Part shown: positions 1 through 64,000 of the stretch, piece after piece
How the letters are laid out: each line of letters starts with the position of its first letter
Numbering within the stretch: position 1 is the first letter of the stretch
Assembly: GCF_023638035.1 (NCBI RefSeq)
Contig: NZ_JAKRVX010000007.1
Span: forward strand, 62,001 to 126,000
DNA length: 64,000 bases
Direction: 5' to 3'
Source of the DNA: Natronocalculus amylovorans
Lineage (GTDB): Archaea; Halobacteriota; Halobacteria; Halobacteriales; Haloferacaceae
Notes under the pieces: generated by a model
What the model saw: the letters and a program-made list of their open reading frames with translations, nothing else
Databases searched by the model: none
Told to the model about the DNA's origin: nothing
Position numbers and translations under genes: made by a program

Positions 1-32
1 TTTCATAAGTGAAAGTATATCGACCGTTGTCT

Positions 33-440
33 TCACTGGGCTCCAGGTTCTTGTGGAGCTTCAAGAGCGGCTCCGTATTTGTCCTCAAATTGCTGCAACA
101 GCTGTCCCATCTTTGCGTACCATGCATTCAACATCTGTTGCATCTCCTCCGTGATCTCATCCGATCCAACTGGTCTATAAACGTGGTAGTAGCCACCGTG
201 TTCGTAGTTTCGCTGCTGTTTTTCAACGAGGCCGGAGTCTAAGAGACGCTGTATCGATCGATACGAGGTCGATCGTTCCCGATCGATCTCAGATGCAATC
301 TCATCGATTGTGAGTGGCTGATCGTATCGAACGAGCGTCTGAAAACACTCCTTATCCAACGGCTTGAGACCATGAAAACATTCAAATAACCCTTCACATT
401 CCATATCGCTTCGGAGCATCTCTGAGACGGACTGAGGCAT
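33..440 (-). CDS. TrmB-like winged-helix transcriptional regulator
   Basis: A 135-residue DNA-binding protein. Residues about 25-90 form a winged helix: a helical lead-in, a segment reading LTIDEIASEID, and a recognition segment with STSYRSIQRLLDSGLV followed by a wing that carries YHVYRP. The C-terminal third (about 95-125) is a predicted amphipathic helix ending in QLLQQFEDKYG, likely for dimerisation. This layout is typical of short TrmB-like or sugar/stress regulators in haloarchaea. No effector domain is present. It is divergent from the UspA gene at 654, and a TTGTA-TAG-TACAA inverted repeat lies 34 bases before its start, so autoregulation is plausible. I infer that it may control the metal and respiration genes downstream, because related repeats occur there. 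The family call is firm; the regulon is not. Confidence 0.85.
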   Translation of the reverse strand: MPQSVSEMLRSDMECEGLFECFHGLKPLDKECFQTLVRYDQPLTIDEIASEIDRERSTSYRSIQRLLDSGLVEKQQRNYEHGGYYHVYRPVGSDEITEEMQQMLNAWYAKMGQLLQQFEDKYGAALEAPQEPGAQ

Positions 441-473
441 ATATGTACCATCTCAGCCGAAGAACAAAAATGT

Positions 474-486
474 TTGTATAGTACAA
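474..486. promoter_or_regulatory. Inverted repeat TTGTA-N3-TACAA before regulator gene
   Basis: Perfect 5-bp arms around TAG, lying 34-46 bases upstream of the regulator start at 440, at the expected place of its promoter. It resembles the longer repeat in front of the copper ATPase at 25692. Candidate autoregulatory operator; short enough to be chance in AT-rich DNA. Confidence 0.4.
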
Positions 487-601
487 TATAGACATTTTAA
501 GTAGGCTGTAGTAACTATGTCTGCATAAGAAACTTTGTCCGGTGTTCAACTCATATCGGGTATGAAGTGGTATATACATATATCCACATTCTCAGACTTT
601 G

Positions 602-622
602 ATTGTGCTCAAAATGCACAAT
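602..622. promoter_or_regulatory. Inverted repeat ATTGTGC-N7-GCACAAT upstream of uspA
   Basis: Perfect 7-bp arms with a 7-base spacer, 32 to 52 bases before the ATG at 654. The right arm runs into an AT-rich stretch (caatattatg) that could serve as the TATA box, so a bound protein would compete with the basal factors. The arm sequence matches the cores found before tusA, sco and the TauE operon. Confidence 0.5.
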
Positions 623-653
623 ATTATGTTGATCGGGGACAGTATAGTTACGT

Positions 654-1505
654 ATGAGAGTTGTTTACGCAACTGATCTTTCGGAGGCATCACATGCGGC
701 TGTCCGGACACAGCCATGTTTGGAGTGTCTTCAGCGGATTGGCGTGACTGAGGTTCATCTCGTCACTGTTGTCGCAGCGGATATGCACTACGGGATGCCA
801 GGATTTGATTTTGCAAAAACCAAAAAGCAGTTACTGCAGGGTCAAAAGAAGGTATTTGAGGATGCAGGCTTTGACGTCGAAACACACGTTGTTCGAGGCA
901 CGCCACATCGTCGTATCAACGGTGTTGCGGAGGCAGTTCATGCGGATATGATTATTGTGGGATCTCGGGGACAGAGTCCACTCCGCGATCGGGTGATCGG
1001 AAGCACCGCACGAAATATTGCTCGTACATCTGTTCGTCCTTTGTTGCTTCAGCGGATCACAAAAGATGGTGAGGAGTACGAAGTTGCTCGAAAGTACTTA
1101 TTTAGAGACATCATGTTCGCCACTGATTTTTCAGAGAATGCAAATCAAGCATTTGAGCAGGTCAAACGAATTCGGAACGCGACCCAAAAGGTGACACTCC
1201 TTCATATACTGCCGCGCTACGAACTTGGGGAAGATGCCGATCGGGCACGTAAAGAGGCGAAAGACAAACTCCAGAGTCATGCAGAAACACTCGAACAGTG
1301 GAATATTGAGACTAAGATCATCATCAGGGAGGGAGAACCAATTACGGAGATTTTAGCTGTTGAAGAGGAAGTAAGTCCGACACTTACCGTCATTGGGTCG
1401 CGTGGCAAAAGTCGGCTTCGTCGGCTATTATTAGGTGGTACGTCGGAACGGATTGTTGGCCGAGCCAAAGGCAATGTGTTGTTGGTTCCGCCGCAAAGCC
1501 GGTAA
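654..1505 (+). CDS. Tandem UspA-domain stress protein
   Basis: A 283-residue cytoplasmic protein made of two universal stress protein domains (about 1-138 and 147-282). The first opens with VVYATDLSEAS and ends with a nucleotide-binding loop of the type G-x2-G-x9-G(S/T): IVGSRGQSPLRDRVIGSTARN. The second opens with IMFATDFSENA and has the matching loop VIGSRGKSRLRRLLLGGTSER, so both halves keep the ATP-binding signature. Tandem UspA proteins act as nucleotide-binding stress or regulatory factors; the ligand and role here are unknown. The ATG at 654 puts the first beta strand right at the N terminus. It stands alone, divergent from the TrmB-like gene, with the repeat at 602-622 in its promoter. 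Confidence 0.9.
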   Translation: MRVVYATDLSEASHAAVRTQPCLECLQRIGVTEVHLVTVVAADMHYGMPGFDFAKTKKQLLQGQKKVFEDAGFDVETHVVRGTPHRRINGVAEAVHADMIIVGSRGQSPLRDRVIGSTARNIARTSVRPLLLQRITKDGEEYEVARKYLFRDIMFATDFSENANQAFEQVKRIRNATQKVTLLHILPRYELGEDADRARKEAKDKLQSHAETLEQWNIETKIIIREGEPITEILAVEEEVSPTLTVIGSRGKSRLRRLLLGGTSERIVGRAKGNVLLVPPQSR

Positions 1506-1555
1506 GTGTGTGTGTACACGAAGATGTGATCCGAAGACGCAACGCGACGCTGTAT

Positions 1556-2803
1556 TCAGTTTGCGTGTGGGTCTCCGCATAGTTCTGCAACAAGCCCCGC
1601 GTATATTTCCGTATTCTTCCGAAGTGCTTCGATCGTTGTGTACTCATCGACCCCATGAACCGTGTCAGTCCCTACGCCAAACTCAACGGTTGGAATACCT
1701 GCATTTCGGAGTTTCTTCACATCACCACCACCGGTGGCGCTTCGGGCATGGAGGCTCTTACCAGTAACAGCGGACACGGTGGACTGTAACGCCGATACAA
1801 GCGGACTTGAAAGCGGTTCGTATGTTCCTGTGCTCCAACTGACGTCTGCGATCGAAACCGCAGGAAACTCCGAGAGACACTCACGGATGTCAGAAAGCAC
1901 CGCTTGCGTCCCAACGCCAGGACTGAGCCGGATATCGACACGAGCACGTGCCTGCTCTGGGACGCTGTTAACTGCGGTTCCACCTTCGATCGTCCCAACA
2001 TTGACTGTTGGGTGTTCAAACAGTTCGGCCGCAGCCTCTCGACCGATCGAATCCGCATAATACTCGACTGACTCACCAATAATCGGCTCAACATCAGGAG
2101 AGAATTGGAATGTTCGGTCCGGGAGTCGCTGATTGAGTGCAGCAAGTACCTCACAGAGTCGATCGATCGCATTATCACCAATCATCGGACGTGACCCATG
2201 TGCAGCAGTTCCTTCTGCCGCAAGTGTGAGCCAGATGCTTCCTCGATCAGCAACGGTAACCGAGTATCGATCGATAGTGCTTGTTGTTTCGCCAATGACG
2301 GATGCATCAGCGCGAAGCATGTCGGCATCAAGTACTGATGGCAAGCCAGCTTGCCCTGCGGTCTCTTCATCGCTTACAAACAGAAATTGAACGGTTATTG
2401 GTGGCGTTGAATCCAAGGTAGCGAGTGTATCTGCAAGGACAAGCATTGATGCGAGTGCACCTTTCATGTCTGTCGCCCCCCGACCGTAGATGCGATTGTC
2501 GACACCCTCACCAAGCGGATCGTATGACCACTGCGAGTCATCAAATGGGACCGTATCGACGTGTCCCTGATACAGGAGCGTATACTCAGATTCACCGGGG
2601 ATCGTCGCAAGCAGATTCGGTTTCGCCTCGTCCACAGCAAGCCGTCTTGTTTCGATGTTTCGATCGGTGAACCAGATTTCAAGCCAATCGATCGCCGCAC
2701 GAGTCCCTCCGGGCGGGTTCTGCGTGTCGATCGAGAGCAGCGATAACAGAGTCTGGAAATACGTATCGTCAGGAACCGATCGGACAGACGCAGTGAGATG
2801 CAT
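1556..2803 (-). CDS. M20 family metallopeptidase / deacylase (ArgE/DapE-like)
   Basis: A 415-residue zinc-dependent amidohydrolase of the M20 family, which cleaves amide bonds in N-acyl amino acids or small peptides. Metal and catalytic residues are visible in order: GHVDTVP (His, Asp), GRGATDMKG (bridging Asp), SDEETAG (catalytic Glu pair), an IGE segment and a late His in TVHGVDEY. The domain inserted at about 190-300 is the dimerisation lid. The start at 2803 (MHLTASV) was preferred to an upstream one because the 32 extra residues look like non-coding DNA and the family starts near here. Substrate cannot be read from sequence; acetylornithine or succinyl-diaminopimelate deacylase and carboxypeptidase G2-like activity are all possible. 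A TATTGT-N9-ACAATA repeat (2832-2852) lies just upstream. Confidence 0.9.
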   Translation of the reverse strand: MHLTASVRSVPDDTYFQTLLSLLSIDTQNPPGGTRAAIDWLEIWFTDRNIETRRLAVDEAKPNLLATIPGESEYTLLYQGHVDTVPFDDSQWSYDPLGEGVDNRIYGRGATDMKGALASMLVLADTLATLDSTPPITVQFLFVSDEETAGQAGLPSVLDADMLRADASVIGETTSTIDRYSVTVADRGSIWLTLAAEGTAAHGSRPMIGDNAIDRLCEVLAALNQRLPDRTFQFSPDVEPIIGESVEYYADSIGREAAAELFEHPTVNVGTIEGGTAVNSVPEQARARVDIRLSPGVGTQAVLSDIRECLSEFPAVSIADVSWSTGTYEPLSSPLVSALQSTVSAVTGKSLHARSATGGGDVKKLRNAGIPTVEFGVGTDTVHGVDEYTTIEALRKNTEIYAGLVAELCGDPHAN

Positions 2804-2928
2804 ATTTGGGACTATGTATGAAGGGAATAAATATTGTATCTTTTTCACAATACAGACCCCATGCCCAAAATCTCGGATCTGTTTGTGCAAGTATGACACG
2901 AACGTGGAAAACAGTGTGTTCGTGGAGG

Positions 2929-3105
2929 CTATATCGTATCTTGGCTGTCAGTGGATGGTGGTGTGATACCCAGCCGCCCTTCAACAAATGCCGCAATATC
3001 GGCAGCAAACGCCTCAACTTCAGTCCAATCAGTGAATTCGACATCGCCGTGCGGGTCTAGATCTGGTATTTCGGAGATGGTACGCTTGGCAATCTGTTTC
3101 ATCAT
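2929..3105 (-). CDS. Small acidic hypothetical protein (58 aa)
   Basis: A short open frame of 58 codons starting with two Met codons (3105 or 3102) and ending TAG at 2929. The product is acidic in its middle (DLDPHGDVEFTDWTEVEAF), which is the composition expected of a haloarchaeal protein and not of random DNA. No family was recognised. It lies between the M20 gene and the giant surface gene on the same strand as M20, with an AT-rich stretch (ttttataac on its strand) only about ten bases before the start, which is closer than a usual archaeal TATA box. That weakens the case, so it could also be the remnant of a longer gene. Confidence 0.5.
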   Translation of the reverse strand: MMKQIAKRTISEIPDLDPHGDVEFTDWTEVEAFAADIAAFVEGRLGITPPSTDSQDTI

Positions 3106-3461
3106 CAGTCGTTATAAAATGAGGCTGAAATACTCATGCCTATTTTGTGCTTTTTTACTGGAGGTTAGTATACAATATATGCTAGATCCCACTATTGTAG
3201 TATACCAATACGTTATCCAAGGCAACCGCAAGCACCGGAAATAGCCGAGTTGAGAGCCGCAAACAAGAGCGTTGGTTTTCGATTCTATGAGAGGGCCATA
3301 GTCGCTCTCAATTTTTATTGTTTACTCAGTCCCGGTCTACTCTGTTACCACTGTGATAGGTAGGATGAGGTCCATTTGAGACAGTCACTTACTTTGATAT
3401 AACCTTCTCAGTACAGGTAGGGTAAGCAGAATGTTATGTACTTTTTTCAGTTTTAGTACTT
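3106..3461. other. Intergenic region before giant surface gene
   Basis: About 356 bases without a convincing gene. It presumably holds the promoter of the 12.5-kb gene that starts at 3462; the bases just upstream (3430-3460) are T-rich, with no strong Shine-Dalgarno, so a leaderless or short-leader transcript is likely. I see no repeat or RNA gene here. Confidence 0.5.
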
Positions 3462-6400
3462 ATGCGAGTATCAGGAATACGTAGTCGACATGCAATACCT
3501 ATCAGTATTGGTATTGGTGTCATTCTACTCCTCTATATTTTTAGCGCAGGTGCAGGTGCAGTAAGCGTTGACGATCGGGTTATCCCGAGTGAGTTTGAGA
3601 CAAACGAAAGCGACATTCTTTGGGAAAGTGACGTTGACTTGTCGACCGATCGATCACCAGTAGTCGTTGATGGAATCCTAGTCACCACCACTGGATCCTC
3701 GTCAAGTGGTGAACGTGTGGTTGCATATGATGTTGGGACCGGCGAACAACGGTGGGAAGTCGGAATCTCTGCGACAGGTACGGCAACAGTTGTTGATAAC
3801 ACCGTGATTGTGACCACGGATGACTCGGTGTACGCGCTTGATCTACGTCTCGGTGCGATACAATGGCAGACCGCATTTGATAATTCAGGTAGGATCTCGA
3901 AGACACAGGCTGTTGGTGGTGGAACCGTCTATGTTGCTAAAGATGTTAATTCGAGTACCGATCGGCTCTATGCGCTTGATGCAGAGACTGGAGCCGAGAG
4001 CTGGGACACTGAAATCGAGTCTGTTCTTTCTGGACCAACATATATTGATGAGGTGCTCTACATTGGCAGTCAAGATGGGTTGCGGGCAATTGATCCAACG
4101 GATGGATCCGAACAGTGGCACTGGGAATCTACTGGGGTACTCGAAGACAGTGGTGCAATATCGGAGCCAACCGTTGCTGATGGTCTTGTTTACATTAGCT
4201 ATCGAGAAGGTGTTGGGTCAACCACCACGGACTATGAGCTGTTTACAATCGCGATTGATGTAGAGACTGGAGACAAGGAGTGGAGATTTGAGTTTGATGA
4301 TCCCATAGAGGGCCTACCACAGACCCCTTCTGCACCAACCGTTGCAGGTGATGGCGGCGAATCAACAGTCTATGTTTCATTTGATGGATTGTACGCATTG
4401 AACGCAACAGACGGTGATAAGAGATGGACCGACGAGACACGTGTGTTTGATCCGCCAACGGTTGCTGATGGAACGCTCTTTGTCCCACAATCAACCGAGT
4501 CCGAATCACTCAGAGCGATCGACCCAACAGATGGGAGCGAGCTTTGGACCGTAGAGACTGGCGACCGAAGCAGTGTCATTGTCGTTGATGGCATCGTGTA
4601 CGTTGCGGTACAAATCAGTGATACACGATTGATGGCGATCGATGCAGGTGACACCGTTTCCGGATCAAGCAGTGACTCGCGAGTGATGCTTGCAAGCGAG
4701 ACTCACCATCACAACTCGAGTGGTGACATTCCAGATAGCGACCCACGGGTTATCGATATTGCATTCGATGAGGGCGTGTTTGTTGAGGAAGCGTTCGACG
4801 TTTCTGTGACGGTGAGAAATGACTGGAGTCCAACGAGAGCAGAAACCTATACGATCGCGCTAGATGGTACTGAGGAAAGCGAGATGATCGAGATTCCAGC
4901 ATATGGAACGAATACAGCTACGTCCTCGCTGACCGCACCATCGACAGCAGGCGAGTATGACATAACCGTCAATGGTGTCGAGTACGGAACCGTCACTGTC
5001 GTTGATAGCGAGTATCCACTCATCCGATCGAACATCTCGTTCTTTGAGACCATTCTCGAAGGGGATTCAGTGAGGGTTGCCTACGATGTAACAAACCTCG
5101 GTGATGGGTTGGCAAACGAAAATGAAGAACTCTCGCTTGAAGGGCCTGGCTTCGATGATCGAGAGGTTGTTGCTTCTCAATCAGACACTGAAGGAATCAA
5201 CGAAGGCGAAACGAGTCTGATCATATTTACAACCGATCCAATCGAGACACCTGGTGAATACACAGCGTATCTTAATGACCAGTATATTGGGGCAATCGAG
5301 GTGTTGCCAGAAGATGATCCTGTATACCGCACGGATGTAAACCAGCTTCAAAACTCGATTATTAGTGGGATCGAAGCACCGGTCGATCCAAGCGCTGCAG
5401 GTACCGTCTATGTTGATGTCCGGTACGAAAATCTTGCGGAGACTGAGAATGAGGTTGAAATCGAGCTTGTTGCACTGAATGAAACAACTGGAGCTGAAGT
5501 TGCAAGCGTGACTGAGATGATTTCAGTTCCCGGTGAGGATACGGTTACAACACGGCTTGGCGTATCAATCGCCGAGCCCGGGGTCTACGATCTCGAAGTT
5601 GATGGGACACCGATCGGACAGGTTGAGGTGCTCGTTGCTGGCGTCCAAGATGGCGATAGTATTCAGGCAGCGATAGACGCTGCCCTGCCCGGTGATACGA
5701 TCATCGTGGGCAACGGTACCTACGAAGAATCGCTGACGATTGACAAACCACTCACGCTCCGGGCGGTCTCCGAGGGTGGGGCGGTTCTTGATGGTAGTCA
5801 AGAAAACTTCGAGCGGGCGATAACGGTCACCGACGATGACGTCAGCGTTGAAGGGTTCCAGATTGAGGGGTACACAGGAAGCGGAGGCGGGTTCGGTGAT
5901 GCCGCGGTGTTTGTCGGTGGTGAACGGTTCACTTTCCTCAACAACACCATCACCGGCTCCGTTGACGGTATTCAGACGCAATCAAACACGGACAGCCACG
6001 AGATGCTAATCGCTGACAACCACATCCATGACAACGATGGGGATGCGATTGCGTTTGCGAACCAGGCCGATGACGTTTCCATCCTTCGTAACATTATCAC
6101 CGACAATGGTGGGGACGGAATCGATCTCGGGAACAGTAACGATCGGTTCACAGTTGACGCGAACGAGATACACAGAAACGGTGTCGGAATTACACACGAC
6201 CAGAATGGCGGTGACAATGGAGCGGTAACGAACAACACAGTAACGCAGAACTCTGGGATTGGAATTGAGCTTGGCACGTTCGGGTCCAATAATGAGATAA
6301 CCAATAACACCGTCACAGGAACTGAGAACGGCATCGAAGCCGGAACTGACGAGATACGTTACAACCACGTGACGTCACGAGATGGCGTTGCGATCCGAGC

Positions 6401-9400
6401 TCGTGGCGCTTCAATTGTGGCACACAACACGATAGAGGATGCAAATGTCGGAGTTAATCCACGTGTCAGTGTGCTGGATGGGACAACCATCGAGAATAAC
6501 ACGATACACAATGTTTCGCTTGCGATCGGTGGCGCCGGTGACGGCGTAATCGTTCGTGAAAACACGTTTTCGAAAACTGACACCGATCTCGAACTTGTTG
6601 ATGCGCTTAGTGCGACTATCACGGACAACGACTTTGCCACTGGTGTTCATCTCAACGGGGCTCCCGAAACCCTCGATGACGAGCCACACGAACTGTCCGG
6701 AAACACAGTTGGCGGTGATCCGCTCGTATACGCAGTCAGTGAAGACAGCCCCGACATTGCTTCGGATGCCGCACAAATTATTCTCGTCGACGTGACGAAC
6801 GTCGATATTGATGACTATTCATTCTCAGATGTGGCTGCGGGCGTCCAAGTGACCCACTCCGAGGCTGTCACCGTGACTGGCACAGAATTTACCAACATCA
6901 CTGCGTCATCTGACGCTAGTGGAATCAACGGGGCAGTCAGATTTTGGTACTCTTCATCAGTAACCGTTGACGACTTTGAGATCACCGCGTCGAATAGAGG
7001 AGCCTACATTGGAGAGAGTGACGGTGTGACAATCTCAAACGGGCTTATAACCGATGGCTCACCAGCGATCGATCTCTTTGGAGAGAATACCGATGTTGTC
7101 ATCAAGAACAACGATATTTTCGAGGGACAAGGCCATCTCGGGACGGGTATCCGGATCAGTCAGTCTGATGGACTCTCGATCACCGGAAATACTGTTCGGG
7201 ACGCAACTACCGGCATTACGATTAATAGAGCCACCAACGCAACCATCACGGACAATATTGTTGAGGATGCAACCGTTGGTGTTCGATTCGGTAACCAGCC
7301 TAGTGGTATTTCGGCCGACATCGGAGATGTCGTCTTTACGAACAACACGGTTACTGGCAGTGACAGAGACGGTGCCATTGTCGACCGTGGTGCACTGACC
7401 GGGAACGTGACGATCACCGATAACGTCGTGACGAACACTGGACTCACCACCAGCCCATCGTTCGATCCAGTGGGACTTGACCTTACGATCGAGGGTGAGA
7501 CAGTTACAGTTTCGAACAACACGATCACCGACAACGAGGGAGAGATCGGCGCTACGCTCGATATCGATGCGGATGTGGTAACGGTTGCAGATAACTTCGT
7601 AACTGACAACGACGTCGGCACCGGATTCGAGATTCATCTCAACACGACGGATGGCACGATCGCTTCGAACACCGTCCGAAATAACGGCGACGGACTCGTT
7701 GTGACCGGTGAGACCGCAATTGGTGGCGTAAGTGCCACCATCACTGAAAATATCATTGAGGAGAACGAAGGTATTGGGCTCACCGTGGGTGGATTCTACG
7801 AAAGCTTCCTCGTCACTGAGAACTCGATCGCCGGTAACGGTGATGGACTCTTCCATAATCCTGGAGATGCGTACGTCCTGGATGCAAGGGACAACTGGTG
7901 GGGTGATTCAAGCGGTCCGAATGGTGACGTAATTGATAATGAAACCAGCGTCGTTGCTGACGGAAGCGGCGACTCGATTACGATAGGTGACGTAGGGTGG
8001 GTGGATGATGACTCTGTTCGATTCGACCCGTGGCTCGATGCACCGATCGTCGACACTGGAACTCTCTCCGGGACGATCGCTGATGTAGCCACCGACGAAC
8101 CGATCGACGGTGCGACGATCGAGATAGCGGACTCCTCGGCGTTCGTCAAGACTGTTGAAACAGACGCTGATGGTAGCTATGAAGTCAGCGTTCCGATCGG
8201 AATGTACGCGCTCACGGTAACCGCACCCGGGTACAATGAATCTGTGACTGAAGACGTTTCAGTTGCCAGCGGTGAAAGTACTACTCAAGATATTGATCTC
8301 TCAGAGCTTGCCTCGTCACTCACAGGAACGATTGTCGACGAAGATGGAAACCCAATCGGTGGTGCAGTACTCCACGTGATCGAACAGCAAGGTGACGGAG
8401 ATCCAACTCCCGAGCCGGATGGGTTTACGACAACTGTGACTACAGATAGTACCGGCGACTACAGTGTCGATGTTCCATCAGGTGTGTACAGGTTTGATCC
8501 GATCGAAGCAATCGGCTTTGCGGATGGGTTGTGGCAAAATATTGTGGTCGCAAGTGGTGAACAAAAAACACTCGACTCGATTGAGTTGAGAGAAACTCCG
8601 GTACTCTCAGGTACTGTTACTGATTCAGAAACCGGTGAGCCGATCGAAGGTGTCGAGATTGAATCACGGTTCTTTACGAGTGAGCCATTATATACGGCAA
8701 CGACAGATGAAGATGGAGTATATTCGATCAATATTCCGGTAGGTGGGAATATGATACCAACAGTCGAATTCTCCGCTGAAGGCTACGCAACATCGTTGCT
8801 TGATGGTTCAGAGACTGATTTGACAGCGTCGACGGTTATAGATCTTGAACTTGATCCAACTGGGACCGTAACTGGGAGCGTCACAAATGAAACCGGCTCT
8901 TCAATCTCTGGGATCAGCGTGACTGCATCCACAAACGACGAGTGGGCCGGAAGCACAATGACTGATGAAAATGGCGTCTACTCATTTGATGTTGCATACG
9001 GAACGTATGATCTTGCATTTGAACAGCAACCTATCGGAAGCGACTATCAGTCAAAGACCGTTTCGGATGTTGTAGTTACCAGTGGAGAAACGACGACGAT
9101 CGATGCCGAGCTTGAGCCTGTTCCAGACCTAGGAACGATCGCAGGCGTTGTTACAAATGAAACTGGTGATCAAATCGAAGGCGTCGAAGTGCAGGTGTTT
9201 GATGCATCAACAAATAGCCCAGTCTTCCAACCAACCGAACCAACGCCTGGTATTGTTGCTGCCGATGACTTGGGTGATTCTGAGCGGTCGGAATGGCCAA
9301 CCACGGACGCAGATGGTGCATACTCGATCGACGTACCCCCAGGGACATACACCGTCCAAATACTGACTGAAGAACAGGTCGCTGCCCCAGTGACAGTCGA

Positions 9401-12400
9401 AGTTGCTGAAGGCGAAATAGTGAATGATATTGATCTGGATGTTGAGCCGATCCCAGATCCAGAGTTGGTTGACATTGACGTGTCGATCCAGTCTCAAGAG
9501 AGCACAACCAACGTCGAGGTTGGAGATGAGATTACAATTACTGCAACGATCGAAAATGTCGCCGACGAGATTGCAGTGACGATGGCAGGGCTTGCGATTG
9601 TTGAACCCGGTCTCATTGAAGATAACGAACTCACCGAACTGTCTACTGATGACGTAATCGAAGACGAAGTTGCGGGGCTACGGATCATTGCTTCTGGTGA
9701 TACTAAGACACTTGAATTCTCTTTCAACGCTCGGAGTGCATTTGATGGTGCAGATGCAGTTGTTTTAGCAGGTGTGATGGGTGCAGACGAAGATGAGGTG
9801 GTGGAGTTCGATACGATCGAACTCTCAGTGAGCGATAGCGAAGACCCAGACCCAACCCCAGAACCAGAGCTCGCTGTTCATGACGTTGCTGTCATACCAG
9901 CGGAGCTTGAAACTGGAGAGGAGGCGACGATCGACGCCACTGTTGAAAACGTTGGAACAGCGGATGGCGAACTGGCTGTCCCGCTCGAAATCAATGGCGA
10001 AACTGTGGATACAAAGACCGTATCTCTGGATGCGGGTGAAGAAAGCACGCTCACATTTACTCAGACATTCGAGAGCGCTGGTGAGTTTGAGCTACGCGTT
10101 GGGAGTGAAGCAGCGATCGTTACAGTGACGGAAGATACTACAGCGGATATATTCATATACGGTGCAGCTCTCAATGAGACGTCGATCGTTGTTGGTGAGA
10201 CGGTCACAATTTCTGGTGACTTATTCAATGATGGGTCGGAAGTCGAAATGTACGATGCTGCGTTAGGTGTCAATGGCGAGGAGATTGAGACGTCGAGTGT
10301 TGAGGTGGGGCCTGGTGCGACACCTGAAGGGGTTTCGTTCGAGTGGACACCAACTGAAGGCGATCTTCCAGATGGAGAAGACGAGCTGAATGCGACGATT
10401 TCAATCAATGGATTTGTTGTGGGAACGCTCCACATTACAAACGAGTTCACCGACATCCGCGTCATTGCTGCCTCCGCTTCTGAGACTGAAATCGTTCAGA
10501 ATGAAGAATTCTACGTGGTTGGGAGCCTCTATCAGAACGGGACGATCGATGGGCCACAAGATATCGTTCTGAATGCGACTAATGAAGAGACTGGCGACGT
10601 GACCGAGCTTGGGCGTCAGGAACGATCGCTTACTCCAGGTTGGTACCATCTTGGTGGAGTCAATATTACTGGCATAGTCGAGACACCAGGAACGTATGAG
10701 CTCACACTTGGCGATCGGTCTGCCGGAACGATCGAAGTGATTGAAGCACAGTCTGATATCCAAGTGATTGCGGCATCCCAATCGACAGACGAAGTTATTG
10801 AAGATGAAGATTTCTACGTAGTTGGAAGCCTCTATCAGAACGGAACGATCGGTGGCCCACAAGACATTGTTCTAAATGCTACAGATAAAGAGACTGGTGA
10901 AACGGCCGATATTGCTGTTGACGAGGATCGGACGCTTTCTCCTGGATTCTACCACCTCGGTGGAGTCAATCTGACCGCTACGATCGAGACACCAGGAACG
11001 TATGAGCTCACACTTGGCGATCGGCCTGCCGGAACGATCGAAGTGGTTGAAGCACAGTCTGATATCCAAGTGATTGCGGCATCCCAATCGACAGACGAAG
11101 TTATTGAAGATGAAGAGTTCTACGTAGTTGGCTCGATCTACCAAGCAGGGAACATTGATGGGCCACAGAATATCACACTCAACGCGACTCCAACAAATGG
11201 TGGGTCACCGATCAAAATTGCTGTTGACGATGATCGGGCCCTTTCTCCTGGGTTCTACCATCTTGGCGCCATTAATTTGACCGGGACGATTTCGGAGTCA
11301 GGAACGTATGAGTTGACACTTGGCGATCGATCTGCGGGGACGATCGAAGTGATTGAAGCACAGTCTGATATCCAAGTGATTGCTGCATCCCGATCAACAG
11401 ATGAAGTCATTGAAGATGAAGAGTTCTACGTAGTTGGAAGCCTCTATCAGAACGGAACGATCGGTGGCCCACAAGACATTGTTCTAAATGCTACAGATAA
11501 AGAGACTGGTGAAACGGCCGATATTGCTGTTGACGAGGATCGGACGCTTTCTCCTGGATTCTACCATCTTGGCGCCATTAATCTGACCGCGACGATTTCG
11601 GAGCCAGGAATGTATGAGATTCACCTTGGCGATCGGTCTGCCGGAACGATCGAAGTGATCGAAGCACAGTCTGATATCCAAGTGATTGCAGGCTCGGCAT
11701 CCGAAGATACAGTCATTGAAAACGAAGCGTTCCATGTCGTTGGGAGCCTCTATCAGAACGGAACGATCGACGGACCACAGGACGTCGTTTTGAACGCAAC
11801 CAATCAAGACAGCGGTGAGGTAATCACGCTTGGAAGCCAAGAGAGAACTCTCACGCCCGGATTTTACCACCTTGGAGCGATCAACATCACTGCCGAGTTC
11901 GAAGATGAACAGGCAGGTAACTACACGCTCACACTTGGCGATCGAACTGTCGGCGAGATTGAGGTCGAACCAGCTGAGACCGACATTCAGGTGATTGCGG
12001 GCTCTGTGAGTGAAATGAACCTTACCGTGAACGAAGAGTTCTACGTTGTCGGAAGTATATATCAGGCTGGCAACATCAACGGAACACAGGAGATCACACT
12101 CAACGCAACGCACAATGAAACAGGGAAAACGACCGAGCTTGGGTCACAGAATGCGACACTCGCACCTGGGTTCTATCATCTCGGCGCAATCAATATTACT
12201 GGGAGTCTCGATGAGTCTGGACGGTATCATCTCACTCTTGGCGATCGAGATGTCGGAACTATTGGTGTCAATGAGTCACCATCAGATATCAACGTCATTG
12301 CTACCACGCTCTCCGAAATAGAGGTGCTTGAGAACGAGGAGGTGTATGCTGTTGGAAGCATCTACCAAGCTGGTGACGACGGGTCTCAAGAAATTGCACT

Positions 12401-15400
12401 GAAGGCGACGAATCAAGAGACCGATGAGACCATCGACCTTGGGAGCCAAGAAGTTGAGCTTGCATCTGGGTTCTACCACCTTGGTGCAATCAATATTACA
12501 TTCAGTATTGACCAAGCGGGGGTCTATGACCTTACACTTGGTGGGGCAGATGCAGGAACGATCGAAGTAATCGAAGCACAGTCTGATATCCAAGTGATTG
12601 CCGCATCTCGATCGACAGATGAAGTTATTGAAGACGAAGAGTTCTATGTCGTTGGCAGTCTCTATCAGAACGGGACGATCGAGGGGCCAGAAGACACGGC
12701 ACTCACTGCAACTCCTACAGACGGTGGTGAAACGATTGAGATTGGCATCGACGAGGACCGGACGCTATCTCCGGGATTCTACCATCTTGGTGCGGTCAAT
12801 CTCACCGCTACGATTGCAGAACCAGGAACGTATGAGATTCATCTTGGCGATCGGTCTGCAGGAACGATCGAAGTAATCGAAGCACAGTCTGATATCCAAG
12901 TGATTGCCGCATCCCGATCAACAGATGAAATTATTGAAGACGAAGAGTTCTATATCGTTGGCAGCCTCTATCAGAATGGCACGATCGAAGGGCCAGAAGA
13001 AGTTTCCTTAAACGCCACCAACGAAGAGACTGGTGAGACGATTGAGATTGCCGTTGACGAGGGCCGGACGCTATCTCCTGGGTTCTACCATCTTGGTGCG
13101 GTCAATCTCACCGCTACGATTGCAGAACCAGGAACGTATGAGTTGACGCTTGGCGATCGATCTGCGGGAACGATTGAAGTAATCGAAGCACAGTCTGATA
13201 TCCAAGTGATTGCCGCATCCCGATCAACAGATGAAATTATTGAAGACGAAGAGTTCTATGTCGTTGGCAGCCTCTATCAGAATGGCACGATCGAGGGGCC
13301 AGAAGACACGGTACTCACTGCAACCCCTACAGACGGGGGTGAGACAATTGAGATTGCCGTTGACGAGGGCCGGACGCTATCTCCGGGGTTCTACCATCTT
13401 GGTGCGGTCAATCTCACCGCAACGATCGAGACACCGGGAACGTATGAGATCCATCTTGGCGATCGGAGTGCAGGCACGATCGAAGTGATCGAAGCCCGAA
13501 CTGACATTCAAGTAATTGCAGCCTCAGCCAATGCATCCGAGATTGTCAAAACAACAGACTTCCACGTTGTTGGGAGCCTCTATCAGAACGGAACGGTTGA
13601 TGGCACAGAAGAGATCTTGTTGAACGCAACCAACGAAGACACTGGTGAAACGATCCAACTTGGGTCTCAAACGGCAACGCTCTCTCCAGGGTTCTATCAT
13701 CTCGGTGCGATCAACATCACGGGTACGCTCGATGATGCCGGTACGTACACGCTTACACTTGGCGATCGAACGGTAGGGCCACTGACTGTCACTGGATCAT
13801 CGGTCGACGCTTCAATCGTCGAGGTGGACTCCCATAGTACTGGAATTGATACAGAGACCGAGATAGAGCAACACTACGCGAGCGAAGACGTTCCTGTGAC
13901 GGTCGATATTGATGCAGATGTGGAACTTGAGACCGTGAACGTACTCCTCAGCTCCCAAGAGACCACCTATGTACAGGCGTTCAGCGCAACGCATGTCAGT
14001 GATGATACCTGGACGGTAACCATCCCATTGTCGTCAATCGAAGATGACGGCAGGTATGAGATATCTGTTGTAGCTGTAGATCGGCTTGGAAGCGCTGACA
14101 CGGATACGGCTGATAAGCCGGTCGTAATCGATCGCGAGGAACCCCGACTCTCAGCTACGCTTGAAGATGTGGACGATGAGAGTGCAACCGTTGTTGTTGA
14201 GAGTGACACCCCACTAAGCGAACCACCAACCGTGGAGGGAACATTCACGAGTTCGACCGACGAGACATCTGGAACAGCTACAATGACTGCAACAGACGGG
14301 ACCAATACAACGTTCACCGGATCATTTGCAACTGGAGAGACCGGCAACTACTCGATTACAAGCACTGGTGTCGATCGCGCCGGTAACGAAGGGACAGATA
14401 CAGCGTCAGCATACGTTGATACGCGATTCACGCTCGGTGATGGCGTTATCGAGATTGCCGACACTGGCACGTCGATCGAGTTTGATATCGCCGATGACGC
14501 AGATGATGCGATTCGTACCCAAGAACTGTACACATCGTTATCCGAAACAACCGCAAACGCAAACCTCGGTGATGGAGAACTCGGAGTTGGGTTCATAACT
14601 GCCGAACTGGATAGCCTGCTTGATTACTATCTCGACCAGGGAACAGTTGAAAGCGCGACCATCTCGATGGCGATCGATGAAAGCGAACTCCCAGCTGGGG
14701 CAACCACAAATGAAGTTGAGCTGCAATACTACAATGCGGATGCCGAGGCATGGGATCCGGTTGCAGGATCGGATTTCACTCAGATCAATGGCGACCCATT
14801 CGTGACTGCATCTGTTACCAGTTTCTCGACATACGGTGCATTCGTACCAGATACAGGCGAACCAGTCATCAAGAGCCGATCGCCAATCGATGGGGCAACG
14901 ATTGGTGCCGATCAGACCGAAGCAATCATTGAATTTGAGTATCATGACGATCGCTCCGGGGTTGACCGTGGATCAGTAACGATCGAAGTTGACGGTGAGG
15001 ATGTGACTGACAGCGAGGAGACAGAGATTACATCATCAACAGCCACACATACCCTCTCGGTCGATTCAGGTGAATCGTACACGGCAGTTGTCACGGTGTC
15101 CGATTATGCCGGTAACACTAAAACTGCAGAGACGACGTTCACCGTCGACGCAGCCGATGACGACTCTGATTCGGCTGATGACTCAGGCTCTGACTCTGAC
15201 TCAAGTTCAGACAGCACTGACCGAGAGCAAACACCAGATCCATCCCCTGCAATTCCAAATCCACCTGCTGGAACGGAGATTCTCTCAACCGTATTTGCAA
15301 CGCTTGAGACAGATCACATCGCAGGGACTACGATTGCAGCGTTTGACAACAGTGAGACGCTGCAAACCATAGAGTTTGATGACGTAACGGATGGCGATGT

Positions 15401-15917
15401 GGTCGTAAATGAGCTCAATGGAATACCACAACACGCAGCCAAGACCGATGGCGAAATTATCAGTACAGTTCAGATTACGGTGCCGGATGGAGTCAAAGAG
15501 ACGTCAGCGACGATCACAACAACCGTGTCCACCGATCGACTCGAAGAGCATGCAGGCTCAAAAGATGCACTGACACTCGTTCGGCTCAACAGCGACAGTG
15601 GCCAGTGGGAGGAGCTCTCGACAACAGTTGTTGATGAGACTGACACACAGGTTACCATTGCATCAGAAACACCTGGGTTCTCAGTATTCGCGGTAACAAC
15701 GCGTACAGAGAGTGAACAGGACACCGAAGACGCACCTGTGACGGAGACGGAAACAGGCACCGAAACTGTTGGGCAAACGTCTGATGAACCACCAACAGCA
15801 ACAACCGAAGATGGTACAGCTGATGAAACAGAGAGTATAATCCCGGGATTCAGTGTCGTTCTCACTGTGATCGCGCTGCTCTCAATTGCGGGTATTGCTG
15901 CACGCAAGCGCAATTAA
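3462..15917 (+). CDS. Giant multi-domain PGF-CTERM surface protein
   Basis: A 4151-residue exported protein. A signal peptide (about 1-33, hydrophobic IGIGVILLLYIF) is followed by a PQQ-like beta-propeller (about 45-410; repeated blades with YALD or RAIDPTDGS-x-W), CARDB-like beta domains (about 430-720), a right-handed parallel beta-helix of the NosD/CASH type (about 725-1490; opens DSIQAAIDAALPGDTI, many NNTVTG rungs, closes NWWGDSSGP), four or five carboxypeptidase-regulatory-like domains (about 1533-1985), more CARDB-like domains, eleven tandem repeats (2330-3447), Ig-like folds, a PGF-pre-PGF domain (about 3942-4084), a Thr/Glu-rich linker and a C-terminal PGF-CTERM signal (PGFSV, hydrophobic helix, RKRN; from 4127). 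PGF-CTERM proteins are processed by archaeosortase and lipid-anchored to the cell surface. N-glycosylation sequons are numerous. Role inferred: adhesion, matrix or S-layer-associated scaffold. The reading frame is intact. Confidence 0.92.
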   Translation: MRVSGIRSRHAIPISIGIGVILLLYIFSAGAGAVSVDDRVIPSEFETNESDILWESDVDLSTDRSPVVVDGILVTTTGSSSSGERVVAYDVGTGEQRWEVGISATGTATVVDNTVIVTTDDSVYALDLRLGAIQWQTAFDNSGRISKTQAVGGGTVYVAKDVNSSTDRLYALDAETGAESWDTEIESVLSGPTYIDEVLYIGSQDGLRAIDPTDGSEQWHWESTGVLEDSGAISEPTVADGLVYISYREGVGSTTTDYELFTIAIDVETGDKEWRFEFDDPIEGLPQTPSAPTVAGDGGESTVYVSFDGLYALNATDGDKRWTDETRVFDPPTVADGTLFVPQSTESESLRAIDPTDGSELWTVETGDRSSVIVVDGIVYVAVQISDTRLMAIDAGDTVSGSSSDSRVMLASETHHHNSSGDIPDSDPRVIDIAFDEGVFVEEAFDVSVTVRNDWSPTRAETYTIALDGTEESEMIEIPAYGTNTATSSLTAPSTAGEYDITVNGVEYGTVTVVDSEYPLIRSNISFFETILEGDSVRVAYDVTNLGDGLANENEELSLEGPGFDDREVVASQSDTEGINEGETSLIIFTTDPIETPGEYTAYLNDQYIGAIEVLPEDDPVYRTDVNQLQNSIISGIEAPVDPSAAGTVYVDVRYENLAETENEVEIELVALNETTGAEVASVTEMISVPGEDTVTTRLGVSIAEPGVYDLEVDGTPIGQVEVLVAGVQDGDSIQAAIDAALPGDTIIVGNGTYEESLTIDKPLTLRAVSEGGAVLDGSQENFERAITVTDDDVSVEGFQIEGYTGSGGGFGDAAVFVGGERFTFLNNTITGSVDGIQTQSNTDSHEMLIADNHIHDNDGDAIAFANQADDVSILRNIITDNGGDGIDLGNSNDRFTVDANEIHRNGVGITHDQNGGDNGAVTNNTVTQNSGIGIELGTFGSNNEITNNTVTGTENGIEAGTDEIRYNHVTSRDGVAIRARGASIVAHNTIEDANVGVNPRVSVLDGTTIENNTIHNVSLAIGGAGDGVIVRENTFSKTDTDLELVDALSATITDNDFATGVHLNGAPETLDDEPHELSGNTVGGDPLVYAVSEDSPDIASDAAQIILVDVTNVDIDDYSFSDVAAGVQVTHSEAVTVTGTEFTNITASSDASGINGAVRFWYSSSVTVDDFEITASNRGAYIGESDGVTISNGLITDGSPAIDLFGENTDVVIKNNDIFEGQGHLGTGIRISQSDGLSITGNTVRDATTGITINRATNATITDNIVEDATVGVRFGNQPSGISADIGDVVFTNNTVTGSDRDGAIVDRGALTGNVTITDNVVTNTGLTTSPSFDPVGLDLTIEGETVTVSNNTITDNEGEIGATLDIDADVVTVADNFVTDNDVGTGFEIHLNTTDGTIASNTVRNNGDGLVVTGETAIGGVSATITENIIEENEGIGLTVGGFYESFLVTENSIAGNGDGLFHNPGDAYVLDARDNWWGDSSGPNGDVIDNETSVVADGSGDSITIGDVGWVDDDSVRFDPWLDAPIVDTGTLSGTIADVATDEPIDGATIEIADSSAFVKTVETDADGSYEVSVPIGMYALTVTAPGYNESVTEDVSVASGESTTQDIDLSELASSLTGTIVDEDGNPIGGAVLHVIEQQGDGDPTPEPDGFTTTVTTDSTGDYSVDVPSGVYRFDPIEAIGFADGLWQNIVVASGEQKTLDSIELRETPVLSGTVTDSETGEPIEGVEIESRFFTSEPLYTATTDEDGVYSINIPVGGNMIPTVEFSAEGYATSLLDGSETDLTASTVIDLELDPTGTVTGSVTNETGSSISGISVTASTNDEWAGSTMTDENGVYSFDVAYGTYDLAFEQQPIGSDYQSKTVSDVVVTSGETTTIDAELEPVPDLGTIAGVVTNETGDQIEGVEVQVFDASTNSPVFQPTEPTPGIVAADDLGDSERSEWPTTDADGAYSIDVPPGTYTVQILTEEQVAAPVTVEVAEGEIVNDIDLDVEPIPDPELVDIDVSIQSQESTTNVEVGDEITITATIENVADEIAVTMAGLAIVEPGLIEDNELTELSTDDVIEDEVAGLRIIASGDTKTLEFSFNARSAFDGADAVVLAGVMGADEDEVVEFDTIELSVSDSEDPDPTPEPELAVHDVAVIPAELETGEEATIDATVENVGTADGELAVPLEINGETVDTKTVSLDAGEESTLTFTQTFESAGEFELRVGSEAAIVTVTEDTTADIFIYGAALNETSIVVGETVTISGDLFNDGSEVEMYDAALGVNGEEIETSSVEVGPGATPEGVSFEWTPTEGDLPDGEDELNATISINGFVVGTLHITNEFTDIRVIAASASETEIVQNEEFYVVGSLYQNGTIDGPQDIVLNATNEETGDVTELGRQERSLTPGWYHLGGVNITGIVETPGTYELTLGDRSAGTIEVIEAQSDIQVIAASQSTDEVIEDEDFYVVGSLYQNGTIGGPQDIVLNATDKETGETADIAVDEDRTLSPGFYHLGGVNLTATIETPGTYELTLGDRPAGTIEVVEAQSDIQVIAASQSTDEVIEDEEFYVVGSIYQAGNIDGPQNITLNATPTNGGSPIKIAVDDDRALSPGFYHLGAINLTGTISESGTYELTLGDRSAGTIEVIEAQSDIQVIAASRSTDEVIEDEEFYVVGSLYQNGTIGGPQDIVLNATDKETGETADIAVDEDRTLSPGFYHLGAINLTATISEPGMYEIHLGDRSAGTIEVIEAQSDIQVIAGSASEDTVIENEAFHVVGSLYQNGTIDGPQDVVLNATNQDSGEVITLGSQERTLTPGFYHLGAINITAEFEDEQAGNYTLTLGDRTVGEIEVEPAETDIQVIAGSVSEMNLTVNEEFYVVGSIYQAGNINGTQEITLNATHNETGKTTELGSQNATLAPGFYHLGAINITGSLDESGRYHLTLGDRDVGTIGVNESPSDINVIATTLSEIEVLENEEVYAVGSIYQAGDDGSQEIALKATNQETDETIDLGSQEVELASGFYHLGAINITFSIDQAGVYDLTLGGADAGTIEVIEAQSDIQVIAASRSTDEVIEDEEFYVVGSLYQNGTIEGPEDTALTATPTDGGETIEIGIDEDRTLSPGFYHLGAVNLTATIAEPGTYEIHLGDRSAGTIEVIEAQSDIQVIAASRSTDEIIEDEEFYIVGSLYQNGTIEGPEEVSLNATNEETGETIEIAVDEGRTLSPGFYHLGAVNLTATIAEPGTYELTLGDRSAGTIEVIEAQSDIQVIAASRSTDEIIEDEEFYVVGSLYQNGTIEGPEDTVLTATPTDGGETIEIAVDEGRTLSPGFYHLGAVNLTATIETPGTYEIHLGDRSAGTIEVIEARTDIQVIAASANASEIVKTTDFHVVGSLYQNGTVDGTEEILLNATNEDTGETIQLGSQTATLSPGFYHLGAINITGTLDDAGTYTLTLGDRTVGPLTVTGSSVDASIVEVDSHSTGIDTETEIEQHYASEDVPVTVDIDADVELETVNVLLSSQETTYVQAFSATHVSDDTWTVTIPLSSIEDDGRYEISVVAVDRLGSADTDTADKPVVIDREEPRLSATLEDVDDESATVVVESDTPLSEPPTVEGTFTSSTDETSGTATMTATDGTNTTFTGSFATGETGNYSITSTGVDRAGNEGTDTASAYVDTRFTLGDGVIEIADTGTSIEFDIADDADDAIRTQELYTSLSETTANANLGDGELGVGFITAELDSLLDYYLDQGTVESATISMAIDESELPAGATTNEVELQYYNADAEAWDPVAGSDFTQINGDPFVTASVTSFSTYGAFVPDTGEPVIKSRSPIDGATIGADQTEAIIEFEYHDDRSGVDRGSVTIEVDGEDVTDSEETEITSSTATHTLSVDSGESYTAVVTVSDYAGNTKTAETTFTVDAADDDSDSADDSGSDSDSSSDSTDREQTPDPSPAIPNPPAGTEILSTVFATLETDHIAGTTIAAFDNSETLQTIEFDDVTDGDVVVNELNGIPQHAAKTDGEIISTVQITVPDGVKETSATITTTVSTDRLEEHAGSKDALTLVRLNSDSGQWEELSTTVVDETDTQVTIASETPGFSVFAVTTRTESEQDTEDAPVTETETGTETVGQTSDEPPTATTEDGTADETESIIPGFSVVLTVIALLSIAGIAARKRN
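10449..13803 (+). repeat. Eleven in-frame tandem repeats of about 305 bp
   Basis: Inside the giant gene, eleven units of 100-103 codons follow head to tail. Each opens with a version of SDIQVIAASRSTDE, then EEFYVVGSLYQNGTI, then LSPGFYHLGAINLT, and ends with TLGDRSAGTIEVIEAQ. Units 2 and 4 share a long near-identical DNA block (about 10820-10965 and 11424-11570), and units 8 to 10 are also nearly the same, while 1, 5, 6, 7 and 11 are diverged. This points to recent duplication or gene conversion within an older array. Confidence 0.95.
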
Positions 15918-15950
15918 TCATTTAAACGAACAATTTCTCCGAGCTCTTGA

Positions 15951-17924
15951 TCATCCGTCGAATCGAAGTAGTCGAAGCCCAATCAGGCTGACAAGGACTG
16001 TCGAACCTTCGTGTCCAATCACTGCAAGCGGCAGCGGAATACCGGCTGTAAGGATTGCAATAATCATAATCGCGATCGCCCCAAATGCGATCGAGAAATT
16101 AATATACAATGTTCGTCGCGTTTTCCGACTCAGCGCAAAAGCGTACGGAAGCCGATCGAGCCGATCGGACATTAATACGATATCAGCGGTCTCTAGTGCA
16201 ACGTCGGTGCCAGCACCACCCATACCAATGCTGATATCAGCCGTTGCAAGTGCAGGAGCATCGTTTACTCCATCGCCAACCATCGCAACGGCTTCATACT
16301 GCTCTTGGAGCGTTTCGATATGGCTCACTTTCTCCTCAGGAAGGAGCTCTGCATACACCGCATCAATACCCAGTTCATCCGCGATATACCGAGCAACGCG
16401 CTCGTTGTCGCCAGTGAGCATCACGATGTGTTTGACCCCCCGATCGCGAAGCTGTTCGATCATTCCAGCCGCATCTGGTCGGATCGTATCCGTAAATGCA
16501 AGCCACCCAAGTACAGAGCGACCGCTGTCGGATTCGCGGACGACAAGCACACTCGTTTTTCCGCTGTGTTCCAACTCGCGGACTGCATTGCGTCCTGTTT
16601 CAAGTCCCTCGATCGGATCATCCATCGATTCAAAATATCTCGAATTGCCGATATGGATTAGATCACCATCAACAGTCGCGTTAACGCCTTTTCCGACAAC
16701 TGCCTGGAACCCAGTTGCGGTTGGGATCGAGAGCGATCGATCGCGTGCTGCATCAACCGTTGCCTCCGCAAGATGATGTTCTGATCTTGATTGGACAGCG
16801 GCCGCGATCGACAAGAGCAGATCGGTAGTGAGTGGCCCATCTGCAACTGTTGCGCCATCTCGGGGTGAGACATCGGTTAGTTGGGTGTTACCCTCTGTGA
16901 GCGTCCCGGTTTTATCGAACGCGACCGCGTCGACGTAGCCTGCAGTTTCGATATGTTCACCGCCTTTGAACAAGACACCTTGGCGGCCACCCGCAGAGAT
17001 TGCAGAGAGGACTGCCGCAGGTGTTGAAATAATAACTGCACAGGGAGATGCAGCAACCATGAGCGTCATTGCACGGTAGAGCGTCGGCTCAAAACTGTGG
17101 TTGAGCAACGCCAGTGGAAGTACAATCGCGACTGCTGTGAGGGTAAACACACCCAGTACGTATGGCTGTTCGAATCGATCGATCAGCTGTTGGGTGGGTG
17201 CTCGTTTGTTCTGTGCAGTTTCGACCATGTGGATAAGTCGGGCAATAGCGGATTCGTGTGCCTCTTTCGTGACTCGCACTTCGAGACTCCCTGCTTCGTT
17301 GATCGTCCCGCTAAAAACCTCATCTCCAACCGTTTTCGTCACAGGAACGGATTCACCAGTCAACGAAGCCTGATCGATCGTGCTCTCTCCAGAGACGACA
17401 ACGCCATCAAGAGGAAGCCGATCACCGGGGCGGACAACAAAGACATCGCCAACGTCGACGTCATCAACTGAGACGGATACTTCTTCACCGTCACGGAGCA
17501 ACTGTGCAGTTTCGGGACGCATATCGATGAGTGACCTGATCGCCGTTCGAGAGCGGCCGATCGCATACGCCTCTAACACACCGGAGAGTGAGAACAAGAA
17601 CAACAGCATCGCACCCTCAAACGGGGCACCAATAAAGAGTGCGCCAAGCGCAGCGGCAATCATCAGAAGATCAATCTCAATTGCTGGCTCCGCTAACGCT
17701 TCGACACTCGCTTTGAGTCCATACCAGCCACCGAATATGTACGCAACACCGTAGCTAACCCACACAACGGTTGGATCAAAATTGAACCAGCTGCCAATCA
17801 GTCCGGTGAGCATCCCACTAAATGTGAGAAGAACGAACAGAGACTGCCTCCGAAGCACCGATCGATCGGTTGCTTCCTTTGGCGAATCTTGTGTAGCCGA
17901 AACAGATTGTGAAGCAGTCTCCAT
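15951..17924 (-). CDS. P1B-4-type heavy-metal ATPase (Co/Fe/Zn export type)
   Basis: A 657-residue membrane pump. It has no N-terminal HMA domain. Visible motifs: TGES in the actuator loop, SPC (AASPCAVI) in the metal-binding helix in place of CPC, DKTGT phosphorylation site, GDGVNDAPAL hinge, and HEGST in the last helix pair. SPC together with HEG(G/S)T and a missing N-terminal metal domain defines the P1B-4 subgroup (CoaT, CtpD, PfeT relatives), which exports Co2+, Fe2+, Zn2+ or Ni2+; the substrate here is not determined. Odd feature: the P1B nucleotide-domain His-Pro pair reads SEHHLA, with His in place of Pro. It lies downstream of the 18023 membrane gene and NosDFY on the same strand and may be cotranscribed. 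Eight or fewer membrane helices are expected. Confidence 0.88.
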   Translation of the reverse strand: METASQSVSATQDSPKEATDRSVLRRQSLFVLLTFSGMLTGLIGSWFNFDPTVVWVSYGVAYIFGGWYGLKASVEALAEPAIEIDLLMIAAALGALFIGAPFEGAMLLFLFSLSGVLEAYAIGRSRTAIRSLIDMRPETAQLLRDGEEVSVSVDDVDVGDVFVVRPGDRLPLDGVVVSGESTIDQASLTGESVPVTKTVGDEVFSGTINEAGSLEVRVTKEAHESAIARLIHMVETAQNKRAPTQQLIDRFEQPYVLGVFTLTAVAIVLPLALLNHSFEPTLYRAMTLMVAASPCAVIISTPAAVLSAISAGGRQGVLFKGGEHIETAGYVDAVAFDKTGTLTEGNTQLTDVSPRDGATVADGPLTTDLLLSIAAAVQSRSEHHLAEATVDAARDRSLSIPTATGFQAVVGKGVNATVDGDLIHIGNSRYFESMDDPIEGLETGRNAVRELEHSGKTSVLVVRESDSGRSVLGWLAFTDTIRPDAAGMIEQLRDRGVKHIVMLTGDNERVARYIADELGIDAVYAELLPEEKVSHIETLQEQYEAVAMVGDGVNDAPALATADISIGMGGAGTDVALETADIVLMSDRLDRLPYAFALSRKTRRTLYINFSIAFGAIAIMIIAILTAGIPLPLAVIGHEGSTVLVSLIGLRLLRFDG

Positions 17925-18022
17925 GGAGGTATGTTGAAAACAGAGTTTGATAAGGATTTAGGTAGTAATGTCTGCAGCATACAAAGCTGTAGGGACGCGA
18001 ACGGTCACGATTGTCGAATGTC

Positions 18023-18331
18023 TCATGCCGAAAATATGTATGGGTCTCGCTCGTGCCATGCAGCAAAGAGCCCAAAAGTCATCAATGTGAAAAACCCGAT
18101 AAGTAAAAATCCTGCACTAAGTAGCCCGATCGGGTGTGGAAATGAGATGAGCGTTCCTTGCTCAAGTCCGATCAATAGCTGAAAACCCAACCAAAAAATA
18201 AACGCAGGGAGAAAATACCGCCTACTGCGGTTAGTCTCGGTTATTTTTGGTATAATCAAGAGGATACAAATTCCGGATAGTGGAATAATGATCCCGACAA
18301 GATTCTGTTCTCCGCCGACCCAATCGATCAT
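18023..18331 (-). CDS. Small membrane protein, about three helices
   Basis: A 102-residue hydrophobic protein with about three predicted transmembrane segments (roughly 10-28, 40-58 and 68-90) joined by short charged loops (ITETNRSRRY). No family was recognised. It sits between the NosY-like permease and the P1B-4 ATPase on the same strand, about 100 bases from each, so it could belong to the same transcript and act in metal handling, but nothing in its sequence shows a metal site apart from one His-Glu pair near the C terminus (AWHERD). Confidence 0.6.
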   Translation of the reverse strand: MIDWVGGEQNLVGIIIPLSGICILLIIPKITETNRSRRYFLPAFIFWLGFQLLIGLEQGTLISFPHPIGLLSAGFLLIGFFTLMTFGLFAAWHERDPYIFSA

Positions 18332-18431
18332 TAGCGTAGCTTTTGTGTCACAATAGCATATATTCTTTCACGTATCTCCAGTGAGAAATCCTACGCGGTC
18401 GGTAACTGATCAGAAGTTTCGTCACGATATT

Positions 18432-19256
18432 TCAGACGGTTCGGCGATGGAGAATGAGCGTTGCAGAAATAAGCGAGAAGATTGTCCACGCGAACAATCC
18501 AGCAACGCTCGTAATTGGTGACCCGTAGCCGCTTTCGGAGGCAGCAGTGACTGCAATCACCGTCTCAAAGACCGCACCACGGTACGCACTGTTCGGTGCG
18601 ATCGCCAGTGCATTCAAGAGATCTGCTTCTGCGATCCAGCCATCAGTGAGCCCAAGAATGATTGCTGCATCACCAGCAACCACAACAAGCACAACGGCCC
18701 CAACAGCAAGTGCGATCGCGGTCAGTGTCGATTGTGCAGCAACCGACATCAACAGAACGATCGCCAGTAATGCAAGCGCAAACACCAGCGTAAGCACAAT
18801 AAATCGGGCAAACAGCAGTGGGGAGTCTAAGCCAGTGTGAGTCGCAAAAATACTGGTATCCGGCCCCGATGAAAACGAAACCAACAGCAACGTCGCGAGT
18901 AGCCCACTCCCGAGGATTACTGACAGAACAACCGCTCGTCCAGCATAGATTGCAAATACGTACACCGATGATGGAACGTCGTATGTTTTCAACACCGCTA
19001 ACTCGCCGCGTTCAAGATCCGAGACCACACTTCGGTAGCCGATCGCAATCGCAAGCACGGGGACAAGCACCTCAAGCGGGAGCAAAAGATCGACAACTGT
19101 TGGAACGTATCCAGTGGCAGCGCCACCACCACCAGCAGTTAATGCAAGCAGAAGACCAATGACGCCCACAGTGATGAGATAGTATACACGTGTGCGCATC
19201 GCTGTTTTGAGTTCACGTTTAAAGAGTGCAAAAAACGTTGAAACAATCGTACTCAT
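18432..19256 (-). CDS. nosY: NosY-like ABC transporter permease
   Basis: A 274-residue integral membrane protein with six predicted helices, of the ABC-2 / NosY type. The segment GYRSVVSDLERGELAVLKT after helix 2 is the cytoplasmic coupling region, matching the SGERExGTL-like motif of NosY proteins. In the known Nos system NosFY is an ABC transporter that works with NosD in assembling the copper site CuZ of nitrous oxide reductase, probably through sulfur or copper supply. The start at 19256 overlaps the end of the NosF gene by four bases (ATGA), showing translational coupling. No nosZ is present in this window, so the target may be encoded elsewhere or be a different copper enzyme. Confidence 0.88.
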   Translation of the reverse strand: MSTIVSTFFALFKRELKTAMRTRVYYLITVGVIGLLLALTAGGGGAATGYVPTVVDLLLPLEVLVPVLAIAIGYRSVVSDLERGELAVLKTYDVPSSVYVFAIYAGRAVVLSVILGSGLLATLLLVSFSSGPDTSIFATHTGLDSPLLFARFIVLTLVFALALLAIVLLMSVAAQSTLTAIALAVGAVVLVVVAGDAAIILGLTDGWIAEADLLNALAIAPNSAYRGAVFETVIAVTAASESGYGSPITSVAGLFAWTIFSLISATLILHRRTV

Positions 19257-20020
19257 TGGGTGACCTCCGTATTCGTTTGCGGTGTCTCAGTTGCTGTGAC
19301 CGCATCATAGACCTCCCACAAGTCGGCCACACTGTGTGTTTGACACAGCTGTTGTGGTGGCCCTTGTGCGGCGATCTGTTTGTCGTGAAGGAGAATGACT
19401 GTATCCGCATATCGTTCAACAAGCGCGAGGTCGTGTGAACTCACGATCACAGCAGTACCACGTTCAGCAAGTTGTGCGGTGATCTCGAATGCTTTTGTTC
19501 CCATTGTTGGATCCAGCCCGCTTGCTGGTTCGTCGAAGATCACAGCCGGCGGGTTACCCACAACGGACTGTGCAATACCAAGCAAGCGTGTCATTCCACC
19601 CGACAGCGCCTCAACAGGCCGATTTCTGACGTCATAGAGATCAACCTGTGTGAGCAACTCTTTCGTGTCAGTTGGGGTTTCAAGCAACGACGCATAGAAC
19701 GAGATCGTCTCTTCGACAGTGAAATGGGGCCGGAATGCAGGTTGCTGTGGGAGGTAGCCGATCGGCCGCTCAACAGCGGGACCGGCGTACTCAACGTTTC
19801 CAGCCGTGGGCTCGAGATGGCCAAGCAAGAGCCGCAACAGCGTGGTTTTTCCGGTCCCATTTGGGCCGATCAGTGCGGTCACGCTTCCCGCATGAACGGT
19901 CAGATCGATCGAATCAAGAACCGTTAGTTCGCTGTACTGCTTTGTGAGGTCGGTCGCACGAAGAACAGCCTCTTGAGACGTGGCTGCTGGTCGAGTGTTG
20001 GTAGATTGTTGCTTACTCAT
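19253..20020 (-). CDS. nosF: NosF-like ABC transporter ATPase
   Basis: A 255-residue ATP-binding subunit. Walker A is GPNGTGKTTLL, the signature is LSGGM, Walker B is AVIFDEPASGLDP, and the switch histidine lies in VIVSSHDL. The start at 20020 (MSKQQST) was chosen because the frame upstream runs through the end of nosD and because it gives a normal N terminus; it overlaps nosD by eight bases. The gene also overlaps nosY by four bases, giving the order nosD-nosF-nosY on the minus strand. It should power the NosY permease on the cytoplasmic face. Confidence 0.92.
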   Translation of the reverse strand: MSKQQSTNTRPAATSQEAVLRATDLTKQYSELTVLDSIDLTVHAGSVTALIGPNGTGKTTLLRLLLGHLEPTAGNVEYAGPAVERPIGYLPQQPAFRPHFTVEETISFYASLLETPTDTKELLTQVDLYDVRNRPVEALSGGMTRLLGIAQSVVGNPPAVIFDEPASGLDPTMGTKAFEITAQLAERGTAVIVSSHDLALVERYADTVILLHDKQIAAQGPPQQLCQTHSVADLWEVYDAVTATETPQTNTEVTQ

Positions 20021-21959
20021 CAGTCGAATCTGTCGTGTTGTGTGTTGCGGCGTCGATACCGTGTTCAGAAACGGCCTCCGCGATTTCATACAGCTGTGGA
20101 TTCTGCGGTTCGGTTTGTGGGTATGGGTCAAGAATGCTTCCCGATCGGAGCCCGGGTGTTGAGCCTTGGAGTGCACGAAGCCCAACCGTCACCGGTGATT
20201 CAGCAACGGTTGTTCGGGCAGTCGATCGGTGCAATTGCCCATCAACAGGATCGGTTGGGGAGTATGCCCTGTCATATGTGCCATCAGTTGCGTCTCCATA
20301 CGCACCCTCCCAGTAGTTACCCTGTGTTCCGTCAGCCCAGATCCGGAGTGGCCCAGCGCTTGAACCGGCATGCTGGTCATTTCCAACAAAATCATTGCTG
20401 TGAATAGTACTCGTTGCCAGGACAGAGCCGGTTCGCATCCCATACTCATTGTCACGAACAACGTTGTGTTCATACAGGGACGAAACAGCGCTCGTCGTGA
20501 TTCCAACACGCGTATCCACAGCAACATTGTGTGCAATGTAGGAGTACGAGCCGCTTGTCGAAATCCCATTTGAGGTGTTTGTAACGATATTTCCGACGAT
20601 CGCATTCCGAGATGGGCTTGTCATAATCGTGACGCCGCCATACTCCTGGTCGGCGAATGTATTGTCTGCGATCATCGCATCAGAGGTGTGCATGAGGTGA
20701 ACACCGTAGCGGTTTGCTCGGAAGTCGTTGTTCCGAATAACCGTTTCCGGAGAGCGGTGCAGATAGATCCCATCCCGCCCGGCAGTAAACTGTGAGTCTT
20801 CAACGACGGCAGACGATCGCATGATCATCACGCCCATGAAGCTGTCTCGCCACACCTCAGTGCCAGTGACAGCCACGTTGTGGACGGCCGAGTTGTTGCT
20901 GTCGCGAAGGAGGATGCCGTTTGCATCGGTGTGTGGGACAGTAACGTTTGTAACGAGTGTGCCCGGTGCATCAACCGCTGCGATCGCTGCATCTCCATGG
21001 CCGTATCCAAGTTCGATGTTTGTGTCCCAGTCGTCATCGCCGGTTACCACATCCGGGTTCCGCGTTCGGTCACCAACACCCGTTACAGTGATACCATCAA
21101 CGGCAACGTCCGCCGCGTTGATATTGATGACGCTCCCGTTTTCATCACCTTCGACAGTTGCACCGTGTCCACGGAGCGTCACTGATTTGTTGATGTTAAT
21201 CGGGCCCTCGTATGTACCTGGATCAAGCACAACCGTTGTTTCAGCCGTTGCAGTGTCGAGTGCCGTCTGGAGATCATCATCCGGAGAGACAGTGATCTCG
21301 GCTGGTCGATCCAGCAGTTGCAATCGATCAGTGACTCGCTCATCAGCGGTGTCACCCTGACTGTCTACGCGATCGCGGACGAGCGATGCATCATCAACAT
21401 CGTGCGATTGAGCGGTGAACGCATCCCATGAAACCACCTCACCACCATATGTGTCGGTGAATTCGGTAGCTTGCTCTTGATCTGCAAATGGAATCGCAAC
21501 CGATCCAGCAGGTGTCCGTGCATCGCTATCAACAACGTAGACTGCATCCTGTGCAAATACCCATTCAGTTCTGCGATCGGTTTCAATATATCCCTCAGCA
21601 GTGAGTTCAATGCCTGTATCAGCGTAGTCTGAAACGTAGGTAACGATCGGATAGCCGAACTGCTGTTCGCGTGCGGGGTCATCAAATGATGCGGCAGCAG
21701 TCTCAATCCCGTAGTAGCCAATGACGTACTGATACTGCGAGTAGAACACTTGTGTACGAGGCACACTTTCCTGCGAATCGATCTCTTCATGCACCTCAGA
21801 TGCAAACCCGATCGACCGTGTATCCTCGAATGGGACTGGGTCAGGAACCGCAGAATCCGCACTGACCACAAACACCCCCACAGAGAGGAGACAGACAAGG
21901 AGAAACCCGATAACAAGCGTGCGTGGTCCCCTTGGAAGCCACGACAATTCGATTCCCAT
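20013..21959 (-). CDS. nosD: NosD-like periplasmic copper-site assembly protein with N-terminal NosL-like region
   Basis: A 648-residue exported protein. A signal anchor spans about 13-34. Residues about 65-185 resemble the C-terminal half of NosL: IVTYVSDYADTG and VAIPFADQEQATEFTDTYGGEV align well with VTYLTDYTAV and VIPFSDEDDAEEFASEYGGSV in the NosL at 30030, but the NosL CxxCGM copper motif is absent. Residues about 225-600 are a right-handed parallel beta-helix with CASH/NosD rungs (RNNDFRANRYGVHLMHTS). NosD works with NosFY on the outer face of the membrane in copper-site maturation. It is first in the nosDFY operon and divergent from tusA across 144 bases that hold a strong inverted repeat. 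Confidence 0.9.
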   Translation of the reverse strand: MGIELSWLPRGPRTLVIGFLLVCLLSVGVFVVSADSAVPDPVPFEDTRSIGFASEVHEEIDSQESVPRTQVFYSQYQYVIGYYGIETAAASFDDPAREQQFGYPIVTYVSDYADTGIELTAEGYIETDRRTEWVFAQDAVYVVDSDARTPAGSVAIPFADQEQATEFTDTYGGEVVSWDAFTAQSHDVDDASLVRDRVDSQGDTADERVTDRLQLLDRPAEITVSPDDDLQTALDTATAETTVVLDPGTYEGPININKSVTLRGHGATVEGDENGSVININAADVAVDGITVTGVGDRTRNPDVVTGDDDWDTNIELGYGHGDAAIAAVDAPGTLVTNVTVPHTDANGILLRDSNNSAVHNVAVTGTEVWRDSFMGVMIMRSSAVVEDSQFTAGRDGIYLHRSPETVIRNNDFRANRYGVHLMHTSDAMIADNTFADQEYGGVTIMTSPSRNAIVGNIVTNTSNGISTSGSYSYIAHNVAVDTRVGITTSAVSSLYEHNVVRDNEYGMRTGSVLATSTIHSNDFVGNDQHAGSSAGPLRIWADGTQGNYWEGAYGDATDGTYDRAYSPTDPVDGQLHRSTARTTVAESPVTVGLRALQGSTPGLRSGSILDPYPQTEPQNPQLYEIAEAVSEHGIDAATHNTTDSTDE

Positions 21960-22075
21960 ATAGGACGTTTGTGACGCAGTGGTTTATCATATCTGGTGCA
22001 ACAGTCGAAACCCAATAAAACAGAATTGTACCACAATGCGCGCGTAACGAGCAACAGGTTTAATACAATAGACTT

Positions 22076-22091
22076 TGTATTGTGCAATACA
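22076..22091. promoter_or_regulatory. Inverted repeat TGTATTG-TG-CAATACA between nosD and tusA
   Basis: A perfect 16-base palindrome-like site (7-bp arms, 2-base spacer), ending 12 bases before the tusA ATG. A TATA-like stretch (tttaatac, about 22059-22066) lies at its upstream side, so the repeat would cover the transcription start of tusA, a classic position for a repressor. The divergent nosD promoter is within 120 bases and might share control. Confidence 0.6.
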
Positions 22092-22103
22092 CCCAATAAT
22101 ACA

Positions 22104-22361
22104 ATGTCAGTAGAATACGAAATCTCAGAAACACTTGATGTAAAAGGACTCAGTTGCCCAATGCCGATCGTCAAAACAAAACAGGCGATCGATCCGCTTT
22201 CAGCTGGCGATGTGCTGGAGGTTATTTCCACAGATTCCGGCAGTATGAGCGATATCAGAGGCTGGGCAGATGGAACGGGCGGCGTCGAATTGCTAGATCA
22301 AAAAGAGGGCGAAGACGGTGGCGATGCCGTGTTCAAACACTACGTCAAAAAGACGGAATAG
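22104..22361 (+). CDS. TusA/SirA-family sulfur carrier protein
   Basis: An 85-residue cytoplasmic protein of the TusA family. The signature GLSCPMPIVKTK carries the reactive cysteine that holds a persulfide, followed by the usual GDVLEVISTDSGSMSDI strand-helix. TusA proteins hand sulfane sulfur to tRNA thiolation, molybdenum cofactor or dissimilatory sulfur enzymes. The start at 22104 gives a normal length. A DsrE2-like gene follows two bases after its stop, and TusA-DsrE pairs commonly trade sulfur, so the two probably form one unit. The inverted repeat at 22076-22091 should govern expression. Confidence 0.93.
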   Translation: MSVEYEISETLDVKGLSCPMPIVKTKQAIDPLSAGDVLEVISTDSGSMSDIRGWADGTGGVELLDQKEGEDGGDAVFKHYVKKTE

Positions 22362-22363
22362 AA

Positions 22364-22930
22364 ATGAGTACTGATACGCCTACCGCAGATGGGGCCGATA
22401 CTGCACTCGCTGCTCGAATTGAAGCCTTAGAGCAAGAGATTGCAGCGCTCAAGGCAGAGGCTAGCAACGATCAAAAGAAAATGACGATCGTTGCAACGCA
22501 AGGCTCCTTCGACATGGCATACCCACCGCTCATCCTTGCAAGTACGGCAGCAGCATTTGGCTGGGAGGTCGTTGTCTTCCATACCTTCTGGGGCCTCGAC
22601 ATTCTTCACGAAAAGAAGTCGAAGAACCTCAAACTCAGTGCCGTTGGAAATCCAAGCATGCCGATGCCAAACGCACTTGCCGCACTTCCAGGCATGGATT
22701 CGATGGCAACTCGGATGATGGAAAAACGGATCAAAGAAAACGGCACCGCAACGATCGAAGAGCTGATCGACCTCTCGCTTGAGACCGGTGTCGATCTGCA
22801 GGCGTGTCAGATGACGATCGAGCTCATGGAATACGACGAGGACGACTTCTACGATGGCGTCACAACTGGCGTGGGCGCGGCAACTGCACTCAATCACATG
22901 GCTGAATCCGACGTCCAACTCCTCGTCTGA
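22364..22930 (+). CDS. DsrE2-like sulfurtransferase / peroxiredoxin-type protein
   Basis: A 188-residue protein. Residues about 15-35 form an acidic coiled coil (LAARIEALEQEIAALKAE); the rest is a DsrE/DsrF/DrsH-like alpha/beta domain with TIVATQGSFDMAYPPLILAS at the first strand and a helix with DLQACQMTIELM containing the conserved cysteine of the DsrE2 group. DsrE proteins accept sulfur from TusA. Some DsrE2 proteins are membrane-bound, but no helix is visible here. It is two bases behind tusA, which supports cotranscription and a shared job in sulfur trafficking. Whether this serves copper-sulfide cluster assembly (CuZ type), thiolation or sulfide detoxification cannot be decided from sequence. 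Confidence 0.88.
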   Translation: MSTDTPTADGADTALAARIEALEQEIAALKAEASNDQKKMTIVATQGSFDMAYPPLILASTAAAFGWEVVVFHTFWGLDILHEKKSKNLKLSAVGNPSMPMPNALAALPGMDSMATRMMEKRIKENGTATIEELIDLSLETGVDLQACQMTIELMEYDEDDFYDGVTTGVGAATALNHMAESDVQLLV

Positions 22931-23005
22931 GACAACGGCGATTAGCTACTCGTACGTGTCACTCTTCTTCAATAAAACTGAACAACGAGTGGTAACACAG
23001 CCTCG

Positions 23006-23221
23006 TTAGGGCTGTCGATCGAGTTCGTCTGCCTGTTCTTGGATATCTGCAATCTCTTGAGAGAGTGCAGTATCAGCACTACCGTGTGATTCTCGAACTG
23101 AGAGATCAAGCGGTGAGGGAACGAACTGAGTCTCGTCTTCTTCCTCGTCTCCCGGTTCCGCTTCAGTTCGTTGGTGGAGGCGGAAGCTCTGAAGGAATCG
23201 TTCCCAAAGTGTAGCGGGCAT
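23006..23221 (-). CDS. Small acidic hypothetical protein (71 aa)
   Basis: A 71-residue protein with a short basic, amphipathic N terminus (ATLWERFLQSFRLHQR), an acidic run (PGDEEEDE) and a helical C terminus. No family was recognised. It lies about 50 bases downstream of the copper ATPase on the same strand and so could be its last cotranscribed gene. The start at 23221 was preferred over the one eight codons upstream because it gives a cleaner N terminus. Composition is typical of a haloarchaeal cytoplasmic protein. Confidence 0.6.
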   Translation of the reverse strand: MPATLWERFLQSFRLHQRTEAEPGDEEEDETQFVPSPLDLSVRESHGSADTALSQEIADIQEQADELDRQP

Positions 23222-23272
23222 GAGAGGTAATACGATCATTTGCATAATAAATGTTGTACGCCGTTCGATCGC

Positions 23273-25684
23273 CTATTCAAGCGATCGGAGCGTCGAATTG
23301 AGGACGACAAGCAAACTGCTTGCACCCATTGCCAGCGCAGCAAGCAGTGGATTCAACAATCCAAAGACGGCGAGCGGTATCGCAACCGCATTGTAGAAGA
23401 ACGCCCAGCCAAGGTTCTGCCTGATCCGTTTTCTGGTATTCGTTGCAATGGTAAAGAGGCGAGGAACCGACTCCAGATTTCCATCGATCACGATCGCATC
23501 ACCAGCATCCGTTGCAAGTTTTGTTCCGGTGGCAAGCGCAATACCTAGATCAGCGGCTGCAAGCGCCGGCGCATCGTTGCTCCCATCACCGACCATTGCA
23601 ACACGACCTCGACTTTTGAGTCGCGTTATGGTTGCTGCTTTTGCCTCCGGGGGGACCTCCGAAAAGACGTGATCGACAAGCGGATGTGACTCAAAGCGTG
23701 TTGTCGCCGCCGCATCGTCGCCAGTAAGCAATACAATCTCTCGATCCTGTTCGGCGAGCGCTTCAATGACCGACTCCCACTCGGGTTTTGGCTCGTCGCC
23801 AACTGCAATAACGCCCTGTATCTCGTGAGCCCAGCCAACAACGACAGCAACCGACCCAGCCTCAGTGATCGCTTTTGCTTCAGCACGGTATCCGTTTGGG
23901 TCATACCAGTCAGTCGAGAACGCCGCTGGATGTCCAACCAAGAGATCGTGACCATCAACTGAGCCACGAACACCTCGATCAAACGTCTGGATGTTCGAGA
24001 CGCCCTGATCAGCAGCAGATCCACTCTGTGGGTGTGAAACTATCTTTCCACCGTCAGTAGCGGTCTGTGTTTCCGAGCGCGTTTCAGCGGCTGCTGCAGC
24101 AACGATCGCATCGGCAATCGGATGCGCGGACGCTCGTTCGACTGCGGCAGCCAGTGAAAGAACCGTTTCAGGCTCATCGGCGATCGTTTCGGTTACTTGC
24201 ATCTCGCCGCTTGTGAGCGTCCCAGTTTTATCGAGTGCAATCACATCAACATCGGTTGAATCTTCAAACACCGTCTCGGATGCAATGACAATCCCATTTG
24301 TAGCTGCAGTTTTGATCCCACGTGCAACCGCAAGCGGTGTTGCTAATCCAAGTGCACACGGGCAGGATACAATAATCACCGTCAGCCCAACAAGGAGCGA
24401 AGTTGTGATTGACGCGCCAAACGCGACCATCGCAACAACAGTCACAACGGCGATCGTAATCACCAACGGGACAAAGATCGTTGCCAGTTTATCGGCAAAT
24501 CGTTGCACGCCCGGGGAGCTACTTTGTATCTCCCACAGCAGTTCGACAATCCGATCGAGTGCACTCGAAGCATCCGCCGCAACAGTCATTGTAAGCGGTT
24601 GATCAGTAACGACGGTGCCACCACGAACTGCATCACCGGGTCGCTTTGTTCTGGGAATGGATTCTCCCGTGACAAGCGCTTCATCAACGGCTGCGACACC
24701 GGTTTTAACCGTTCCATCAACTGGAATACGATCGCCAGGACGAACAAGGAGCTCATCCCCTGATTCAACTGCTTCAATGGGAATCGTCTCTCCGTCGGGC
24801 CGCCTCGCATCTGCAACTTGGATCGCAGTCAGATCTGTGAGAAGATCAGATGCACGCTGCTTGATTGCAGACTCGTAATAGTTCCCGAGAGTAACTACCA
24901 GAATGATTGCCACCGTAACGTCGAAATAGAGATCCGTCCGTCCGAGGGCCATCGCAAGCGTACTGTACCCGTAGGATCCGACAGCGGCGATCGACACAAG
25001 CAGATCCATATTCGCATGTCCTGCTTTGAGACTCACATACGCGCCGCGAAGAATAGGGTATCCCGTATAAAAGAGCACAAGCGATGTGAGAAGCCAGATT
25101 TGGGTGAACAGATAGAGCCCATCAAACCCGGTTAGATCAACAAGCGGTTCGTAACCGAAGTATGTAGGGTACAAAAACAGAACGTACCACACCATCGTCA
25201 TCATTCCGAACAGCCCACCGCCAATGAGGAACTTCACAACGGCAACATCACCAGGGACAGGATCATCGGAATGGATCGATCGTGGGCGGGCAGTGTAGCC
25301 ATATCCGGAGACGGTCTCGGGGATCGCATCATCCGTGACTGTTTCTGGGTCGTAGCCTATTTTGAGTGTATCTGTCGCGTAGCTTGCCTGCGCAGTTTCG
25401 ATACCGTCATGTGAAACTGCAGTCGACTCAAGAAACGCTTCACATGTTGCACAGTGCATTCCATCAACACTGAGGTAGATGTTTTCCGCTGCTTCGGTTG
25501 CGTCCGAATCATCAGGTGAGAGCTGGTCTCGGATCTCTGTTGGGTCTGCATCTTCGATCGTAGACGCATCTAACACACGTGCAACTTCTAAACACCCCCG
25601 ACAGCAGTAGCTGCCGTCCGTGTCGTCGCTACGGTATGGTTCGGCTGGCGTTGGAAGCTCACAAAGCGTACAGTTTGTCCCCAT
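23273..25684 (-). CDS. CcoI/CopA-type copper-translocating P-type ATPase
   Basis: An 803-residue copper pump. Its N terminus has a cysteine-rich zinc-ribbon-like domain (CTLCELP ... CCRGCLEVA, residues about 5-32) of the kind found in FixI/CcoI ATPases, then an HMA domain (about 68-135) with GMHCATC. The core shows TGES, CPC (SCPCALGLATP), DKTGT, the HP dipeptide (ASAHPIADAI) and GDGSNDAPAL. This is the P1B-1 Cu+ group. CcoI-type pumps deliver copper outward for assembly of heme-copper oxidases, in contrast to CopA detoxification pumps. The ba3-type oxidase operon begins about 370 bases away, which supports that role. The promoter carries a perfect TTGTATA-T-TATACAA repeat. Copper export for detoxification remains possible. 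Confidence 0.93.
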   Translation of the reverse strand: MGTNCTLCELPTPAEPYRSDDTDGSYCCRGCLEVARVLDASTIEDADPTEIRDQLSPDDSDATEAAENIYLSVDGMHCATCEAFLESTAVSHDGIETAQASYATDTLKIGYDPETVTDDAIPETVSGYGYTARPRSIHSDDPVPGDVAVVKFLIGGGLFGMMTMVWYVLFLYPTYFGYEPLVDLTGFDGLYLFTQIWLLTSLVLFYTGYPILRGAYVSLKAGHANMDLLVSIAAVGSYGYSTLAMALGRTDLYFDVTVAIILVVTLGNYYESAIKQRASDLLTDLTAIQVADARRPDGETIPIEAVESGDELLVRPGDRIPVDGTVKTGVAAVDEALVTGESIPRTKRPGDAVRGGTVVTDQPLTMTVAADASSALDRIVELLWEIQSSSPGVQRFADKLATIFVPLVITIAVVTVVAMVAFGASITTSLLVGLTVIIVSCPCALGLATPLAVARGIKTAATNGIVIASETVFEDSTDVDVIALDKTGTLTSGEMQVTETIADEPETVLSLAAAVERASAHPIADAIVAAAAAETRSETQTATDGGKIVSHPQSGSAADQGVSNIQTFDRGVRGSVDGHDLLVGHPAAFSTDWYDPNGYRAEAKAITEAGSVAVVVGWAHEIQGVIAVGDEPKPEWESVIEALAEQDREIVLLTGDDAAATTRFESHPLVDHVFSEVPPEAKAATITRLKSRGRVAMVGDGSNDAPALAAADLGIALATGTKLATDAGDAIVIDGNLESVPRLFTIATNTRKRIRQNLGWAFFYNAVAIPLAVFGLLNPLLAALAMGASSLLVVLNSTLRSLE

Positions 25685-25691
25685 TGATAAT

Positions 25692-25706
25692 TTGTATATT
25701 ATACAA
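25692..25706. promoter_or_regulatory. Inverted repeat TTGTATA-T-TATACAA before copper ATPase
   Basis: Perfect 7-bp arms around one base, starting 8 bases upstream of the copper ATPase ATG at 25684. The position overlaps the expected transcription start of a leaderless message, as expected for a repressor. Related in half-site to the repeats at 474 and 22076. Confidence 0.6.
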
Positions 25707-25763
25707 GATTCAAATCGGCGTCTGCTGTTTTAGTACTGTCAAAGTAGTATTGTGTGTGTTTCT

Positions 25764-25982
25764 TTACTGGGTAGTGGTGTGTATAGAATTGTCCGTCGGA
25801 CTAAATGCTATATAGAGTGAAATCGTGATGAGCACAACGTTTACCAGTGCAATAGTGACGACAATATCTGGCGTGAATATAATATACGCAAGAATCGCAG
25901 GTATTGTACCTAACCCTATGAGTGACGCCTTTCGTGGACTGAGCATTATTCGTTGATACGCTTCCAGTACTAAAACCTGCAT
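25764..25982 (-). CDS. Small membrane protein associated with ba3 oxidase
   Basis: A 72-residue protein with two predicted helices (about 20-38 and 42-60) after a short N terminus reading YQRIMLSPRKASLIGLG. Closely similar small proteins are found next to ba3-type oxidase operons in haloarchaea and are often annotated as oxidase-associated subunits; I recognise it on that basis. It is transcribed away from the oxidase genes, with 67 bases between the two starts, so the two units may share regulation. Function beyond this is unknown. Confidence 0.75.
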   Translation of the reverse strand: MQVLVLEAYQRIMLSPRKASLIGLGTIPAILAYIIFTPDIVVTIALVNVVLITISLYIAFSPTDNSIHTTTQ

Positions 25983-26049
25983 GATGGATTCTCAGGCGAT
26001 GAGAATATCCCCGATCTTTATTGTTTGTTATTTGCAATACTCGATAAAC

Positions 26050-26208
26050 ATGTCTGGTGATGCAGTCGTTACTGAAATTGATCATGATGAGTTCAATCCT
26101 CGAGGTACCCTTGCATTAATATTGGTCTATTTTGCCATTCTTGTCGTAATGTGGGTCTTCATGTACTTTGTAGAGTTCCTTGGAAACGATCTCACTGTCA
26201 TTGGATAG
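26050..26208 (+). CDS. ba3-type oxidase small subunit (single helix)
   Basis: A 52-residue protein with one transmembrane helix (about 19-41, LALILVYFAILVVMWVFMYF) after an acidic cytoplasmic head (MSGDAVVTEIDHDEFNPRG). It ends at 26208, and subunit II starts on the very next base. Small single-helix proteins of this kind precede subunit II in haloarchaeal and Thermus ba3 oxidases (subunit IIa or CbaD type) and complete the fold of subunit II, which has only one helix. The start at 26050 was chosen because the upstream extension lacks coding character. Confidence 0.8.
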   Translation: MSGDAVVTEIDHDEFNPRGTLALILVYFAILVVMWVFMYFVEFLGNDLTVIG

Positions 26209-26712
26209 ATGCACATACACAATTACGAAAAAATCTGGCTTGTACTTGCGATGATTATGATTGTTGGCTTTCTGACAACGGTCACCTACGGTGCGACGGC
26301 AGTTGGGATTGAGATGATCTCAGATGAGGAGGACACGATCGATCCCGGGGCGTTGGATGAAGATCCTCGATTTGCAGAGCCGCGGGTAGAGCAGGTCGGC
26401 GAAAACGAGTATGAAGCGTACGTTGTTGCACAGCAGTACATCTTCTCCCCGGATCCGATCGAAGTGCCTGCAAATAGTACAGTGACGTTCTATGTGACGT
26501 CACCTGACGTCATTCATGGCTTCCAAGTCGCAGGGACAAACGCGAACACGATGGTCATCCCGGGAGAGGTTGCGAAGTTGACCGTCGAAACAGAAGAGCC
26601 CGGTGAGCATGGAATCGTCTGCAACGAGTACTGTGGTAGCGGTCATCACGTGATGGAAGGCAAGCTTATCATCCACCCAGAAGACGAGTTTGAGATGGAG
26701 GACGACGAATGA
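26209..26712 (+). CDS. cbaB: ba3-type cytochrome oxidase subunit II (CuA)
   Basis: A 167-residue membrane-anchored cupredoxin. One helix at about 8-30 is followed by a CuA domain. The ligands are in place: His in VIHGFQV, then CNEYCGSGHHVM, giving two Cys, His and Met. It accepts electrons from a copper protein such as halocyanin (none encoded in this window) and passes them to subunit I. The stop overlaps the subunit I start by four bases (ATGA). Its length matches ba3 subunit II and is much shorter than A-type oxidases. Being a CuA protein, it is the most likely local client of the Sco, TlpA and copper ATPase genes nearby. Confidence 0.95.
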   Translation: MHIHNYEKIWLVLAMIMIVGFLTTVTYGATAVGIEMISDEEDTIDPGALDEDPRFAEPRVEQVGENEYEAYVVAQQYIFSPDPIEVPANSTVTFYVTSPDVIHGFQVAGTNANTMVIPGEVAKLTVETEEPGEHGIVCNEYCGSGHHVMEGKLIIHPEDEFEMEDDE

Positions 26713-28481
26713 GCAGCGCAATTGAATCCGGTGAGCCAACGTTTTTAGATCGCTTCCCACAGGAAGCAAAAGTTGTCCGATCAGCGCTCTGGAGCTCGTT
26801 TATTGCGCTGACGCTTGGTGCGCTGTTTGGGATTATTCAGACACTGCACCGAACAGATGTGCTACGGGTATTCAGTTCGGGTAACTACTACACAATTCTT
26901 ACCGCACACGGGGTCTTGATGGTCGTCTCATTCACGATCTTCTTCCTCGTCGGAATATATACGTGGGCAGTTGTTCGGAGTTTAGATCGACCGGTCGAAG
27001 ACATCAGATACACGTGGACATGGTATGGGCTAATGGTCCTTGGAACGCTGATGGCGCTGGTTGCGATCCTTGGTGGGTTTATTGATTCGATTGACATTAG
27101 CGCAGATGTACTCTTTACATTCTACGCACCGTTGCAAGCACATCCGCTATTCTATGGTGGCTTAGCAATCTTTTTGATCGGGACATGGCTTGCTGGAGCA
27201 GACTGGTTCCGGTCGTGGTATGCATGGAAACAGGAGAACCCTGGTGAACGAATTCCACTGCAGACATTCATGGTCTTGATCACGATGTTAATGTGGTACA
27301 TCGCATCGATCGGGATCACAATTGCAGTCGTCATCTTCCTGCTCCCATGGTCGCTTGGTATCATCGATCAAGTCAATCCACTCCTGACTCGGACACTCTT
27401 TTGGTTCTGGGGACACCCAGTTGTGTACTTCTGGCTGATGCCTGCGTATTTGCTCTGGTACACGGTTCTTCCAAAAGTATCCGGAGGGAGACTGTTCAGC
27501 GATCCGCTTGCACGCGTTGTGTTTGTGCTCTTTTTGTTGCTCTCGACACCAGTCGGGATCCACCACCAGTATTTGGATCCCGGAATTGCAGACGGATTTA
27601 AATTCATTGCACTAACAAATACCATGTTCCTGCTGCTTCCAAGCCTGTTGACCGCATTCACGGTTGTTGCAAGTATGGAACATGGAGCACGCCAACGTGG
27701 AGGCACCGGATTATTAGGCTGGCTGCGAGCACTTCCGTGGGCCAACCCTGCATTTACTGGAATGGCCCTTGCGGGGCTGATGTTCGCTGCTGGCGGATTC
27801 AGTGGAATGATTAATGCCGGCCTCAATATCAATTACCTCGTCCACAATACACTGTGGGTACCTGGGCACTTCCATCTCACCGTTGGAACTGCGGTTGCGT
27901 TGACGTTCATGGCCGCAACGTACTGGCTCTGGCCACAGTTGACAAATAAGCCGATATTCAGTCGACCGATCGCACTTGCCCAGGTGATCCTGTGGTTTGT
28001 CGGAATGGCACTGATGTCGAACGCAATGCACGTTGCAGGACTTATCGGGATTCCGCGACGAACAGCAGAACCACAGTACGATGGCTTCGACTTTATCCCA
28101 ACGTTTGGGTCGATCGCAGAGCTGGACCTCCAGTTGGTTGTTGGAGGGACACTCCTAACTCTGTCCGCAATTCTGTTTGTGAGTAACCTCGTCTTGAGTA
28201 TTAGCTTACCAAAGGTGAGTGGCCTCGGACAGCCGCTTCCACCAGCACTCTCAGGACCGGATGACGCACCAAAGGTTCTTGATAACCTCAAGCTCTGGAC
28301 CGCAATTGCGCTTGTGCTCGTTATCTTGGCATATACACTGCCGCTTGCAAGTATTGTTGATCGAGGCGGTCTCTTTGGACCGGGAGGAACTCCGTATCCA
28401 ACGATGATTGAGTTTGGAAGCACTTTGCTTGAAATATATACACCGTTAACAACGGATTGGATTTCGGGGTGGCTCCAATGA
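26709..28481 (+). CDS. cbaA: ba3-type cytochrome oxidase subunit I
   Basis: A 590-residue polytopic protein with about 13 helices, the catalytic subunit that reduces oxygen to water and pumps protons. Ligand motifs are readable: TAHGVLM (low-spin heme His), WGHPVVYFW (CuB His and the cross-linked Tyr), IHHQYLDPG (two CuB His) and PGHFHLTVG (heme axial His). The overall sequence is that of the B-type (ba3) heme-copper oxidases, known for high oxygen affinity. It is translationally coupled to subunit II upstream and to a small membrane protein downstream, each by an ATGA overlap. Confidence 0.96.
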   Translation: MSSAIESGEPTFLDRFPQEAKVVRSALWSSFIALTLGALFGIIQTLHRTDVLRVFSSGNYYTILTAHGVLMVVSFTIFFLVGIYTWAVVRSLDRPVEDIRYTWTWYGLMVLGTLMALVAILGGFIDSIDISADVLFTFYAPLQAHPLFYGGLAIFLIGTWLAGADWFRSWYAWKQENPGERIPLQTFMVLITMLMWYIASIGITIAVVIFLLPWSLGIIDQVNPLLTRTLFWFWGHPVVYFWLMPAYLLWYTVLPKVSGGRLFSDPLARVVFVLFLLLSTPVGIHHQYLDPGIADGFKFIALTNTMFLLLPSLLTAFTVVASMEHGARQRGGTGLLGWLRALPWANPAFTGMALAGLMFAAGGFSGMINAGLNINYLVHNTLWVPGHFHLTVGTAVALTFMAATYWLWPQLTNKPIFSRPIALAQVILWFVGMALMSNAMHVAGLIGIPRRTAEPQYDGFDFIPTFGSIAELDLQLVVGGTLLTLSAILFVSNLVLSISLPKVSGLGQPLPPALSGPDDAPKVLDNLKLWTAIALVLVILAYTLPLASIVDRGGLFGPGGTPYPTMIEFGSTLLEIYTPLTTDWISGWLQ

Positions 28482-28681
28482 GTGAAACCTCGAGAGCGGG
28501 GCTCCTCATTGGTGGTGCTGTGCTCTTTGTTATCCTCTGGGAGATCAGAAGCGCGCTTGGTGTGTTGTTTCGCATTGATACCAACATCGCAGTGTACACA
28601 GTGGTGACGTTTGTGGTGATACTCTGTACACTGGTTGCACTCGATCGCGGCCTGATTGGATTCGGAAGTAAGGAGCAGTAA
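28478..28681 (+). CDS. ba3 oxidase-associated small membrane protein
   Basis: A 67-residue protein with two hydrophobic segments (about 8-24 and 36-55) and a charged tail. Its ATG overlaps the stop of subunit I. A small two-helix protein in this position is typical of haloarchaeal cba operons (CbaC-type), but the sequence alone has no diagnostic motif, so the subunit assignment rests on context. It probably belongs to the oxidase complex or its assembly. Confidence 0.75.
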   Translation: MSETSRAGLLIGGAVLFVILWEIRSALGVLFRIDTNIAVYTVVTFVVILCTLVALDRGLIGFGSKEQ

Positions 28682-28711
28682 CACACAACTCGATTGCGAA
28701 ATATAACACGA

Positions 28712-29392
28712 ATGAACGTCAGATCAGAACTCAAACAACAGTCACCAACGACGCATGCGGCAATTGCTGGTATTGCAGTTGTCGCTGTACAGGTCGCTGC
28801 GATTGTTGCGTATATTCGTATCCAGCAACCGGTGATCACCGAATACCGATCGATTGCCTACCCGTTCATTTGGATAACAGCGGGAGTTGGGACGGCAGTG
28901 TGGATCGGACAGGTGTTTGCTGGGCGGCCACGCCGGTTCCGAGGGGCAATCGTTGCCATACCGTACGTGCTGGTGCTGTTCTGGTTGAGTGGGATCATTG
29001 GCGGTCCGACAGGTACGGAAACCTTTCTCGTACAGAATGCAATGCCTGGGTGGGGGCCCATTGTGGTCTACAGCGGGAGCCTGATGAGTATCTCACTGGT
29101 TCCATTCAAGTTTGTCGGATATCTGACATTAGGATACGTTGTCTACGTAGTCGCTGCAAGTACAGCCCAGTCAGTTCGTGCAGCGGCGATCGGACTTGCC
29201 TCGTGCGTGAGTTGTACCGCGCCGCTGCTGCTTGCAGTTGCAGGGATATTCGGTGGCAACACGACTGCAATGGTTGCAACTGCGGGTTATGATATTGCGA
29301 CGATTATTTTTGTTGGGACCTTAGCGCTCCTTGCCATTGCTGCAAAACGGTCCACACATGAGCAACCCGACGTGTGTCCGGTGAGATACTAA
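28712..29392 (+). CDS. Membrane protein with CxxC in a helix, oxidase operon
   Basis: A 226-residue protein with six or seven predicted helices. The most striking feature is SCVSCTAP near residue 170, a CxxC pair followed by Pro at a helix start. This recalls the cysteine-proline segments of CcdA/DsbD proteins, and a CcdA gene follows directly (its start is the base after this stop). Similar unnamed proteins accompany ba3 operons in haloarchaea. I infer a role in thiol or copper transfer during CuA maturation, but no characterised family was recognised. The start at 28712 (MNVRSEL) is the first ATG in frame. Confidence 0.8.
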   Translation: MNVRSELKQQSPTTHAAIAGIAVVAVQVAAIVAYIRIQQPVITEYRSIAYPFIWITAGVGTAVWIGQVFAGRPRRFRGAIVAIPYVLVLFWLSGIIGGPTGTETFLVQNAMPGWGPIVVYSGSLMSISLVPFKFVGYLTLGYVVYVVAASTAQSVRAAAIGLASCVSCTAPLLLAVAGIFGGNTTAMVATAGYDIATIIFVGTLALLAIAAKRSTHEQPDVCPVRY

Positions 29393-30040
29393 ATGAGTCT
29401 CTCAAGCGAGTTGGCGTTCGCAATCGGCGCAGGGGTAGCAACGTTCTTTTCACCATGTGCCTATGCACTCTTGCCGGGGTATGTTGGCGTCTATCTGAAC
29501 GCATCCGGTGGCGAAACGCAATCAATACAGCATGACAGCATCCGTGCAATCGCTGCAGCAGCGGGGGTCATCGGAGTGTTTCTCATCGTGATTACTGCCG
29601 TTGCGGCAGTTGGAGAACCAGTCCGTGCAGTTATATCTCAGTTGGAGGTGATAACTGGTATCGGGCTCATCTTGTTTGGAATACTGCTGCTTTGGGGCGC
29701 AGATGTAGGGTGGCATACGTCACTCCCGAAACAGCGTTCTGGACTGATTGGGTTCGGAATATTTGGCGCAGTGTATGCAGTCGCGGCGATCGGCTGTGTC
29801 GCACCGCTGTTTTTCGCACTGACGCTTCGAGCGATCGAATCAGGGCTGGTGACGACGATTGCAGTTCTGGGTGCGTACGGTGGGACGATCGCCGCCCTCT
29901 TATTCGGAACGACAGTCACGATCGGACTTGGCTACGAAATTACAACAAAACAGTTTACACGATTTTCGGCCCGAGCGACCCAAATCGGTGGCGCAATACT
30001 TGTTTTTGCTGGCGTTGTGCAGCTATACCTTACGCTCTGA
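29393..30040 (+). CDS. ccdA: CcdA-type thiol-disulfide transmembrane transporter
   Basis: A 215-residue protein with six predicted helices. The two redox cysteines are in SPCAYALLPGY (helix 1) and IGCVAPLFF (helix 4), the CcdA/DsbD core signature. CcdA carries reducing power from cytoplasmic thioredoxin to outer-face proteins; clients include cytochrome c maturation and thioredoxin-like proteins that reduce Sco and CuA cysteines. A TlpA-like thioredoxin and Sco at 32-34 kb are suitable partners. It starts directly after the previous gene. Its end overlaps the convergent nosL gene by 11 bases. Confidence 0.92.
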   Translation: MSLSSELAFAIGAGVATFFSPCAYALLPGYVGVYLNASGGETQSIQHDSIRAIAAAAGVIGVFLIVITAVAAVGEPVRAVISQLEVITGIGLILFGILLLWGADVGWHTSLPKQRSGLIGFGIFGAVYAVAAIGCVAPLFFALTLRAIESGLVTTIAVLGAYGGTIAALLFGTTVTIGLGYEITTKQFTRFSARATQIGGAILVFAGVVQLYLTL

Positions 30041-30608
30041 CACTATCAATCAGCTCTCGATCGATATCTGTTGCAGCAATAACACTGCCACCGTATTCGG
30101 AGGCAAACTCCTCAGCGTCATCCTCATCGCTAAACGGAATTACGTCGGGACCCATTGCACCAAGGACGTCACTTCCTGCAACAACAAACAGTTGGGATTC
30201 TTGCACATACGCATCCGCTGAAAGATGCGCGGAGATAGATGGTTCAGAATCACCGCTCACATCGTAGGAAACAGCAGTATAGTCGGTTAGATATGTCACA
30301 CGTGGGTTCCACCCTTCATCTTCGCGGTCGAAGCGGTATGTGTACGTACAGGTCCCACTACAAAACCACGCGGGGCCATCTCTGTCCGCAGGCTCGTCTT
30401 CAAAAAACACCTGCCCTGTCGGCCCAGGGTGCTCCTCGATAACCATCCCACACGCATCACAGGATTGTCCATCATCAAGCGAGATCGCAGCCGGTAGCTC
30501 TTCGCTCTCACCAGTACAACCCGCAAGCGCAAGTGTCAATCCACCAGCGGCAAGCGTGACAACTGAACGACGGCTGACTGACAGCTGGTCAGACGGTTGA
30601 TCAACCAT
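30030..30608 (-). CDS. nosL: NosL copper-binding lipoprotein
   Basis: A 192-residue exported lipoprotein. The N terminus has a Tat-like SRRSVV and a lipobox LAGC (about residue 30). The NosL copper motif CDACGM is at about residues 46-51, followed by a conserved FCSGTCTYTY segment and a C-terminal VIPFSDEDDAEEF region. NosL binds Cu+ and donates it to NosZ; here no nosZ is visible. The gene is alone on the minus strand, convergent with ccdA. Its upstream region contains a tacaatac half-site (30647-30654) resembling those before tusA and sco, which is too short to rely on. Confidence 0.93.
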   Translation of the reverse strand: MVDQPSDQLSVSRRSVVTLAAGGLTLALAGCTGESEELPAAISLDDGQSCDACGMVIEEHPGPTGQVFFEDEPADRDGPAWFCSGTCTYTYRFDREDEGWNPRVTYLTDYTAVSYDVSGDSEPSISAHLSADAYVQESQLFVVAGSDVLGAMGPDVIPFSDEDDAEEFASEYGGSVIAATDIDRELIDSVRA

Positions 30609-30748
30609 GTAGATACTAGTCGGCAGAAGTGTTTAACAGATCTGGTACAATACTCTAAACTCAGTAACCCGCAGGGATACCGATTTGACAGCTACGTATA
30701 GAATCTCATACGTTATACAAATATATCGGTAGGTTACATAGTTATTAT

Positions 30749-30758
30749 ATTGCACAAT
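30749..30758. promoter_or_regulatory. Inverted repeat ATTG-CA-CAAT upstream of TauE operon
   Basis: A 10-base core with 4-bp arms, in the AT-rich promoter region about 95 bases before the small gene at 30853. The core matches those at 22079 and 32069 except for strand of the central pair. Confidence 0.45.
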
Positions 30759-30852
30759 TTCTACAAAACTGTTATTAGCAGTGGCCGGGTATACTCCACT
30801 AGATAGAAACAATGAGTTCACAACAATGGCGTATTTGTGGGGTATTTGTACA

Positions 30853-31005
30853 ATGATCGAGCTATCAACGCTCCCTGCGACCGTCCAAGCGCTCCTCTTT
30901 GTTGGGGTGATTTTATTTGAGGCTGTGTTTCTCTATGTGGGATACGGCGCGATCGAAAAGGTAGCCGGATCAAGAATCAAACGCGCAATAACGAGAGGGG
31001 AGTAA
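30853..31005 (+). CDS. Small single-helix membrane protein (DUF7512-like)
   Basis: A 50-residue protein with one transmembrane helix (about 11-33, LLFVGVILFEAVFLYVGYGA) and a basic tail. Small proteins with the pattern EAVFLYVGYGAIE precede TauE-type transporters in haloarchaea, and I recognise it as one of that DUF7512-like group. Its stop overlaps the TauE start (TAATG), so the two are coupled and the small protein may be a subunit. A start at 30826 is also possible and would add nine residues. Confidence 0.65.
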   Translation: MIELSTLPATVQALLFVGVILFEAVFLYVGYGAIEKVAGSRIKRAITRGE

Positions 31006-32024
31006 TGGAGCTATTTGGGCTGACAATCGGGTTACTACTGCTGTTCGTGAGCTTTGGCTTCATGGTTGGCGTGCTGTTTGGGTTCTTTGGGATGGGTGGG
31101 GCGTTTTTAATCACACCAACACTGCTCATCCTCGGCTATCCAGCCCGCGTTGCGATCGGAAGCGGATTAGCGTTCTACTTCGGTACCTCTGTCATCGCCG
31201 TGATCAAACACTATGATATTGGACAAGTAGATTACAAACTTGGTGCGATACTGTTCGTTGGTCTGACGATCGGGATCGAGGGAGGGAGACGGCTAGTATT
31301 CTCACTGGAGCGTATTGGTATTGCAGAGCTTGTCACCGGCGTTGCGTACGTCTTTCTCCTCGCAGGTATCGGTCTGTTATTCCTCCGCCGTGCACGCAAT
31401 ATTGCAGCTGATGAGTCTGACGAAGATGAAACAAACGGGGATGATATTCCACCGATGGCAACAACACTTCAATCCTACAACATTCCGCCAATGGTCTCAC
31501 TCACTGCAGGTGGAAGCGCATCTGCATGGACGATCTCAGGTGTTGGTGGAACCATTGGGTTAGTATCCGGGTTCCTCGGTGTCGGTGGCGGGTTTATTCG
31601 AATGCCAGCGATCTACTATCTGATTGGAACGCCACTTGCCGTTGCAGTTGGAACCAGTCTCTTCGCTGGGCTCTTTTCAGGGGCGTATGGAACATTCACC
31701 TACGGAGCTGCTGGCGGAATCGACCTTGCAGTAATCACGCCACTTCTTGTTGGGAGTGCACTTGGGGCTCGAATTGGCTCTGCAGCGACGACGGTTGTCA
31801 ACGAAGATGATGTTATCATCTACTTTGCAGCAATGATGCTACTTGCCAGTGCAGCCATCGCCCTCAGTGAACTTGGTAACTGGCTCGAGATTGAGCCACT
31901 GAACACGCTAAGTGTGATTTTGCTCGTTGGGTCCGCGTTCTTTGTCGGGTCGATGATTATCTATCACGTCATCAAATCAATGCGAAAAACGGGAGGAGAG
32001 CTGCAACAGAATCCGTCTCACTGA
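31005..32024 (+). CDS. TauE/SafE-family anion or sulfur-compound transporter
   Basis: A 339-residue permease with about eight helices in two homologous halves (PF01925 type). The repeated signatures are GFFGMGGAFLITPTL near the start and GFLGVGGGFIRMPAI near residue 190. A charged loop of acidic residues separates the halves (about 135-160). Family members export sulfite, sulfoacetate or thiosulfate-like compounds. With TusA and DsrE2 upstream in the island, sulfur-compound transport is a sensible guess, but no substrate is encoded in the sequence. It is translationally coupled to the small gene before it. Confidence 0.9.
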   Translation: MELFGLTIGLLLLFVSFGFMVGVLFGFFGMGGAFLITPTLLILGYPARVAIGSGLAFYFGTSVIAVIKHYDIGQVDYKLGAILFVGLTIGIEGGRRLVFSLERIGIAELVTGVAYVFLLAGIGLLFLRRARNIAADESDEDETNGDDIPPMATTLQSYNIPPMVSLTAGGSASAWTISGVGGTIGLVSGFLGVGGGFIRMPAIYYLIGTPLAVAVGTSLFAGLFSGAYGTFTYGAAGGIDLAVITPLLVGSALGARIGSAATTVVNEDDVIIYFAAMMLLASAAIALSELGNWLEIEPLNTLSVILLVGSAFFVGSMIIYHVIKSMRKTGGELQQNPSH

Positions 32025-32068
32025 AACGTTTCGACAGGCGAACCAATGACTACTTTTTCGTTGGCAAC

Positions 32069-32078
32069 ATTGTGCAAT
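32069..32078. promoter_or_regulatory. Inverted repeat ATTG-TG-CAAT at the sco start
   Basis: The 10-base core is identical to that at 22079-22088 before tusA and ends two bases before the sco ATG. A GTG two bases inside it is in frame, but a start there would put the site inside the gene, so the ATG at 32081 is preferred. Confidence 0.5.
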
Positions 32079-32080
32079 AT

Positions 32081-32758
32081 ATGCAACGGCGACAGTATCT
32101 CAAGACTGGAAGTGCAGTCACACTCGGGGCTACAGTAGCGGGGTGTCTTGGCGGGCTATTTGACCCCGGCCCCGAGAATGTCGTCCTTTCGGAGCCAGAA
32201 GACCAGGGAGCAGAGAGTAGCTCGCTTGCATATCCGGCATATGGAGAGCCGCTACCGGATTTCTCACTTCCAGATCCGTTTACTGATGAGCCGTTTCGTC
32301 CCGAAGAGATGGATGAGCCGTTCTTATGTACGTCATTCTATGCATTCTGTCCTGCAGAGTGTGTGTTACTGCTTGGATCATTTGCCAATGTACAGGCAGC
32401 GCTCGATGCTGAAGGGCTGCGTGATGAGATCGGACTCGTCGCAATTACATTTGACCCCGAACGCGACACGCCGGAGGCACTTTCCGAGCATGCAGAGATG
32501 ATTGGAATCGATTATGAACACGAAATGTGGCGGTATCTTCGACCAGCTGACGATGCAGAAGCCAAAGCGATCGTTGAAGAGCGCCTCGGGCTTGGATTTG
32601 AGAAGGTTGGCGGTGGAGATGCGTATGATTTTAATCACCTCACAATTACATTCCTCGTAAACCCAGACACTGTTGTTGAGCGTGCCTACCGAGGCGATCG
32701 ACTGGATGTTGATCGCGTCGTAAGTGATCTGACAACGGTACATGAAAGCTACCAGTAG
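32081..32758 (+). CDS. SCO1/SenC-type copper chaperone
   Basis: A 225-residue exported lipoprotein. The N terminus has a Tat-type RRQYLKTG and a lipobox VAGC (about 20). The copper site is the CxxxC in FCPAEC and a later His in NHLTITF, which together bind copper in Sco proteins. Sco loads and reduces the CuA centre of cytochrome oxidase subunit II, and the only CuA protein in view is the subunit II at 26209. The start at 32081 gives a proper Tat signal. An UreH/DsbD_2-type membrane protein follows after eight bases and a TlpA-like protein after that. Confidence 0.92.
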   Translation: MQRRQYLKTGSAVTLGATVAGCLGGLFDPGPENVVLSEPEDQGAESSSLAYPAYGEPLPDFSLPDPFTDEPFRPEEMDEPFLCTSFYAFCPAECVLLLGSFANVQAALDAEGLRDEIGLVAITFDPERDTPEALSEHAEMIGIDYEHEMWRYLRPADDAEAKAIVEERLGLGFEKVGGGDAYDFNHLTITFLVNPDTVVERAYRGDRLDVDRVVSDLTTVHESYQ

Positions 32759-32766
32759 ACGTTGAA

Positions 32767-33591
32767 ATGCAACTACAAACCGTACTCCACACGTGTACAG
32801 CCACTGAGACGGCGGGAATATTTGATGGAGCCGCCGTCGGGTTGGGTGTCTTTTTTCTCATTGGACTCTTCGGTGGTGCACACTGTCTTGGCATGTGTGG
32901 ACCGCTTGTGACGACATATAGCGATCGGCTTCGGAAACAAGAGCGCGCAAAACGATCGGATACGCTCTCACTGTTTGCAGTTCGACAGCATGCATTATTT
33001 AATCTCGGTCGGACAGCAAGCTATGCAACGATCGGTGCACTGTTTGGCCTCGCAGGAGCGGCGCTCACGGTTTCTGTCGAACAAACCACAACCATCCTCC
33101 GTGAGGTGAATATTGTCGTCGGCCTGATCATTGGGACCGCGATTATTGCAGCAGGACTACACTATCTGTTCCGTGGACAAGTCCTCGCATTACCTGGAGA
33201 GTCGCTACTGAGACCGATTACACAGGCAGTCCAAACACGCTTGATGACACGGGTTGATGCCTCTGTTGGAAATACCCGGATCGTTGGGCTCGGCGCACTG
33301 CACGGGCTACTTCCGTGTCCACTTCTCTACCCCGCGTTTCTGTATGCGTTCGTGCAAGCGTCACCGCTTGGTGGAGCCGTTGTGTTGGCAGTGTTAGGAA
33401 TTGGGACAATCCCAGCCCTGTTCATCTATGGGACGCTCTTTCAGTCGCTTTCGGTGGAAGTCCGAATGAAGCTCCATCGAGTGCTTGGTGTCGTGTTCAT
33501 CCTCTTGGGTTATATACCGCTTCAACACGCGCTCATGCTGATGGGGATCCATCTACCGCATCCACCGATTCCATTCTATCAGCCATTATGA
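32767..33591 (+). CDS. UreH/DsbD_2-type membrane protein of oxidase clusters
   Basis: A 274-residue polytopic protein with six or seven helices. The signature GGAHCLGMCGPLV in the first helix and GLLPCPLLYPAF in the middle are those of the membrane family often named sulfite exporter TauE/SafE (PF13386), found beside cbb3 oxidase copper genes in bacteria. It is thought to act in metal or thiol transfer; a direct function is not proven. The conserved Cys-x-Gly-Met-Cys could bind copper. It lies eight bases after sco and 31 bases before the TlpA-like gene, so the three probably form one operon. Confidence 0.85.
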   Translation: MQLQTVLHTCTATETAGIFDGAAVGLGVFFLIGLFGGAHCLGMCGPLVTTYSDRLRKQERAKRSDTLSLFAVRQHALFNLGRTASYATIGALFGLAGAALTVSVEQTTTILREVNIVVGLIIGTAIIAAGLHYLFRGQVLALPGESLLRPITQAVQTRLMTRVDASVGNTRIVGLGALHGLLPCPLLYPAFLYAFVQASPLGGAVVLAVLGIGTIPALFIYGTLFQSLSVEVRMKLHRVLGVVFILLGYIPLQHALMLMGIHLPHPPIPFYQPL

Positions 33592-33622
33592 TCAACCAGA
33601 GCCAGTTATCAGGAGAGACACA

Positions 33623-34144
33623 ATGAATCGGCGGCAGCTACTTGCAGGGATGATCGGAGCCACAACCGTCGGTGGAGGATGGCTCTGGACCCAACGGAGC
33701 GATCGTGGCGGCGAAAAACGGCTGGAGCCAACAGCTGTAGAGACGATCGACGCAACAGGAAGCACTTCGGGAACGGTTGAAATACCGACCATGGATTCGC
33801 CTGTGTTACTCGAGTTTTTTGCAACATGGTGTGACGAGTGTCGTGAGTTTATGCCAACGCTCGCTGATGTACATGCGTCGCACGGTGACCGCGTGACGTT
33901 TATATCGGTCACAACGGAGCCAGTCGGATTTTCGATCGAAGAATCGGACGTACAAGACTGGTGGGAGTCACATGAAGGCTCGTGGACTGTTGGTATCGAC
34001 CCACGGCTGACGCTTTCGGAGAAACTAGACGTGACATCGGTCCCGACAACGGTTCTCATCGATCGGGATGGAACGATCCGGGGACAAAAAACAAGTGCAC
34101 AAAACGAACGGGAGTTAGAAGCATTCCTCGAACCGGTACTGTAG
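33623..34144 (+). CDS. TlpA-like exported thioredoxin-fold protein
   Basis: A 173-residue protein with a Tat-type signal (NRRQLLAGM) and a thioredoxin fold. The active site is WCDEC in LEFFATWCDEC, and the cis-Pro region reads SVPTTVLID. TlpA proteins reduce disulfides on Sco and on apo-CuA subunit II and are themselves reduced by CcdA/DsbD-type carriers; CcdA lies at 29393. The gene is the last of the sco operon. Between the central strands FISVTTEPVG matches the peroxiredoxin-like TlpA insertion. Confidence 0.9.
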   Translation: MNRRQLLAGMIGATTVGGGWLWTQRSDRGGEKRLEPTAVETIDATGSTSGTVEIPTMDSPVLLEFFATWCDECREFMPTLADVHASHGDRVTFISVTTEPVGFSIEESDVQDWWESHEGSWTVGIDPRLTLSEKLDVTSVPTTVLIDRDGTIRGQKTSAQNERELEAFLEPVL

Positions 34145-34195
34145 TATTACCAGATTCTGAGAAAGCGCTACGATAGTTATGCCTATTTCATTCAT

Positions 34196-34207
34196 TACTG
34201 TACAGTA
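34196..34207. promoter_or_regulatory. Palindrome TACTGTACAGTA at start of small membrane gene
   Basis: A perfect 12-base palindrome whose last base is the A of the ATG at 34207. Placement across a start codon fits a repressor or a leaderless start; no other copy was noticed. Confidence 0.35.
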
Positions 34208-34455
34208 TGGGATACGCAACTGAAACACCGTCGCAGGGATACACAGTAGATAGCCTGTTTGTACTGATACGGCTTGCACTCGTTGCACTGTCAACCGTGA
34301 TTTTCGGAGTCGTACTATACTACTCAGTGGATTTGACGCTGGTACACGGCATATTCTCACCACCAGTTGTTAGCACAGTATTTTTCACCGCGTTCGTCGG
34401 GGTTGTGTATCTGTTAGTATCGCAAATTGCCGAACAAACCATACAACAAGCGTAA
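34207..34455 (+). CDS. Small membrane protein, two helices (82 aa)
   Basis: An 82-residue protein with two predicted helices (about 20-40 and 53-73). No family was recognised. It follows the TlpA-like gene by 62 bases and faces a UspA gene convergently, with seven bases between the ends. Composition and clean boundaries support it, but nothing points to a function beyond association with the respiration island. Confidence 0.6.
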   Translation: MGYATETPSQGYTVDSLFVLIRLALVALSTVIFGVVLYYSVDLTLVHGIFSPPVVSTVFFTAFVGVVYLLVSQIAEQTIQQA

Positions 34456-34462
34456 CACGATT

Positions 34463-34903
34463 TTATTTTGGTGGACACACCGTAACCGGAACTGAACTCT
34501 GTCGAAGCAGCGCATCGGTTGTACTCCCAAGCAATGCGCGTTCAAGCGATCGGCCAGCATCACGGCCATGTGATCCAACAAAGATTGCGTCAATATCATT
34601 TCGATCGGCATACTGCAGCAGTACAGTTGCTGGTTTCCCCTCGTGAATTGACGTTCGGAATGAGACGTCGTGTTCGATTGCAGCAGACTCAATCCTTGCG
34701 AGCGCATCCTCACCAACCGAAGCCAAGTCCGATCGAATCACGTCTGGATCGATGATGTCATTATCGTACTCTCGACGTGTGTCTATCACATAGACGGCAT
34801 GAATACAGCCGTTGACTGCTGCTGCCAACTCGATCGCCTGTCTGGCTCCATTCAATGACTGCTCAGAACCATCAATACCAATGAGAATCTGGTCGTATGC
34901 CAT
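34463..34903 (-). CDS. UspA-family universal stress protein
   Basis: A 146-residue single-domain UspA protein. It opens with QILIGIDGSEQS and carries the ATP-binding loop FVGSHGRDAGRSLERALLGSTTD followed by VPVTVCPP. The start at 34903 was chosen because the extra 15 codons upstream do not look coding and because the conserved strand begins here. UspA proteins bind ATP or AMP and modulate stress survival; no partner is obvious. Located at the end of the respiration island, facing away from DoxX. Confidence 0.9.
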   Translation of the reverse strand: MAYDQILIGIDGSEQSLNGARQAIELAAAVNGCIHAVYVIDTRREYDNDIIDPDVIRSDLASVGEDALARIESAAIEHDVSFRTSIHEGKPATVLLQYADRNDIDAIFVGSHGRDAGRSLERALLGSTTDALLRQSSVPVTVCPPK

Positions 34904-35087
34904 AATACGAGACTCTACGCGGGCAGTGATGAACAGTATTGCCCTCAAATTTCAATAACACACTGATGAGAGTATTTAAACACCCCTGATATCGGGGATA
35001 AATATCGTGATATACCCACGTGCTGAGAAACGGATATTGGTTATATGGGGGTCTCAGCCATCTGTACTACCATAGGAGAGACTTACG

Positions 35088-35654
35088 ATGTCAACTACAA
35101 CCAACAACCGACTCGAAAGCCGCCTCGCTGGAATTACCCTCGAAGGTGAACCGCACTCGCTCTCGGCATGGTTTGTCGTTGCGCTCAGACTCGTCATGGG
35201 TGGAATGATACTCTTTGCCGGCCTCGGTAAATTTGCCTTTATCAGCGGCGAATCGTTCAACGCCTCGGGCTACCTTGTCCACGGTGTTGACGCTGCAAGC
35301 CCTGTCAGCGGGCTCTACGCTGCCATGGCCGCAAGCCCCGCGCTCATGGAAATTGTAAACGTCATGATCCCTGTCACGCAGGTGCTCATCGGTGTGGCAC
35401 TCATCTTCGGCGGCTTCGTCCGACTCGCCGCCCTCGGGGGCGCACTTCAGATGTTCGCCTTCTACCTCGGCGGCTGGGAGGGACAACTGCTCGCAACCTT
35501 CGACTCAACCCTCATCTACGCGATCGTCTTCCTCGCGATCGCCGCCTTCGGTGCAGGTCGAATCCTGGGCGCGGACAAGTACATCGAACAGCTGAAAATC
35601 AGCGGTGAACCGCTGGTTGAGAAATACCCGAAAATGCAGTACCTCCTCGGCTGA
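35088..35654 (+). CDS. DoxX-family membrane protein
   Basis: A 188-residue protein with four predicted helices. The signature LRLVMGGMILFAGLGKF of the first helix and the following GYLVHGVDA segment are typical of DoxX/DoxD proteins, some of which are quinone-reducing subunits of thiosulfate oxidoreductase in acidophilic archaea; most others are unassigned. Codon use is distinctly richer in C and G than in the neighbours (many CTC, GCC, ATC codons), which suggests strong expression or recent transfer. A typical upstream AGGAG (about 35072) supports the start. Confidence 0.88.
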   Translation: MSTTTNNRLESRLAGITLEGEPHSLSAWFVVALRLVMGGMILFAGLGKFAFISGESFNASGYLVHGVDAASPVSGLYAAMAASPALMEIVNVMIPVTQVLIGVALIFGGFVRLAALGGALQMFAFYLGGWEGQLLATFDSTLIYAIVFLAIAAFGAGRILGADKYIEQLKISGEPLVEKYPKMQYLLG

Positions 35655-35717
35655 GCGTACTGATTCACACCCGCATCGATGCGGTGTCACGAAGAATACA
35701 GACGGGAGGCAACGGCA

Positions 35718-35999
35718 ATGACAGCAGCCACAGTCTCAACATATGAACTTACAACGCTGGATACAGCAGACGAAATGTGGCTCACGGAGTGGCTCTTGCA
35801 GTGGCTTGAGTGTCCGAATGTGACAAGCGTCTCCGTCACACGAGATGAGACACAAACAGGAACTGCAGTAACCGTTGCTGTATCCGCACAGCCAACAGAC
35901 GTACAGCCAACGAAAACGAAATGTAACCGACAGCTTTCGGATGCACTCCGTAAGTATGTCAGAGCGGTATCGGCATCCGATCGGCTTCAGAATAGCTGA
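35718..35999 (+). CDS. Hypothetical acidic protein (93 aa)
   Basis: A 93-residue protein beginning MTAATVSTYELTT. A GGGAGG stretch nine bases upstream supports the ATG at 35718. The body has an EMWLTEWLLQWLE helix and a Thr/Val-rich middle, likely two beta strands. No family was recognised. It follows DoxX by 63 bases and precedes the transposon relic at 36036. The product is soluble by appearance. Confidence 0.6.
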   Translation: MTAATVSTYELTTLDTADEMWLTEWLLQWLECPNVTSVSVTRDETQTGTAVTVAVSAQPTDVQPTKTKCNRQLSDALRKYVRAVSASDRLQNS

Positions 36000-36035
36000 T
36001 TGTGGATGCGATTTTATTGTTTTTATCGGCGGTCA

Positions 36036-36400
36036 AGGAGAATACCCCGAGGCTTGAGGTCGGGGATGAATCCGACAACTCGGATATAAACCACTAAATG
36101 CAAAAAACTCGAAGGAGGAATCGTGACGGTAGCACTCATTGACCGTGGTCTGCTGGACAATAACACGTCCGACTATAGTTGATTTCGCCGCCGGCATCGA
36201 ATAGGAGTGGGAGACTCCGAATCCACGTCCCCAGAAATCTTCGATTTCTGGTGTGCAAACGAATCGCTACGCGATTCGTTAACGCCTGTGGAGACTGGAA
36301 CCCCTGTGTCTGCTGTGGATACAAGTTCCGTCGCAGAAACAGGAAATCCACGCTGTGAGGCTGGAAGCCCCGACCCTTGAGGTCGGGGTTCTTCACAATT
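36036..36400 (+). mobile_element. Internally deleted IS1341/IS605-type (TnpB-only) element
   Basis: About 365 bases holding both ends of a TnpB-type element and little else. On the left is a CCCCGA/TCGGGG hairpin (36041-36061), a promoter-like tataaa (36085-36090), a GGAGG ribosome site (36114-36118) and a GTG at 36123. On the right are the last codons of tnpB and a second hairpin CCCCGACC-CTTGA-GGTCGGGG (36369-36389), which marks the right end and the omega-RNA region in these elements. The central part of the gene is missing. Non-autonomous derivatives like this are known in haloarchaea (PATE-type); movement would need TnpA from elsewhere. Confidence 0.7.
36123..36380 (+). pseudogene. Remnant of tnpB (start fused to 3' end)
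   Basis: Reading from GTG at 36123, 19 codons run to a TGA at 36180-36182; the same frame then continues for 66 codons to a TGA at 36378. The second part contains SPEIFDFW, NESLRDSLTPVETG, VDTSSVAETG and EAGSPDP, which is the typical C-terminal tail of haloarchaeal IS1341-type TnpB. The RuvC-like catalytic core and zinc finger are missing, so this cannot be a working nuclease. The in-frame TGA is a later mutation or marks the deletion joint. Confidence 0.7.
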
Positions 36401-36410
36401 ATAACAGACG

Positions 36411-36869
36411 TTATGTATCAGCGTCCAGATCGGGATGGGGCGTGCGGATAATATAGACATCATACATTGCGTGTGCTGCAAGCTTACTTCCAACGCTCAT
36501 CAAACTGCTGACGATATGACCAGCGTTGGTACTCCCGACGACAACAGCTCTCGCATCAAGCTGTTTGACAAACTTCCTGATAGTGGTCGCAATCGTTCCA
36601 GATTGGCTTCGTTCTCCACAAACCAGATAGTTGAACTCAATATTTGGGTCAATACGTTTGACGTGATTAGACAGCTGTTCGACGATTGCCTGTGGATGGA
36701 ATGATTCGTTCGCCGCAAGCCAGCCTCTACTCTGCGCGTACCGAATGTTATTGTTTGGGATGGCAGTTACTGCAACAATTGTTTCCCTCTCATCAGTTCG
36801 GATCTCAGTCGCCCGTAACAGTGCAGATTCGGAAAGTTTCGAGCCATCAAACGGGACTGCAATGACCAT
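36411..36869 (-). CDS. UspA-like stress protein (divergent)
   Basis: A 152-residue protein. The N terminus MVIAVPFDGSKLSESAL matches the first strand of UspA (family usual: VPxDGS), and VVVGSTNAGHIVSSLMSVGSK stands where the ATP-binding loop should be, but the glycine spacing departs from the G-x2-G-x9-G pattern, so nucleotide binding is doubtful. The start at 36869 is the first ATG; a TTG directly upstream is unlikely. It is divergent from the UspA gene at 36993, and the tnpB relic lies directly downstream. Confidence 0.85.
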   Translation of the reverse strand: MVIAVPFDGSKLSESALLRATEIRTDERETIVAVTAIPNNNIRYAQSRGWLAANESFHPQAIVEQLSNHVKRIDPNIEFNYLVCGERSQSGTIATTIRKFVKQLDARAVVVGSTNAGHIVSSLMSVGSKLAAHAMYDVYIIRTPHPDLDADT

Positions 36870-36992
36870 CAAATGAACGGTACATATTGGAAATAATAAA
36901 TGTATCCACCTAAAGTATGTGGAGTCTCGGTAGAAAAGTGCTATCCAGGCACTGCAATTTTTATCCGTCGTCAGCGAACCTACACGTATCGC

Positions 36993-37412
36993 ATGAGTGA
37001 AACAATACTCGTCCCGATCGATGGGTCAGAGCCGGCATGGGCGGCGTTCCAGTATGCTATTGAAACGCTTGATGTAGAGAGATTACACATATTGTACGTT
37101 GCATCTGGACCAACGAATCACCCGTACCATGGAGATGGTTCAATTATTAACGACGACATCTTTGATGAAGAGCGCGACTTTGCAGCGGCTCTCTTTGAAA
37201 AAGCATCGCAGCAGAGCGGAGCGGTGCCGATCGAAACAAAGATCCTCGTCGGAAGACCGGCGGAGAATATTGTCACGTATGCGAAGGAGGCAGACTGTGG
37301 CCATATTGTGATGGGGAGCACTGGTCGAGATGGAGCGAGGCGATTGTTGTTAGGAAGTGTGGCAGAGACCGTTGTTCGTCGAGCGCCAGTACCGGTCACG
37401 GTAATTCGTTGA
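36993..37412 (+). CDS. UspA-family universal stress protein
   Basis: A 139-residue UspA domain. It opens with ILVPIDGSEPAW and has the full ATP loop IVMGSTGRDGARRLLLGSVAETV followed by PVPVTVI. The start at 36993 places the first strand correctly; an upstream in-frame Met would add 31 residues of unlike character. It precedes the SLC13 transporter by 53 bases on the same strand, so the pair may be cotranscribed; UspA proteins often sit beside ion transporters in archaea. Confidence 0.92.
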   Translation: MSETILVPIDGSEPAWAAFQYAIETLDVERLHILYVASGPTNHPYHGDGSIINDDIFDEERDFAAALFEKASQQSGAVPIETKILVGRPAENIVTYAKEADCGHIVMGSTGRDGARRLLLGSVAETVVRRAPVPVTVIR

Positions 37413-37465
37413 GCGACGGACAGAAACGACTATTGTGTTTCTATTGAGAATACATACCACTAGGT

Positions 37466-39310
37466 ATGTCTTTATTTGGAATTCCTCTAGATGCGGCAGT
37501 TGTCTTTCTTCTGATTGCAGTCGTGCTGATACTGTTTATTTCTGAAGTATTTCCAAACGACGTGACCGCAATCGGACTGATTGTGGTATTGGCAGCACTC
37601 GGTCCATCGCTTGGAGTAACAACTGCTGATGCGTTGTCTGGCTTTTCGAATACAGCGACACTGACAATAGTGGCAATGTACATGTTGAGCGCAGGAATTC
37701 AACAGACAGGGATTGTCGACCGGCTGGGGCTGTATCTTGCCTCCATTGCAGATGGAGATGGAAAACGTGCACTCGTAGCGACGGTCTGTTCAGTTGGCCC
37801 AATTGCAGGGATAATCAACAACACACCCGTCGTGGCCGTCTATGTGCCGATGATTTCAGAGCTCGCCGATCGGGTGAATGTCTCTCCGTCAAAACTGCTG
37901 CTTCCGCTATCGTATGCGGCAATTCTCGGGGGGACACTGACGCTTGTGGGGACCTCAACAAACATTTTAGCGAGTGATCTTGCAGGCCAACTCATTGACG
38001 GCCGTGATGGAATCGGCGTTTTCGAATTTACAATCGTCGGCATTGTCATTCTGTTTGTTGGAATCAGCTACTTGCTCACGGTTGGGTGGAAGCTCACACC
38101 GCCACGAGTCCCTGCGGCATTTGACCTCATTGAGGAGTTCTCACTCCAAGATCACATTCAGTTGGTATATGTGCGCGAAGAGTCGCCAATTGTAGGTGCG
38201 ACGATCGACGAAATTGAGTCGTTGGCGGAGTGTAACGTCTCAATCCTACAGTTGCGTCAAGGTCAAGAGGTGTTTCCTGCCGCACAGACCGATCGGCCGA
38301 TCGAGGCTTCAAATCGACTTACTGTTCATGGGTCGCCAGCGGATGTTGCTGCATTTGTGTCGGCGTATATGCTCCGCGAGCTTGCACAGTCGACAGTGAC
38401 CGAAGAAACGTTCGAGACAGGTGATGAGAATATGCTGGTCAAAGGAGTTCTGCTGGAGAATTCACCGTACATCGGGATGAAAATCGCAGAGACACAACTA
38501 CAGGAGTTCTATACAACAACTGTCTTAGCGGTAAAGCGAGATGGCGTCTTATACAAAACAGATCTGGCAGAGGTCACACTCAAAGAGGGAGATCTACTGC
38601 TCTTACAGACGACAACAGAGGCGATTGATTATTTCCTTGAAAAGGCGACAATATTCTTAGTTGATGATTCAGCATACGATCGGTTCTTTGAGGAAGATCT
38701 CTCAGAGGTTATGCCGTTGTCGTCAAAAACCCCGCTTGCAGTTGGGATTTTACTCAGCGTTATTATTGTTGCTGCGGTTGGTCTGGTACCGATTGTTATC
38801 GCTGCACTTGGTGGCGTGTTTGCAATGTTGATAACCGGCTGTTTGTCACCAACTGATGCGTACGAGTCGGTGAGTTGGAACGTGATATTTTTACTTGCAG
38901 GGGTGATCCCGCTTGGGATTGCCATGGAGGAAACCGGCGGTGCAGCAGTACTTGCAACTGCAATTGTGACTGCAGAGGCAGTAGTACCGGTGGTACTGTT
39001 GCTTTTTGTATTTTATATTTTAACGGGGCTACTCGCAAATGTAATCACACCGGTTGCGACAGTTGTATTGATGATTCCAGTTGCGGTTGATGCGGCGGTT
39101 AGAATTGGGGTAAACGAATTTACAATGCTGCTTGTTGTGATGTTTGCGTCTGCAACCTCATTTATGACGCCCGTTGGATACCAAACAAATCTTATGGTGT
39201 ATGGCCCGGGAGGGTACCAGTTTTCGGATTTCATTCGTGTGGGTGCACCACTGCAGATTATTCTTGCAGTTGTCACAACAATCAGCATCATCTTATTGTG
39301 GGGGGTGTAG
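37466..39310 (+). CDS. SLC13/DASS-type permease with two TrkA-C (RCK_C) domains
   Basis: A 614-residue transporter with two sets of helices (about 5-205 and 425-614) separated by two RCK_C-type regulatory domains (about 215-310 and 325-400). Transport motifs are visible: INNTPVVAVYVP and VGTSTNI in the first half, and the corresponding FMTPVGYQTN region in the second. This layout is that of the YfbS/SLC13 group, symporters for sulfate or dicarboxylates; the substrate is not known. Cytoplasmic RCK_C domains probably bind a nucleotide or anion to gate transport. A sulfate-related job would suit the sulfur genes further upstream, but this is inference. Confidence 0.9.
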   Translation: MSLFGIPLDAAVVFLLIAVVLILFISEVFPNDVTAIGLIVVLAALGPSLGVTTADALSGFSNTATLTIVAMYMLSAGIQQTGIVDRLGLYLASIADGDGKRALVATVCSVGPIAGIINNTPVVAVYVPMISELADRVNVSPSKLLLPLSYAAILGGTLTLVGTSTNILASDLAGQLIDGRDGIGVFEFTIVGIVILFVGISYLLTVGWKLTPPRVPAAFDLIEEFSLQDHIQLVYVREESPIVGATIDEIESLAECNVSILQLRQGQEVFPAAQTDRPIEASNRLTVHGSPADVAAFVSAYMLRELAQSTVTEETFETGDENMLVKGVLLENSPYIGMKIAETQLQEFYTTTVLAVKRDGVLYKTDLAEVTLKEGDLLLLQTTTEAIDYFLEKATIFLVDDSAYDRFFEEDLSEVMPLSSKTPLAVGILLSVIIVAAVGLVPIVIAALGGVFAMLITGCLSPTDAYESVSWNVIFLLAGVIPLGIAMEETGGAAVLATAIVTAEAVVPVVLLLFVFYILTGLLANVITPVATVVLMIPVAVDAAVRIGVNEFTMLLVVMFASATSFMTPVGYQTNLMVYGPGGYQFSDFIRVGAPLQIILAVVTTISIILLWGV

Positions 39311-39355
39311 GGCGAAATTCACAATGCCCTTAACCGGCCGGCGTCTCACTCGGAT

Positions 39356-41488
39356 ATGAATTCGTTGGAGGATGTACCAGAGATGCTTGATTGTGAAGAC
39401 ATCCTCTCACAGACTTCTGCTGGGGTAGTGGTTATCGCATCACGGCGAGACGATGTGTTTGTTGATGCCACTGCAAAAGAGCTACTAAAATTGGAAGATG
39501 ATGTCACCCCAGTTGACTTTCCAGAACACTTCTCGAGAATAATAGGACTCGATGTTAGTGCCCACCTCGAAACAGTACCAATAAAATCGGTTCCAGAGAC
39601 CGGGTACGAGCTTCCTACTGCAATATGGGACAACTCAATTACAGCATATACCAATGGTAAGTGTTGGATATTGGATCTCAGCACAGATCAAAACGAAACT
39701 CAACAGCGCGAAGTGCTCTTGGAACGACAGCGTGATCTGCTTCGGCAGACAGAAAGAGTAGCGCAGACGGGTGGTTGGGAGATTGAAATTAAGTCGGGAG
39801 GTCTCTATTGGTCACACGGAACAAAACGGATACACGGCGTCGATCTGTCATATGAGCCAACACTTGAGGACGCAATTGGGTTCTATCTTCAGGATGATCG
39901 AGAGCGTATACGAGAGGTTGTGTCACAAGCAATCGAAGCCAAAGAGTCGTATGATGTGACACTGCGAATAGAAACTCCAGCAGGTGACACAAAATGGATA
40001 AAATCAACCGGTGAGCCAGTCATCAAAGATGGAGTCCTAACGCATCTTCGCGGTGCAGTCCAAGATATTACAGAACGTCAGAAAGCGGACGAACAGCGAA
40101 AAATGCTTGAGCGAGCGATTGATTCGGCCCCGATCGGGGTTACCATTGCAGACGCAAACAAAAATGACGAGCCGCTTGTGTATGTAAACGCTGGATTTAC
40201 GGAGCTGACAGGGTACGATACGGCAGCCGCAATTGGTGAAAACTGCCGGTTCTTGCAAGGAGAGAACACCGATGAAAGGCAGGTTAAACGGGTCCGTGAA
40301 GCGATCGAAAAAGAGTTTCCACGGACAGTAGAGCTACTCAATTATGACAAAAATGGTGACGAGTTCTGGAACCAGCTAACGGTTGCACCAATCAAAGATG
40401 AAACTGGAACGGCAACACATTTTGTAGGGATCCAGAACGACGTATCCACCCGACGGCGATTTGAGAGCGAACTAGCGAAGTTCCGTCAGGCAGTTGAATC
40501 TGCAGGGCATGCAATTTATATTACAGATCCGGATGGAACGATTACATACGTCAATTCAGCATTTGAAGAGACAACACAGTACAGTGAACACGAAGTGCTC
40601 GGGAAAACACCAAATATTCTAAACTCAGGTGAGATGCCTGAGGAGTATTTCAATCAGTTATGGAGCACAATCACCGCAGGGAATGTCCTTGAGGCAGATA
40701 TTATCGACCAACGAAAATCCGGACAGCGATATCATGCTCATCAAACAATCGCACCAATTATTGATGGAATGGATGATATTCAAGGATTTGTGGCAATACA
40801 GACAGATACTACCGATCAGATTGAACGTAAGCAGCGAATTACCGTTCTCGACCGCGTGCTCAGACATAATCTCCGAAATGATATGAACGTTATTCTCGGC
40901 CATGCGGAGATCATTGCGGCTGAAGAAACTGAAACAGAGGCACGGAGACAATCCGCCGAAAAGATACAATGTGTTGGAAACAATCTCTTGTCACTTGTAC
41001 AGAAGGAACGAAAAGTTGTTGAGTTGCTTTCAGCACCGATGCGAATTGAAGTATTATCTGTCTCAACAGTTCTTGAAGATGCAGTGACACGGATACGGCA
41101 GGAGTACCCAGAAGCGGAGATAGATATGATGTATGAGGGTACAGACACCGTTCGGGCCAGTCAGCAGCTCTCGGAAGCAGTGCGAGAGCTAATCGAAAAT
41201 GCAATCATACACAATGACCGTGAAGTACCACAAGTAGAGATTAGTGTGACCGAGGATACAGAGACACTCGCTATCCACGTCGCTGATAACAGCACTACAA
41301 TCCCTGAACAAGAGCGGGACATTGTCACTGGGGACAAGCATACATCACCATTATACCACGGGAGTGGTATGGGTCTCTGGCTCGTTAAATGGATTATTGA
41401 TCGGTCAGGAGGGAGACTAGAATTTGCGGAGAATGAGCCACGTGGGAATATTGTGCAAATTATAATTCAGCGGGTAATTACGGGATAG
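39356..41488 (+). CDS. LOV/PAS sensor histidine kinase
   Basis: A 710-residue soluble kinase. Order of domains: N-terminal PAS-like (about 15-100), PAS_3 (about 135-240), a LOV-type PAS (about 245-365), another PAS (about 375-490), the haloarchaeal phosphoacceptor box RVLRHNLRND with His504, and a HATPase domain (N box ELIENAIIHND, G box HGSGMGLWLVKWI). The LOV domain carries GENCRFLQG with Cys297 and the later FWNQLTVAPI and FVGIQND segments, matching flavin-binding blue-light sensors. So light or redox input is likely, with phosphotransfer to a receiver. The gene at 41683 encodes a lone receiver and may be its partner. No membrane helix is visible. Confidence 0.9.
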   Translation: MNSLEDVPEMLDCEDILSQTSAGVVVIASRRDDVFVDATAKELLKLEDDVTPVDFPEHFSRIIGLDVSAHLETVPIKSVPETGYELPTAIWDNSITAYTNGKCWILDLSTDQNETQQREVLLERQRDLLRQTERVAQTGGWEIEIKSGGLYWSHGTKRIHGVDLSYEPTLEDAIGFYLQDDRERIREVVSQAIEAKESYDVTLRIETPAGDTKWIKSTGEPVIKDGVLTHLRGAVQDITERQKADEQRKMLERAIDSAPIGVTIADANKNDEPLVYVNAGFTELTGYDTAAAIGENCRFLQGENTDERQVKRVREAIEKEFPRTVELLNYDKNGDEFWNQLTVAPIKDETGTATHFVGIQNDVSTRRRFESELAKFRQAVESAGHAIYITDPDGTITYVNSAFEETTQYSEHEVLGKTPNILNSGEMPEEYFNQLWSTITAGNVLEADIIDQRKSGQRYHAHQTIAPIIDGMDDIQGFVAIQTDTTDQIERKQRITVLDRVLRHNLRNDMNVILGHAEIIAAEETETEARRQSAEKIQCVGNNLLSLVQKERKVVELLSAPMRIEVLSVSTVLEDAVTRIRQEYPEAEIDMMYEGTDTVRASQQLSEAVRELIENAIIHNDREVPQVEISVTEDTETLAIHVADNSTTIPEQERDIVTGDKHTSPLYHGSGMGLWLVKWIIDRSGGRLEFAENEPRGNIVQIIIQRVITG

Positions 41489-41682
41489 ATGCAAGTTTTT
41501 AACTAGGTAGCAGCCGTACGGAATTGTATAGTATTCAGTGGGTTGAGCTATGTGGGAGATTGTGTGTGTTTTGAACAATGCACACTTGACCACATGGGAG
41601 CAAGGACACGAACGCAGCAGTGTTACTTGCATGGTGATACTGGATGCTGACTGGAGAGAGGCCAGTAACAAATGTTGGGAAT

Positions 41683-42069
41683 ATGAAAAGAGATATTACG
41701 ATTTTAATACTTGACGATGAGCCAGCGCTCGCAGAGATGTACGAAATCTGGCTGAGCGAACTGGGCGAGACACGAGTCGCGAATACAATTGATGAGGCGA
41801 AAAGAAAGATGGATGAATCTGTAGATTTGGTTTTTCTCGATCGCCGACTTCGGCACGCATCAGGAGAAGAGGTACTTCGATGGATGCGCGGGCAGGGATT
41901 CAACTGTAGCGTTGTGATGATTTCAGCTGTTGATGAGTCGGTAGAGATGGATATTGAGTATGATAAATATCTCACAAAGCCAGTGCTAAAAGACGAGATC
42001 ACGACGACAGCAAAACAATTTATCACAAAAGCACCACAGATTGGCGGACAACAAAAACGTCGTGTGTAG
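41683..42069 (+). CDS. Single-domain response regulator receiver
   Basis: A 128-residue CheY-like receiver. The acidic pair is in ILDDEPAL, the phosphorylation site is Asp53 (VFLDRRL) and the conserved Lys is K99 (YLTKP). The C-terminal HalX or DNA-binding domain usually attached in haloarchaea is missing, so it probably works by protein contacts. The start at 41683 is chosen since the receiver fold begins there; 41644 is an alternative in-frame ATG. It lies 194 bases downstream of the LOV kinase on the same strand, which suggests a two-component pair. Confidence 0.88.
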   Translation: MKRDITILILDDEPALAEMYEIWLSELGETRVANTIDEAKRKMDESVDLVFLDRRLRHASGEEVLRWMRGQGFNCSVVMISAVDESVEMDIEYDKYLTKPVLKDEITTTAKQFITKAPQIGGQQKRRV

Positions 42070-42095
42070 TGGCGCTAGCTGAGAACTAACACAGA

Positions 42096-42449
42096 TTACA
42101 CTGTGTCACGATCGGTGTACGTGTACCGGTCAGTGATCTGTTTCCCGTCAAAAACATGAAAGTCCGCAAATCCAAAAGAGACTTCTTTACCGTTTTGTCT
42201 CCCCGAAAAGTGCCCTTTGACTGCAGCGGTGTTTTCAGTTATCAAAATCTGATCAATTGAATGTGATCCATCGCTAAGTGGCCGCTCTTTTTCGTAAAAT
42301 CGGCGAAAGTCATCTTTTCCATAGATCGTTTCGGAGCCTGGTCGTTCGTATGTGATATCGTCACTAAAAAGTGTATACATTTTTTCATACTCGTTCGCAT
42401 CAACCAACGCGTAGTACTCCTCCAAGATAGATCGGAGCGGTGTGCTCAT
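42096..42449 (-). CDS. NTF2/SnoaL-like protein
   Basis: A 117-residue protein of the cone-shaped NTF2-like fold. It opens with an LEEYYALVDANEYEKMYTLFSDDITYERPG segment, typical of the SnoaL-like group, then GKDDFRRFYE and an FADFHVFDGKQITDRYTYTD C terminus. Such proteins are small binding or hydrolase/isomerase scaffolds; no active-site assignment can be made. The start at 42449 is preferred to a Met 21 codons further upstream. It is convergent with the receiver gene. Confidence 0.82.
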   Translation of the reverse strand: MSTPLRSILEEYYALVDANEYEKMYTLFSDDITYERPGSETIYGKDDFRRFYEKERPLSDGSHSIDQILITENTAAVKGHFSGRQNGKEVSFGFADFHVFDGKQITDRYTYTDRDTV

Positions 42450-42557
42450 ACACTGTATTGACAGTTCGTTAATATAAATTCCAGGACTCAGATTACAAAA
42501 ATCACACCACATTAAAGAACGTCAATCGATAAGGTGGTAAATATAAGGTGTACGTGT

Positions 42558-42890
42558 ATGGACGAAAATGAGACTGAAACACCCGAGATCCTCTCTTTGC
42601 TACCAGAATCACCAATTAGTGAATCTGAGCTTGAGGCGTTACAATCGGATGGTAAAATAGAGACCGCGGTACCAATGAAAATGTACAAACATCCAGACGA
42701 GTATGAGATTCATGATTTCGCTGCAGAGTGTGAATCAATGTCGTATGCGCTCCGGTATGACGATGGCGAATGGTTAGTCGTTGCATCAGACCCCGATCTG
42801 AAACAGGTAGCGTACGCACTGAGAGATTATCATGAGGAACACGAAGACGAACAACAACGCAACATCCAGGCAGAGGACCTTCGTAGATAG
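42558..42890 (+). CDS. Hypothetical acidic protein (110 aa)
   Basis: A 110-residue, strongly acidic soluble protein starting MDENETETPEIL. The middle reads SMSYALRYDDGEWLVVASDPDLKQ and the end is a charged helix (DYHEEHEDEQQRN). No characterised family was recognised, although the general make-up is common in haloarchaea. It is divergent from the NTF2-like gene; the shared 108-base spacer holds both promoters. Confidence 0.7.
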   Translation: MDENETETPEILSLLPESPISESELEALQSDGKIETAVPMKMYKHPDEYEIHDFAAECESMSYALRYDDGEWLVVASDPDLKQVAYALRDYHEEHEDEQQRNIQAEDLRR

Positions 42891-43058
42891 GTACGTTAGA
42901 ATAAAGCTATTTTAGCTATTTTGGCTATTTCAGGGTAGGCACAGATGCCATACAGAGTGTAATAGCTGTCAAGATAAAATATTCAAAAATTGCAGAAGTT
43001 ACACCTATTATAAACATTCTATACTCGCACAATGAGAGAACAAACACAAAAACAAAGG

Positions 43059-43463
43059 CTAGTTTGAGATCGATACCGAAGATGAATCAGAAAGATATGC
43101 AGTCAAATCTGTCGTCGTTATCATACCGATAACGCCCTCTTCATCATTGACAACGGGCATATGGTGGAAACCATGTTCTATCATCGAGTGAGCAACATCT
43201 TCGATTGAATCTTGCGCTGATGCAGTAATACAGTTTGTTGACATGTATTTTGAAACCGGCGTCTGATCCTTTGGTTTCTGTTCGGCAACGATCTTGACAA
43301 AGTCAGTCGTAGTTAAAATACCGACAAGTTGGTTTTCTTCGTCAACAACAACGACAGAGCCGATATCATGTTCTAACATGATCTGAGCTGCATTCTCGAC
43401 AAGCGTATCTGGTGAAACGGTGCGTACATCGCTGGACATGAGCCGTGCTACGAAGATATCCAT
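43059..43463 (-). CDS. Two-CBS-domain protein
   Basis: A 134-residue protein consisting of a pair of CBS domains (about 8-60 and 72-126). The first shows VSPDTLVENAAQIMLEHDIGSVVVVDE, and the second has SIEDVAHSMIEHGFHHMPVVNDE followed by GMITTTDL. CBS pairs bind adenosine nucleotides and regulate partners; no attached enzyme or DNA-binding domain is present. The start at 43463 is favoured. A perfect TGTGTGA-AA-TCACACA inverted repeat touches the start. Confidence 0.92.
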   Translation of the reverse strand: MDIFVARLMSSDVRTVSPDTLVENAAQIMLEHDIGSVVVVDEENQLVGILTTTDFVKIVAEQKPKDQTPVSKYMSTNCITASAQDSIEDVAHSMIEHGFHHMPVVNDEEGVIGMITTTDLTAYLSDSSSVSISN

Positions 43464-43465
43464 AA

Positions 43466-43481
43466 TGTGTGAAATCACACA
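43466..43481. promoter_or_regulatory. Inverted repeat TGTGTGA-AA-TCACACA at CBS gene
   Basis: Perfect 7-bp arms with two-base spacer, starting two bases upstream of the CBS gene ATG at 43463. It would cover the transcription start of a leaderless message. Candidate operator, unlike the ATTG-type repeats elsewhere. Confidence 0.5.
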
Positions 43482-43897
43482 ACACGTACAAAACAGTTAG
43501 CATCGAGGGAATAGGCGGCCATAATCGTAGAGAGAATGGCTAGGTGAGAATTTCATAATTTATTTAATAGGTAGAATAGGTATACGAGGTGAGGCCCACA
43601 TTGGAGAGACAAAATCAATGTGTCCCATATCAAATAAGAAACACACCCTACAATCGGTTATCGCTTCAAATATTCACAAATTATATAATAGGTGGAAATT
43701 TAGGAATAGTTGTACTATTTACGAGTTATATAGTAGCTAAGAATTACCCACATCTTTTTATTTATTGGATAGAGCTAATATAGTAGTAATATGAGACAGT
43801 TCAAAGTAGGTGCAATAGGTGGAAATTCTAAAATAGTACAAAAAGAAAAAATAGCGAAAAATGACACATATTATGAGACACCCTTCGGAGGTAGCTA
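43482..43897. other. AT-rich region with TAGGT repeats before parA
   Basis: About 416 bases with no convincing gene and markedly more A+T than the flanks. TAGGT occurs six times on the plus strand (43541, 43568, 43578, 43689, 43807, 43816), and a 13-base block ATAGGTGGAAATT is perfect at 43688-43700 and 43815-43827. A GGAGGT ribosome site (43887-43892) precedes parA. Iteron-like repeats next to parA are usual at partition sites or replication origins, so this may be the centromere; function is inferred. Confidence 0.5.
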
Positions 43898-44773
43898 ATG
43901 TCTGATATGGCAGATCCTCGGGCAGTCAGTGTCTCAGTACTGAAAGGGGGTGTGGGAAAATCCACGATCGCAATCAATCTTACACGTGAACTCGCAGAGC
44001 GAGGGCATGAAGCATTGCTTGTAGACTTAGATCCAAATGGCCATGCGACGATGGGGCTCGGATTAACAGAAGCATATAAGCGAGATGTACACCTTGGTAA
44101 TGTAGTCTTAGACGACAGAACAGCTACCCTAGAGGATGTTATCGTAGAGACCGAGTTTGGATTTGACGTGCTTCCATCTTCGGAGTCACTCGAACGCGTC
44201 GAGCGTGAACTGTCGAACGTGATGCGTGGCTCAAGCAGGGTTCGAAAATTTGTAATCGATCCACTGTTGGGCGAGCAATATGATTATATTGTGACTGATT
44301 CACCAGCGAACCGAGGCCGCCTCAGCGACAATGCGTTGGTCGGAACGCTCAATATGATTATCCCACTTATTCCAGGAAACGAATCACTCGGGGGATTACA
44401 GCGGACGATCGAACGACAGATCAAGCCACTCCGTGAGTACGAAGCGCTTGAAATATTGGCAATCGTCCCGAACATGTTGGAAGATAGGATCGATCAACAA
44501 ACAGGCGATCGCATACTTCTTGAGGAACTGAATGCAAGAGAAGGCCTCCAGCAGTATGTTCCAAACTTTGCGACATTCAGTACCGAAGAGTTTGAAGCGA
44601 TTGACGCCGGAGAGCTCAAACCGCTTCCAAAACCAGGGATCCGAGATCGAAAAGCGTTCACAAAAGGAATTGGTGAGAACAAGCCGTTGCGAGATTTCGA
44701 TCCAGAGAACGACCAACTGAAACACTTTGCTGAGCTTGCAAAGATCGTAGAACAAGGAGGGATCCACAGATGA
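43898..44773 (+). CDS. ParA/Soj-family partition ATPase
   Basis: A 291-residue Walker-type ATPase. The deviant Walker A KGGVGKST is at about residues 16-23, Walker A' is LVDLDPNGHAT, and Walker B is YIVTDSPANRG. ParA proteins bind DNA and ATP and drag plasmid or chromosome copies apart with the help of a ParB-like adaptor. The next gene overlaps by four bases and presumably supplies that partner. The AT-rich repeat region upstream is the natural candidate for the site. A plasmid-derived or integrated element origin is possible, but no replication gene is in view. Confidence 0.92.
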   Translation: MSDMADPRAVSVSVLKGGVGKSTIAINLTRELAERGHEALLVDLDPNGHATMGLGLTEAYKRDVHLGNVVLDDRTATLEDVIVETEFGFDVLPSSESLERVERELSNVMRGSSRVRKFVIDPLLGEQYDYIVTDSPANRGRLSDNALVGTLNMIIPLIPGNESLGGLQRTIERQIKPLREYEALEILAIVPNMLEDRIDQQTGDRILLEELNAREGLQQYVPNFATFSTEEFEAIDAGELKPLPKPGIRDRKAFTKGIGENKPLRDFDPENDQLKHFAELAKIVEQGGIHR

Positions 44774-45141
44774 GCAACCCATTTGATGATTTAGATAGCG
44801 CACTCGCAGAACCAACAGACGACGAGAATGAATCTGCAGTGGAGACTGAGTCAACGCAAGTAGCAGAAGAGATTGAATCTCCAGCAGAAGAAATAGACCC
44901 GATACTCGAACCAGCGTTCGGATTTGATGCAGTCAAGCAGAGTCCGATATATGCAAGAGAGTCGTCTTGGGATGCATTTGACGATGCGGTTGCAGAGCAA
45001 TCACTCCGAGCTCGGTTGGACCATGAAATTCGAAACAGCGAAAAACGTGAGTGGCATGACGCCGCCCTTCGCGTTGCAGCAGCAGAGCCCGAAAAGCTAC
45101 TTACAGCATTTCTCGAAGCTAGAGAAGAAACTGAGCAATAA
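44770..45141 (+). CDS. Acidic ParA-partner protein (123 aa)
   Basis: A 123-residue protein coupled to parA by an ATGA overlap. The N-terminal half is acidic and low-complexity (NPFDDLDSALAEPTDDENESA); the second half has a helical part with basic residues (LRARLDHEIRNSEKREWHDAALRVA). No ParB, ribbon-helix-helix or other adaptor family was recognised. The position argues for the adaptor role: ParA operons generally have such a second gene. It might bind the repeats upstream; this is inferred. Confidence 0.75.
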   Translation: MSNPFDDLDSALAEPTDDENESAVETESTQVAEEIESPAEEIDPILEPAFGFDAVKQSPIYARESSWDAFDDAVAEQSLRARLDHEIRNSEKREWHDAALRVAAAEPEKLLTAFLEAREETEQ

Positions 45142-45168
45142 GAAAGCATAACAGTCTGATGTCAGTGA

Positions 45169-45188
45169 CCCACGACTAAAGGCGTGGG
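45169..45188. mobile_element. Orphan IS605-type end hairpin
   Basis: Hairpin CCCACG-ACTAAAGG-CGTGGG followed by CTTTCGCC, the classic right-end/omega-RNA hairpin motif of IS200/IS605 and IS1341 elements. No tnpA or tnpB remains beside it, so it is a relic or a domesticated structure. It lies 28 bases after the ParA partner stop and might act as a terminator. Confidence 0.55.
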
Positions 45189-45347
45189 CTTTCGCCCTCA
45201 AAAATCAATGTGAGTATAGCCCTACGTTTGTATTCTCAGAAAAATTGAGCACAGTTCCAACACGAATACAGAATAATGCGATACTAACTGTAGTAACGAG
45301 ATGTTTTTACAGGTAAGTAGCTTCTACTTTGATACGAGGATCAAGCA

Positions 45348-45752
45348 ATGGCTGACGAACAACCCAACGATACAACACGGCATCCGCGATCACGACTTGA
45401 CGTTATCAACTTTTATTGTATCATCTCACTGTTAATTGCTACCGTGGCAGTTGCAGGTGTTGTTGGAGCTGCAGTGTATGTTGGGGAGTTTGACGAAGAG
45501 ATCGACGAGGATGGATTGGTTGAAACATCCGACGCAAATGTAGTAATTTCAGAGCCGTTTGAAGGGGAGGTAACGATCACATGGACAGATACTGCGGATG
45601 CACGTCATCTAGAGATACGATCGCCTGAGGGTGATGAACTTGGACGGCTGGACTTCCTTGGTGAGGCGATCGACGTTGAAAACACCGAGTTCACGGTAAT
45701 CGCGGTATACGAAGATGGCCCAGATGAGATTGTTGAAGAGTACGAACCATAG
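45348..45752 (+). CDS. Membrane-anchored protein, pilin-like N terminus
   Basis: A 134-residue protein with one hydrophobic helix (about 24-46, YCIISLLIATVAVAGVVGAA) and an acidic outer domain with beta strands (EGEVTITWTDTADARHLEIRSPEGDELGRLD). The outer part looks like archaeal type IV pilin-family or DUF1628-like domains, but the class III signal peptide cleavage site was not identified. It is transcribed alone, after the IS605-type hairpin. Function unknown; a cell-surface role fits its architecture and the following glycan region. Confidence 0.7.
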   Translation: MADEQPNDTTRHPRSRLDVINFYCIISLLIATVAVAGVVGAAVYVGEFDEEIDEDGLVETSDANVVISEPFEGEVTITWTDTADARHLEIRSPEGDELGRLDFLGEAIDVENTEFTVIAVYEDGPDEIVEEYEP

Positions 45753-46169
45753 TCGAGATGCAGCTAATTCAGCAATGCCGAAACTGTACATTCCGTGGCT
45801 GGTAGCTGTCACCCGTAGTGCTCGCGCGTAATCTACATAAGGACACAGATACCAATGGATGAGCCGAGTATGCAATTCATATAACACAGAAATGTCTGAT
45901 TGCAACGAACGAGTAAATCCGAAGGGAGCTCGGCAATATCCAACTCAAAACTAACATACAATATAAACAGAGATTACCATGCTATTTGTTGGCTTACTCT
46001 TTTCTAATGCCGTACTACCACAAGTAAGGTCTATATACAAAAATTTCAGTATATCTTATATGTAAAGTAAGGTATAAAATATAATATGGGCAGTATATCT
46101 TGTTAATTGGTATGTTTTCTTTTGAAACCCGTAAGAAATCTTATTTGTATAACGTTCGGCTGCAGAGAT
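45753..46169. other. Intergenic region before beta-helix gene
   Basis: About 417 bases with no gene. The first part has nothing recognisable. The last part carries two imperfect direct repeats (AGTAAGGT, about 16 bases, then CAGTATATCTT) and AT-rich promoter-like sequence. Confidence 0.5.
46023..46101 (+). repeat. Two imperfect 35-bp direct repeats
   Basis: AGTAAGGT at 46023-46030 and 46066-46073 is followed after 16 or 17 bases by CAGTATATCTT at 46047-46057 and 46091-46101. The two units start 43 bases apart. They lie 69-147 bases before the beta-helix gene, so paired binding sites for a regulator are a natural reading. Confidence 0.5.
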
Positions 46170-48083
46170 ATGGCGAAAGGCCAAGACGAAACTACCGACA
46201 GTAATCGATCGTTACTCAACCGACGCGGATACCTGCAACTTAGCGGTGCAGCGCTTGCATCAGCAGCACTGATGGGAGGCGCAGCAGCAAGTCAAAGCGA
46301 AGAAGAAGTTGATGTGGGCGCAGATACCGTCGTCGATCTTGGAGAACAAGGTCTGAGTAACGGCGATACAATCGATGATTACCTAGATGAGTACTTCGAA
46401 GATGGAGTCGAAGTTCGTATCCCAGAAGGAGAGTACAATTGGGATGGTCGAGGATTCCACAGAGCTGCAAACAGAGATGCAGCAGTAATTGGTGAGGGAG
46501 AGGTTATTCTTAACTTACAAGCTGACGAGTTCAGAAATGACATTCGCGCTGAGGGCGGAATGGTTGCTGTTGAGAACCTAACCGTACGAGGGGGTCCATC
46601 ACAGAGCTCACGCTTCCGACTTGAAGCAGATTCGGATGGACATGTTCTCATTAACAATTTCAACTGGCCAGATGGTTCGGACGAGGGAGCACGATCGCGA
46701 CCATACTATTCCCCACGATCGCACGCAGGGGTAGTTGAAATTCGGAACTGCTATTTCAAAGGATTCTCCAATAACGGAATCTACACAAGTTCACCAGGGA
46801 AAGGTGATGACGGCCAAGTTATCATCGAGAACTGTGTTTCGCACAATAACAACATTGCAGGAATTCGGATCGGATCAAGCAACAGTATCGTCCGAAATTG
46901 TGTCATATTGAATGACTCTCCTGCACCGGAGAATAATAAAGGTCAGCTTAACATGCGTGGTATCCGGATTGCGGAGAGCGGAGACGACATGCTGATTGAA
47001 AACTGTGAGATAATCCACTCTTACGACGGCGCTGGCGGTCCGATCCGATGGTCCAGCGACGGAGATAGCAGTACAGGGCACATTGAGAACGTTCGAATCT
47101 ACAACAACACAGGGATCGCAGCGATCGGAAACCGGGAAAGTCGAACACAAGGATGGTCTGGAACAAATATCAGCGTGGATGGAAATGGTGATCTCGGAGT
47201 CCCATCACAGTTCGAGAATGTTTGTGAGGGAGCTGAGTGTCACAACCTAAGCAGTTCGTACGACGCGGATGATGCGCGTGAGTTCATCGGCCCACAGGGA
47301 GAAGAGCCGAGCGAGGGTGACGAACAGGATGCAGAGTCTGAGTCAGAGTCGGAGCCACAAGACGAAGAGGAGGAATCGCTTGATATAGGAACAGTTGGAA
47401 CCAAAGATGTTGAGAATATCATCGCAGATACAAACGGAGAATGGTCGAACTACCTCGCACGCCGCAGTGGAGAAGGTACCGAGCTTGTCATCGTAACGGA
47501 CAACTCCGGTGGAATCAACTACGAGATAACAACATCTGATCGAATTGTACCGCTGTACGAGCGGGAGGATTACCGTTCGAACCGGTCCCGACCAACGGAT
47601 TACACACGATGGAATCTTGATGGAACATGGACTGCAATTGGATCAACAGCGGGTGGTGGTCATAGTGGAGACTCGTTTGTCTACTTTGGAGACGTTGTTG
47701 ATGTAGATATTGACGGAGATATTGAAGGTGTAACCGTATATAAAGATGGATCAGAGGTTTCCGTTGACGCGCTTGTCGATGTGGAGGTAAATGCGAGTAC
47801 AAACCGACCACTTGGTTGGAGAGTCCCTGAACAAAACAAGGTGCTCATCGTCGATGGAACAGATGCAGAAGGTAGCAGCCGCTTTAGTTTCAGTGTGACC
47901 GGTGACGTGACACCAGATGTGGCACTTAGTTCAGCACTCAACAGTGACACTCTTTCAATTGATGGAAAAACGGTTACTGGAACGATCGCGAACGGATTCA
48001 CCGGGTTCCGTTTCTCTGGAGATCTCGTAGGGGTCGAGATGGATGGTGCGGTCCAGATGACAACTGAAACCACAAACATCTAA
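46170..48083 (+). CDS. Tat-exported right-handed beta-helix protein
   Basis: A 637-residue exported protein. The Tat signal is NRRGYLQLSG, with a hydrophobic ALASAALMGGAAA and cleavage near residue 47. Residues about 60-375 form a parallel beta-helix (rungs such as IENCVSHNNNIAGIRIGSSNSIVRNC), with an acidic linker (DEQDAESESESEPQDEEEE) and a beta-rich C-terminal domain (about 430-637) of unknown family. Beta-helix proteins of this kind bind or cleave polysaccharides; no catalytic residues can be named. The start at 46170 is used because it gives a normal Tat leader. Context is the glycan region, and similar proteins occur beside exopolysaccharide genes in haloarchaea. Confidence 0.88.
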   Translation: MAKGQDETTDSNRSLLNRRGYLQLSGAALASAALMGGAAASQSEEEVDVGADTVVDLGEQGLSNGDTIDDYLDEYFEDGVEVRIPEGEYNWDGRGFHRAANRDAAVIGEGEVILNLQADEFRNDIRAEGGMVAVENLTVRGGPSQSSRFRLEADSDGHVLINNFNWPDGSDEGARSRPYYSPRSHAGVVEIRNCYFKGFSNNGIYTSSPGKGDDGQVIIENCVSHNNNIAGIRIGSSNSIVRNCVILNDSPAPENNKGQLNMRGIRIAESGDDMLIENCEIIHSYDGAGGPIRWSSDGDSSTGHIENVRIYNNTGIAAIGNRESRTQGWSGTNISVDGNGDLGVPSQFENVCEGAECHNLSSSYDADDAREFIGPQGEEPSEGDEQDAESESESEPQDEEEESLDIGTVGTKDVENIIADTNGEWSNYLARRSGEGTELVIVTDNSGGINYEITTSDRIVPLYEREDYRSNRSRPTDYTRWNLDGTWTAIGSTAGGGHSGDSFVYFGDVVDVDIDGDIEGVTVYKDGSEVSVDALVDVEVNASTNRPLGWRVPEQNKVLIVDGTDAEGSSRFSFSVTGDVTPDVALSSALNSDTLSIDGKTVTGTIANGFTGFRFSGDLVGVEMDGAVQMTTETTNI

Positions 48084-48087
48084 GATT

Positions 48088-48306
48088 ATGAGCGGGTCAC
48101 AAAAAACTGACTGGGAGCTCCTCTCGGCAGATCCAGATCCGATAAAAGATTTAGGATATCAATCCGACAATTGGGATATCATCCGGACTGAACAGCGTGG
48201 GATGGCACATCTCGTGTTTCTTCCATCGGCCGAAGAAGAAATCGAGCAGGAAGCGTTCATCATAACAGATGAAAATGCAGTCTGCGATGTCCACGACATG
48301 CGGTAA
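48088..48306 (+). CDS. Small acidic hypothetical protein (72 aa)
   Basis: A 72-residue soluble protein (SADPDPIKDLGYQSDNWDIIRTEQ; FLPSAEEEIEQEAFIITDE). It follows the beta-helix gene by four bases and could be translationally linked. No family was recognised. The fold may be a small alpha/beta domain. A hairpin lies 27 bases after its stop. Confidence 0.7.
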   Translation: MSGSQKTDWELLSADPDPIKDLGYQSDNWDIIRTEQRGMAHLVFLPSAEEEIEQEAFIITDENAVCDVHDMR

Positions 48307-48332
48307 CAGTGCGGTAATTTAGTCTTCCAACC

Positions 48333-48346
48333 AGGGCAATAGCCCT
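48333..48346 (+). terminator. Hairpin AGGGC-AATA-GCCCT
   Basis: A 5-bp stem with a 4-base loop after the 48088 gene. The following sequence is not T-rich, so termination is only a guess. Confidence 0.35.
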
Positions 48347-48485
48347 CCTACCGGGCAAATTGAGGCACCCTTATAAAATATAGTCGGCGTTTCTTTTTAT
48401 AATCGGGTATTTTATCGAGCGAATAGGATTGTAGTAGAGACATACTTACTGCAGAGGTAGTGCCATATTGCGCTTACAGGTAAAG

Positions 48486-48497
48486 CATAACAAAGCC
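48486..48497 (+). promoter_or_regulatory. ATAACAAAGCC motif before membrane gene
   Basis: CATAACAAAGCC, 51-63 bases upstream of the ATG at 48549. The same 10-11 base motif recurs at 55148, 56193 and 57269, each before a gene of the glycan region. Confidence 0.45.
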
Positions 48498-48548
48498 TCT
48501 AACGTGACCAGTCTGGACAACTGACTACATGGTTGTAGATGGTGAAAA

Positions 48549-50345
48549 ATGAACTCAGAAGAACGCTCACAAATAGCAACTGCAATCGCACTCACAGTTG
48601 GCTTTATTTCCCTTGGTATCGGTGTATTAGTCGCGTATACGAATCCAGCTACGGAGTATGAACTCTCAATATACGCATCAACACCCCTAGTATTTTGGAT
48701 CGCTGTTATTTTTGCAACTGCAGTCTCGATGGCAGCTGTTGCATCACAGAAAGATAAGGTGTTGACCGCGAGTGGATATATACTGGCACTCGGAAGTGTA
48801 ATCTCAGTTGTTTCGCTCCCTCTGATACGAAACTACTACTACTACGGAGCGGGCGACTCTATGAGCCATCTGGGGTGGGCTCGCGAAATCGGAAGCGGTG
48901 TTTTGAGCCCGCTCGGATTACTCTATCCCGGCACACACATCACGGCCAACTATATGAGTGAAGTCTCAGGTATGGGGCTTACACAAGCACTTCAGTGGAT
49001 ACCAATGGTAATCTACCCATTGATAGGAATGGTATCGATCGGGATGTGTATTGCGTATCTGACGGATTCAAGATGGGGGCTTCCAGTTGGGATATTCTCT
49101 GGGCTACTTCTTGTGCCAATTAATAAGCTGAGTGTACATATTATATCACATCCATCGAGCCAAGCAATCCTGTTCTTTGGGTTTGTGTTGTTCCTCCTCT
49201 TTTTATTTCTCACACAGCAGTCTGAACGAACGCTGCTTTCGCCAATTAGTCTCCTGCTCCTGCTTGTAGCGCTGTCAATGGTATTCATCCACCCACAAGA
49301 AGCGATGATGATGATTGTTACACTGTTAACAATCGCAGGAGTGCAGCTGGTATTCAGACGAAAGCGACCTTCGTCGGAAATTGCTGGACAACCGCTACCG
49401 ATCCTGCACGGACTCGCAGCGTTGTCATTATTTGCAGTGTGGGTGCCACAGCACGCCCGTCCGGTCGATCGGTTTTCATTTGTTCTCGACAGCTTCTTTG
49501 AACAAGGAAGTACGACAGGAACGGAAGTAGAAGCACGGACAGGTTCGCTTGCAACGCTTGGTGCAAGTGTCGAAGAGCTGTTTGTGAAGCTATTTCTTGT
49601 AACGCTTATATTCTCGTTGTTGGGGATCGTGCTGCTGCTACTGAATCTTCGCGGAAACCTCCCAGATACAGAAACACAGCGAAACTCGATTATAACATAT
49701 TTGACAGTCGTATTCTTCCCGCTGACAATGGCAGTTGGGGTTGTATTCCTTGCCAATCAAGGAGACCACTACTTCCGATTTTTCGGGTTCTTAATGGTCC
49801 CAGTGACAATTGTCGGTGGTGTTGCGCTCGTAGAGTTGTTCTCTACGCTTGATCTCAGACTCCCGCGAGCAGCAACGGTGAGTTCCTTTGTAATTATATT
49901 TATGTTATTACTGTCGATGCAGGCAGCAGCGTTCCATGCATCACCGTATATGTACCAGCCAAATAAGCAGGTTACAGAAGCGTCGTTTGATGGGTACGAG
50001 TTCGCATTCGAGCACCGTAACGAGGAAACTGCGTTTCTTTCATTCAGAAAAGGCCCACGTCGGTTCATCGATGCGTATTACGGGAGATATACCGCACGAG
50101 CGGGCTTAGATTTCCCAGGCTACAGACATGGTGTGACCGGCGAGGTGTTTAATTCGAACATATCTACACACTATGATGAAGATCGATACTTTGTCGTCCG
50201 TGATACAAATTACAAAAATGAGGTGATAATGTACGATGGGCTACAGTACACGCAAGAAGGATTTGATCAACTTGAACGCCAGCGATCGATCCACAAGGTG
50301 ACTGATAACGGTGAAGTCAGGTTGTATCTGATTCGAAACAGCTAA
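48549..50345 (+). CDS. Polytopic membrane protein of glycan cluster
   Basis: A 598-residue integral membrane protein with about 12 helices (first at 11-31, last near 450-470) and a hydrophilic C-terminal domain (about 480-598). An external loop reads YYYYGAGDSMSHLGWAREIG, which is similar in style to the first loop of GT-C glycosyltransferases and oligosaccharide polymerases, with an Asp that could be catalytic. No firm family was recognised. The next gene is a flippase, so it is probably a polymerase or lipid-linked glycosyltransferase of the surface polysaccharide pathway. This role is inferred. Confidence 0.8.
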   Translation: MNSEERSQIATAIALTVGFISLGIGVLVAYTNPATEYELSIYASTPLVFWIAVIFATAVSMAAVASQKDKVLTASGYILALGSVISVVSLPLIRNYYYYGAGDSMSHLGWAREIGSGVLSPLGLLYPGTHITANYMSEVSGMGLTQALQWIPMVIYPLIGMVSIGMCIAYLTDSRWGLPVGIFSGLLLVPINKLSVHIISHPSSQAILFFGFVLFLLFLFLTQQSERTLLSPISLLLLLVALSMVFIHPQEAMMMIVTLLTIAGVQLVFRRKRPSSEIAGQPLPILHGLAALSLFAVWVPQHARPVDRFSFVLDSFFEQGSTTGTEVEARTGSLATLGASVEELFVKLFLVTLIFSLLGIVLLLLNLRGNLPDTETQRNSIITYLTVVFFPLTMAVGVVFLANQGDHYFRFFGFLMVPVTIVGGVALVELFSTLDLRLPRAATVSSFVIIFMLLLSMQAAAFHASPYMYQPNKQVTEASFDGYEFAFEHRNEETAFLSFRKGPRRFIDAYYGRYTARAGLDFPGYRHGVTGEVFNSNISTHYDEDRYFVVRDTNYKNEVIMYDGLQYTQEGFDQLERQRSIHKVTDNGEVRLYLIRNS

Positions 50346-50365
50346 TCTACTCACTCTACCTCTTA

Positions 50366-51835
50366 ATGTCATTCTCTAAACAAGTGGTCCGGGGCGTGCA
50401 ATCAACAATGGTTGCACGTGTTGTTGACATTGTAGCAAATGCGGTATTAATGGTTATTCTTGCGAGGTTTTTACTTACACCTGAAGAGTATGGGTTGTTG
50501 TATGTTGCAATCTCTGTTGTTGGCATTGCTGGATTGTTCGGAACACTCGGTTTACCATCATCTACAGCGAGATATGTAACTGAATACGGTGAGGCCAAGG
50601 GTGGGCAAATCCCCCATATTTTGCGGAAAACTGCAATCTACATGATTGCATTAGGGCTTGTTGTTACGATCACGCTCATTCTTACGCGAGAGTGGGTTGC
50701 AAATATTGTAAGCGAACCCGGATTAGAACCATTACTCGTCGCCGGCGCACTCTACGTGCTATTTCAATCCTTTCACAAATATCTCACCTCGGTTTTCCAA
50801 GGATTTAATCAGATCAGTTTGAGCGCATTATTAAATGCTGTTTCAGCAGTTGGGCGGCTCATATTTGCAGTGATACTTGCGACGATTGGATTCGGTGCTG
50901 TTGGCGCCCTGCTCGGATATGCAATTGGATTCGTTCTTGCGACAGTTGTCGGAGTTTGGTACATTATTCGAGATTTCGTCCCAAAGTACACGCCAGATGA
51001 ACAGATGGAATCGGGACTAACAAGACGGATTTTAGAGTACAGTGTCCCACTGACAGCAACTCGAAGTGCGACAGTTCTGGATAAAAAAGTAGACACGATT
51101 CTAGTTGGTGCAATCGCTGGCGCTGCATCTGCAAGCTACTATACGATCGCAAAGCAAGTGACAGATGCCTGTATTGCGCCTGCAAGTTCGCTAGGGTACA
51201 CAATTTCACCTGCGTTTGGTGAGGACAAGGTTGGCGATCGGCTTGAGAAAGCCGCAGAGCTGTACGAAAAATCGCTCGAGCATGTACTAGTATTATATAT
51301 TCCAGGAGCTGTTGGACTATTTCTTGTTGCAGAGCCGATGGTACTGCAAGTGTTCGGGCCAGCGTATGAAGGTGCAGTACCTGTGGTGCAGATCATAAGT
51401 GCATTTGTGTTTGCTAATGCGGTCACTCGGATTACAAGTGATGGACTTGATTTCCTTGGTCGCGCCCGAGAGCGTGCAATTATAAAAATGACAACTGCGG
51501 TGGCAAACTTCTTTCTCAACCTCTTGTTGATACCACAGTATGGAGCAGTAGGTGCGGCGCTTGCAACAGTTGTTACTCATAGCATCTATGCGGGGACGAA
51601 TGTGTATATTATCAGTCGGGAACTTCCGATCACATTTGCGAGCATTGCACGAACAGGGGTTGGGATTGTTGTCGTCTCAGCGGGGATGGCGATCGTTGTT
51701 CTACAGTTAGTACCCTTTGTATCGGGCGTAATCTCGCTGTTGGGTGTTGTAATGGCCGGAATCATTTGTTGGGCAATTCTCTCAACAGTGAGCGGCCTCT
51801 TCGATGTCAGACAATTAGTAGTATTCTTACAATAG
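50366..51835 (+). CDS. Wzx-like oligosaccharide flippase (MOP family)
   Basis: A 489-residue protein with 12-14 helices of the polysaccharide biosynthesis / MVF-like exporter type. It opens with VVRGVQSTMVARVVDIVANAVLMVILARFL, typical of RfbX/Wzx flippases, and has ATRSATVLDKKVDTILVG at helix 7. It should flip lipid-linked oligosaccharides across the membrane. It starts 20 bases after the preceding membrane protein and is followed by the methyltransferase-kinase gene, so the three may form one transcript. Confidence 0.9.
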   Translation: MSFSKQVVRGVQSTMVARVVDIVANAVLMVILARFLLTPEEYGLLYVAISVVGIAGLFGTLGLPSSTARYVTEYGEAKGGQIPHILRKTAIYMIALGLVVTITLILTREWVANIVSEPGLEPLLVAGALYVLFQSFHKYLTSVFQGFNQISLSALLNAVSAVGRLIFAVILATIGFGAVGALLGYAIGFVLATVVGVWYIIRDFVPKYTPDEQMESGLTRRILEYSVPLTATRSATVLDKKVDTILVGAIAGAASASYYTIAKQVTDACIAPASSLGYTISPAFGEDKVGDRLEKAAELYEKSLEHVLVLYIPGAVGLFLVAEPMVLQVFGPAYEGAVPVVQIISAFVFANAVTRITSDGLDFLGRARERAIIKMTTAVANFFLNLLLIPQYGAVGAALATVVTHSIYAGTNVYIISRELPITFASIARTGVGIVVVSAGMAIVVLQLVPFVSGVISLLGVVMAGIICWAILSTVSGLFDVRQLVVFLQ

Positions 51836-51881
51836 CTGAAAATGCCACACTAACAATTTAGATACAGTGGGTGGGTACCAT

Positions 51882-53732
51882 ATGAACGGTACAGAGGGAA
51901 CGGCAGTACTTCAGGAAGCTATTAGTTCTACATTCTATACGGTTCCAGAGTGTATAGATGGTGTTCCATCCTACGCTCCAGAAATTGACAAAGAGTGGGA
52001 GGTACCAGATGAGGTTATCAACGCAATCATGGAGCAACTTGCAGATGGGGAACCACTGCAGCAAGCGCTACTGACTGTTCTTGGGACGGGTGGTGATGCA
52101 ATTCAGTATCGAGATTCGTTATTCTGTGACCCATCAGATATGTGGCGGATCCCAGTCGCAGAGTCGATCACTGGGCGGTGTTTGGATATAAATCCAAGAT
52201 TTGGTACACGATCGCTCAACCTTGCAGAGTTAGCAGATGAAGTATATGCGGTTGATCAATCGCTAACTGCGATGCAGTATCTACGGGGTCGAACTCATGC
52301 AGAAGGTGTGTCCGGGGTGTATCCAATGCATGGAACAGTATCATCGATCCCACCAGCAAAAAACGAATTTGACACTATCGTATTAGATATATCAAATAAT
52401 AGGTTTATCGACAAAAGTATCAAAAAAGACATATTTAGTGTAATGGACTATTTGAGCCCTTCTGGGACATTATTCGTTATTGGGTCAGGTTTGTATTTAC
52501 AGTCGTACAGCAGTGACTTTGATGATAAGGACATTGGTTTCACGCACCCCATACAACAGAAACTCTCGCAAAATAGTATACAGACTGGAGCCCAAATAGA
52601 GCACTTTTGTCAATCTTTAGGATATCAAGATATATCTAAATATGCGCTTGTTCCGTCGGTGAAAAATGCATCATACATGTTCGATATGTCAGATACCACT
52701 GCTGGTAAGCGGATGATCAATAATGAGATCATGCTTGATTCACCAATTGAGCCGTTTGTGAAGACATTAGGCAAGTTTCTTCTTGAGTATAAGATGCTTC
52801 CGTATATTACACCAGGATATTTATTGAAATGTACAAAACAGACTGCCCCTGATAAAACGCAGAGCTCACAAACTGAATCAACAATATTCACACGAGGGTC
52901 GGTTCGAACAGTCGCAGTTGTGACTGAGGCTGATGGAACACTCAAGAGGCTGGTTAAAACACCGCATAGACCAGCACATAGTGCATATCACGAGTTGGAG
53001 TATGAAACAACAACTGCGATCGAAAACAAAGATGGTCAATATACATACCCAAGTGGTGACCTTACGGATTCACCCTTTGGAACCGTATATACAGAAGATC
53101 CTATTGATGGGTCACCAATGACAGAGACAATAACCACCGATCTTGACTCGTTCAGAAGAGCGGTCAAAAAAGGGTTCGACTGGATAATCGAGTTCCAAAA
53201 CGCACACAAAACCCCAGTAGTGCAACGGAGCGAAGAACAGGTGAGAACGGAGTTATCAATACCGGAATTGGATCTATATCCACCGCAGACAGGACCAGCA
53301 ATGATGTGTACAGTGCCAAGCCATGGTGATTTACATCCAAAAAATATCTTTATTGATGAGACAGAGATTGTTGGAATTATCGATTGGGAGATGAGTAATA
53401 TGCAAGGAAACCCAATAACGGACCCTGCGTACTTTGTCATGCAAGTTTCAGCAAAAGTACACGGTGGATTACGCGATGGCATCACCAAAGCATACATCGA
53501 GGAGACAGAGTACAGTGAAATAGTCGCTAAAGAGGTGCGACGATACTGTACTCAAATGGGTATCCAGGTCGCTGATTTTGTACAGTACCTCCCATATGTA
53601 TGGGTCGAGCGTCTCAAAAAAGCGCAATCGATCGCAGCGACAACATGGTATAGCGGGAAGTCAGTACGAAGGGCTAATAATATCCAATTTGTATGGGACC
53701 ATTCTGAACAGATAGCGGATTGGATGTGTTGA
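51882..53732 (+). CDS. Methyltransferase-aminoglycoside phosphotransferase-like fusion
   Basis: A 616-residue protein with two enzyme domains. The N-terminal half (about 90-310) is a SAM-dependent methyltransferase: GRCLDINPRFGTRSLNLAEL forms the glycine-rich motif I, VYAVDQS follows as motif II acidic strand, and DTIVLDIS is the motif IV position. The C-terminal half (about 345-610) is a protein kinase-like APH domain: CTVPSHGDLHPKNIFID is the catalytic Brenner motif, and GIIDWEM carries the metal-binding Asp. Its placement after a flippase suggests that it modifies the reducing or non-reducing end of a lipid-linked glycan, as bifunctional methyltransferase-kinases (WbdD-type) do in bacterial O-antigen termination. 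This link is inferred. The start at 51882 is the first ATG. Confidence 0.85.
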   Translation: MNGTEGTAVLQEAISSTFYTVPECIDGVPSYAPEIDKEWEVPDEVINAIMEQLADGEPLQQALLTVLGTGGDAIQYRDSLFCDPSDMWRIPVAESITGRCLDINPRFGTRSLNLAELADEVYAVDQSLTAMQYLRGRTHAEGVSGVYPMHGTVSSIPPAKNEFDTIVLDISNNRFIDKSIKKDIFSVMDYLSPSGTLFVIGSGLYLQSYSSDFDDKDIGFTHPIQQKLSQNSIQTGAQIEHFCQSLGYQDISKYALVPSVKNASYMFDMSDTTAGKRMINNEIMLDSPIEPFVKTLGKFLLEYKMLPYITPGYLLKCTKQTAPDKTQSSQTESTIFTRGSVRTVAVVTEADGTLKRLVKTPHRPAHSAYHELEYETTTAIENKDGQYTYPSGDLTDSPFGTVYTEDPIDGSPMTETITTDLDSFRRAVKKGFDWIIEFQNAHKTPVVQRSEEQVRTELSIPELDLYPPQTGPAMMCTVPSHGDLHPKNIFIDETEIVGIIDWEMSNMQGNPITDPAYFVMQVSAKVHGGLRDGITKAYIEETEYSEIVAKEVRRYCTQMGIQVADFVQYLPYVWVERLKKAQSIAATTWYSGKSVRRANNIQFVWDHSEQIADWMC

Positions 53733-54014
53733 ACACAGGAGTAGCTCGAGTACGTACATTACACACATAGGTATGTAATTCATATTGTATTCTCGCAGGA
53801 TACAAGAGTATATTACCAAAAATAAGTTCATACTACTACTTGGTATGGTGATATTTCTCCAAGATATACAGCCAAAAACAGGATATATAAAGTACATGAA
53901 TAATGTAGATGCGTGATTTAATTACCAATTGCCGACATTGGACAGAGAAAAGGGAACATTTTTTAAAAAGACACGCAATGCTCGAATCGTCGGACAAACA
54001 ACGCAATAATAGAT

Positions 54015-54338
54015 ATGAAGACCACACAATCACCGGGCACACACTCAGTTAACGCTCATTCAGAAAACACGCAGGTATATTGCTTTGAACATGAACCGGA
54101 TGCAGAGCAAACACTGACTGTCTCGATCGCTCGTGCGATCGCTGCAGTAACAGGAACGGAGCCAGGATCGCTTCGACCGCGGCTGTACGATGTGCTTGAT
54201 ACAGAAGCACTCGAGCAGCTCATTAGACGATCGCGGGAGGCAGGAAGTCAAGTAAAAGTGAGCTTTGAAATTGCAGATTTATTCATTACAATTAATGGTA
54301 ATAGTCGAATTCTCATTCAAATGCCGAGCACAAGTTAA
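54015..54338 (+). CDS. HalOD1 domain protein
   Basis: A 107-residue protein dominated by a HalOD1 output domain (about 35-102; LTVSIARAIAAVTGTEP, LYDVLDTEALEQLI, VSFEIADLFITINGNSRIL). HalOD1 is a haloarchaea-specific module, often at the end of response regulators; alone it probably acts by protein contacts. No receiver is attached. It is a single gene between the glycan genes and the small 41-residue gene. Confidence 0.88.
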   Translation: MKTTQSPGTHSVNAHSENTQVYCFEHEPDAEQTLTVSIARAIAAVTGTEPGSLRPRLYDVLDTEALEQLIRRSREAGSQVKVSFEIADLFITINGNSRILIQMPSTS

Positions 54339-54480
54339 CAAAATCGCAGTACAGTGTAGAGATAGACAGGTAAAGTTATAAATAAATAGACATAATTGGA
54401 GATCGTTTTCGGTTGTTACTTGACAAATTTATTATATTTTCCAGCAAGTATTTATACATCAATATGGTACACAATCATGT

Positions 54481-54606
54481 ATGTCAAAGTGGTTAACTGA
54501 CGAAGAACTAGACAGACTCTCCCGTTTCGCAAATATGCCTGCACATGCACGCACCCCAGAAATGCTGCTCCCAGAGGATGACCCAGACGACAACCCCGAA
54601 CCGTAG
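54481..54606 (+). CDS. 41-residue acidic micro-protein
   Basis: A short frame from ATG 54481 to TAG 54604-54606. The product begins MSKWLTDEELDRLSRFANMP and ends PEDDPDDNPEP, with an amphipathic helix and an acidic tail, which is what a haloarchaeal gene looks like. An AT-rich stretch with tttatac lies 25-40 bases upstream. No known family. Its end is seven bases before the end of the convergent HTH gene. Confidence 0.6.
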   Translation: MSKWLTDEELDRLSRFANMPAHARTPEMLLPEDDPDDNPEP

Positions 54607-54613
54607 TGTTCAG

Positions 54614-54892
54614 TTATTCGATCAAATTCTTCGCGCGGATCTCATCCCATAGCTGCTCGCCATGGTCAGTGATTCCGTAGACACGTCCTTTTTTCCGATT
54701 TTCGGGCACAAGGAGCTCGACCAACGTTCGATCGCGTAGTCGGCCAAGTGCTCTGGAAACGTGTGTAATTCCAATCCCGGAATCTTCGGCGATCCGAGAC
54801 GGAGTTGCAGGCCCATCAGAGAGCCGCTGTAGAACAGCGATTCGGTACTGAGAGCTAATCACGAATCCAATTTCGTCCCAATCTTCGGTCAT
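54614..54892 (-). CDS. Winged-helix transcriptional regulator
   Basis: A 92-residue winged-helix protein: ISSQYRIAVLQRLSDGPATPSRIAEDSGIGITHVSRALGRLRDRTLVELLVP, then a wing of KKGRVYGITDHGEQLWDEI. The arrangement fits the ArsR/MarR-like group with no extra domain. No metal site is visible (no Cys, no His cluster). It may control the adjacent 41-residue gene, the glycan genes or itself; no repeat was identified near its start. Confidence 0.85.
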   Translation of the reverse strand: MTEDWDEIGFVISSQYRIAVLQRLSDGPATPSRIAEDSGIGITHVSRALGRLRDRTLVELLVPENRKKGRVYGITDHGEQLWDEIRAKNLIE

Positions 54893-55147
54893 ACGTGCCT
54901 CCGATGTGTGGTGCGCATATACTGTATCATAGTCTCCTCGTCTGGGTCAAATCCCAGTTTTCGTGTACCGGCTGTGTACCGAATGAATGAATCATTGTAC
55001 ACAGCCGTTATACAAGTAATCCGCCCGTGGGCTTATGAGCATGACGATAGTCAAGGTTACGGGACAATCATATACGGATACATAATGAGTGCGGGAAAGT
55101 GACGATTTTGCTATGGCAGCGAGAGACATATTCACGATATGGATTGT

Positions 55148-55158
55148 ATAACAAAGCC
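55148..55158 (+). promoter_or_regulatory. ATAACAAAGCC motif before zinc-finger gene
   Basis: Lies 22-33 bases before the ATG at 55181, close to a TATA-box position, and so favours that start over the one at 55139. Confidence 0.4.
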
Positions 55159-55180
55159 AGTGTACTGGTTGGAAACCTGC

Positions 55181-55369
55181 ATGGATGTGTTAGAACCAGA
55201 GACCAGAACATGGGACCGACGAGAAACGAAGCGCCAGTGTCAGAACTGCGGGAGCTATGTCACCCGTCAGTTTGTCCGCGTGTTTGGTGCAAATGACGGC
55301 GCATTGTATGGCTGTCTACACTGCTTGACGCTGAGAGACCTCCGAGAGGGTGGAGGAAAGAACGCATAG
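55181..55369 (+). CDS. Small zinc-finger protein (DUF7563-like)
   Basis: A 62-residue protein with two CxxC pairs: CQNCGSYVT and CLHCLTLRD, which should bind one zinc ion. The spacing matches DUF7563-type haloarchaeal proteins. No catalytic part is present; such proteins may be nucleic-acid-binding or adaptor modules. A start at 55139 is also open and would add 14 residues; the promoter motif at 55148 lies inside that extension. The gene is convergent with DUF7344. Confidence 0.72.
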   Translation: MDVLEPETRTWDRRETKRQCQNCGSYVTRQFVRVFGANDGALYGCLHCLTLRDLREGGGKNA

Positions 55370-55373
55370 CTGA

Positions 55374-55913
55374 TTACTCATTTTCGAACAGATCAAGCGG
55401 GAATTCGCCGCTTGATCGTGCAGTATGCAGATAATGAGCAACAGCAAGACCTGCAAGTGCAGCAAGAACGCCAACTCCAACAACAAATTGGAGTGATTCG
55501 CTTGCGGTGACAGTATTTACAGCAATAAACAGCGCGCCTCCTATAAGTACAAGAGCAAGGTAATATTGCTGCCATGGAATCTCTGACTCTTGTCTGAAGT
55601 AGTCGCCAATCTCAGTGGCACCACCAGACAATGTTACCAGACCAGACTCAGAATCGTAGTCAATTGCACCTGCATCTTGGAGCTTTGGAATATGTGTCTG
55701 ATAAAGCGAGACGTATGTTCGTTTTCGTTGCTGGCTCGTGAGCTCGTCGACCGGGATATCGTTTTCCGTCGCTGCGATCTGTGCTGCAAGCTCACTCAAA
55801 CTTACTGGACCATCGGCTCGCTTGAGATAATGGAGGACAAAACGGCGGCGCGAGTTGCTGAGGAGGTCAAATACGACATCTCGGGACAACGGGCTGTGTT
55901 GTTGTTCAGACAT
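55374..55913 (-). CDS. DUF7344-type winged-helix protein with two helices
   Basis: A 179-residue protein. The N-terminal half (about 12-105) is a winged-helix DUF7344-type domain (VFDLLSNSRRRFVLHYLKRADGPVSLSELA; YVSLYQTHIPKLQDAGAIDYD). Two membrane helices (about 115-135 and 138-160) follow, then a short tail. DUF7344 proteins in haloarchaea often accompany surface glycan genes and may regulate them from the membrane. A GTGAAC-N8-GTTCAC inverted repeat lies about 40-60 bases upstream. Confidence 0.85.
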   Translation of the reverse strand: MSEQQHSPLSRDVVFDLLSNSRRRFVLHYLKRADGPVSLSELAAQIAATENDIPVDELTSQQRKRTYVSLYQTHIPKLQDAGAIDYDSESGLVTLSGGATEIGDYFRQESEIPWQQYYLALVLIGGALFIAVNTVTASESLQFVVGVGVLAALAGLAVAHYLHTARSSGEFPLDLFENE

Positions 55914-55953
55914 TCGAAATCATGTATTGGTTGATAGTTACCGACTGTTCAGC

Positions 55954-55973
55954 GTGAACACACGGAAGTTCAC
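55954..55973. promoter_or_regulatory. Inverted repeat GTGAAC-N8-GTTCAC
   Basis: Perfect 6-bp arms, 41 bases upstream of the DUF7344 start. Candidate operator for that gene, unlike the repeats of the metal island. Confidence 0.4.
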
Positions 55974-56192
55974 ATGTTCATTTCCATAGCCAGCACTTTG
56001 TTACACCTAAGTTAGCGATGCTAATGGATGGTTTGCAGGTGCCATCAATGGAGAAGGCAGTTCATTATAATAATTAATTATTGGTATGTGAGGCGGTGAT
56101 CAATAGGGCTGTATAGGCACAGTATCAGCTTCGGAACGGGTTCTGTACAATGAATGACAGACAGTTATTGCCAAATCGCGCGTATGCGAAGG

Positions 56193-56203
56193 ATAACAAA
56201 GCC
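56193..56203 (+). promoter_or_regulatory. ATAACAAAGCC motif before DUF1616 gene
   Basis: Ends 30 bases upstream of the ATG at 56234, which matches a TATA-box or upstream-activator position. Confidence 0.45.
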
Positions 56204-56233
56204 ACCCTACTGTGAGTATCAGGTGAGAAACGA

Positions 56234-57208
56234 ATGTCATCACAAGATTCAGCAAACAAAAACACCGGGCAGCCCGAGTCGGTCGGAACGCTGCCGATCG
56301 ATGTGGTGTTGCTTGTTGCGTTTACATTTTCGGCCCTCCTGCTGCTGATCGGAACCAGTTCGACAACCCTCCATACGTTGTTGATGATCCCGCTGCTGTT
56401 TTTTATTCCTGGCTACATGCTTGTCGCGACACTATTTCCACACAATGGAAATGTGTCCGGCGATGGAGTCAGGCTGACAACGGTAGAGCGAGTTGTGGTC
56501 TCATTTGGGATGAGTATTGCACTTATTCCATTGTTTGGTATCATCCTTGAGCTGCTACCTGTGAATGCGTTCGGCGGAACGTATCTACCAGCAGTGACAC
56601 TGTTCATTATTGTGTTTGGCCTGCTTGGAACGATTCAGCGAATCCGCCTATCACCAGGGGAGCGCTTTGTAATCTCGCTTCCGTCAATCCGAACACAACC
56701 GGATGGGAGTGAGCGATCGACACTGTATGTTGCAACGAGCATTCTCCTCATCGTGAGTATGGTCTTTGCAGTTGGAACGCTTGGGTTTGCACTTGCATCG
56801 TTTGAGTCCGGTGAGTCATACTCACAGCTGCACCTAACAACCAGTGACGAAACCGGACAACAGATACTCGATGGCTATCCAGACGCGGTTTCGCAAGGTG
56901 ATAGCATTCCGCTCACAGTTGGATTAGAAAACAGCGAACACGAGGGACAGTCCTATACGATCGTCATCGTTTCAGAACAGATGGTTGAAGAAGATGGTGA
57001 GTTAGAACAGATCGATGCAGAAGAGATTGCCCGTTTTGAGCCAACGGTAGAGGCAGGAGGACAATGGTCTGCACAACATGAGATCGATACAAACCGCGTC
57101 GGGTTGTTTAGATACAGCTACTATGTGTACACGGGGGATGTTCCGGAGGAACACAATAGTGAAGATGCATATCGACACACGTATGTGACAGTTGACGTGA
57201 CAGAGTAA
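56234..57208 (+). CDS. DUF1616 membrane protein
   Basis: A 324-residue protein with four N-terminal helices (about 17-37, 43-63, 85-105 and 110-130), a fifth at about 170-192, and a C-terminal external domain of beta strands (QLHLTTSDETGQQ; DSIPLTVGLENSEHEGQSYTIVIVSEQ). This is the DUF1616 architecture: the SSTTLHTLLMIPLLFFIPGYM segment is typical. DUF1616 proteins are found in archaeal surface-protein and glycosylation regions; molecular role unknown. It starts after an ATAACAAAGCC motif and precedes the sugar trio. Confidence 0.9.
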   Translation: MSSQDSANKNTGQPESVGTLPIDVVLLVAFTFSALLLLIGTSSTTLHTLLMIPLLFFIPGYMLVATLFPHNGNVSGDGVRLTTVERVVVSFGMSIALIPLFGIILELLPVNAFGGTYLPAVTLFIIVFGLLGTIQRIRLSPGERFVISLPSIRTQPDGSERSTLYVATSILLIVSMVFAVGTLGFALASFESGESYSQLHLTTSDETGQQILDGYPDAVSQGDSIPLTVGLENSEHEGQSYTIVIVSEQMVEEDGELEQIDAEEIARFEPTVEAGGQWSAQHEIDTNRVGLFRYSYYVYTGDVPEEHNSEDAYRHTYVTVDVTE

Positions 57209-57268
57209 GCAGTTGAATACTCACAGCGAGGTAAAGAAGTAAGAAGCTACCAATTCTCAATCATCTGT

Positions 57269-57278
57269 ATAACAAAGC
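57269..57278 (+). promoter_or_regulatory. ATAACAAAGC motif before aminotransferase operon
   Basis: Lies about 190 bases before the ATG at 57468, followed by 189 bases with no obvious gene. So either a long leader or a different element. Confidence 0.3.
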
Positions 57279-57467
57279 GACCAAACAGGAACACAACATG
57301 TGAGACGCTAGCGCAGGAAGCTGGCGGAGTATGTAGTGAGATTCTATGTCCATACCGTATTCACACAAATCATTGCTGAACCGCAAGGAGCATGGCCCCC
57401 AAATCAATGTTAGTCGAATCGCGTTCGGTCCCGTAGTAATGCAACAATCAAAAAACGGTGAAAACCA

Positions 57468-58631
57468 ATGAGTATTCCAATTGCAAACCCAGCAATTGGG
57501 TCTGAAGAGAGAAAACGCGTCGACGAAGTCCTCGAGAGCGGATATATTGCAGACGGTGACGTTGTCAGAGAGTTCGAAGACTCATTTTCCACCTTCTGTG
57601 GCGTTGAACACGGGGTTGCGACGTCAAATGGGACAACCGCGCTTGAGGTTGCGTTTCGAGCCCTTGGGTTAGGAGATGGGGATACAGTCCTCACAACACC
57701 ATTTTCGTTTATTGCAAGCGCAAATGCAATCCGACTCTGCGGTGCGACCGCAGAGTTTGCGGACATAGATCCAGAAACCTATACACTCGATCCTGATGCA
57801 ATTCGCGAAAAAATAGAAGAGTTGGATGGATCAGTTGATGCAATACTTGTTGTGCACTTGTATGGGCTTGCAGCGCCGATGGATGAGATCTCTGAAATTG
57901 CGGACGAACACGATCTTCTTGTCATTGAGGATGCCGCACAAGCACATGGCGCGATGATTGGTGAAACCAAAGTTGGCGGGTTTGGAGATGCTGCCTGTTT
58001 CTCCTTTTATCCAACAAAAAATATGACGACCGGAGAGGGTGGAATGGTTGTCACTGATACTGACGAAGTGGCAACACGCGCTCGTCGATATATCAATCAC
58101 GGCCGGGTTGGGACTTATAAACACAGTGAGGTCGGCAACAACTTCCGAATGACGAATATTGCAGCGGCGATCGGGCTTGCACAGCTCGATCGGCTGTCTG
58201 AGTTCAACGCTGCTCGCCGGATGAATGCGACTGCACTCACAGCAACGCTCCGTGAGATTGATATTGGTCGTCCTCCAGTCGTGCCAGAATCGCATACGCA
58301 TGTCTACCATCAGTACACCGTATGGGTTGAGAACCGTGATGCATTCGTGTCCTATTTGGATGATGCAGGAGTTGGAACCGGTGTCTACTACCCACTACCA
58401 ATTCATGAGCAGCCTGCCTACGATTCATATAATGGGTCATTCCCACATGCGGAAAGCGCAGCAGAGCATGTTGTATCCCTCCCTGTTCATCCACAGCTAA
58501 GCGAATCAGATCTTGATCGAATCTGTACAGTACTTCGTGCGTACGGACAGCTCAAAGCATCGGTTACTGAAGAGCTGACACCTGAGCGGCTACAGACAAT
58601 GCAAGCGGAGACAAACACAATGGAGGACTAA
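57468..58631 (+). CDS. DegT/DnrJ/EryC1/StrS-type sugar aminotransferase
   Basis: A 387-residue PLP enzyme. The PLP lysine is Lys184 in FSFYPTKNMTTGEGG, and the phosphate and cofactor region is at about 50-60 (TSNGTTALEVA) and 155-165 (VIEDAAQAHGA). It belongs to the sugar aminotransferases that put an amino group on a nucleotide-linked keto-sugar. Together with the next two genes it resembles the set WbpE, WbpB and WbpA used for UDP-2,3-diacetamido-uronic acids, but the acetyltransferase WbpD is not in view. The next gene starts after one base. Confidence 0.92.
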   Translation: MSIPIANPAIGSEERKRVDEVLESGYIADGDVVREFEDSFSTFCGVEHGVATSNGTTALEVAFRALGLGDGDTVLTTPFSFIASANAIRLCGATAEFADIDPETYTLDPDAIREKIEELDGSVDAILVVHLYGLAAPMDEISEIADEHDLLVIEDAAQAHGAMIGETKVGGFGDAACFSFYPTKNMTTGEGGMVVTDTDEVATRARRYINHGRVGTYKHSEVGNNFRMTNIAAAIGLAQLDRLSEFNAARRMNATALTATLREIDIGRPPVVPESHTHVYHQYTVWVENRDAFVSYLDDAGVGTGVYYPLPIHEQPAYDSYNGSFPHAESAAEHVVSLPVHPQLSESDLDRICTVLRAYGQLKASVTEELTPERLQTMQAETNTMED

Positions 58632-58632
58632 G

Positions 58633-59601
58633 ATGGTCGCAGAAACCCTTTCAGCAGGAGTAATTGGTGTTGGATCGATGGGCAGACATCACGCACGCGT
58701 TTATCACGAACTTCCCGATGTTATACTGTCGGGTGTTACAGATGTCGATTATGAGTCTGCCAAAACAGTCGCGGAAACATATCGGACGCGATCGAAGTCA
58801 GTTAGTGGACTGCTCCGAGACGTAGATTTGGTTTCAATTGCAGTCCCAACACAGTATCACTACCAAGCAGCAATGGAGGCGATAGAGGCAGGTGTCCACG
58901 TTCTTATTGAAAAACCAATTGCTGAGACTGCGACCCAAGCAAAAAAGCTAGTTCGTGCGGCAGAGAATGCGGGCGTCACACTGCAGGTCGGACATGTCGA
59001 ACGATTTAATCCGGCAGTACAGACGGTTATGGATATTATTCCAGAGTTAGAGATAATTGCGATCGATGCGCAGCGTCTTGGGCCACCAGTTGGACGTGAG
59101 ATCCAAGACAGTGCAGCGGTCGACCTAATGATTCATGATTTGGATATAATTACGTCACTCGTTGATGAGCCGGTCGAGACAGTTTCTGCAGCCGAAACAG
59201 CAGCAGAGCAGTATGTGACTGCAACGCTCACGTTTGAATCTGGAATTATTGGAACACTGACTGCGAGCCGAGTGACGCAACAAAAAGTGAGAGAGCTTTC
59301 AATCACGGCAAAGGAGTGTCGAGTGAATGTTGATTATGTCTCACAATCAGTGACGATCAGCCGGCAGTCGATACCGGAGTATGTCGAATCTGATGGCCAG
59401 GTGAAGTACCGGCATTCGAACGTGATCGAGCGGCCGACAGTCGAAAACGGTGAGCCGCTTCGGCATGAGCTTGAGTCATTCGTCTCTGCTATCAGGTCAA
59501 ACGGATCACCAGTAGTGAGCGGCGAAGATGGTCTCCGTGCGCTTTCGCTCGCACAGCGGGTTGAGAGCAACAGTCTACAAACAGTGGAGCAAGCACGATG
59601 A
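58633..59601 (+). CDS. Gfo/Idh/MocA-type oxidoreductase (WbpB-like)
   Basis: A 322-residue NAD(P)-dependent enzyme. The Rossmann motif GVIGVGSMGRHHARVY is at the N terminus, and the EKP motif (VLIEKPIAE) is at about 98-106. The C-terminal part follows the usual GFO_IDH_MocA fold with HDLDIITSL. WbpB-like enzymes oxidise the C3 position of UDP-sugars to allow transamination by the DegT partner, which precedes it by one base. The following dehydrogenase overlaps it by four bases. Confidence 0.9.
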   Translation: MVAETLSAGVIGVGSMGRHHARVYHELPDVILSGVTDVDYESAKTVAETYRTRSKSVSGLLRDVDLVSIAVPTQYHYQAAMEAIEAGVHVLIEKPIAETATQAKKLVRAAENAGVTLQVGHVERFNPAVQTVMDIIPELEIIAIDAQRLGPPVGREIQDSAAVDLMIHDLDIITSLVDEPVETVSAAETAAEQYVTATLTFESGIIGTLTASRVTQQKVRELSITAKECRVNVDYVSQSVTISRQSIPEYVESDGQVKYRHSNVIERPTVENGEPLRHELESFVSAIRSNGSPVVSGEDGLRALSLAQRVESNSLQTVEQAR

Positions 59602-60926
59602 GCGGTGCAAAGCTATACGGGCAAACCAATACCCACCGAATAAAACGACTCCTTGAACAGGGAGAGACACGAATTGCGGTGTATGGACTTGGCCCAACAG
59701 GACTTGCGATGAGCGTTATCACAGCAAGCTGTACAAAAAATGTGATCGGCGTTGAGCCGGATACTGCAATGGCCGATCGAATCGCAAAAGGCCACTGTAT
59801 CGATCGGGTTGATCCAACACTAAATAAATATGTTCGAAAAGCGGTGGGTGCAGGCGTGCTTAAAATCAGTACAAATACGGAAAATGTCGCAACGCATGCG
59901 GACGTCCATATTATTACAGCGCCAACAGGCGTCTACCAAGATGGAACGCCTGATCTCTCGCCGCTTAGAACGATACTTCGAGATATTGGAAACGGTCTCA
60001 CAACCGGTGATACCGTGCTTCTGGCCTCGATGGTGCCGCCGAAGACAACGATTGATCTGGTCTGTCCAATTCTGATGGAAGAAAGCGGGTTAGATGTCGA
60101 TACATTTGGTGTTGGTGTCTGTGCACTTTCACCAAAGCGGACGCTGAAAGCGATACGGAATGAGCCAGCGGTTATTTCTGGGATGGACGATGAAAGCGTT
60201 CGAGTTGTGAAGACAGTACTTGAATCGCTCACAATGAGCTCCGTGATTGATGGTTCCGATCCAACTGTGGTGGAGACAGTCGGGGTAACAGAGTTGGCAT
60301 ACCTGGAACTGCTCGATACGTTGACGACAGAGCTGGCGATTTATTCAGAAGAGCTTGGTGCTGGCATGGCAGATGTATGTGAATTACTTGCCAAGCGAAC
60401 ACATGGTTCAATTCCAGTTCCGGAGGTCGCAATACCAACTGACAGAGCGCTACACTTTTTATTGGATACGACTGCATCAAAGCCACAACCACTCCGTGCG
60501 GCGGTTAACACAAATGATGGATTGCCATCACAGCTTGCAGAGATTACACTTACAGAACTGCGTGAGTCTGGAAAGAAACCAACGGAATCGATCGCCCTCA
60601 TTTTGGGATTACCGTTCGATCGAGATATCTCCTCGCCGGAAGAAGCACACGTCTTCCGGCTTGCACGGACACTCGTCGGAAACGGTGTTGGTGTATTTGC
60701 TGCAGATCCTAGTGTGGAACCACCCGAATCGTTCAGGGACTACAAGATATCGCTCGCTGCAGTTGGAGACGCAAAGCCGGATGTGATTTTGTATCTCTCT
60801 GATAACCCCGCGTTTGAACGTATTGATTGGGGTGTGTTTGATGACCCTGTCATCATTGACCTCCGAGGAAAACTCTCTGCAGAATCAATCGACCATAGGG
60901 TTCGATCGATCGGTCGAAAACCGTAG
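59598..60926 (+). CDS. Divergent nucleotide-sugar dehydrogenase (WbpA/UGDH-like)
   Basis: A 442-residue protein with the fold of UDP-glucose/UDP-HexNAc 6-dehydrogenases: N-terminal NAD domain IAVYGLGPTGLAMSV (about 25-40), a second strand region GVEPDTAMADRI, IITAPTGVY and MVPPKTT, and a C-terminal domain SIALILGLPFDRD. The usual catalytic Cys in GxHCxxxD and the active-site Lys/Asn in the central helix are not at their expected places (positions read RALHFLLD and VTELAYLELL), so catalysis may differ or be lost. It overlaps the preceding gene by four bases. A role in making a uronic acid sugar is inferred from context. Confidence 0.8.
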   Translation: MSGAKLYGQTNTHRIKRLLEQGETRIAVYGLGPTGLAMSVITASCTKNVIGVEPDTAMADRIAKGHCIDRVDPTLNKYVRKAVGAGVLKISTNTENVATHADVHIITAPTGVYQDGTPDLSPLRTILRDIGNGLTTGDTVLLASMVPPKTTIDLVCPILMEESGLDVDTFGVGVCALSPKRTLKAIRNEPAVISGMDDESVRVVKTVLESLTMSSVIDGSDPTVVETVGVTELAYLELLDTLTTELAIYSEELGAGMADVCELLAKRTHGSIPVPEVAIPTDRALHFLLDTTASKPQPLRAAVNTNDGLPSQLAEITLTELRESGKKPTESIALILGLPFDRDISSPEEAHVFRLARTLVGNGVGVFAADPSVEPPESFRDYKISLAAVGDAKPDVILYLSDNPAFERIDWGVFDDPVIIDLRGKLSAESIDHRVRSIGRKP

Positions 60927-61381
60927 CAAGCAGACGAATTGAACGACACTCTACTGACGCCCGTATAAGAACAATCAATTTTGGAGATTCTATGAGAACC
61001 GAAGTCGTAACAGCCAACAATAGGAGAGCCAAAAGCGTAGCAGGTACGAGATAGTAAAACAGAACGGGTCAGTTGAAACCCTCAGAGAGTTACAGATATG
61101 TGTTATAATTCGACGATCTGAGTTTCTGTCTAACGTCTCAAATCCTATATATCGCTATACACACCCTCAGCAGGTTGTGCTGTCGTGTTTCAAAGCTCGG
61201 GAGAACACAACCTTCGAAGCGTGATTGGCTGTTGCGATCGGGAACCCATGCATCCGTCCTCAGTATCGCTGAAGACGAGATAGTACACCCACAGGGTTTT
61301 CTCACTGTGGGTTGTCTATTTAAATATGGGAACTCGATTACGCGTAGGTCCCCCACGTGATCCCGCTCACGGAACCGCCTC
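60927..61381. other. Intergenic region with hairpin and TATA-like site
   Basis: About 455 bases with no clear gene. A hairpin ACCCACAG-N10-CTGTGGGT is at 61287-61312, directly followed by TATTTAAATA at 61317-61326, an excellent TATA box for the membrane gene at 61382. A short CAGCA/TGCTG repeat is at 61168-61182. The last 250 bases look richer in G+C than the preceding operon. Confidence 0.5.
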
Positions 61382-62380
61382 ATGAGCATTAGTGGAAAAG
61401 TCAGCCAGTGGCGAGACTGGTTCCCGGTTCCGAACCGGTCCACAGGATTCGACCTCAAGCGGTGGGTTTTGCTGGAAGCACATCGATTGGCAGTGACAGG
61501 AGCGTTGCTGACATTCGTATTCTTGACGTTTATGCGGATCTCGACGATCTGGACCGTCGAAATGCAGGCACTCCTAACCGACACCCCGACCGTCCAGACG
61601 ATTCTCAATACATTCTTGAGCGGGATGATCCTCTTAGTTTCCATCGTTGTTTCGATCAACTCAATCGTCCTCTCGCACGAGATCACCTCGGTTCAAACCC
61701 AAGAGAACAGAATACGGGGGTCGGTAAACTTCCGTCGAGAACTTGGCGAACTGACCGATATCGATGAGAACCCATCCGATCCCTCGTCGTTTCTCCAAGC
61801 GATGTCCCACCTCATTAGTGCTCGTGCACAGAGACTCACGGGCGAGGTCGCTGGTCTCGAAGAGAACGTCATTGCAGATGTCGAAGAATATGTGAATTCG
61901 GTATCCGAGGCCACCGAACAGCTGGGGGCAGTCGAGGAGACATCCGGCGCGGAGTTCGCCGTTCTCTGAAAAGGGATCGATTTCGACTACGGGTCGTACA
62001 TCGAACGGTCGCGGACACTCAGTTCATCCTGTGACGTCTCGTCCGAATCGTTCGATGAACTCATCGAAGCGTTTGAACTTTTTGCCGTCGGGAAGGAGTA
62101 TTTCAAATCCCTCTATTACGCAAAAGAGGTATCGCAACTGTCCCAGACGCTGTTAATCGTCGCGCTCCCCGCGATCCTGTTCAATACCTCCGCAATTATT
62201 GCAATCAACGGAGGGGTCCTTCCCGACGTCACGGTTCTAGGCCTCCCATCACTGCAGACGTTTATTACAGTCGCGTTCACAATCTTGATCGCTCCGTACC
62301 TCGTGTTGACCGCGTATATGCTTCGACTGTCTACCGTCGCACAATTGACGGCATCAGCCGGGATATTCGCCCTGAAATAA
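61382..62380 (+). pseudogene. Membrane protein interrupted by one in-frame stop
   Basis: From ATG 61382 an open frame runs 195 codons to a TGA at 61967-61969, then continues in the same frame for 137 further codons to TAA at 62378-62380. Joined, the product would be 332 residues: two helices near 40-60 and 75-100, a coiled segment (RAQRLTGEVAGLEENV), then GIDFDYGSYIERSRTL and two more helices (LPAILFNTSAIIAI; AFTILIAPYLVLTAY). The second part continues coding-quality sequence, so a single nonsense change (TGG or CGA to TGA) explains it better than two genes. The family was not recognised. G+C-rich codons suggest transfer. Confidence 0.7.
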
Positions 62381-62455
62381 TGCATCTTGGGATCCCACTC
62401 AGTACGGATCGCTACAGAGACGACGGGGAGCCAGAATCAAAAAGAAAACGGGGAA

Positions 62456-64000
62456 CTATGACAGCGACGATCGTCTAATCAACACAGCCGAAACAACACC
62501 GATCACACCGAGTGAGAAGATCAAGAAGACTGGTAGCTGCCAGCCACCTGATGCACCGGAGAGAGTGTCTGTAAGTTGGGAGCTTGGATCTTCTTCGACG
62601 ACGATCGTCGTCGTCTCGCCTGCGATCTCAAAGGTATGCTCTCCAGGCTCGTCAATAGTTGTTGGGAACGTGAGCGTTCGCGTCTCTTCACCAGCGACAC
62701 TAACAGATGTTGTTCCAATACTATCTCCGTTAATTGTCGGCTCCGCATCAAACTGAACAGTCCCAAGACGTGTATTCTCTACAGTGACTGAGACAACAAT
62801 GCTTTCACCAGCCGTTGCAGGGTCCGGCTCAACGTCGATGTCTGTAATATGTAACTGTTCGGCAGCACCCTCTGTAGGGGTAACGTGAGACAGTTCATAC
62901 TGGCCAGCTGCAGGGAACCATTCCGAAACTGCATTCTGCATTGTCTCGTTGTCGGTCGTATCTACGGTCCCAGCCGATTCGAGGGAGATGTCGCCTTCAA
63001 TTTCGATGACTCGATCGAATTCGTCACCATCAGATTGGTCTATTGTAAGAAGGTCAGAATACTCATCTTGGTCAGGAAGCAGTCCAACAGGGATGTGAGA
63101 CTGTGTTCCAACAGCGACCTGTGTTGCGTCTGTCTCTGCGGAAAGCAACACTGAATCTTCGGACTCATCAACGTCGGCGTCAATGTCAGTCTCTAGTGGG
63201 CTCCATTCGCCGTTCTCATTCGCATACAGTTGCAGATCGTTATGATCAGATGTGATGGCCGAAGCAACAGCTTCCGAGAGTGCAAATTGATAGCTGTATG
63301 GGCCATCGTCATCTGGATCATGCGAGTCCGCAAAGAGCATAGTATCATGATCGTGGACGGAGAGTATCGGATCCCCCTCATCAGCAACGAACATATCCGT
63401 TGTAGCAGTGTATGTCGCACCGTTATCGGTCTCCATATACACTGTTGGTGTATAAGAACCGGCGTCTTCGTATGTGAACTCAATGGATGGGTCACGTGTT
63501 TCAAGATCGACACTACCGTCACCATCTACATCCCACTGATAGGTGTCGATACTGTCCTCATCCTCGTGATCAACAGTAAAGCTAACAGACTCATTTGCTG
63601 CGGTAAGCGATGTGCTTGCAGACAGTGATGCATCGAGCTGTTCGGCTCCATCACAGAACCCATAGCTGATCGTGACTTCTTCGTCAAGCGAGTCAAGCGG
63701 GATTCGATCGTAGGAGCCGTCAGTAAATGAGAGGACCTCCCAATCATCGATCGTTCCGTTGTACCGTTCGCCTTTATCGGGGCGATCGTTTGGCCCATCT
63801 CTCCGTTGATCACCATATCGGTGGTATGAATCTTCATTAAATCCAGGCTCGATCGTGAGCTCAAGATCATCTGAGCGCTCAAGACCCCGAAGTGCCATGC
63901 CGTCAGTTCGGCCAGTTTGCCAGACCCAACTCAACATCGCAGGGGTACTATCAAAATCATAGATATTATCCTGATTGAGATCGTCGTACTCAATTGCGTA
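62456..64000 (-). CDS. Surface protein, PKD and CARDB-like domains, 5' end outside window
   Basis: The 3' part (514 codons) of a gene that runs past the right edge, with no stop before base 64000. Visible domains: an acidic N-terminal part, a PKD domain (about 165-230 in the visible piece; DTYQWDVDGDGSVD, then FTYEDAGSYTPTVY), a beta-rich region, a CARDB-like domain (HITDIDVEPDPATAGESIVVSVTVEN) and a C-terminal membrane helix followed by RRSSLS. It has no PGF-CTERM motif. Probably an anchored surface protein with a polysaccharide or protein-binding function. Confidence 0.85.
   Translation of the reverse strand, partial: YAIEYDDLNQDNIYDFDSTPAMLSWVWQTGRTDGMALRGLERSDDLELTIEPGFNEDSYHRYGDQRRDGPNDRPDKGERYNGTIDDWEVLSFTDGSYDRIPLDSLDEEVTISYGFCDGAEQLDASLSASTSLTAANESVSFTVDHEDEDSIDTYQWDVDGDGSVDLETRDPSIEFTYEDAGSYTPTVYMETDNGATYTATTDMFVADEGDPILSVHDHDTMLFADSHDPDDDGPYSYQFALSEAVASAITSDHNDLQLYANENGEWSPLETDIDADVDESEDSVLLSAETDATQVAVGTQSHIPVGLLPDQDEYSDLLTIDQSDGDEFDRVIEIEGDISLESAGTVDTTDNETMQNAVSEWFPAAGQYELSHVTPTEGAAEQLHITDIDVEPDPATAGESIVVSVTVENTRLGTVQFDAEPTINGDSIGTTSVSVAGEETRTLTFPTTIDEPGEHTFEIAGETTTIVVEEDPSSQLTDTLSGASGGWQLPVFLIFSLGVIGVVSAVLIRRSSLS

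Follow-up and report, generated by a model that had tools for sequence, protein, structure and literature searches.

What is the 4151-residue protein encoded near the start of the window, the 64,000-nucleotide stretch of Natronocalculus amylovorans DNA analysed here, built to do, and how is its long array of repeats arranged? The open reading frame (3462-15917, + strand) ran from ATG to stop through 4151 codons without interruption, and its product contained no cysteine and 789 acidic versus 125 basic residues, a makeup as would be expected of an exported haloarchaeal protein. The original prediction had placed a single intact frame at exactly this position and length, with a PQQ propeller, a NosD-type beta-helix, carboxypeptidase-regulatory-like domains, eleven repeats and a PGF-CTERM anchor. 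Pfam matches were obtained for each of the first three, the repeats were found as tandem units (Table 1), and the anchor scored above the NCBIfam cut-off and slightly under that of Pfam (17.5 bits versus 18.8). A PGF-pre-PGF domain, absent from that list, was also identified. The beta-helix and the propeller both scored far under the cut-offs for the true proteins (111 versus 300 bits for the NosD subfamily; 80 versus 285 bits for the BamB equivalog), so the names NosD and BamB are used here as fold-family labels only.

Table 1. Features of the giant gene and its upstream region, in window coordinates.
Feature	Position	Strand	Residues	Basis or remark
Proposed operator, degenerate inverted repeat CACTTAC-TTTGATA-TAACCT	3386..3405	+		Same place upstream in relatives
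Promoter element TAAGCAGAATGTTAT	3423..3437	+		Exactly 39 nt before ATG; conserved in relatives
Signal peptide (predicted)	3462..3566	+	1-35	Basic start, hydrophobic stretch, AGA-type end, judged from sequence
PQQ/BamB-like beta-propeller	3597..4646	+	46-395	PQQ_2 1.5e-31
Linker, about three CARDB/Ig-like domains	4659..5660	+	400-733	325-390 bits versus same-head relatives
NosD-type right-handed beta-helix	5664..8051	+	735-1530	Beta_helix 3e-45, NosD 2e-30
Five carboxypeptidase-regulatory-like beta-sandwiches	8061..9491	+	1534-2010	CarboxypepD_reg 6e-42, five stretches
CARDB-type domains preceding the array	9489..10448	+	2010-2329	CARDB 3.6e-9; common to most relatives
Eleven-repeat array	10449..13802	+	2330-3447	Tandem units of ~102 aa (range 100-103)
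Repeat 6 (c1), in the middle of the array; its linker to repeat 7 is altered	11979..12281	+		Leave-one-out profile
Repeat 7 (c2), second of the central pair	12282..12581	+		Leave-one-out profile
Conserved C-terminal core: two Ig-like domains with a middle domain (invariant FSTYG) between them	13803..15146	+	3448-3895	
PGF-pre-PGF domain	15348..15698	+	3963-4079	TIGR04213, 50.2 bits versus cut-off 28
PGF-CTERM sorting signal	15840..15911	+	4127-4150	TIGR04126, 25.1 bits versus cut-off 24.5

The signal peptide would export the giant, and archaeosortase A would then cut it, leaving a C-terminal tether. Two marks of a PGF-CTERM substrate were found, namely the C-terminal PGF motif with its hydrophobic stretch and basic tail, and a cognate ArtA encoded in the same genome (TIGR04125, 307 bits versus a cut-off of 75); in Haloferax, such substrates receive a lipid anchor via ArtA (PMC7157517). 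The genome also encodes the N-glycosylation enzyme AglB (892 bits), and 36 of the 61 sequons in the giant fall inside the array, the combination of sequons and AglB that marks AglB-glycosylated proteins. Surface anchoring is thus very likely, and we infer export and glycosylation of the repeats, in which AglB would attach one glycan per shaft repeat. The giant shares its tripartite C-terminal signal, a genomic ArtA and sequons with PGF-CTERM/ArtA substrates such as the S-layer glycoprotein, but it is far larger, carries heads and a symmetric repeat shaft, and is not an S-layer protein.

The repeat unit was characterised by profile and structure searches. Seventeen repeats scanned singly gave no known Pfam Ig-like family (best E 0.004, Invasin_D3, in one repeat only), and the array repeat had no significant PDB sequence match. 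Structure prediction by segment, put forward as a check alongside the original prediction, covered two repeats and the C-terminal core. An AlphaFold2 model of repeats 8-9 only reached a pLDDT of 90.6 with eight strands per unit, and the repeat models as an Ig-like sandwich; its Foldseek matches (transglutaminase, complement C3, RbmA) were at low TM, so it is assigned to a fold class only. This two-repeat piece displayed neither a bend nor a dimer. The model of the C-terminal core had a pLDDT of 78 with a poor middle domain, and its nearest PDB structures in Foldseek were bacterial adhesin extender domains (4p99, 6xi3, 2yn3). One N-X-S/T sequon column was filled in 313 of 316 repeats (197 of 198 in the initial proteins and 116 of 118 in those added later). 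Since serine and threonine alternate in this column and its middle residue varies, the pattern points to glycosylation rather than to a fixed structural residue, although it is not proof; the sequon is almost invariant in a domain that has no Pfam entry. A role for the repeats in copper binding, considered because of a PCuAC match and copper genes nearby, was rejected, as individual repeats failed to match (best 0.02) and the conserved histidine was Tyr in 19 of 189.

The giant proved to belong to a family of at least 32 members, 2200-4360 aa long and mostly from Natrialbaceae; a 3671-aa paralogue, likewise with eleven repeats but with another head, is encoded in the window genome itself. Of the 392 genomes of the class searched with a repeat profile, 75 gave matches, in many cases a single weak one, and long repeat arrays occurred in about 30 of the 392, chiefly in one family; the named matches were mainly Natrialbaceae, with others in Halorubrum, Halovenus and Natronomonas. 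The working set comprised 32 members with complete arrays, all of which have the repeats; 22 members entered the alignment of the C-terminal core, and the core tree was built on all 32. The layout of the window giant is not a product of chance, since many genomes encode relatives built in the same way. Distant repeat proteins of 27-29% identity were also seen at L009, L013 and L010 (frames of 1064-2493 aa, genomes G014 and G038), and near the paralogue on contig C15 lies a further large exported protein of about 1890 aa (L006, 8659-14325).

Comparison of the relatives suggested a division into an exchangeable head, consisting here of the N-terminal propeller, beta-helix and beta-sandwich stack, and a common chassis that would comprise a shaft of 7, 9 or 11 domains and the C-terminal core. 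The relatives carried a propeller with a helix, a helix by itself, a helix with carboxypeptidase-regulatory domains, carboxypeptidase-regulatory domains only, or no recognised head. The propeller was conserved in G121, L023, L026, L031 and L035, and in the core tree the propeller-headed members did not group as a single clade; admitting the two relatives nested among them, L025 and L027, did not change this (AU p 0.02). Between G121 and L026, identity was 76% in the head and 52% in the core. By these sequence comparisons, head and core histories differ, and heads have been exchanged relative to the core.

A head containing a beta-helix and a propeller could also belong to a cell-wall-associated binding protein or enzyme, in which the helix would bind or cleave polysaccharide and the propeller would bind a ligand, serving nutrient capture together with adjacent kinases. 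NosD/beta-helix folds often bind carbohydrate, kinases are indeed among the neighbours, and several hosts are named as polysaccharide degraders (Natronobiforma cellulositropha, Natrarchaeobius chitinivorans). However, the Pfam scan gave no confident catalytic domain or carbohydrate-binding module, and the shaft is kept while heads vary or are absent; we judge this explanation improbable. The original prediction had instead pictured a long anchored stalk carrying modules, which agrees with the signal peptide, PGF-CTERM with ArtA, and sequons with AglB, and is further backed by the Ig-like repeat model and the relatives with exchanged heads. The protein may also have the role it suggested, that of a cell-cell or cell-matrix connector. 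Family membership, the conserved sequon, the symmetry of the array about a constant middle repeat and the shared promoter go beyond the original prediction. No description of this giant family was found in the literature searched, and the repeat type with its sequon, the centred array rule and the promoter common to related loci are new.

Within otherwise homogenised arrays (repeat identity 72% within one protein versus 59% across proteins), two adjacent inner repeats, c1 and c2, were distinctive. Leave-one-out profiles picked out the expected c1 repeat in all 18 arrays and the expected c2 repeat in 15 of them, compared to 1/18 and 0/18 for the positions flanking the pair; in the window protein, the c2 profile favoured repeat 11 over repeat 7. 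The middle-repeat rule was derived from the first 20 proteins and then checked on 12 new ones, which are not fully independent since several are closely related to those 20: c1 and c2 were adjacent in 12/12 and c1 was exactly central in 12/12 (6 of 11, n = 6; 5 of 9, n = 5; 4 of 7, n = 1). Array sizes across the 32 proteins were 11 repeats (n = 16, L030 being counted with 11, its last one degenerate), 9 (n = 14), 7 (n = 1) and 8 (n = 1, L028), so that 31 of 32 were odd; the array of L027 is interrupted by an assembly gap, and some assemblies may collapse repeats. The differences of c1 from the other repeats were concentrated near its end, where a small residue stands in place of E97 and P100 gives way to E (26/32), which marks the c1-c2 junction as special. 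Apart from the central pair, the repeats showed no general positional orthology (0.362 versus 0.367 shuffled), and mirror-pair similarity between the arms was slight (80.2 versus 78.8%). A two-repeat period was also rejected, as lag-2 similarity was not above that of shuffled arrays (p 0.49).

Well-supported branches of the core tree, and likewise of the centre-pair tree, carried no fewer than 6-7 changes between 9 and 11 repeats. In the centre-pair tree, 9- and 11-repeat arrays were intermixed and a single clade of 9s was rejected (AU 9e-28), indicating that array size changed around a retained centre and that both arms repeatedly gained or lost one repeat together. This regularity might have a purely mutational origin, two or three ancestral array sizes having been spread by whole-array gene conversion or transfer among paralogues and genera, with no selection on length. 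Conversion between paralogues of one genome is clear: L082 and L083 have nearly identical central pairs (distance ~0) and diverged cores, the window centre pair is nearest to that of its own-genome paralogue, and the array and core trees conflict. The intermixing of 9s and 11s and the number of changes argue against such an origin, which we consider rather unlikely as a full account; gene conversion among paralogues may contribute, and the repeat rule could partly reflect it.

Since matched arms flank one conserved middle repeat, we propose a symmetric working form. The shaft would either fold back at the middle pair, placing that pair outermost as a tip, or pair antiparallel with a second copy on the same or a neighbouring cell, aligning the two middle repeats with each other. 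The locus is best explained, with fair though limited confidence, as encoding a regulated, glycosylated, surface-anchored giant modular adhesin with a shaft folded, or paired, symmetrically around its midpoint; judged from sequence, adhesion is likely and the symmetric geometry plausible. The stronger proposal of a centre-symmetric adhesin class, hairpins or antiparallel homodimers (the latter possibly between cells) in repeat-by-repeat register with the middle repeat rather than the head as tip or dyad, is tentative, and if true, array size would set a defined reach or cell-cell distance. The array could instead form a straight, rigid, glycosylated stalk that raises the head past the S-layer, the middle repeat being a docking or stiffness element and the odd count a matter of ancestry. 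This is the standard design among repeat adhesins and is consistent with the homogenisation of repeats in each protein and with the extender domains matched by the core. However, it does not need an exact midpoint, and ancestry alone fails to explain repeated paired arm changes around the same repeat; we hold it to be possible without expecting it. The numerical rule of 7, 9 or 11 repeats with a fixed middle predicts a structure.

The symmetric adhesin reading was compared with known giants. The extender domains of bacterial giant repeat adhesins (MpAFP, SiiE) appear structurally nearest to the membrane-proximal core in the models, whereas their anchor and sequence differ. To our knowledge, no bacterial giant repeat adhesin has its repeats centred on one special repeat. 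The two-partner adhesins CdiA/FhaB carry a receptor-binding tip mid-chain (PMC5371414, PMC9424206) and offer a works-like analogy only, as they have a beta-helix filament, a CdiB exporter and a toxin and no homology to the window giant. Halomucin of Haloquadratum walsbyi (9159 aa) is likewise a giant haloarchaeal protein that is secreted and has a signal sequence, described as extracellular, loosely cell-attached and mucin-like (PMC4378361). The available part of that account mentions no PGF anchor or comparable repeat array, which sets halomucin apart by description, and it is a one-off, whereas the window giant is one of a family. Archaeal cell-cell contact molecules are little known, and these giants constitute a defined family.

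Upstream of the gene, the promoter element TAAGCAGAANGTTAT was found, with small variation, at a spacing of exactly 39 nt from the ATG both in the window and in seven relatives (L021, L023, L025, L026, L027, L035 and L093; at most three variable positions), and it had a single match in the window genome even when one mismatch was allowed. Among the 392 genomes it was no commoner than its reversed control (10 versus ~21, counted by eye), so only its position and spacing carry weight; 7 of the 10 matches lay 39-41 nt before giant surface genes. The motif was rejected as part of an upstream coding extension, as no in-frame start codon occurs from motif to ATG in the window. In genome G354, a second copy of the element lies 41 nt before the start of a different 3074-aa PGF-CTERM giant (L081, 4921-14145, - strand). 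In Halorubrum sp. JWXQ-INN 858 (L035, 1387-11974), the ATG after the element is out of the frame of the long open reading frame, and the array contains an assembly gap.

A candidate operator, an inverted repeat, lies ~20-35 nt upstream of the promoter element; it was strongest in L090/L091, L093, L028 and L092, and in L090/L091 it came nearer to a palindrome (CACTTAGGGAAACCTAAGTG), whereas the window copy is weak. An HxlR-type regulator was encoded near 16 of 33 loci, directly upstream in about eight, and receiver-ATPase proteins and 7TM histidine kinases lay near others. The shared promoter and the frequent proximity of an HxlR-type regulator and histidine kinases in relatives suggest that the giant is probably made on demand, with the HxlR-type protein and the palindrome as the putative regulatory wiring. 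A candidate regulator and a promoter site are thereby provided; like the defined family, the repeat domain and the numerical rule, they are testable in cultured haloarchaea. In the window genome, a 7TM histidine kinase, a receiver-ATPase and an HxlR-type regulator form a three-gene set (L097, 6722-11237) on the contig of the giant gene, about 45 kb ahead of it. Downstream of the giant gene (15951-25684) lie two P-type metal ATPases, a NosD-like protein with an ABC ATPase and permease, and a TusA-like gene.
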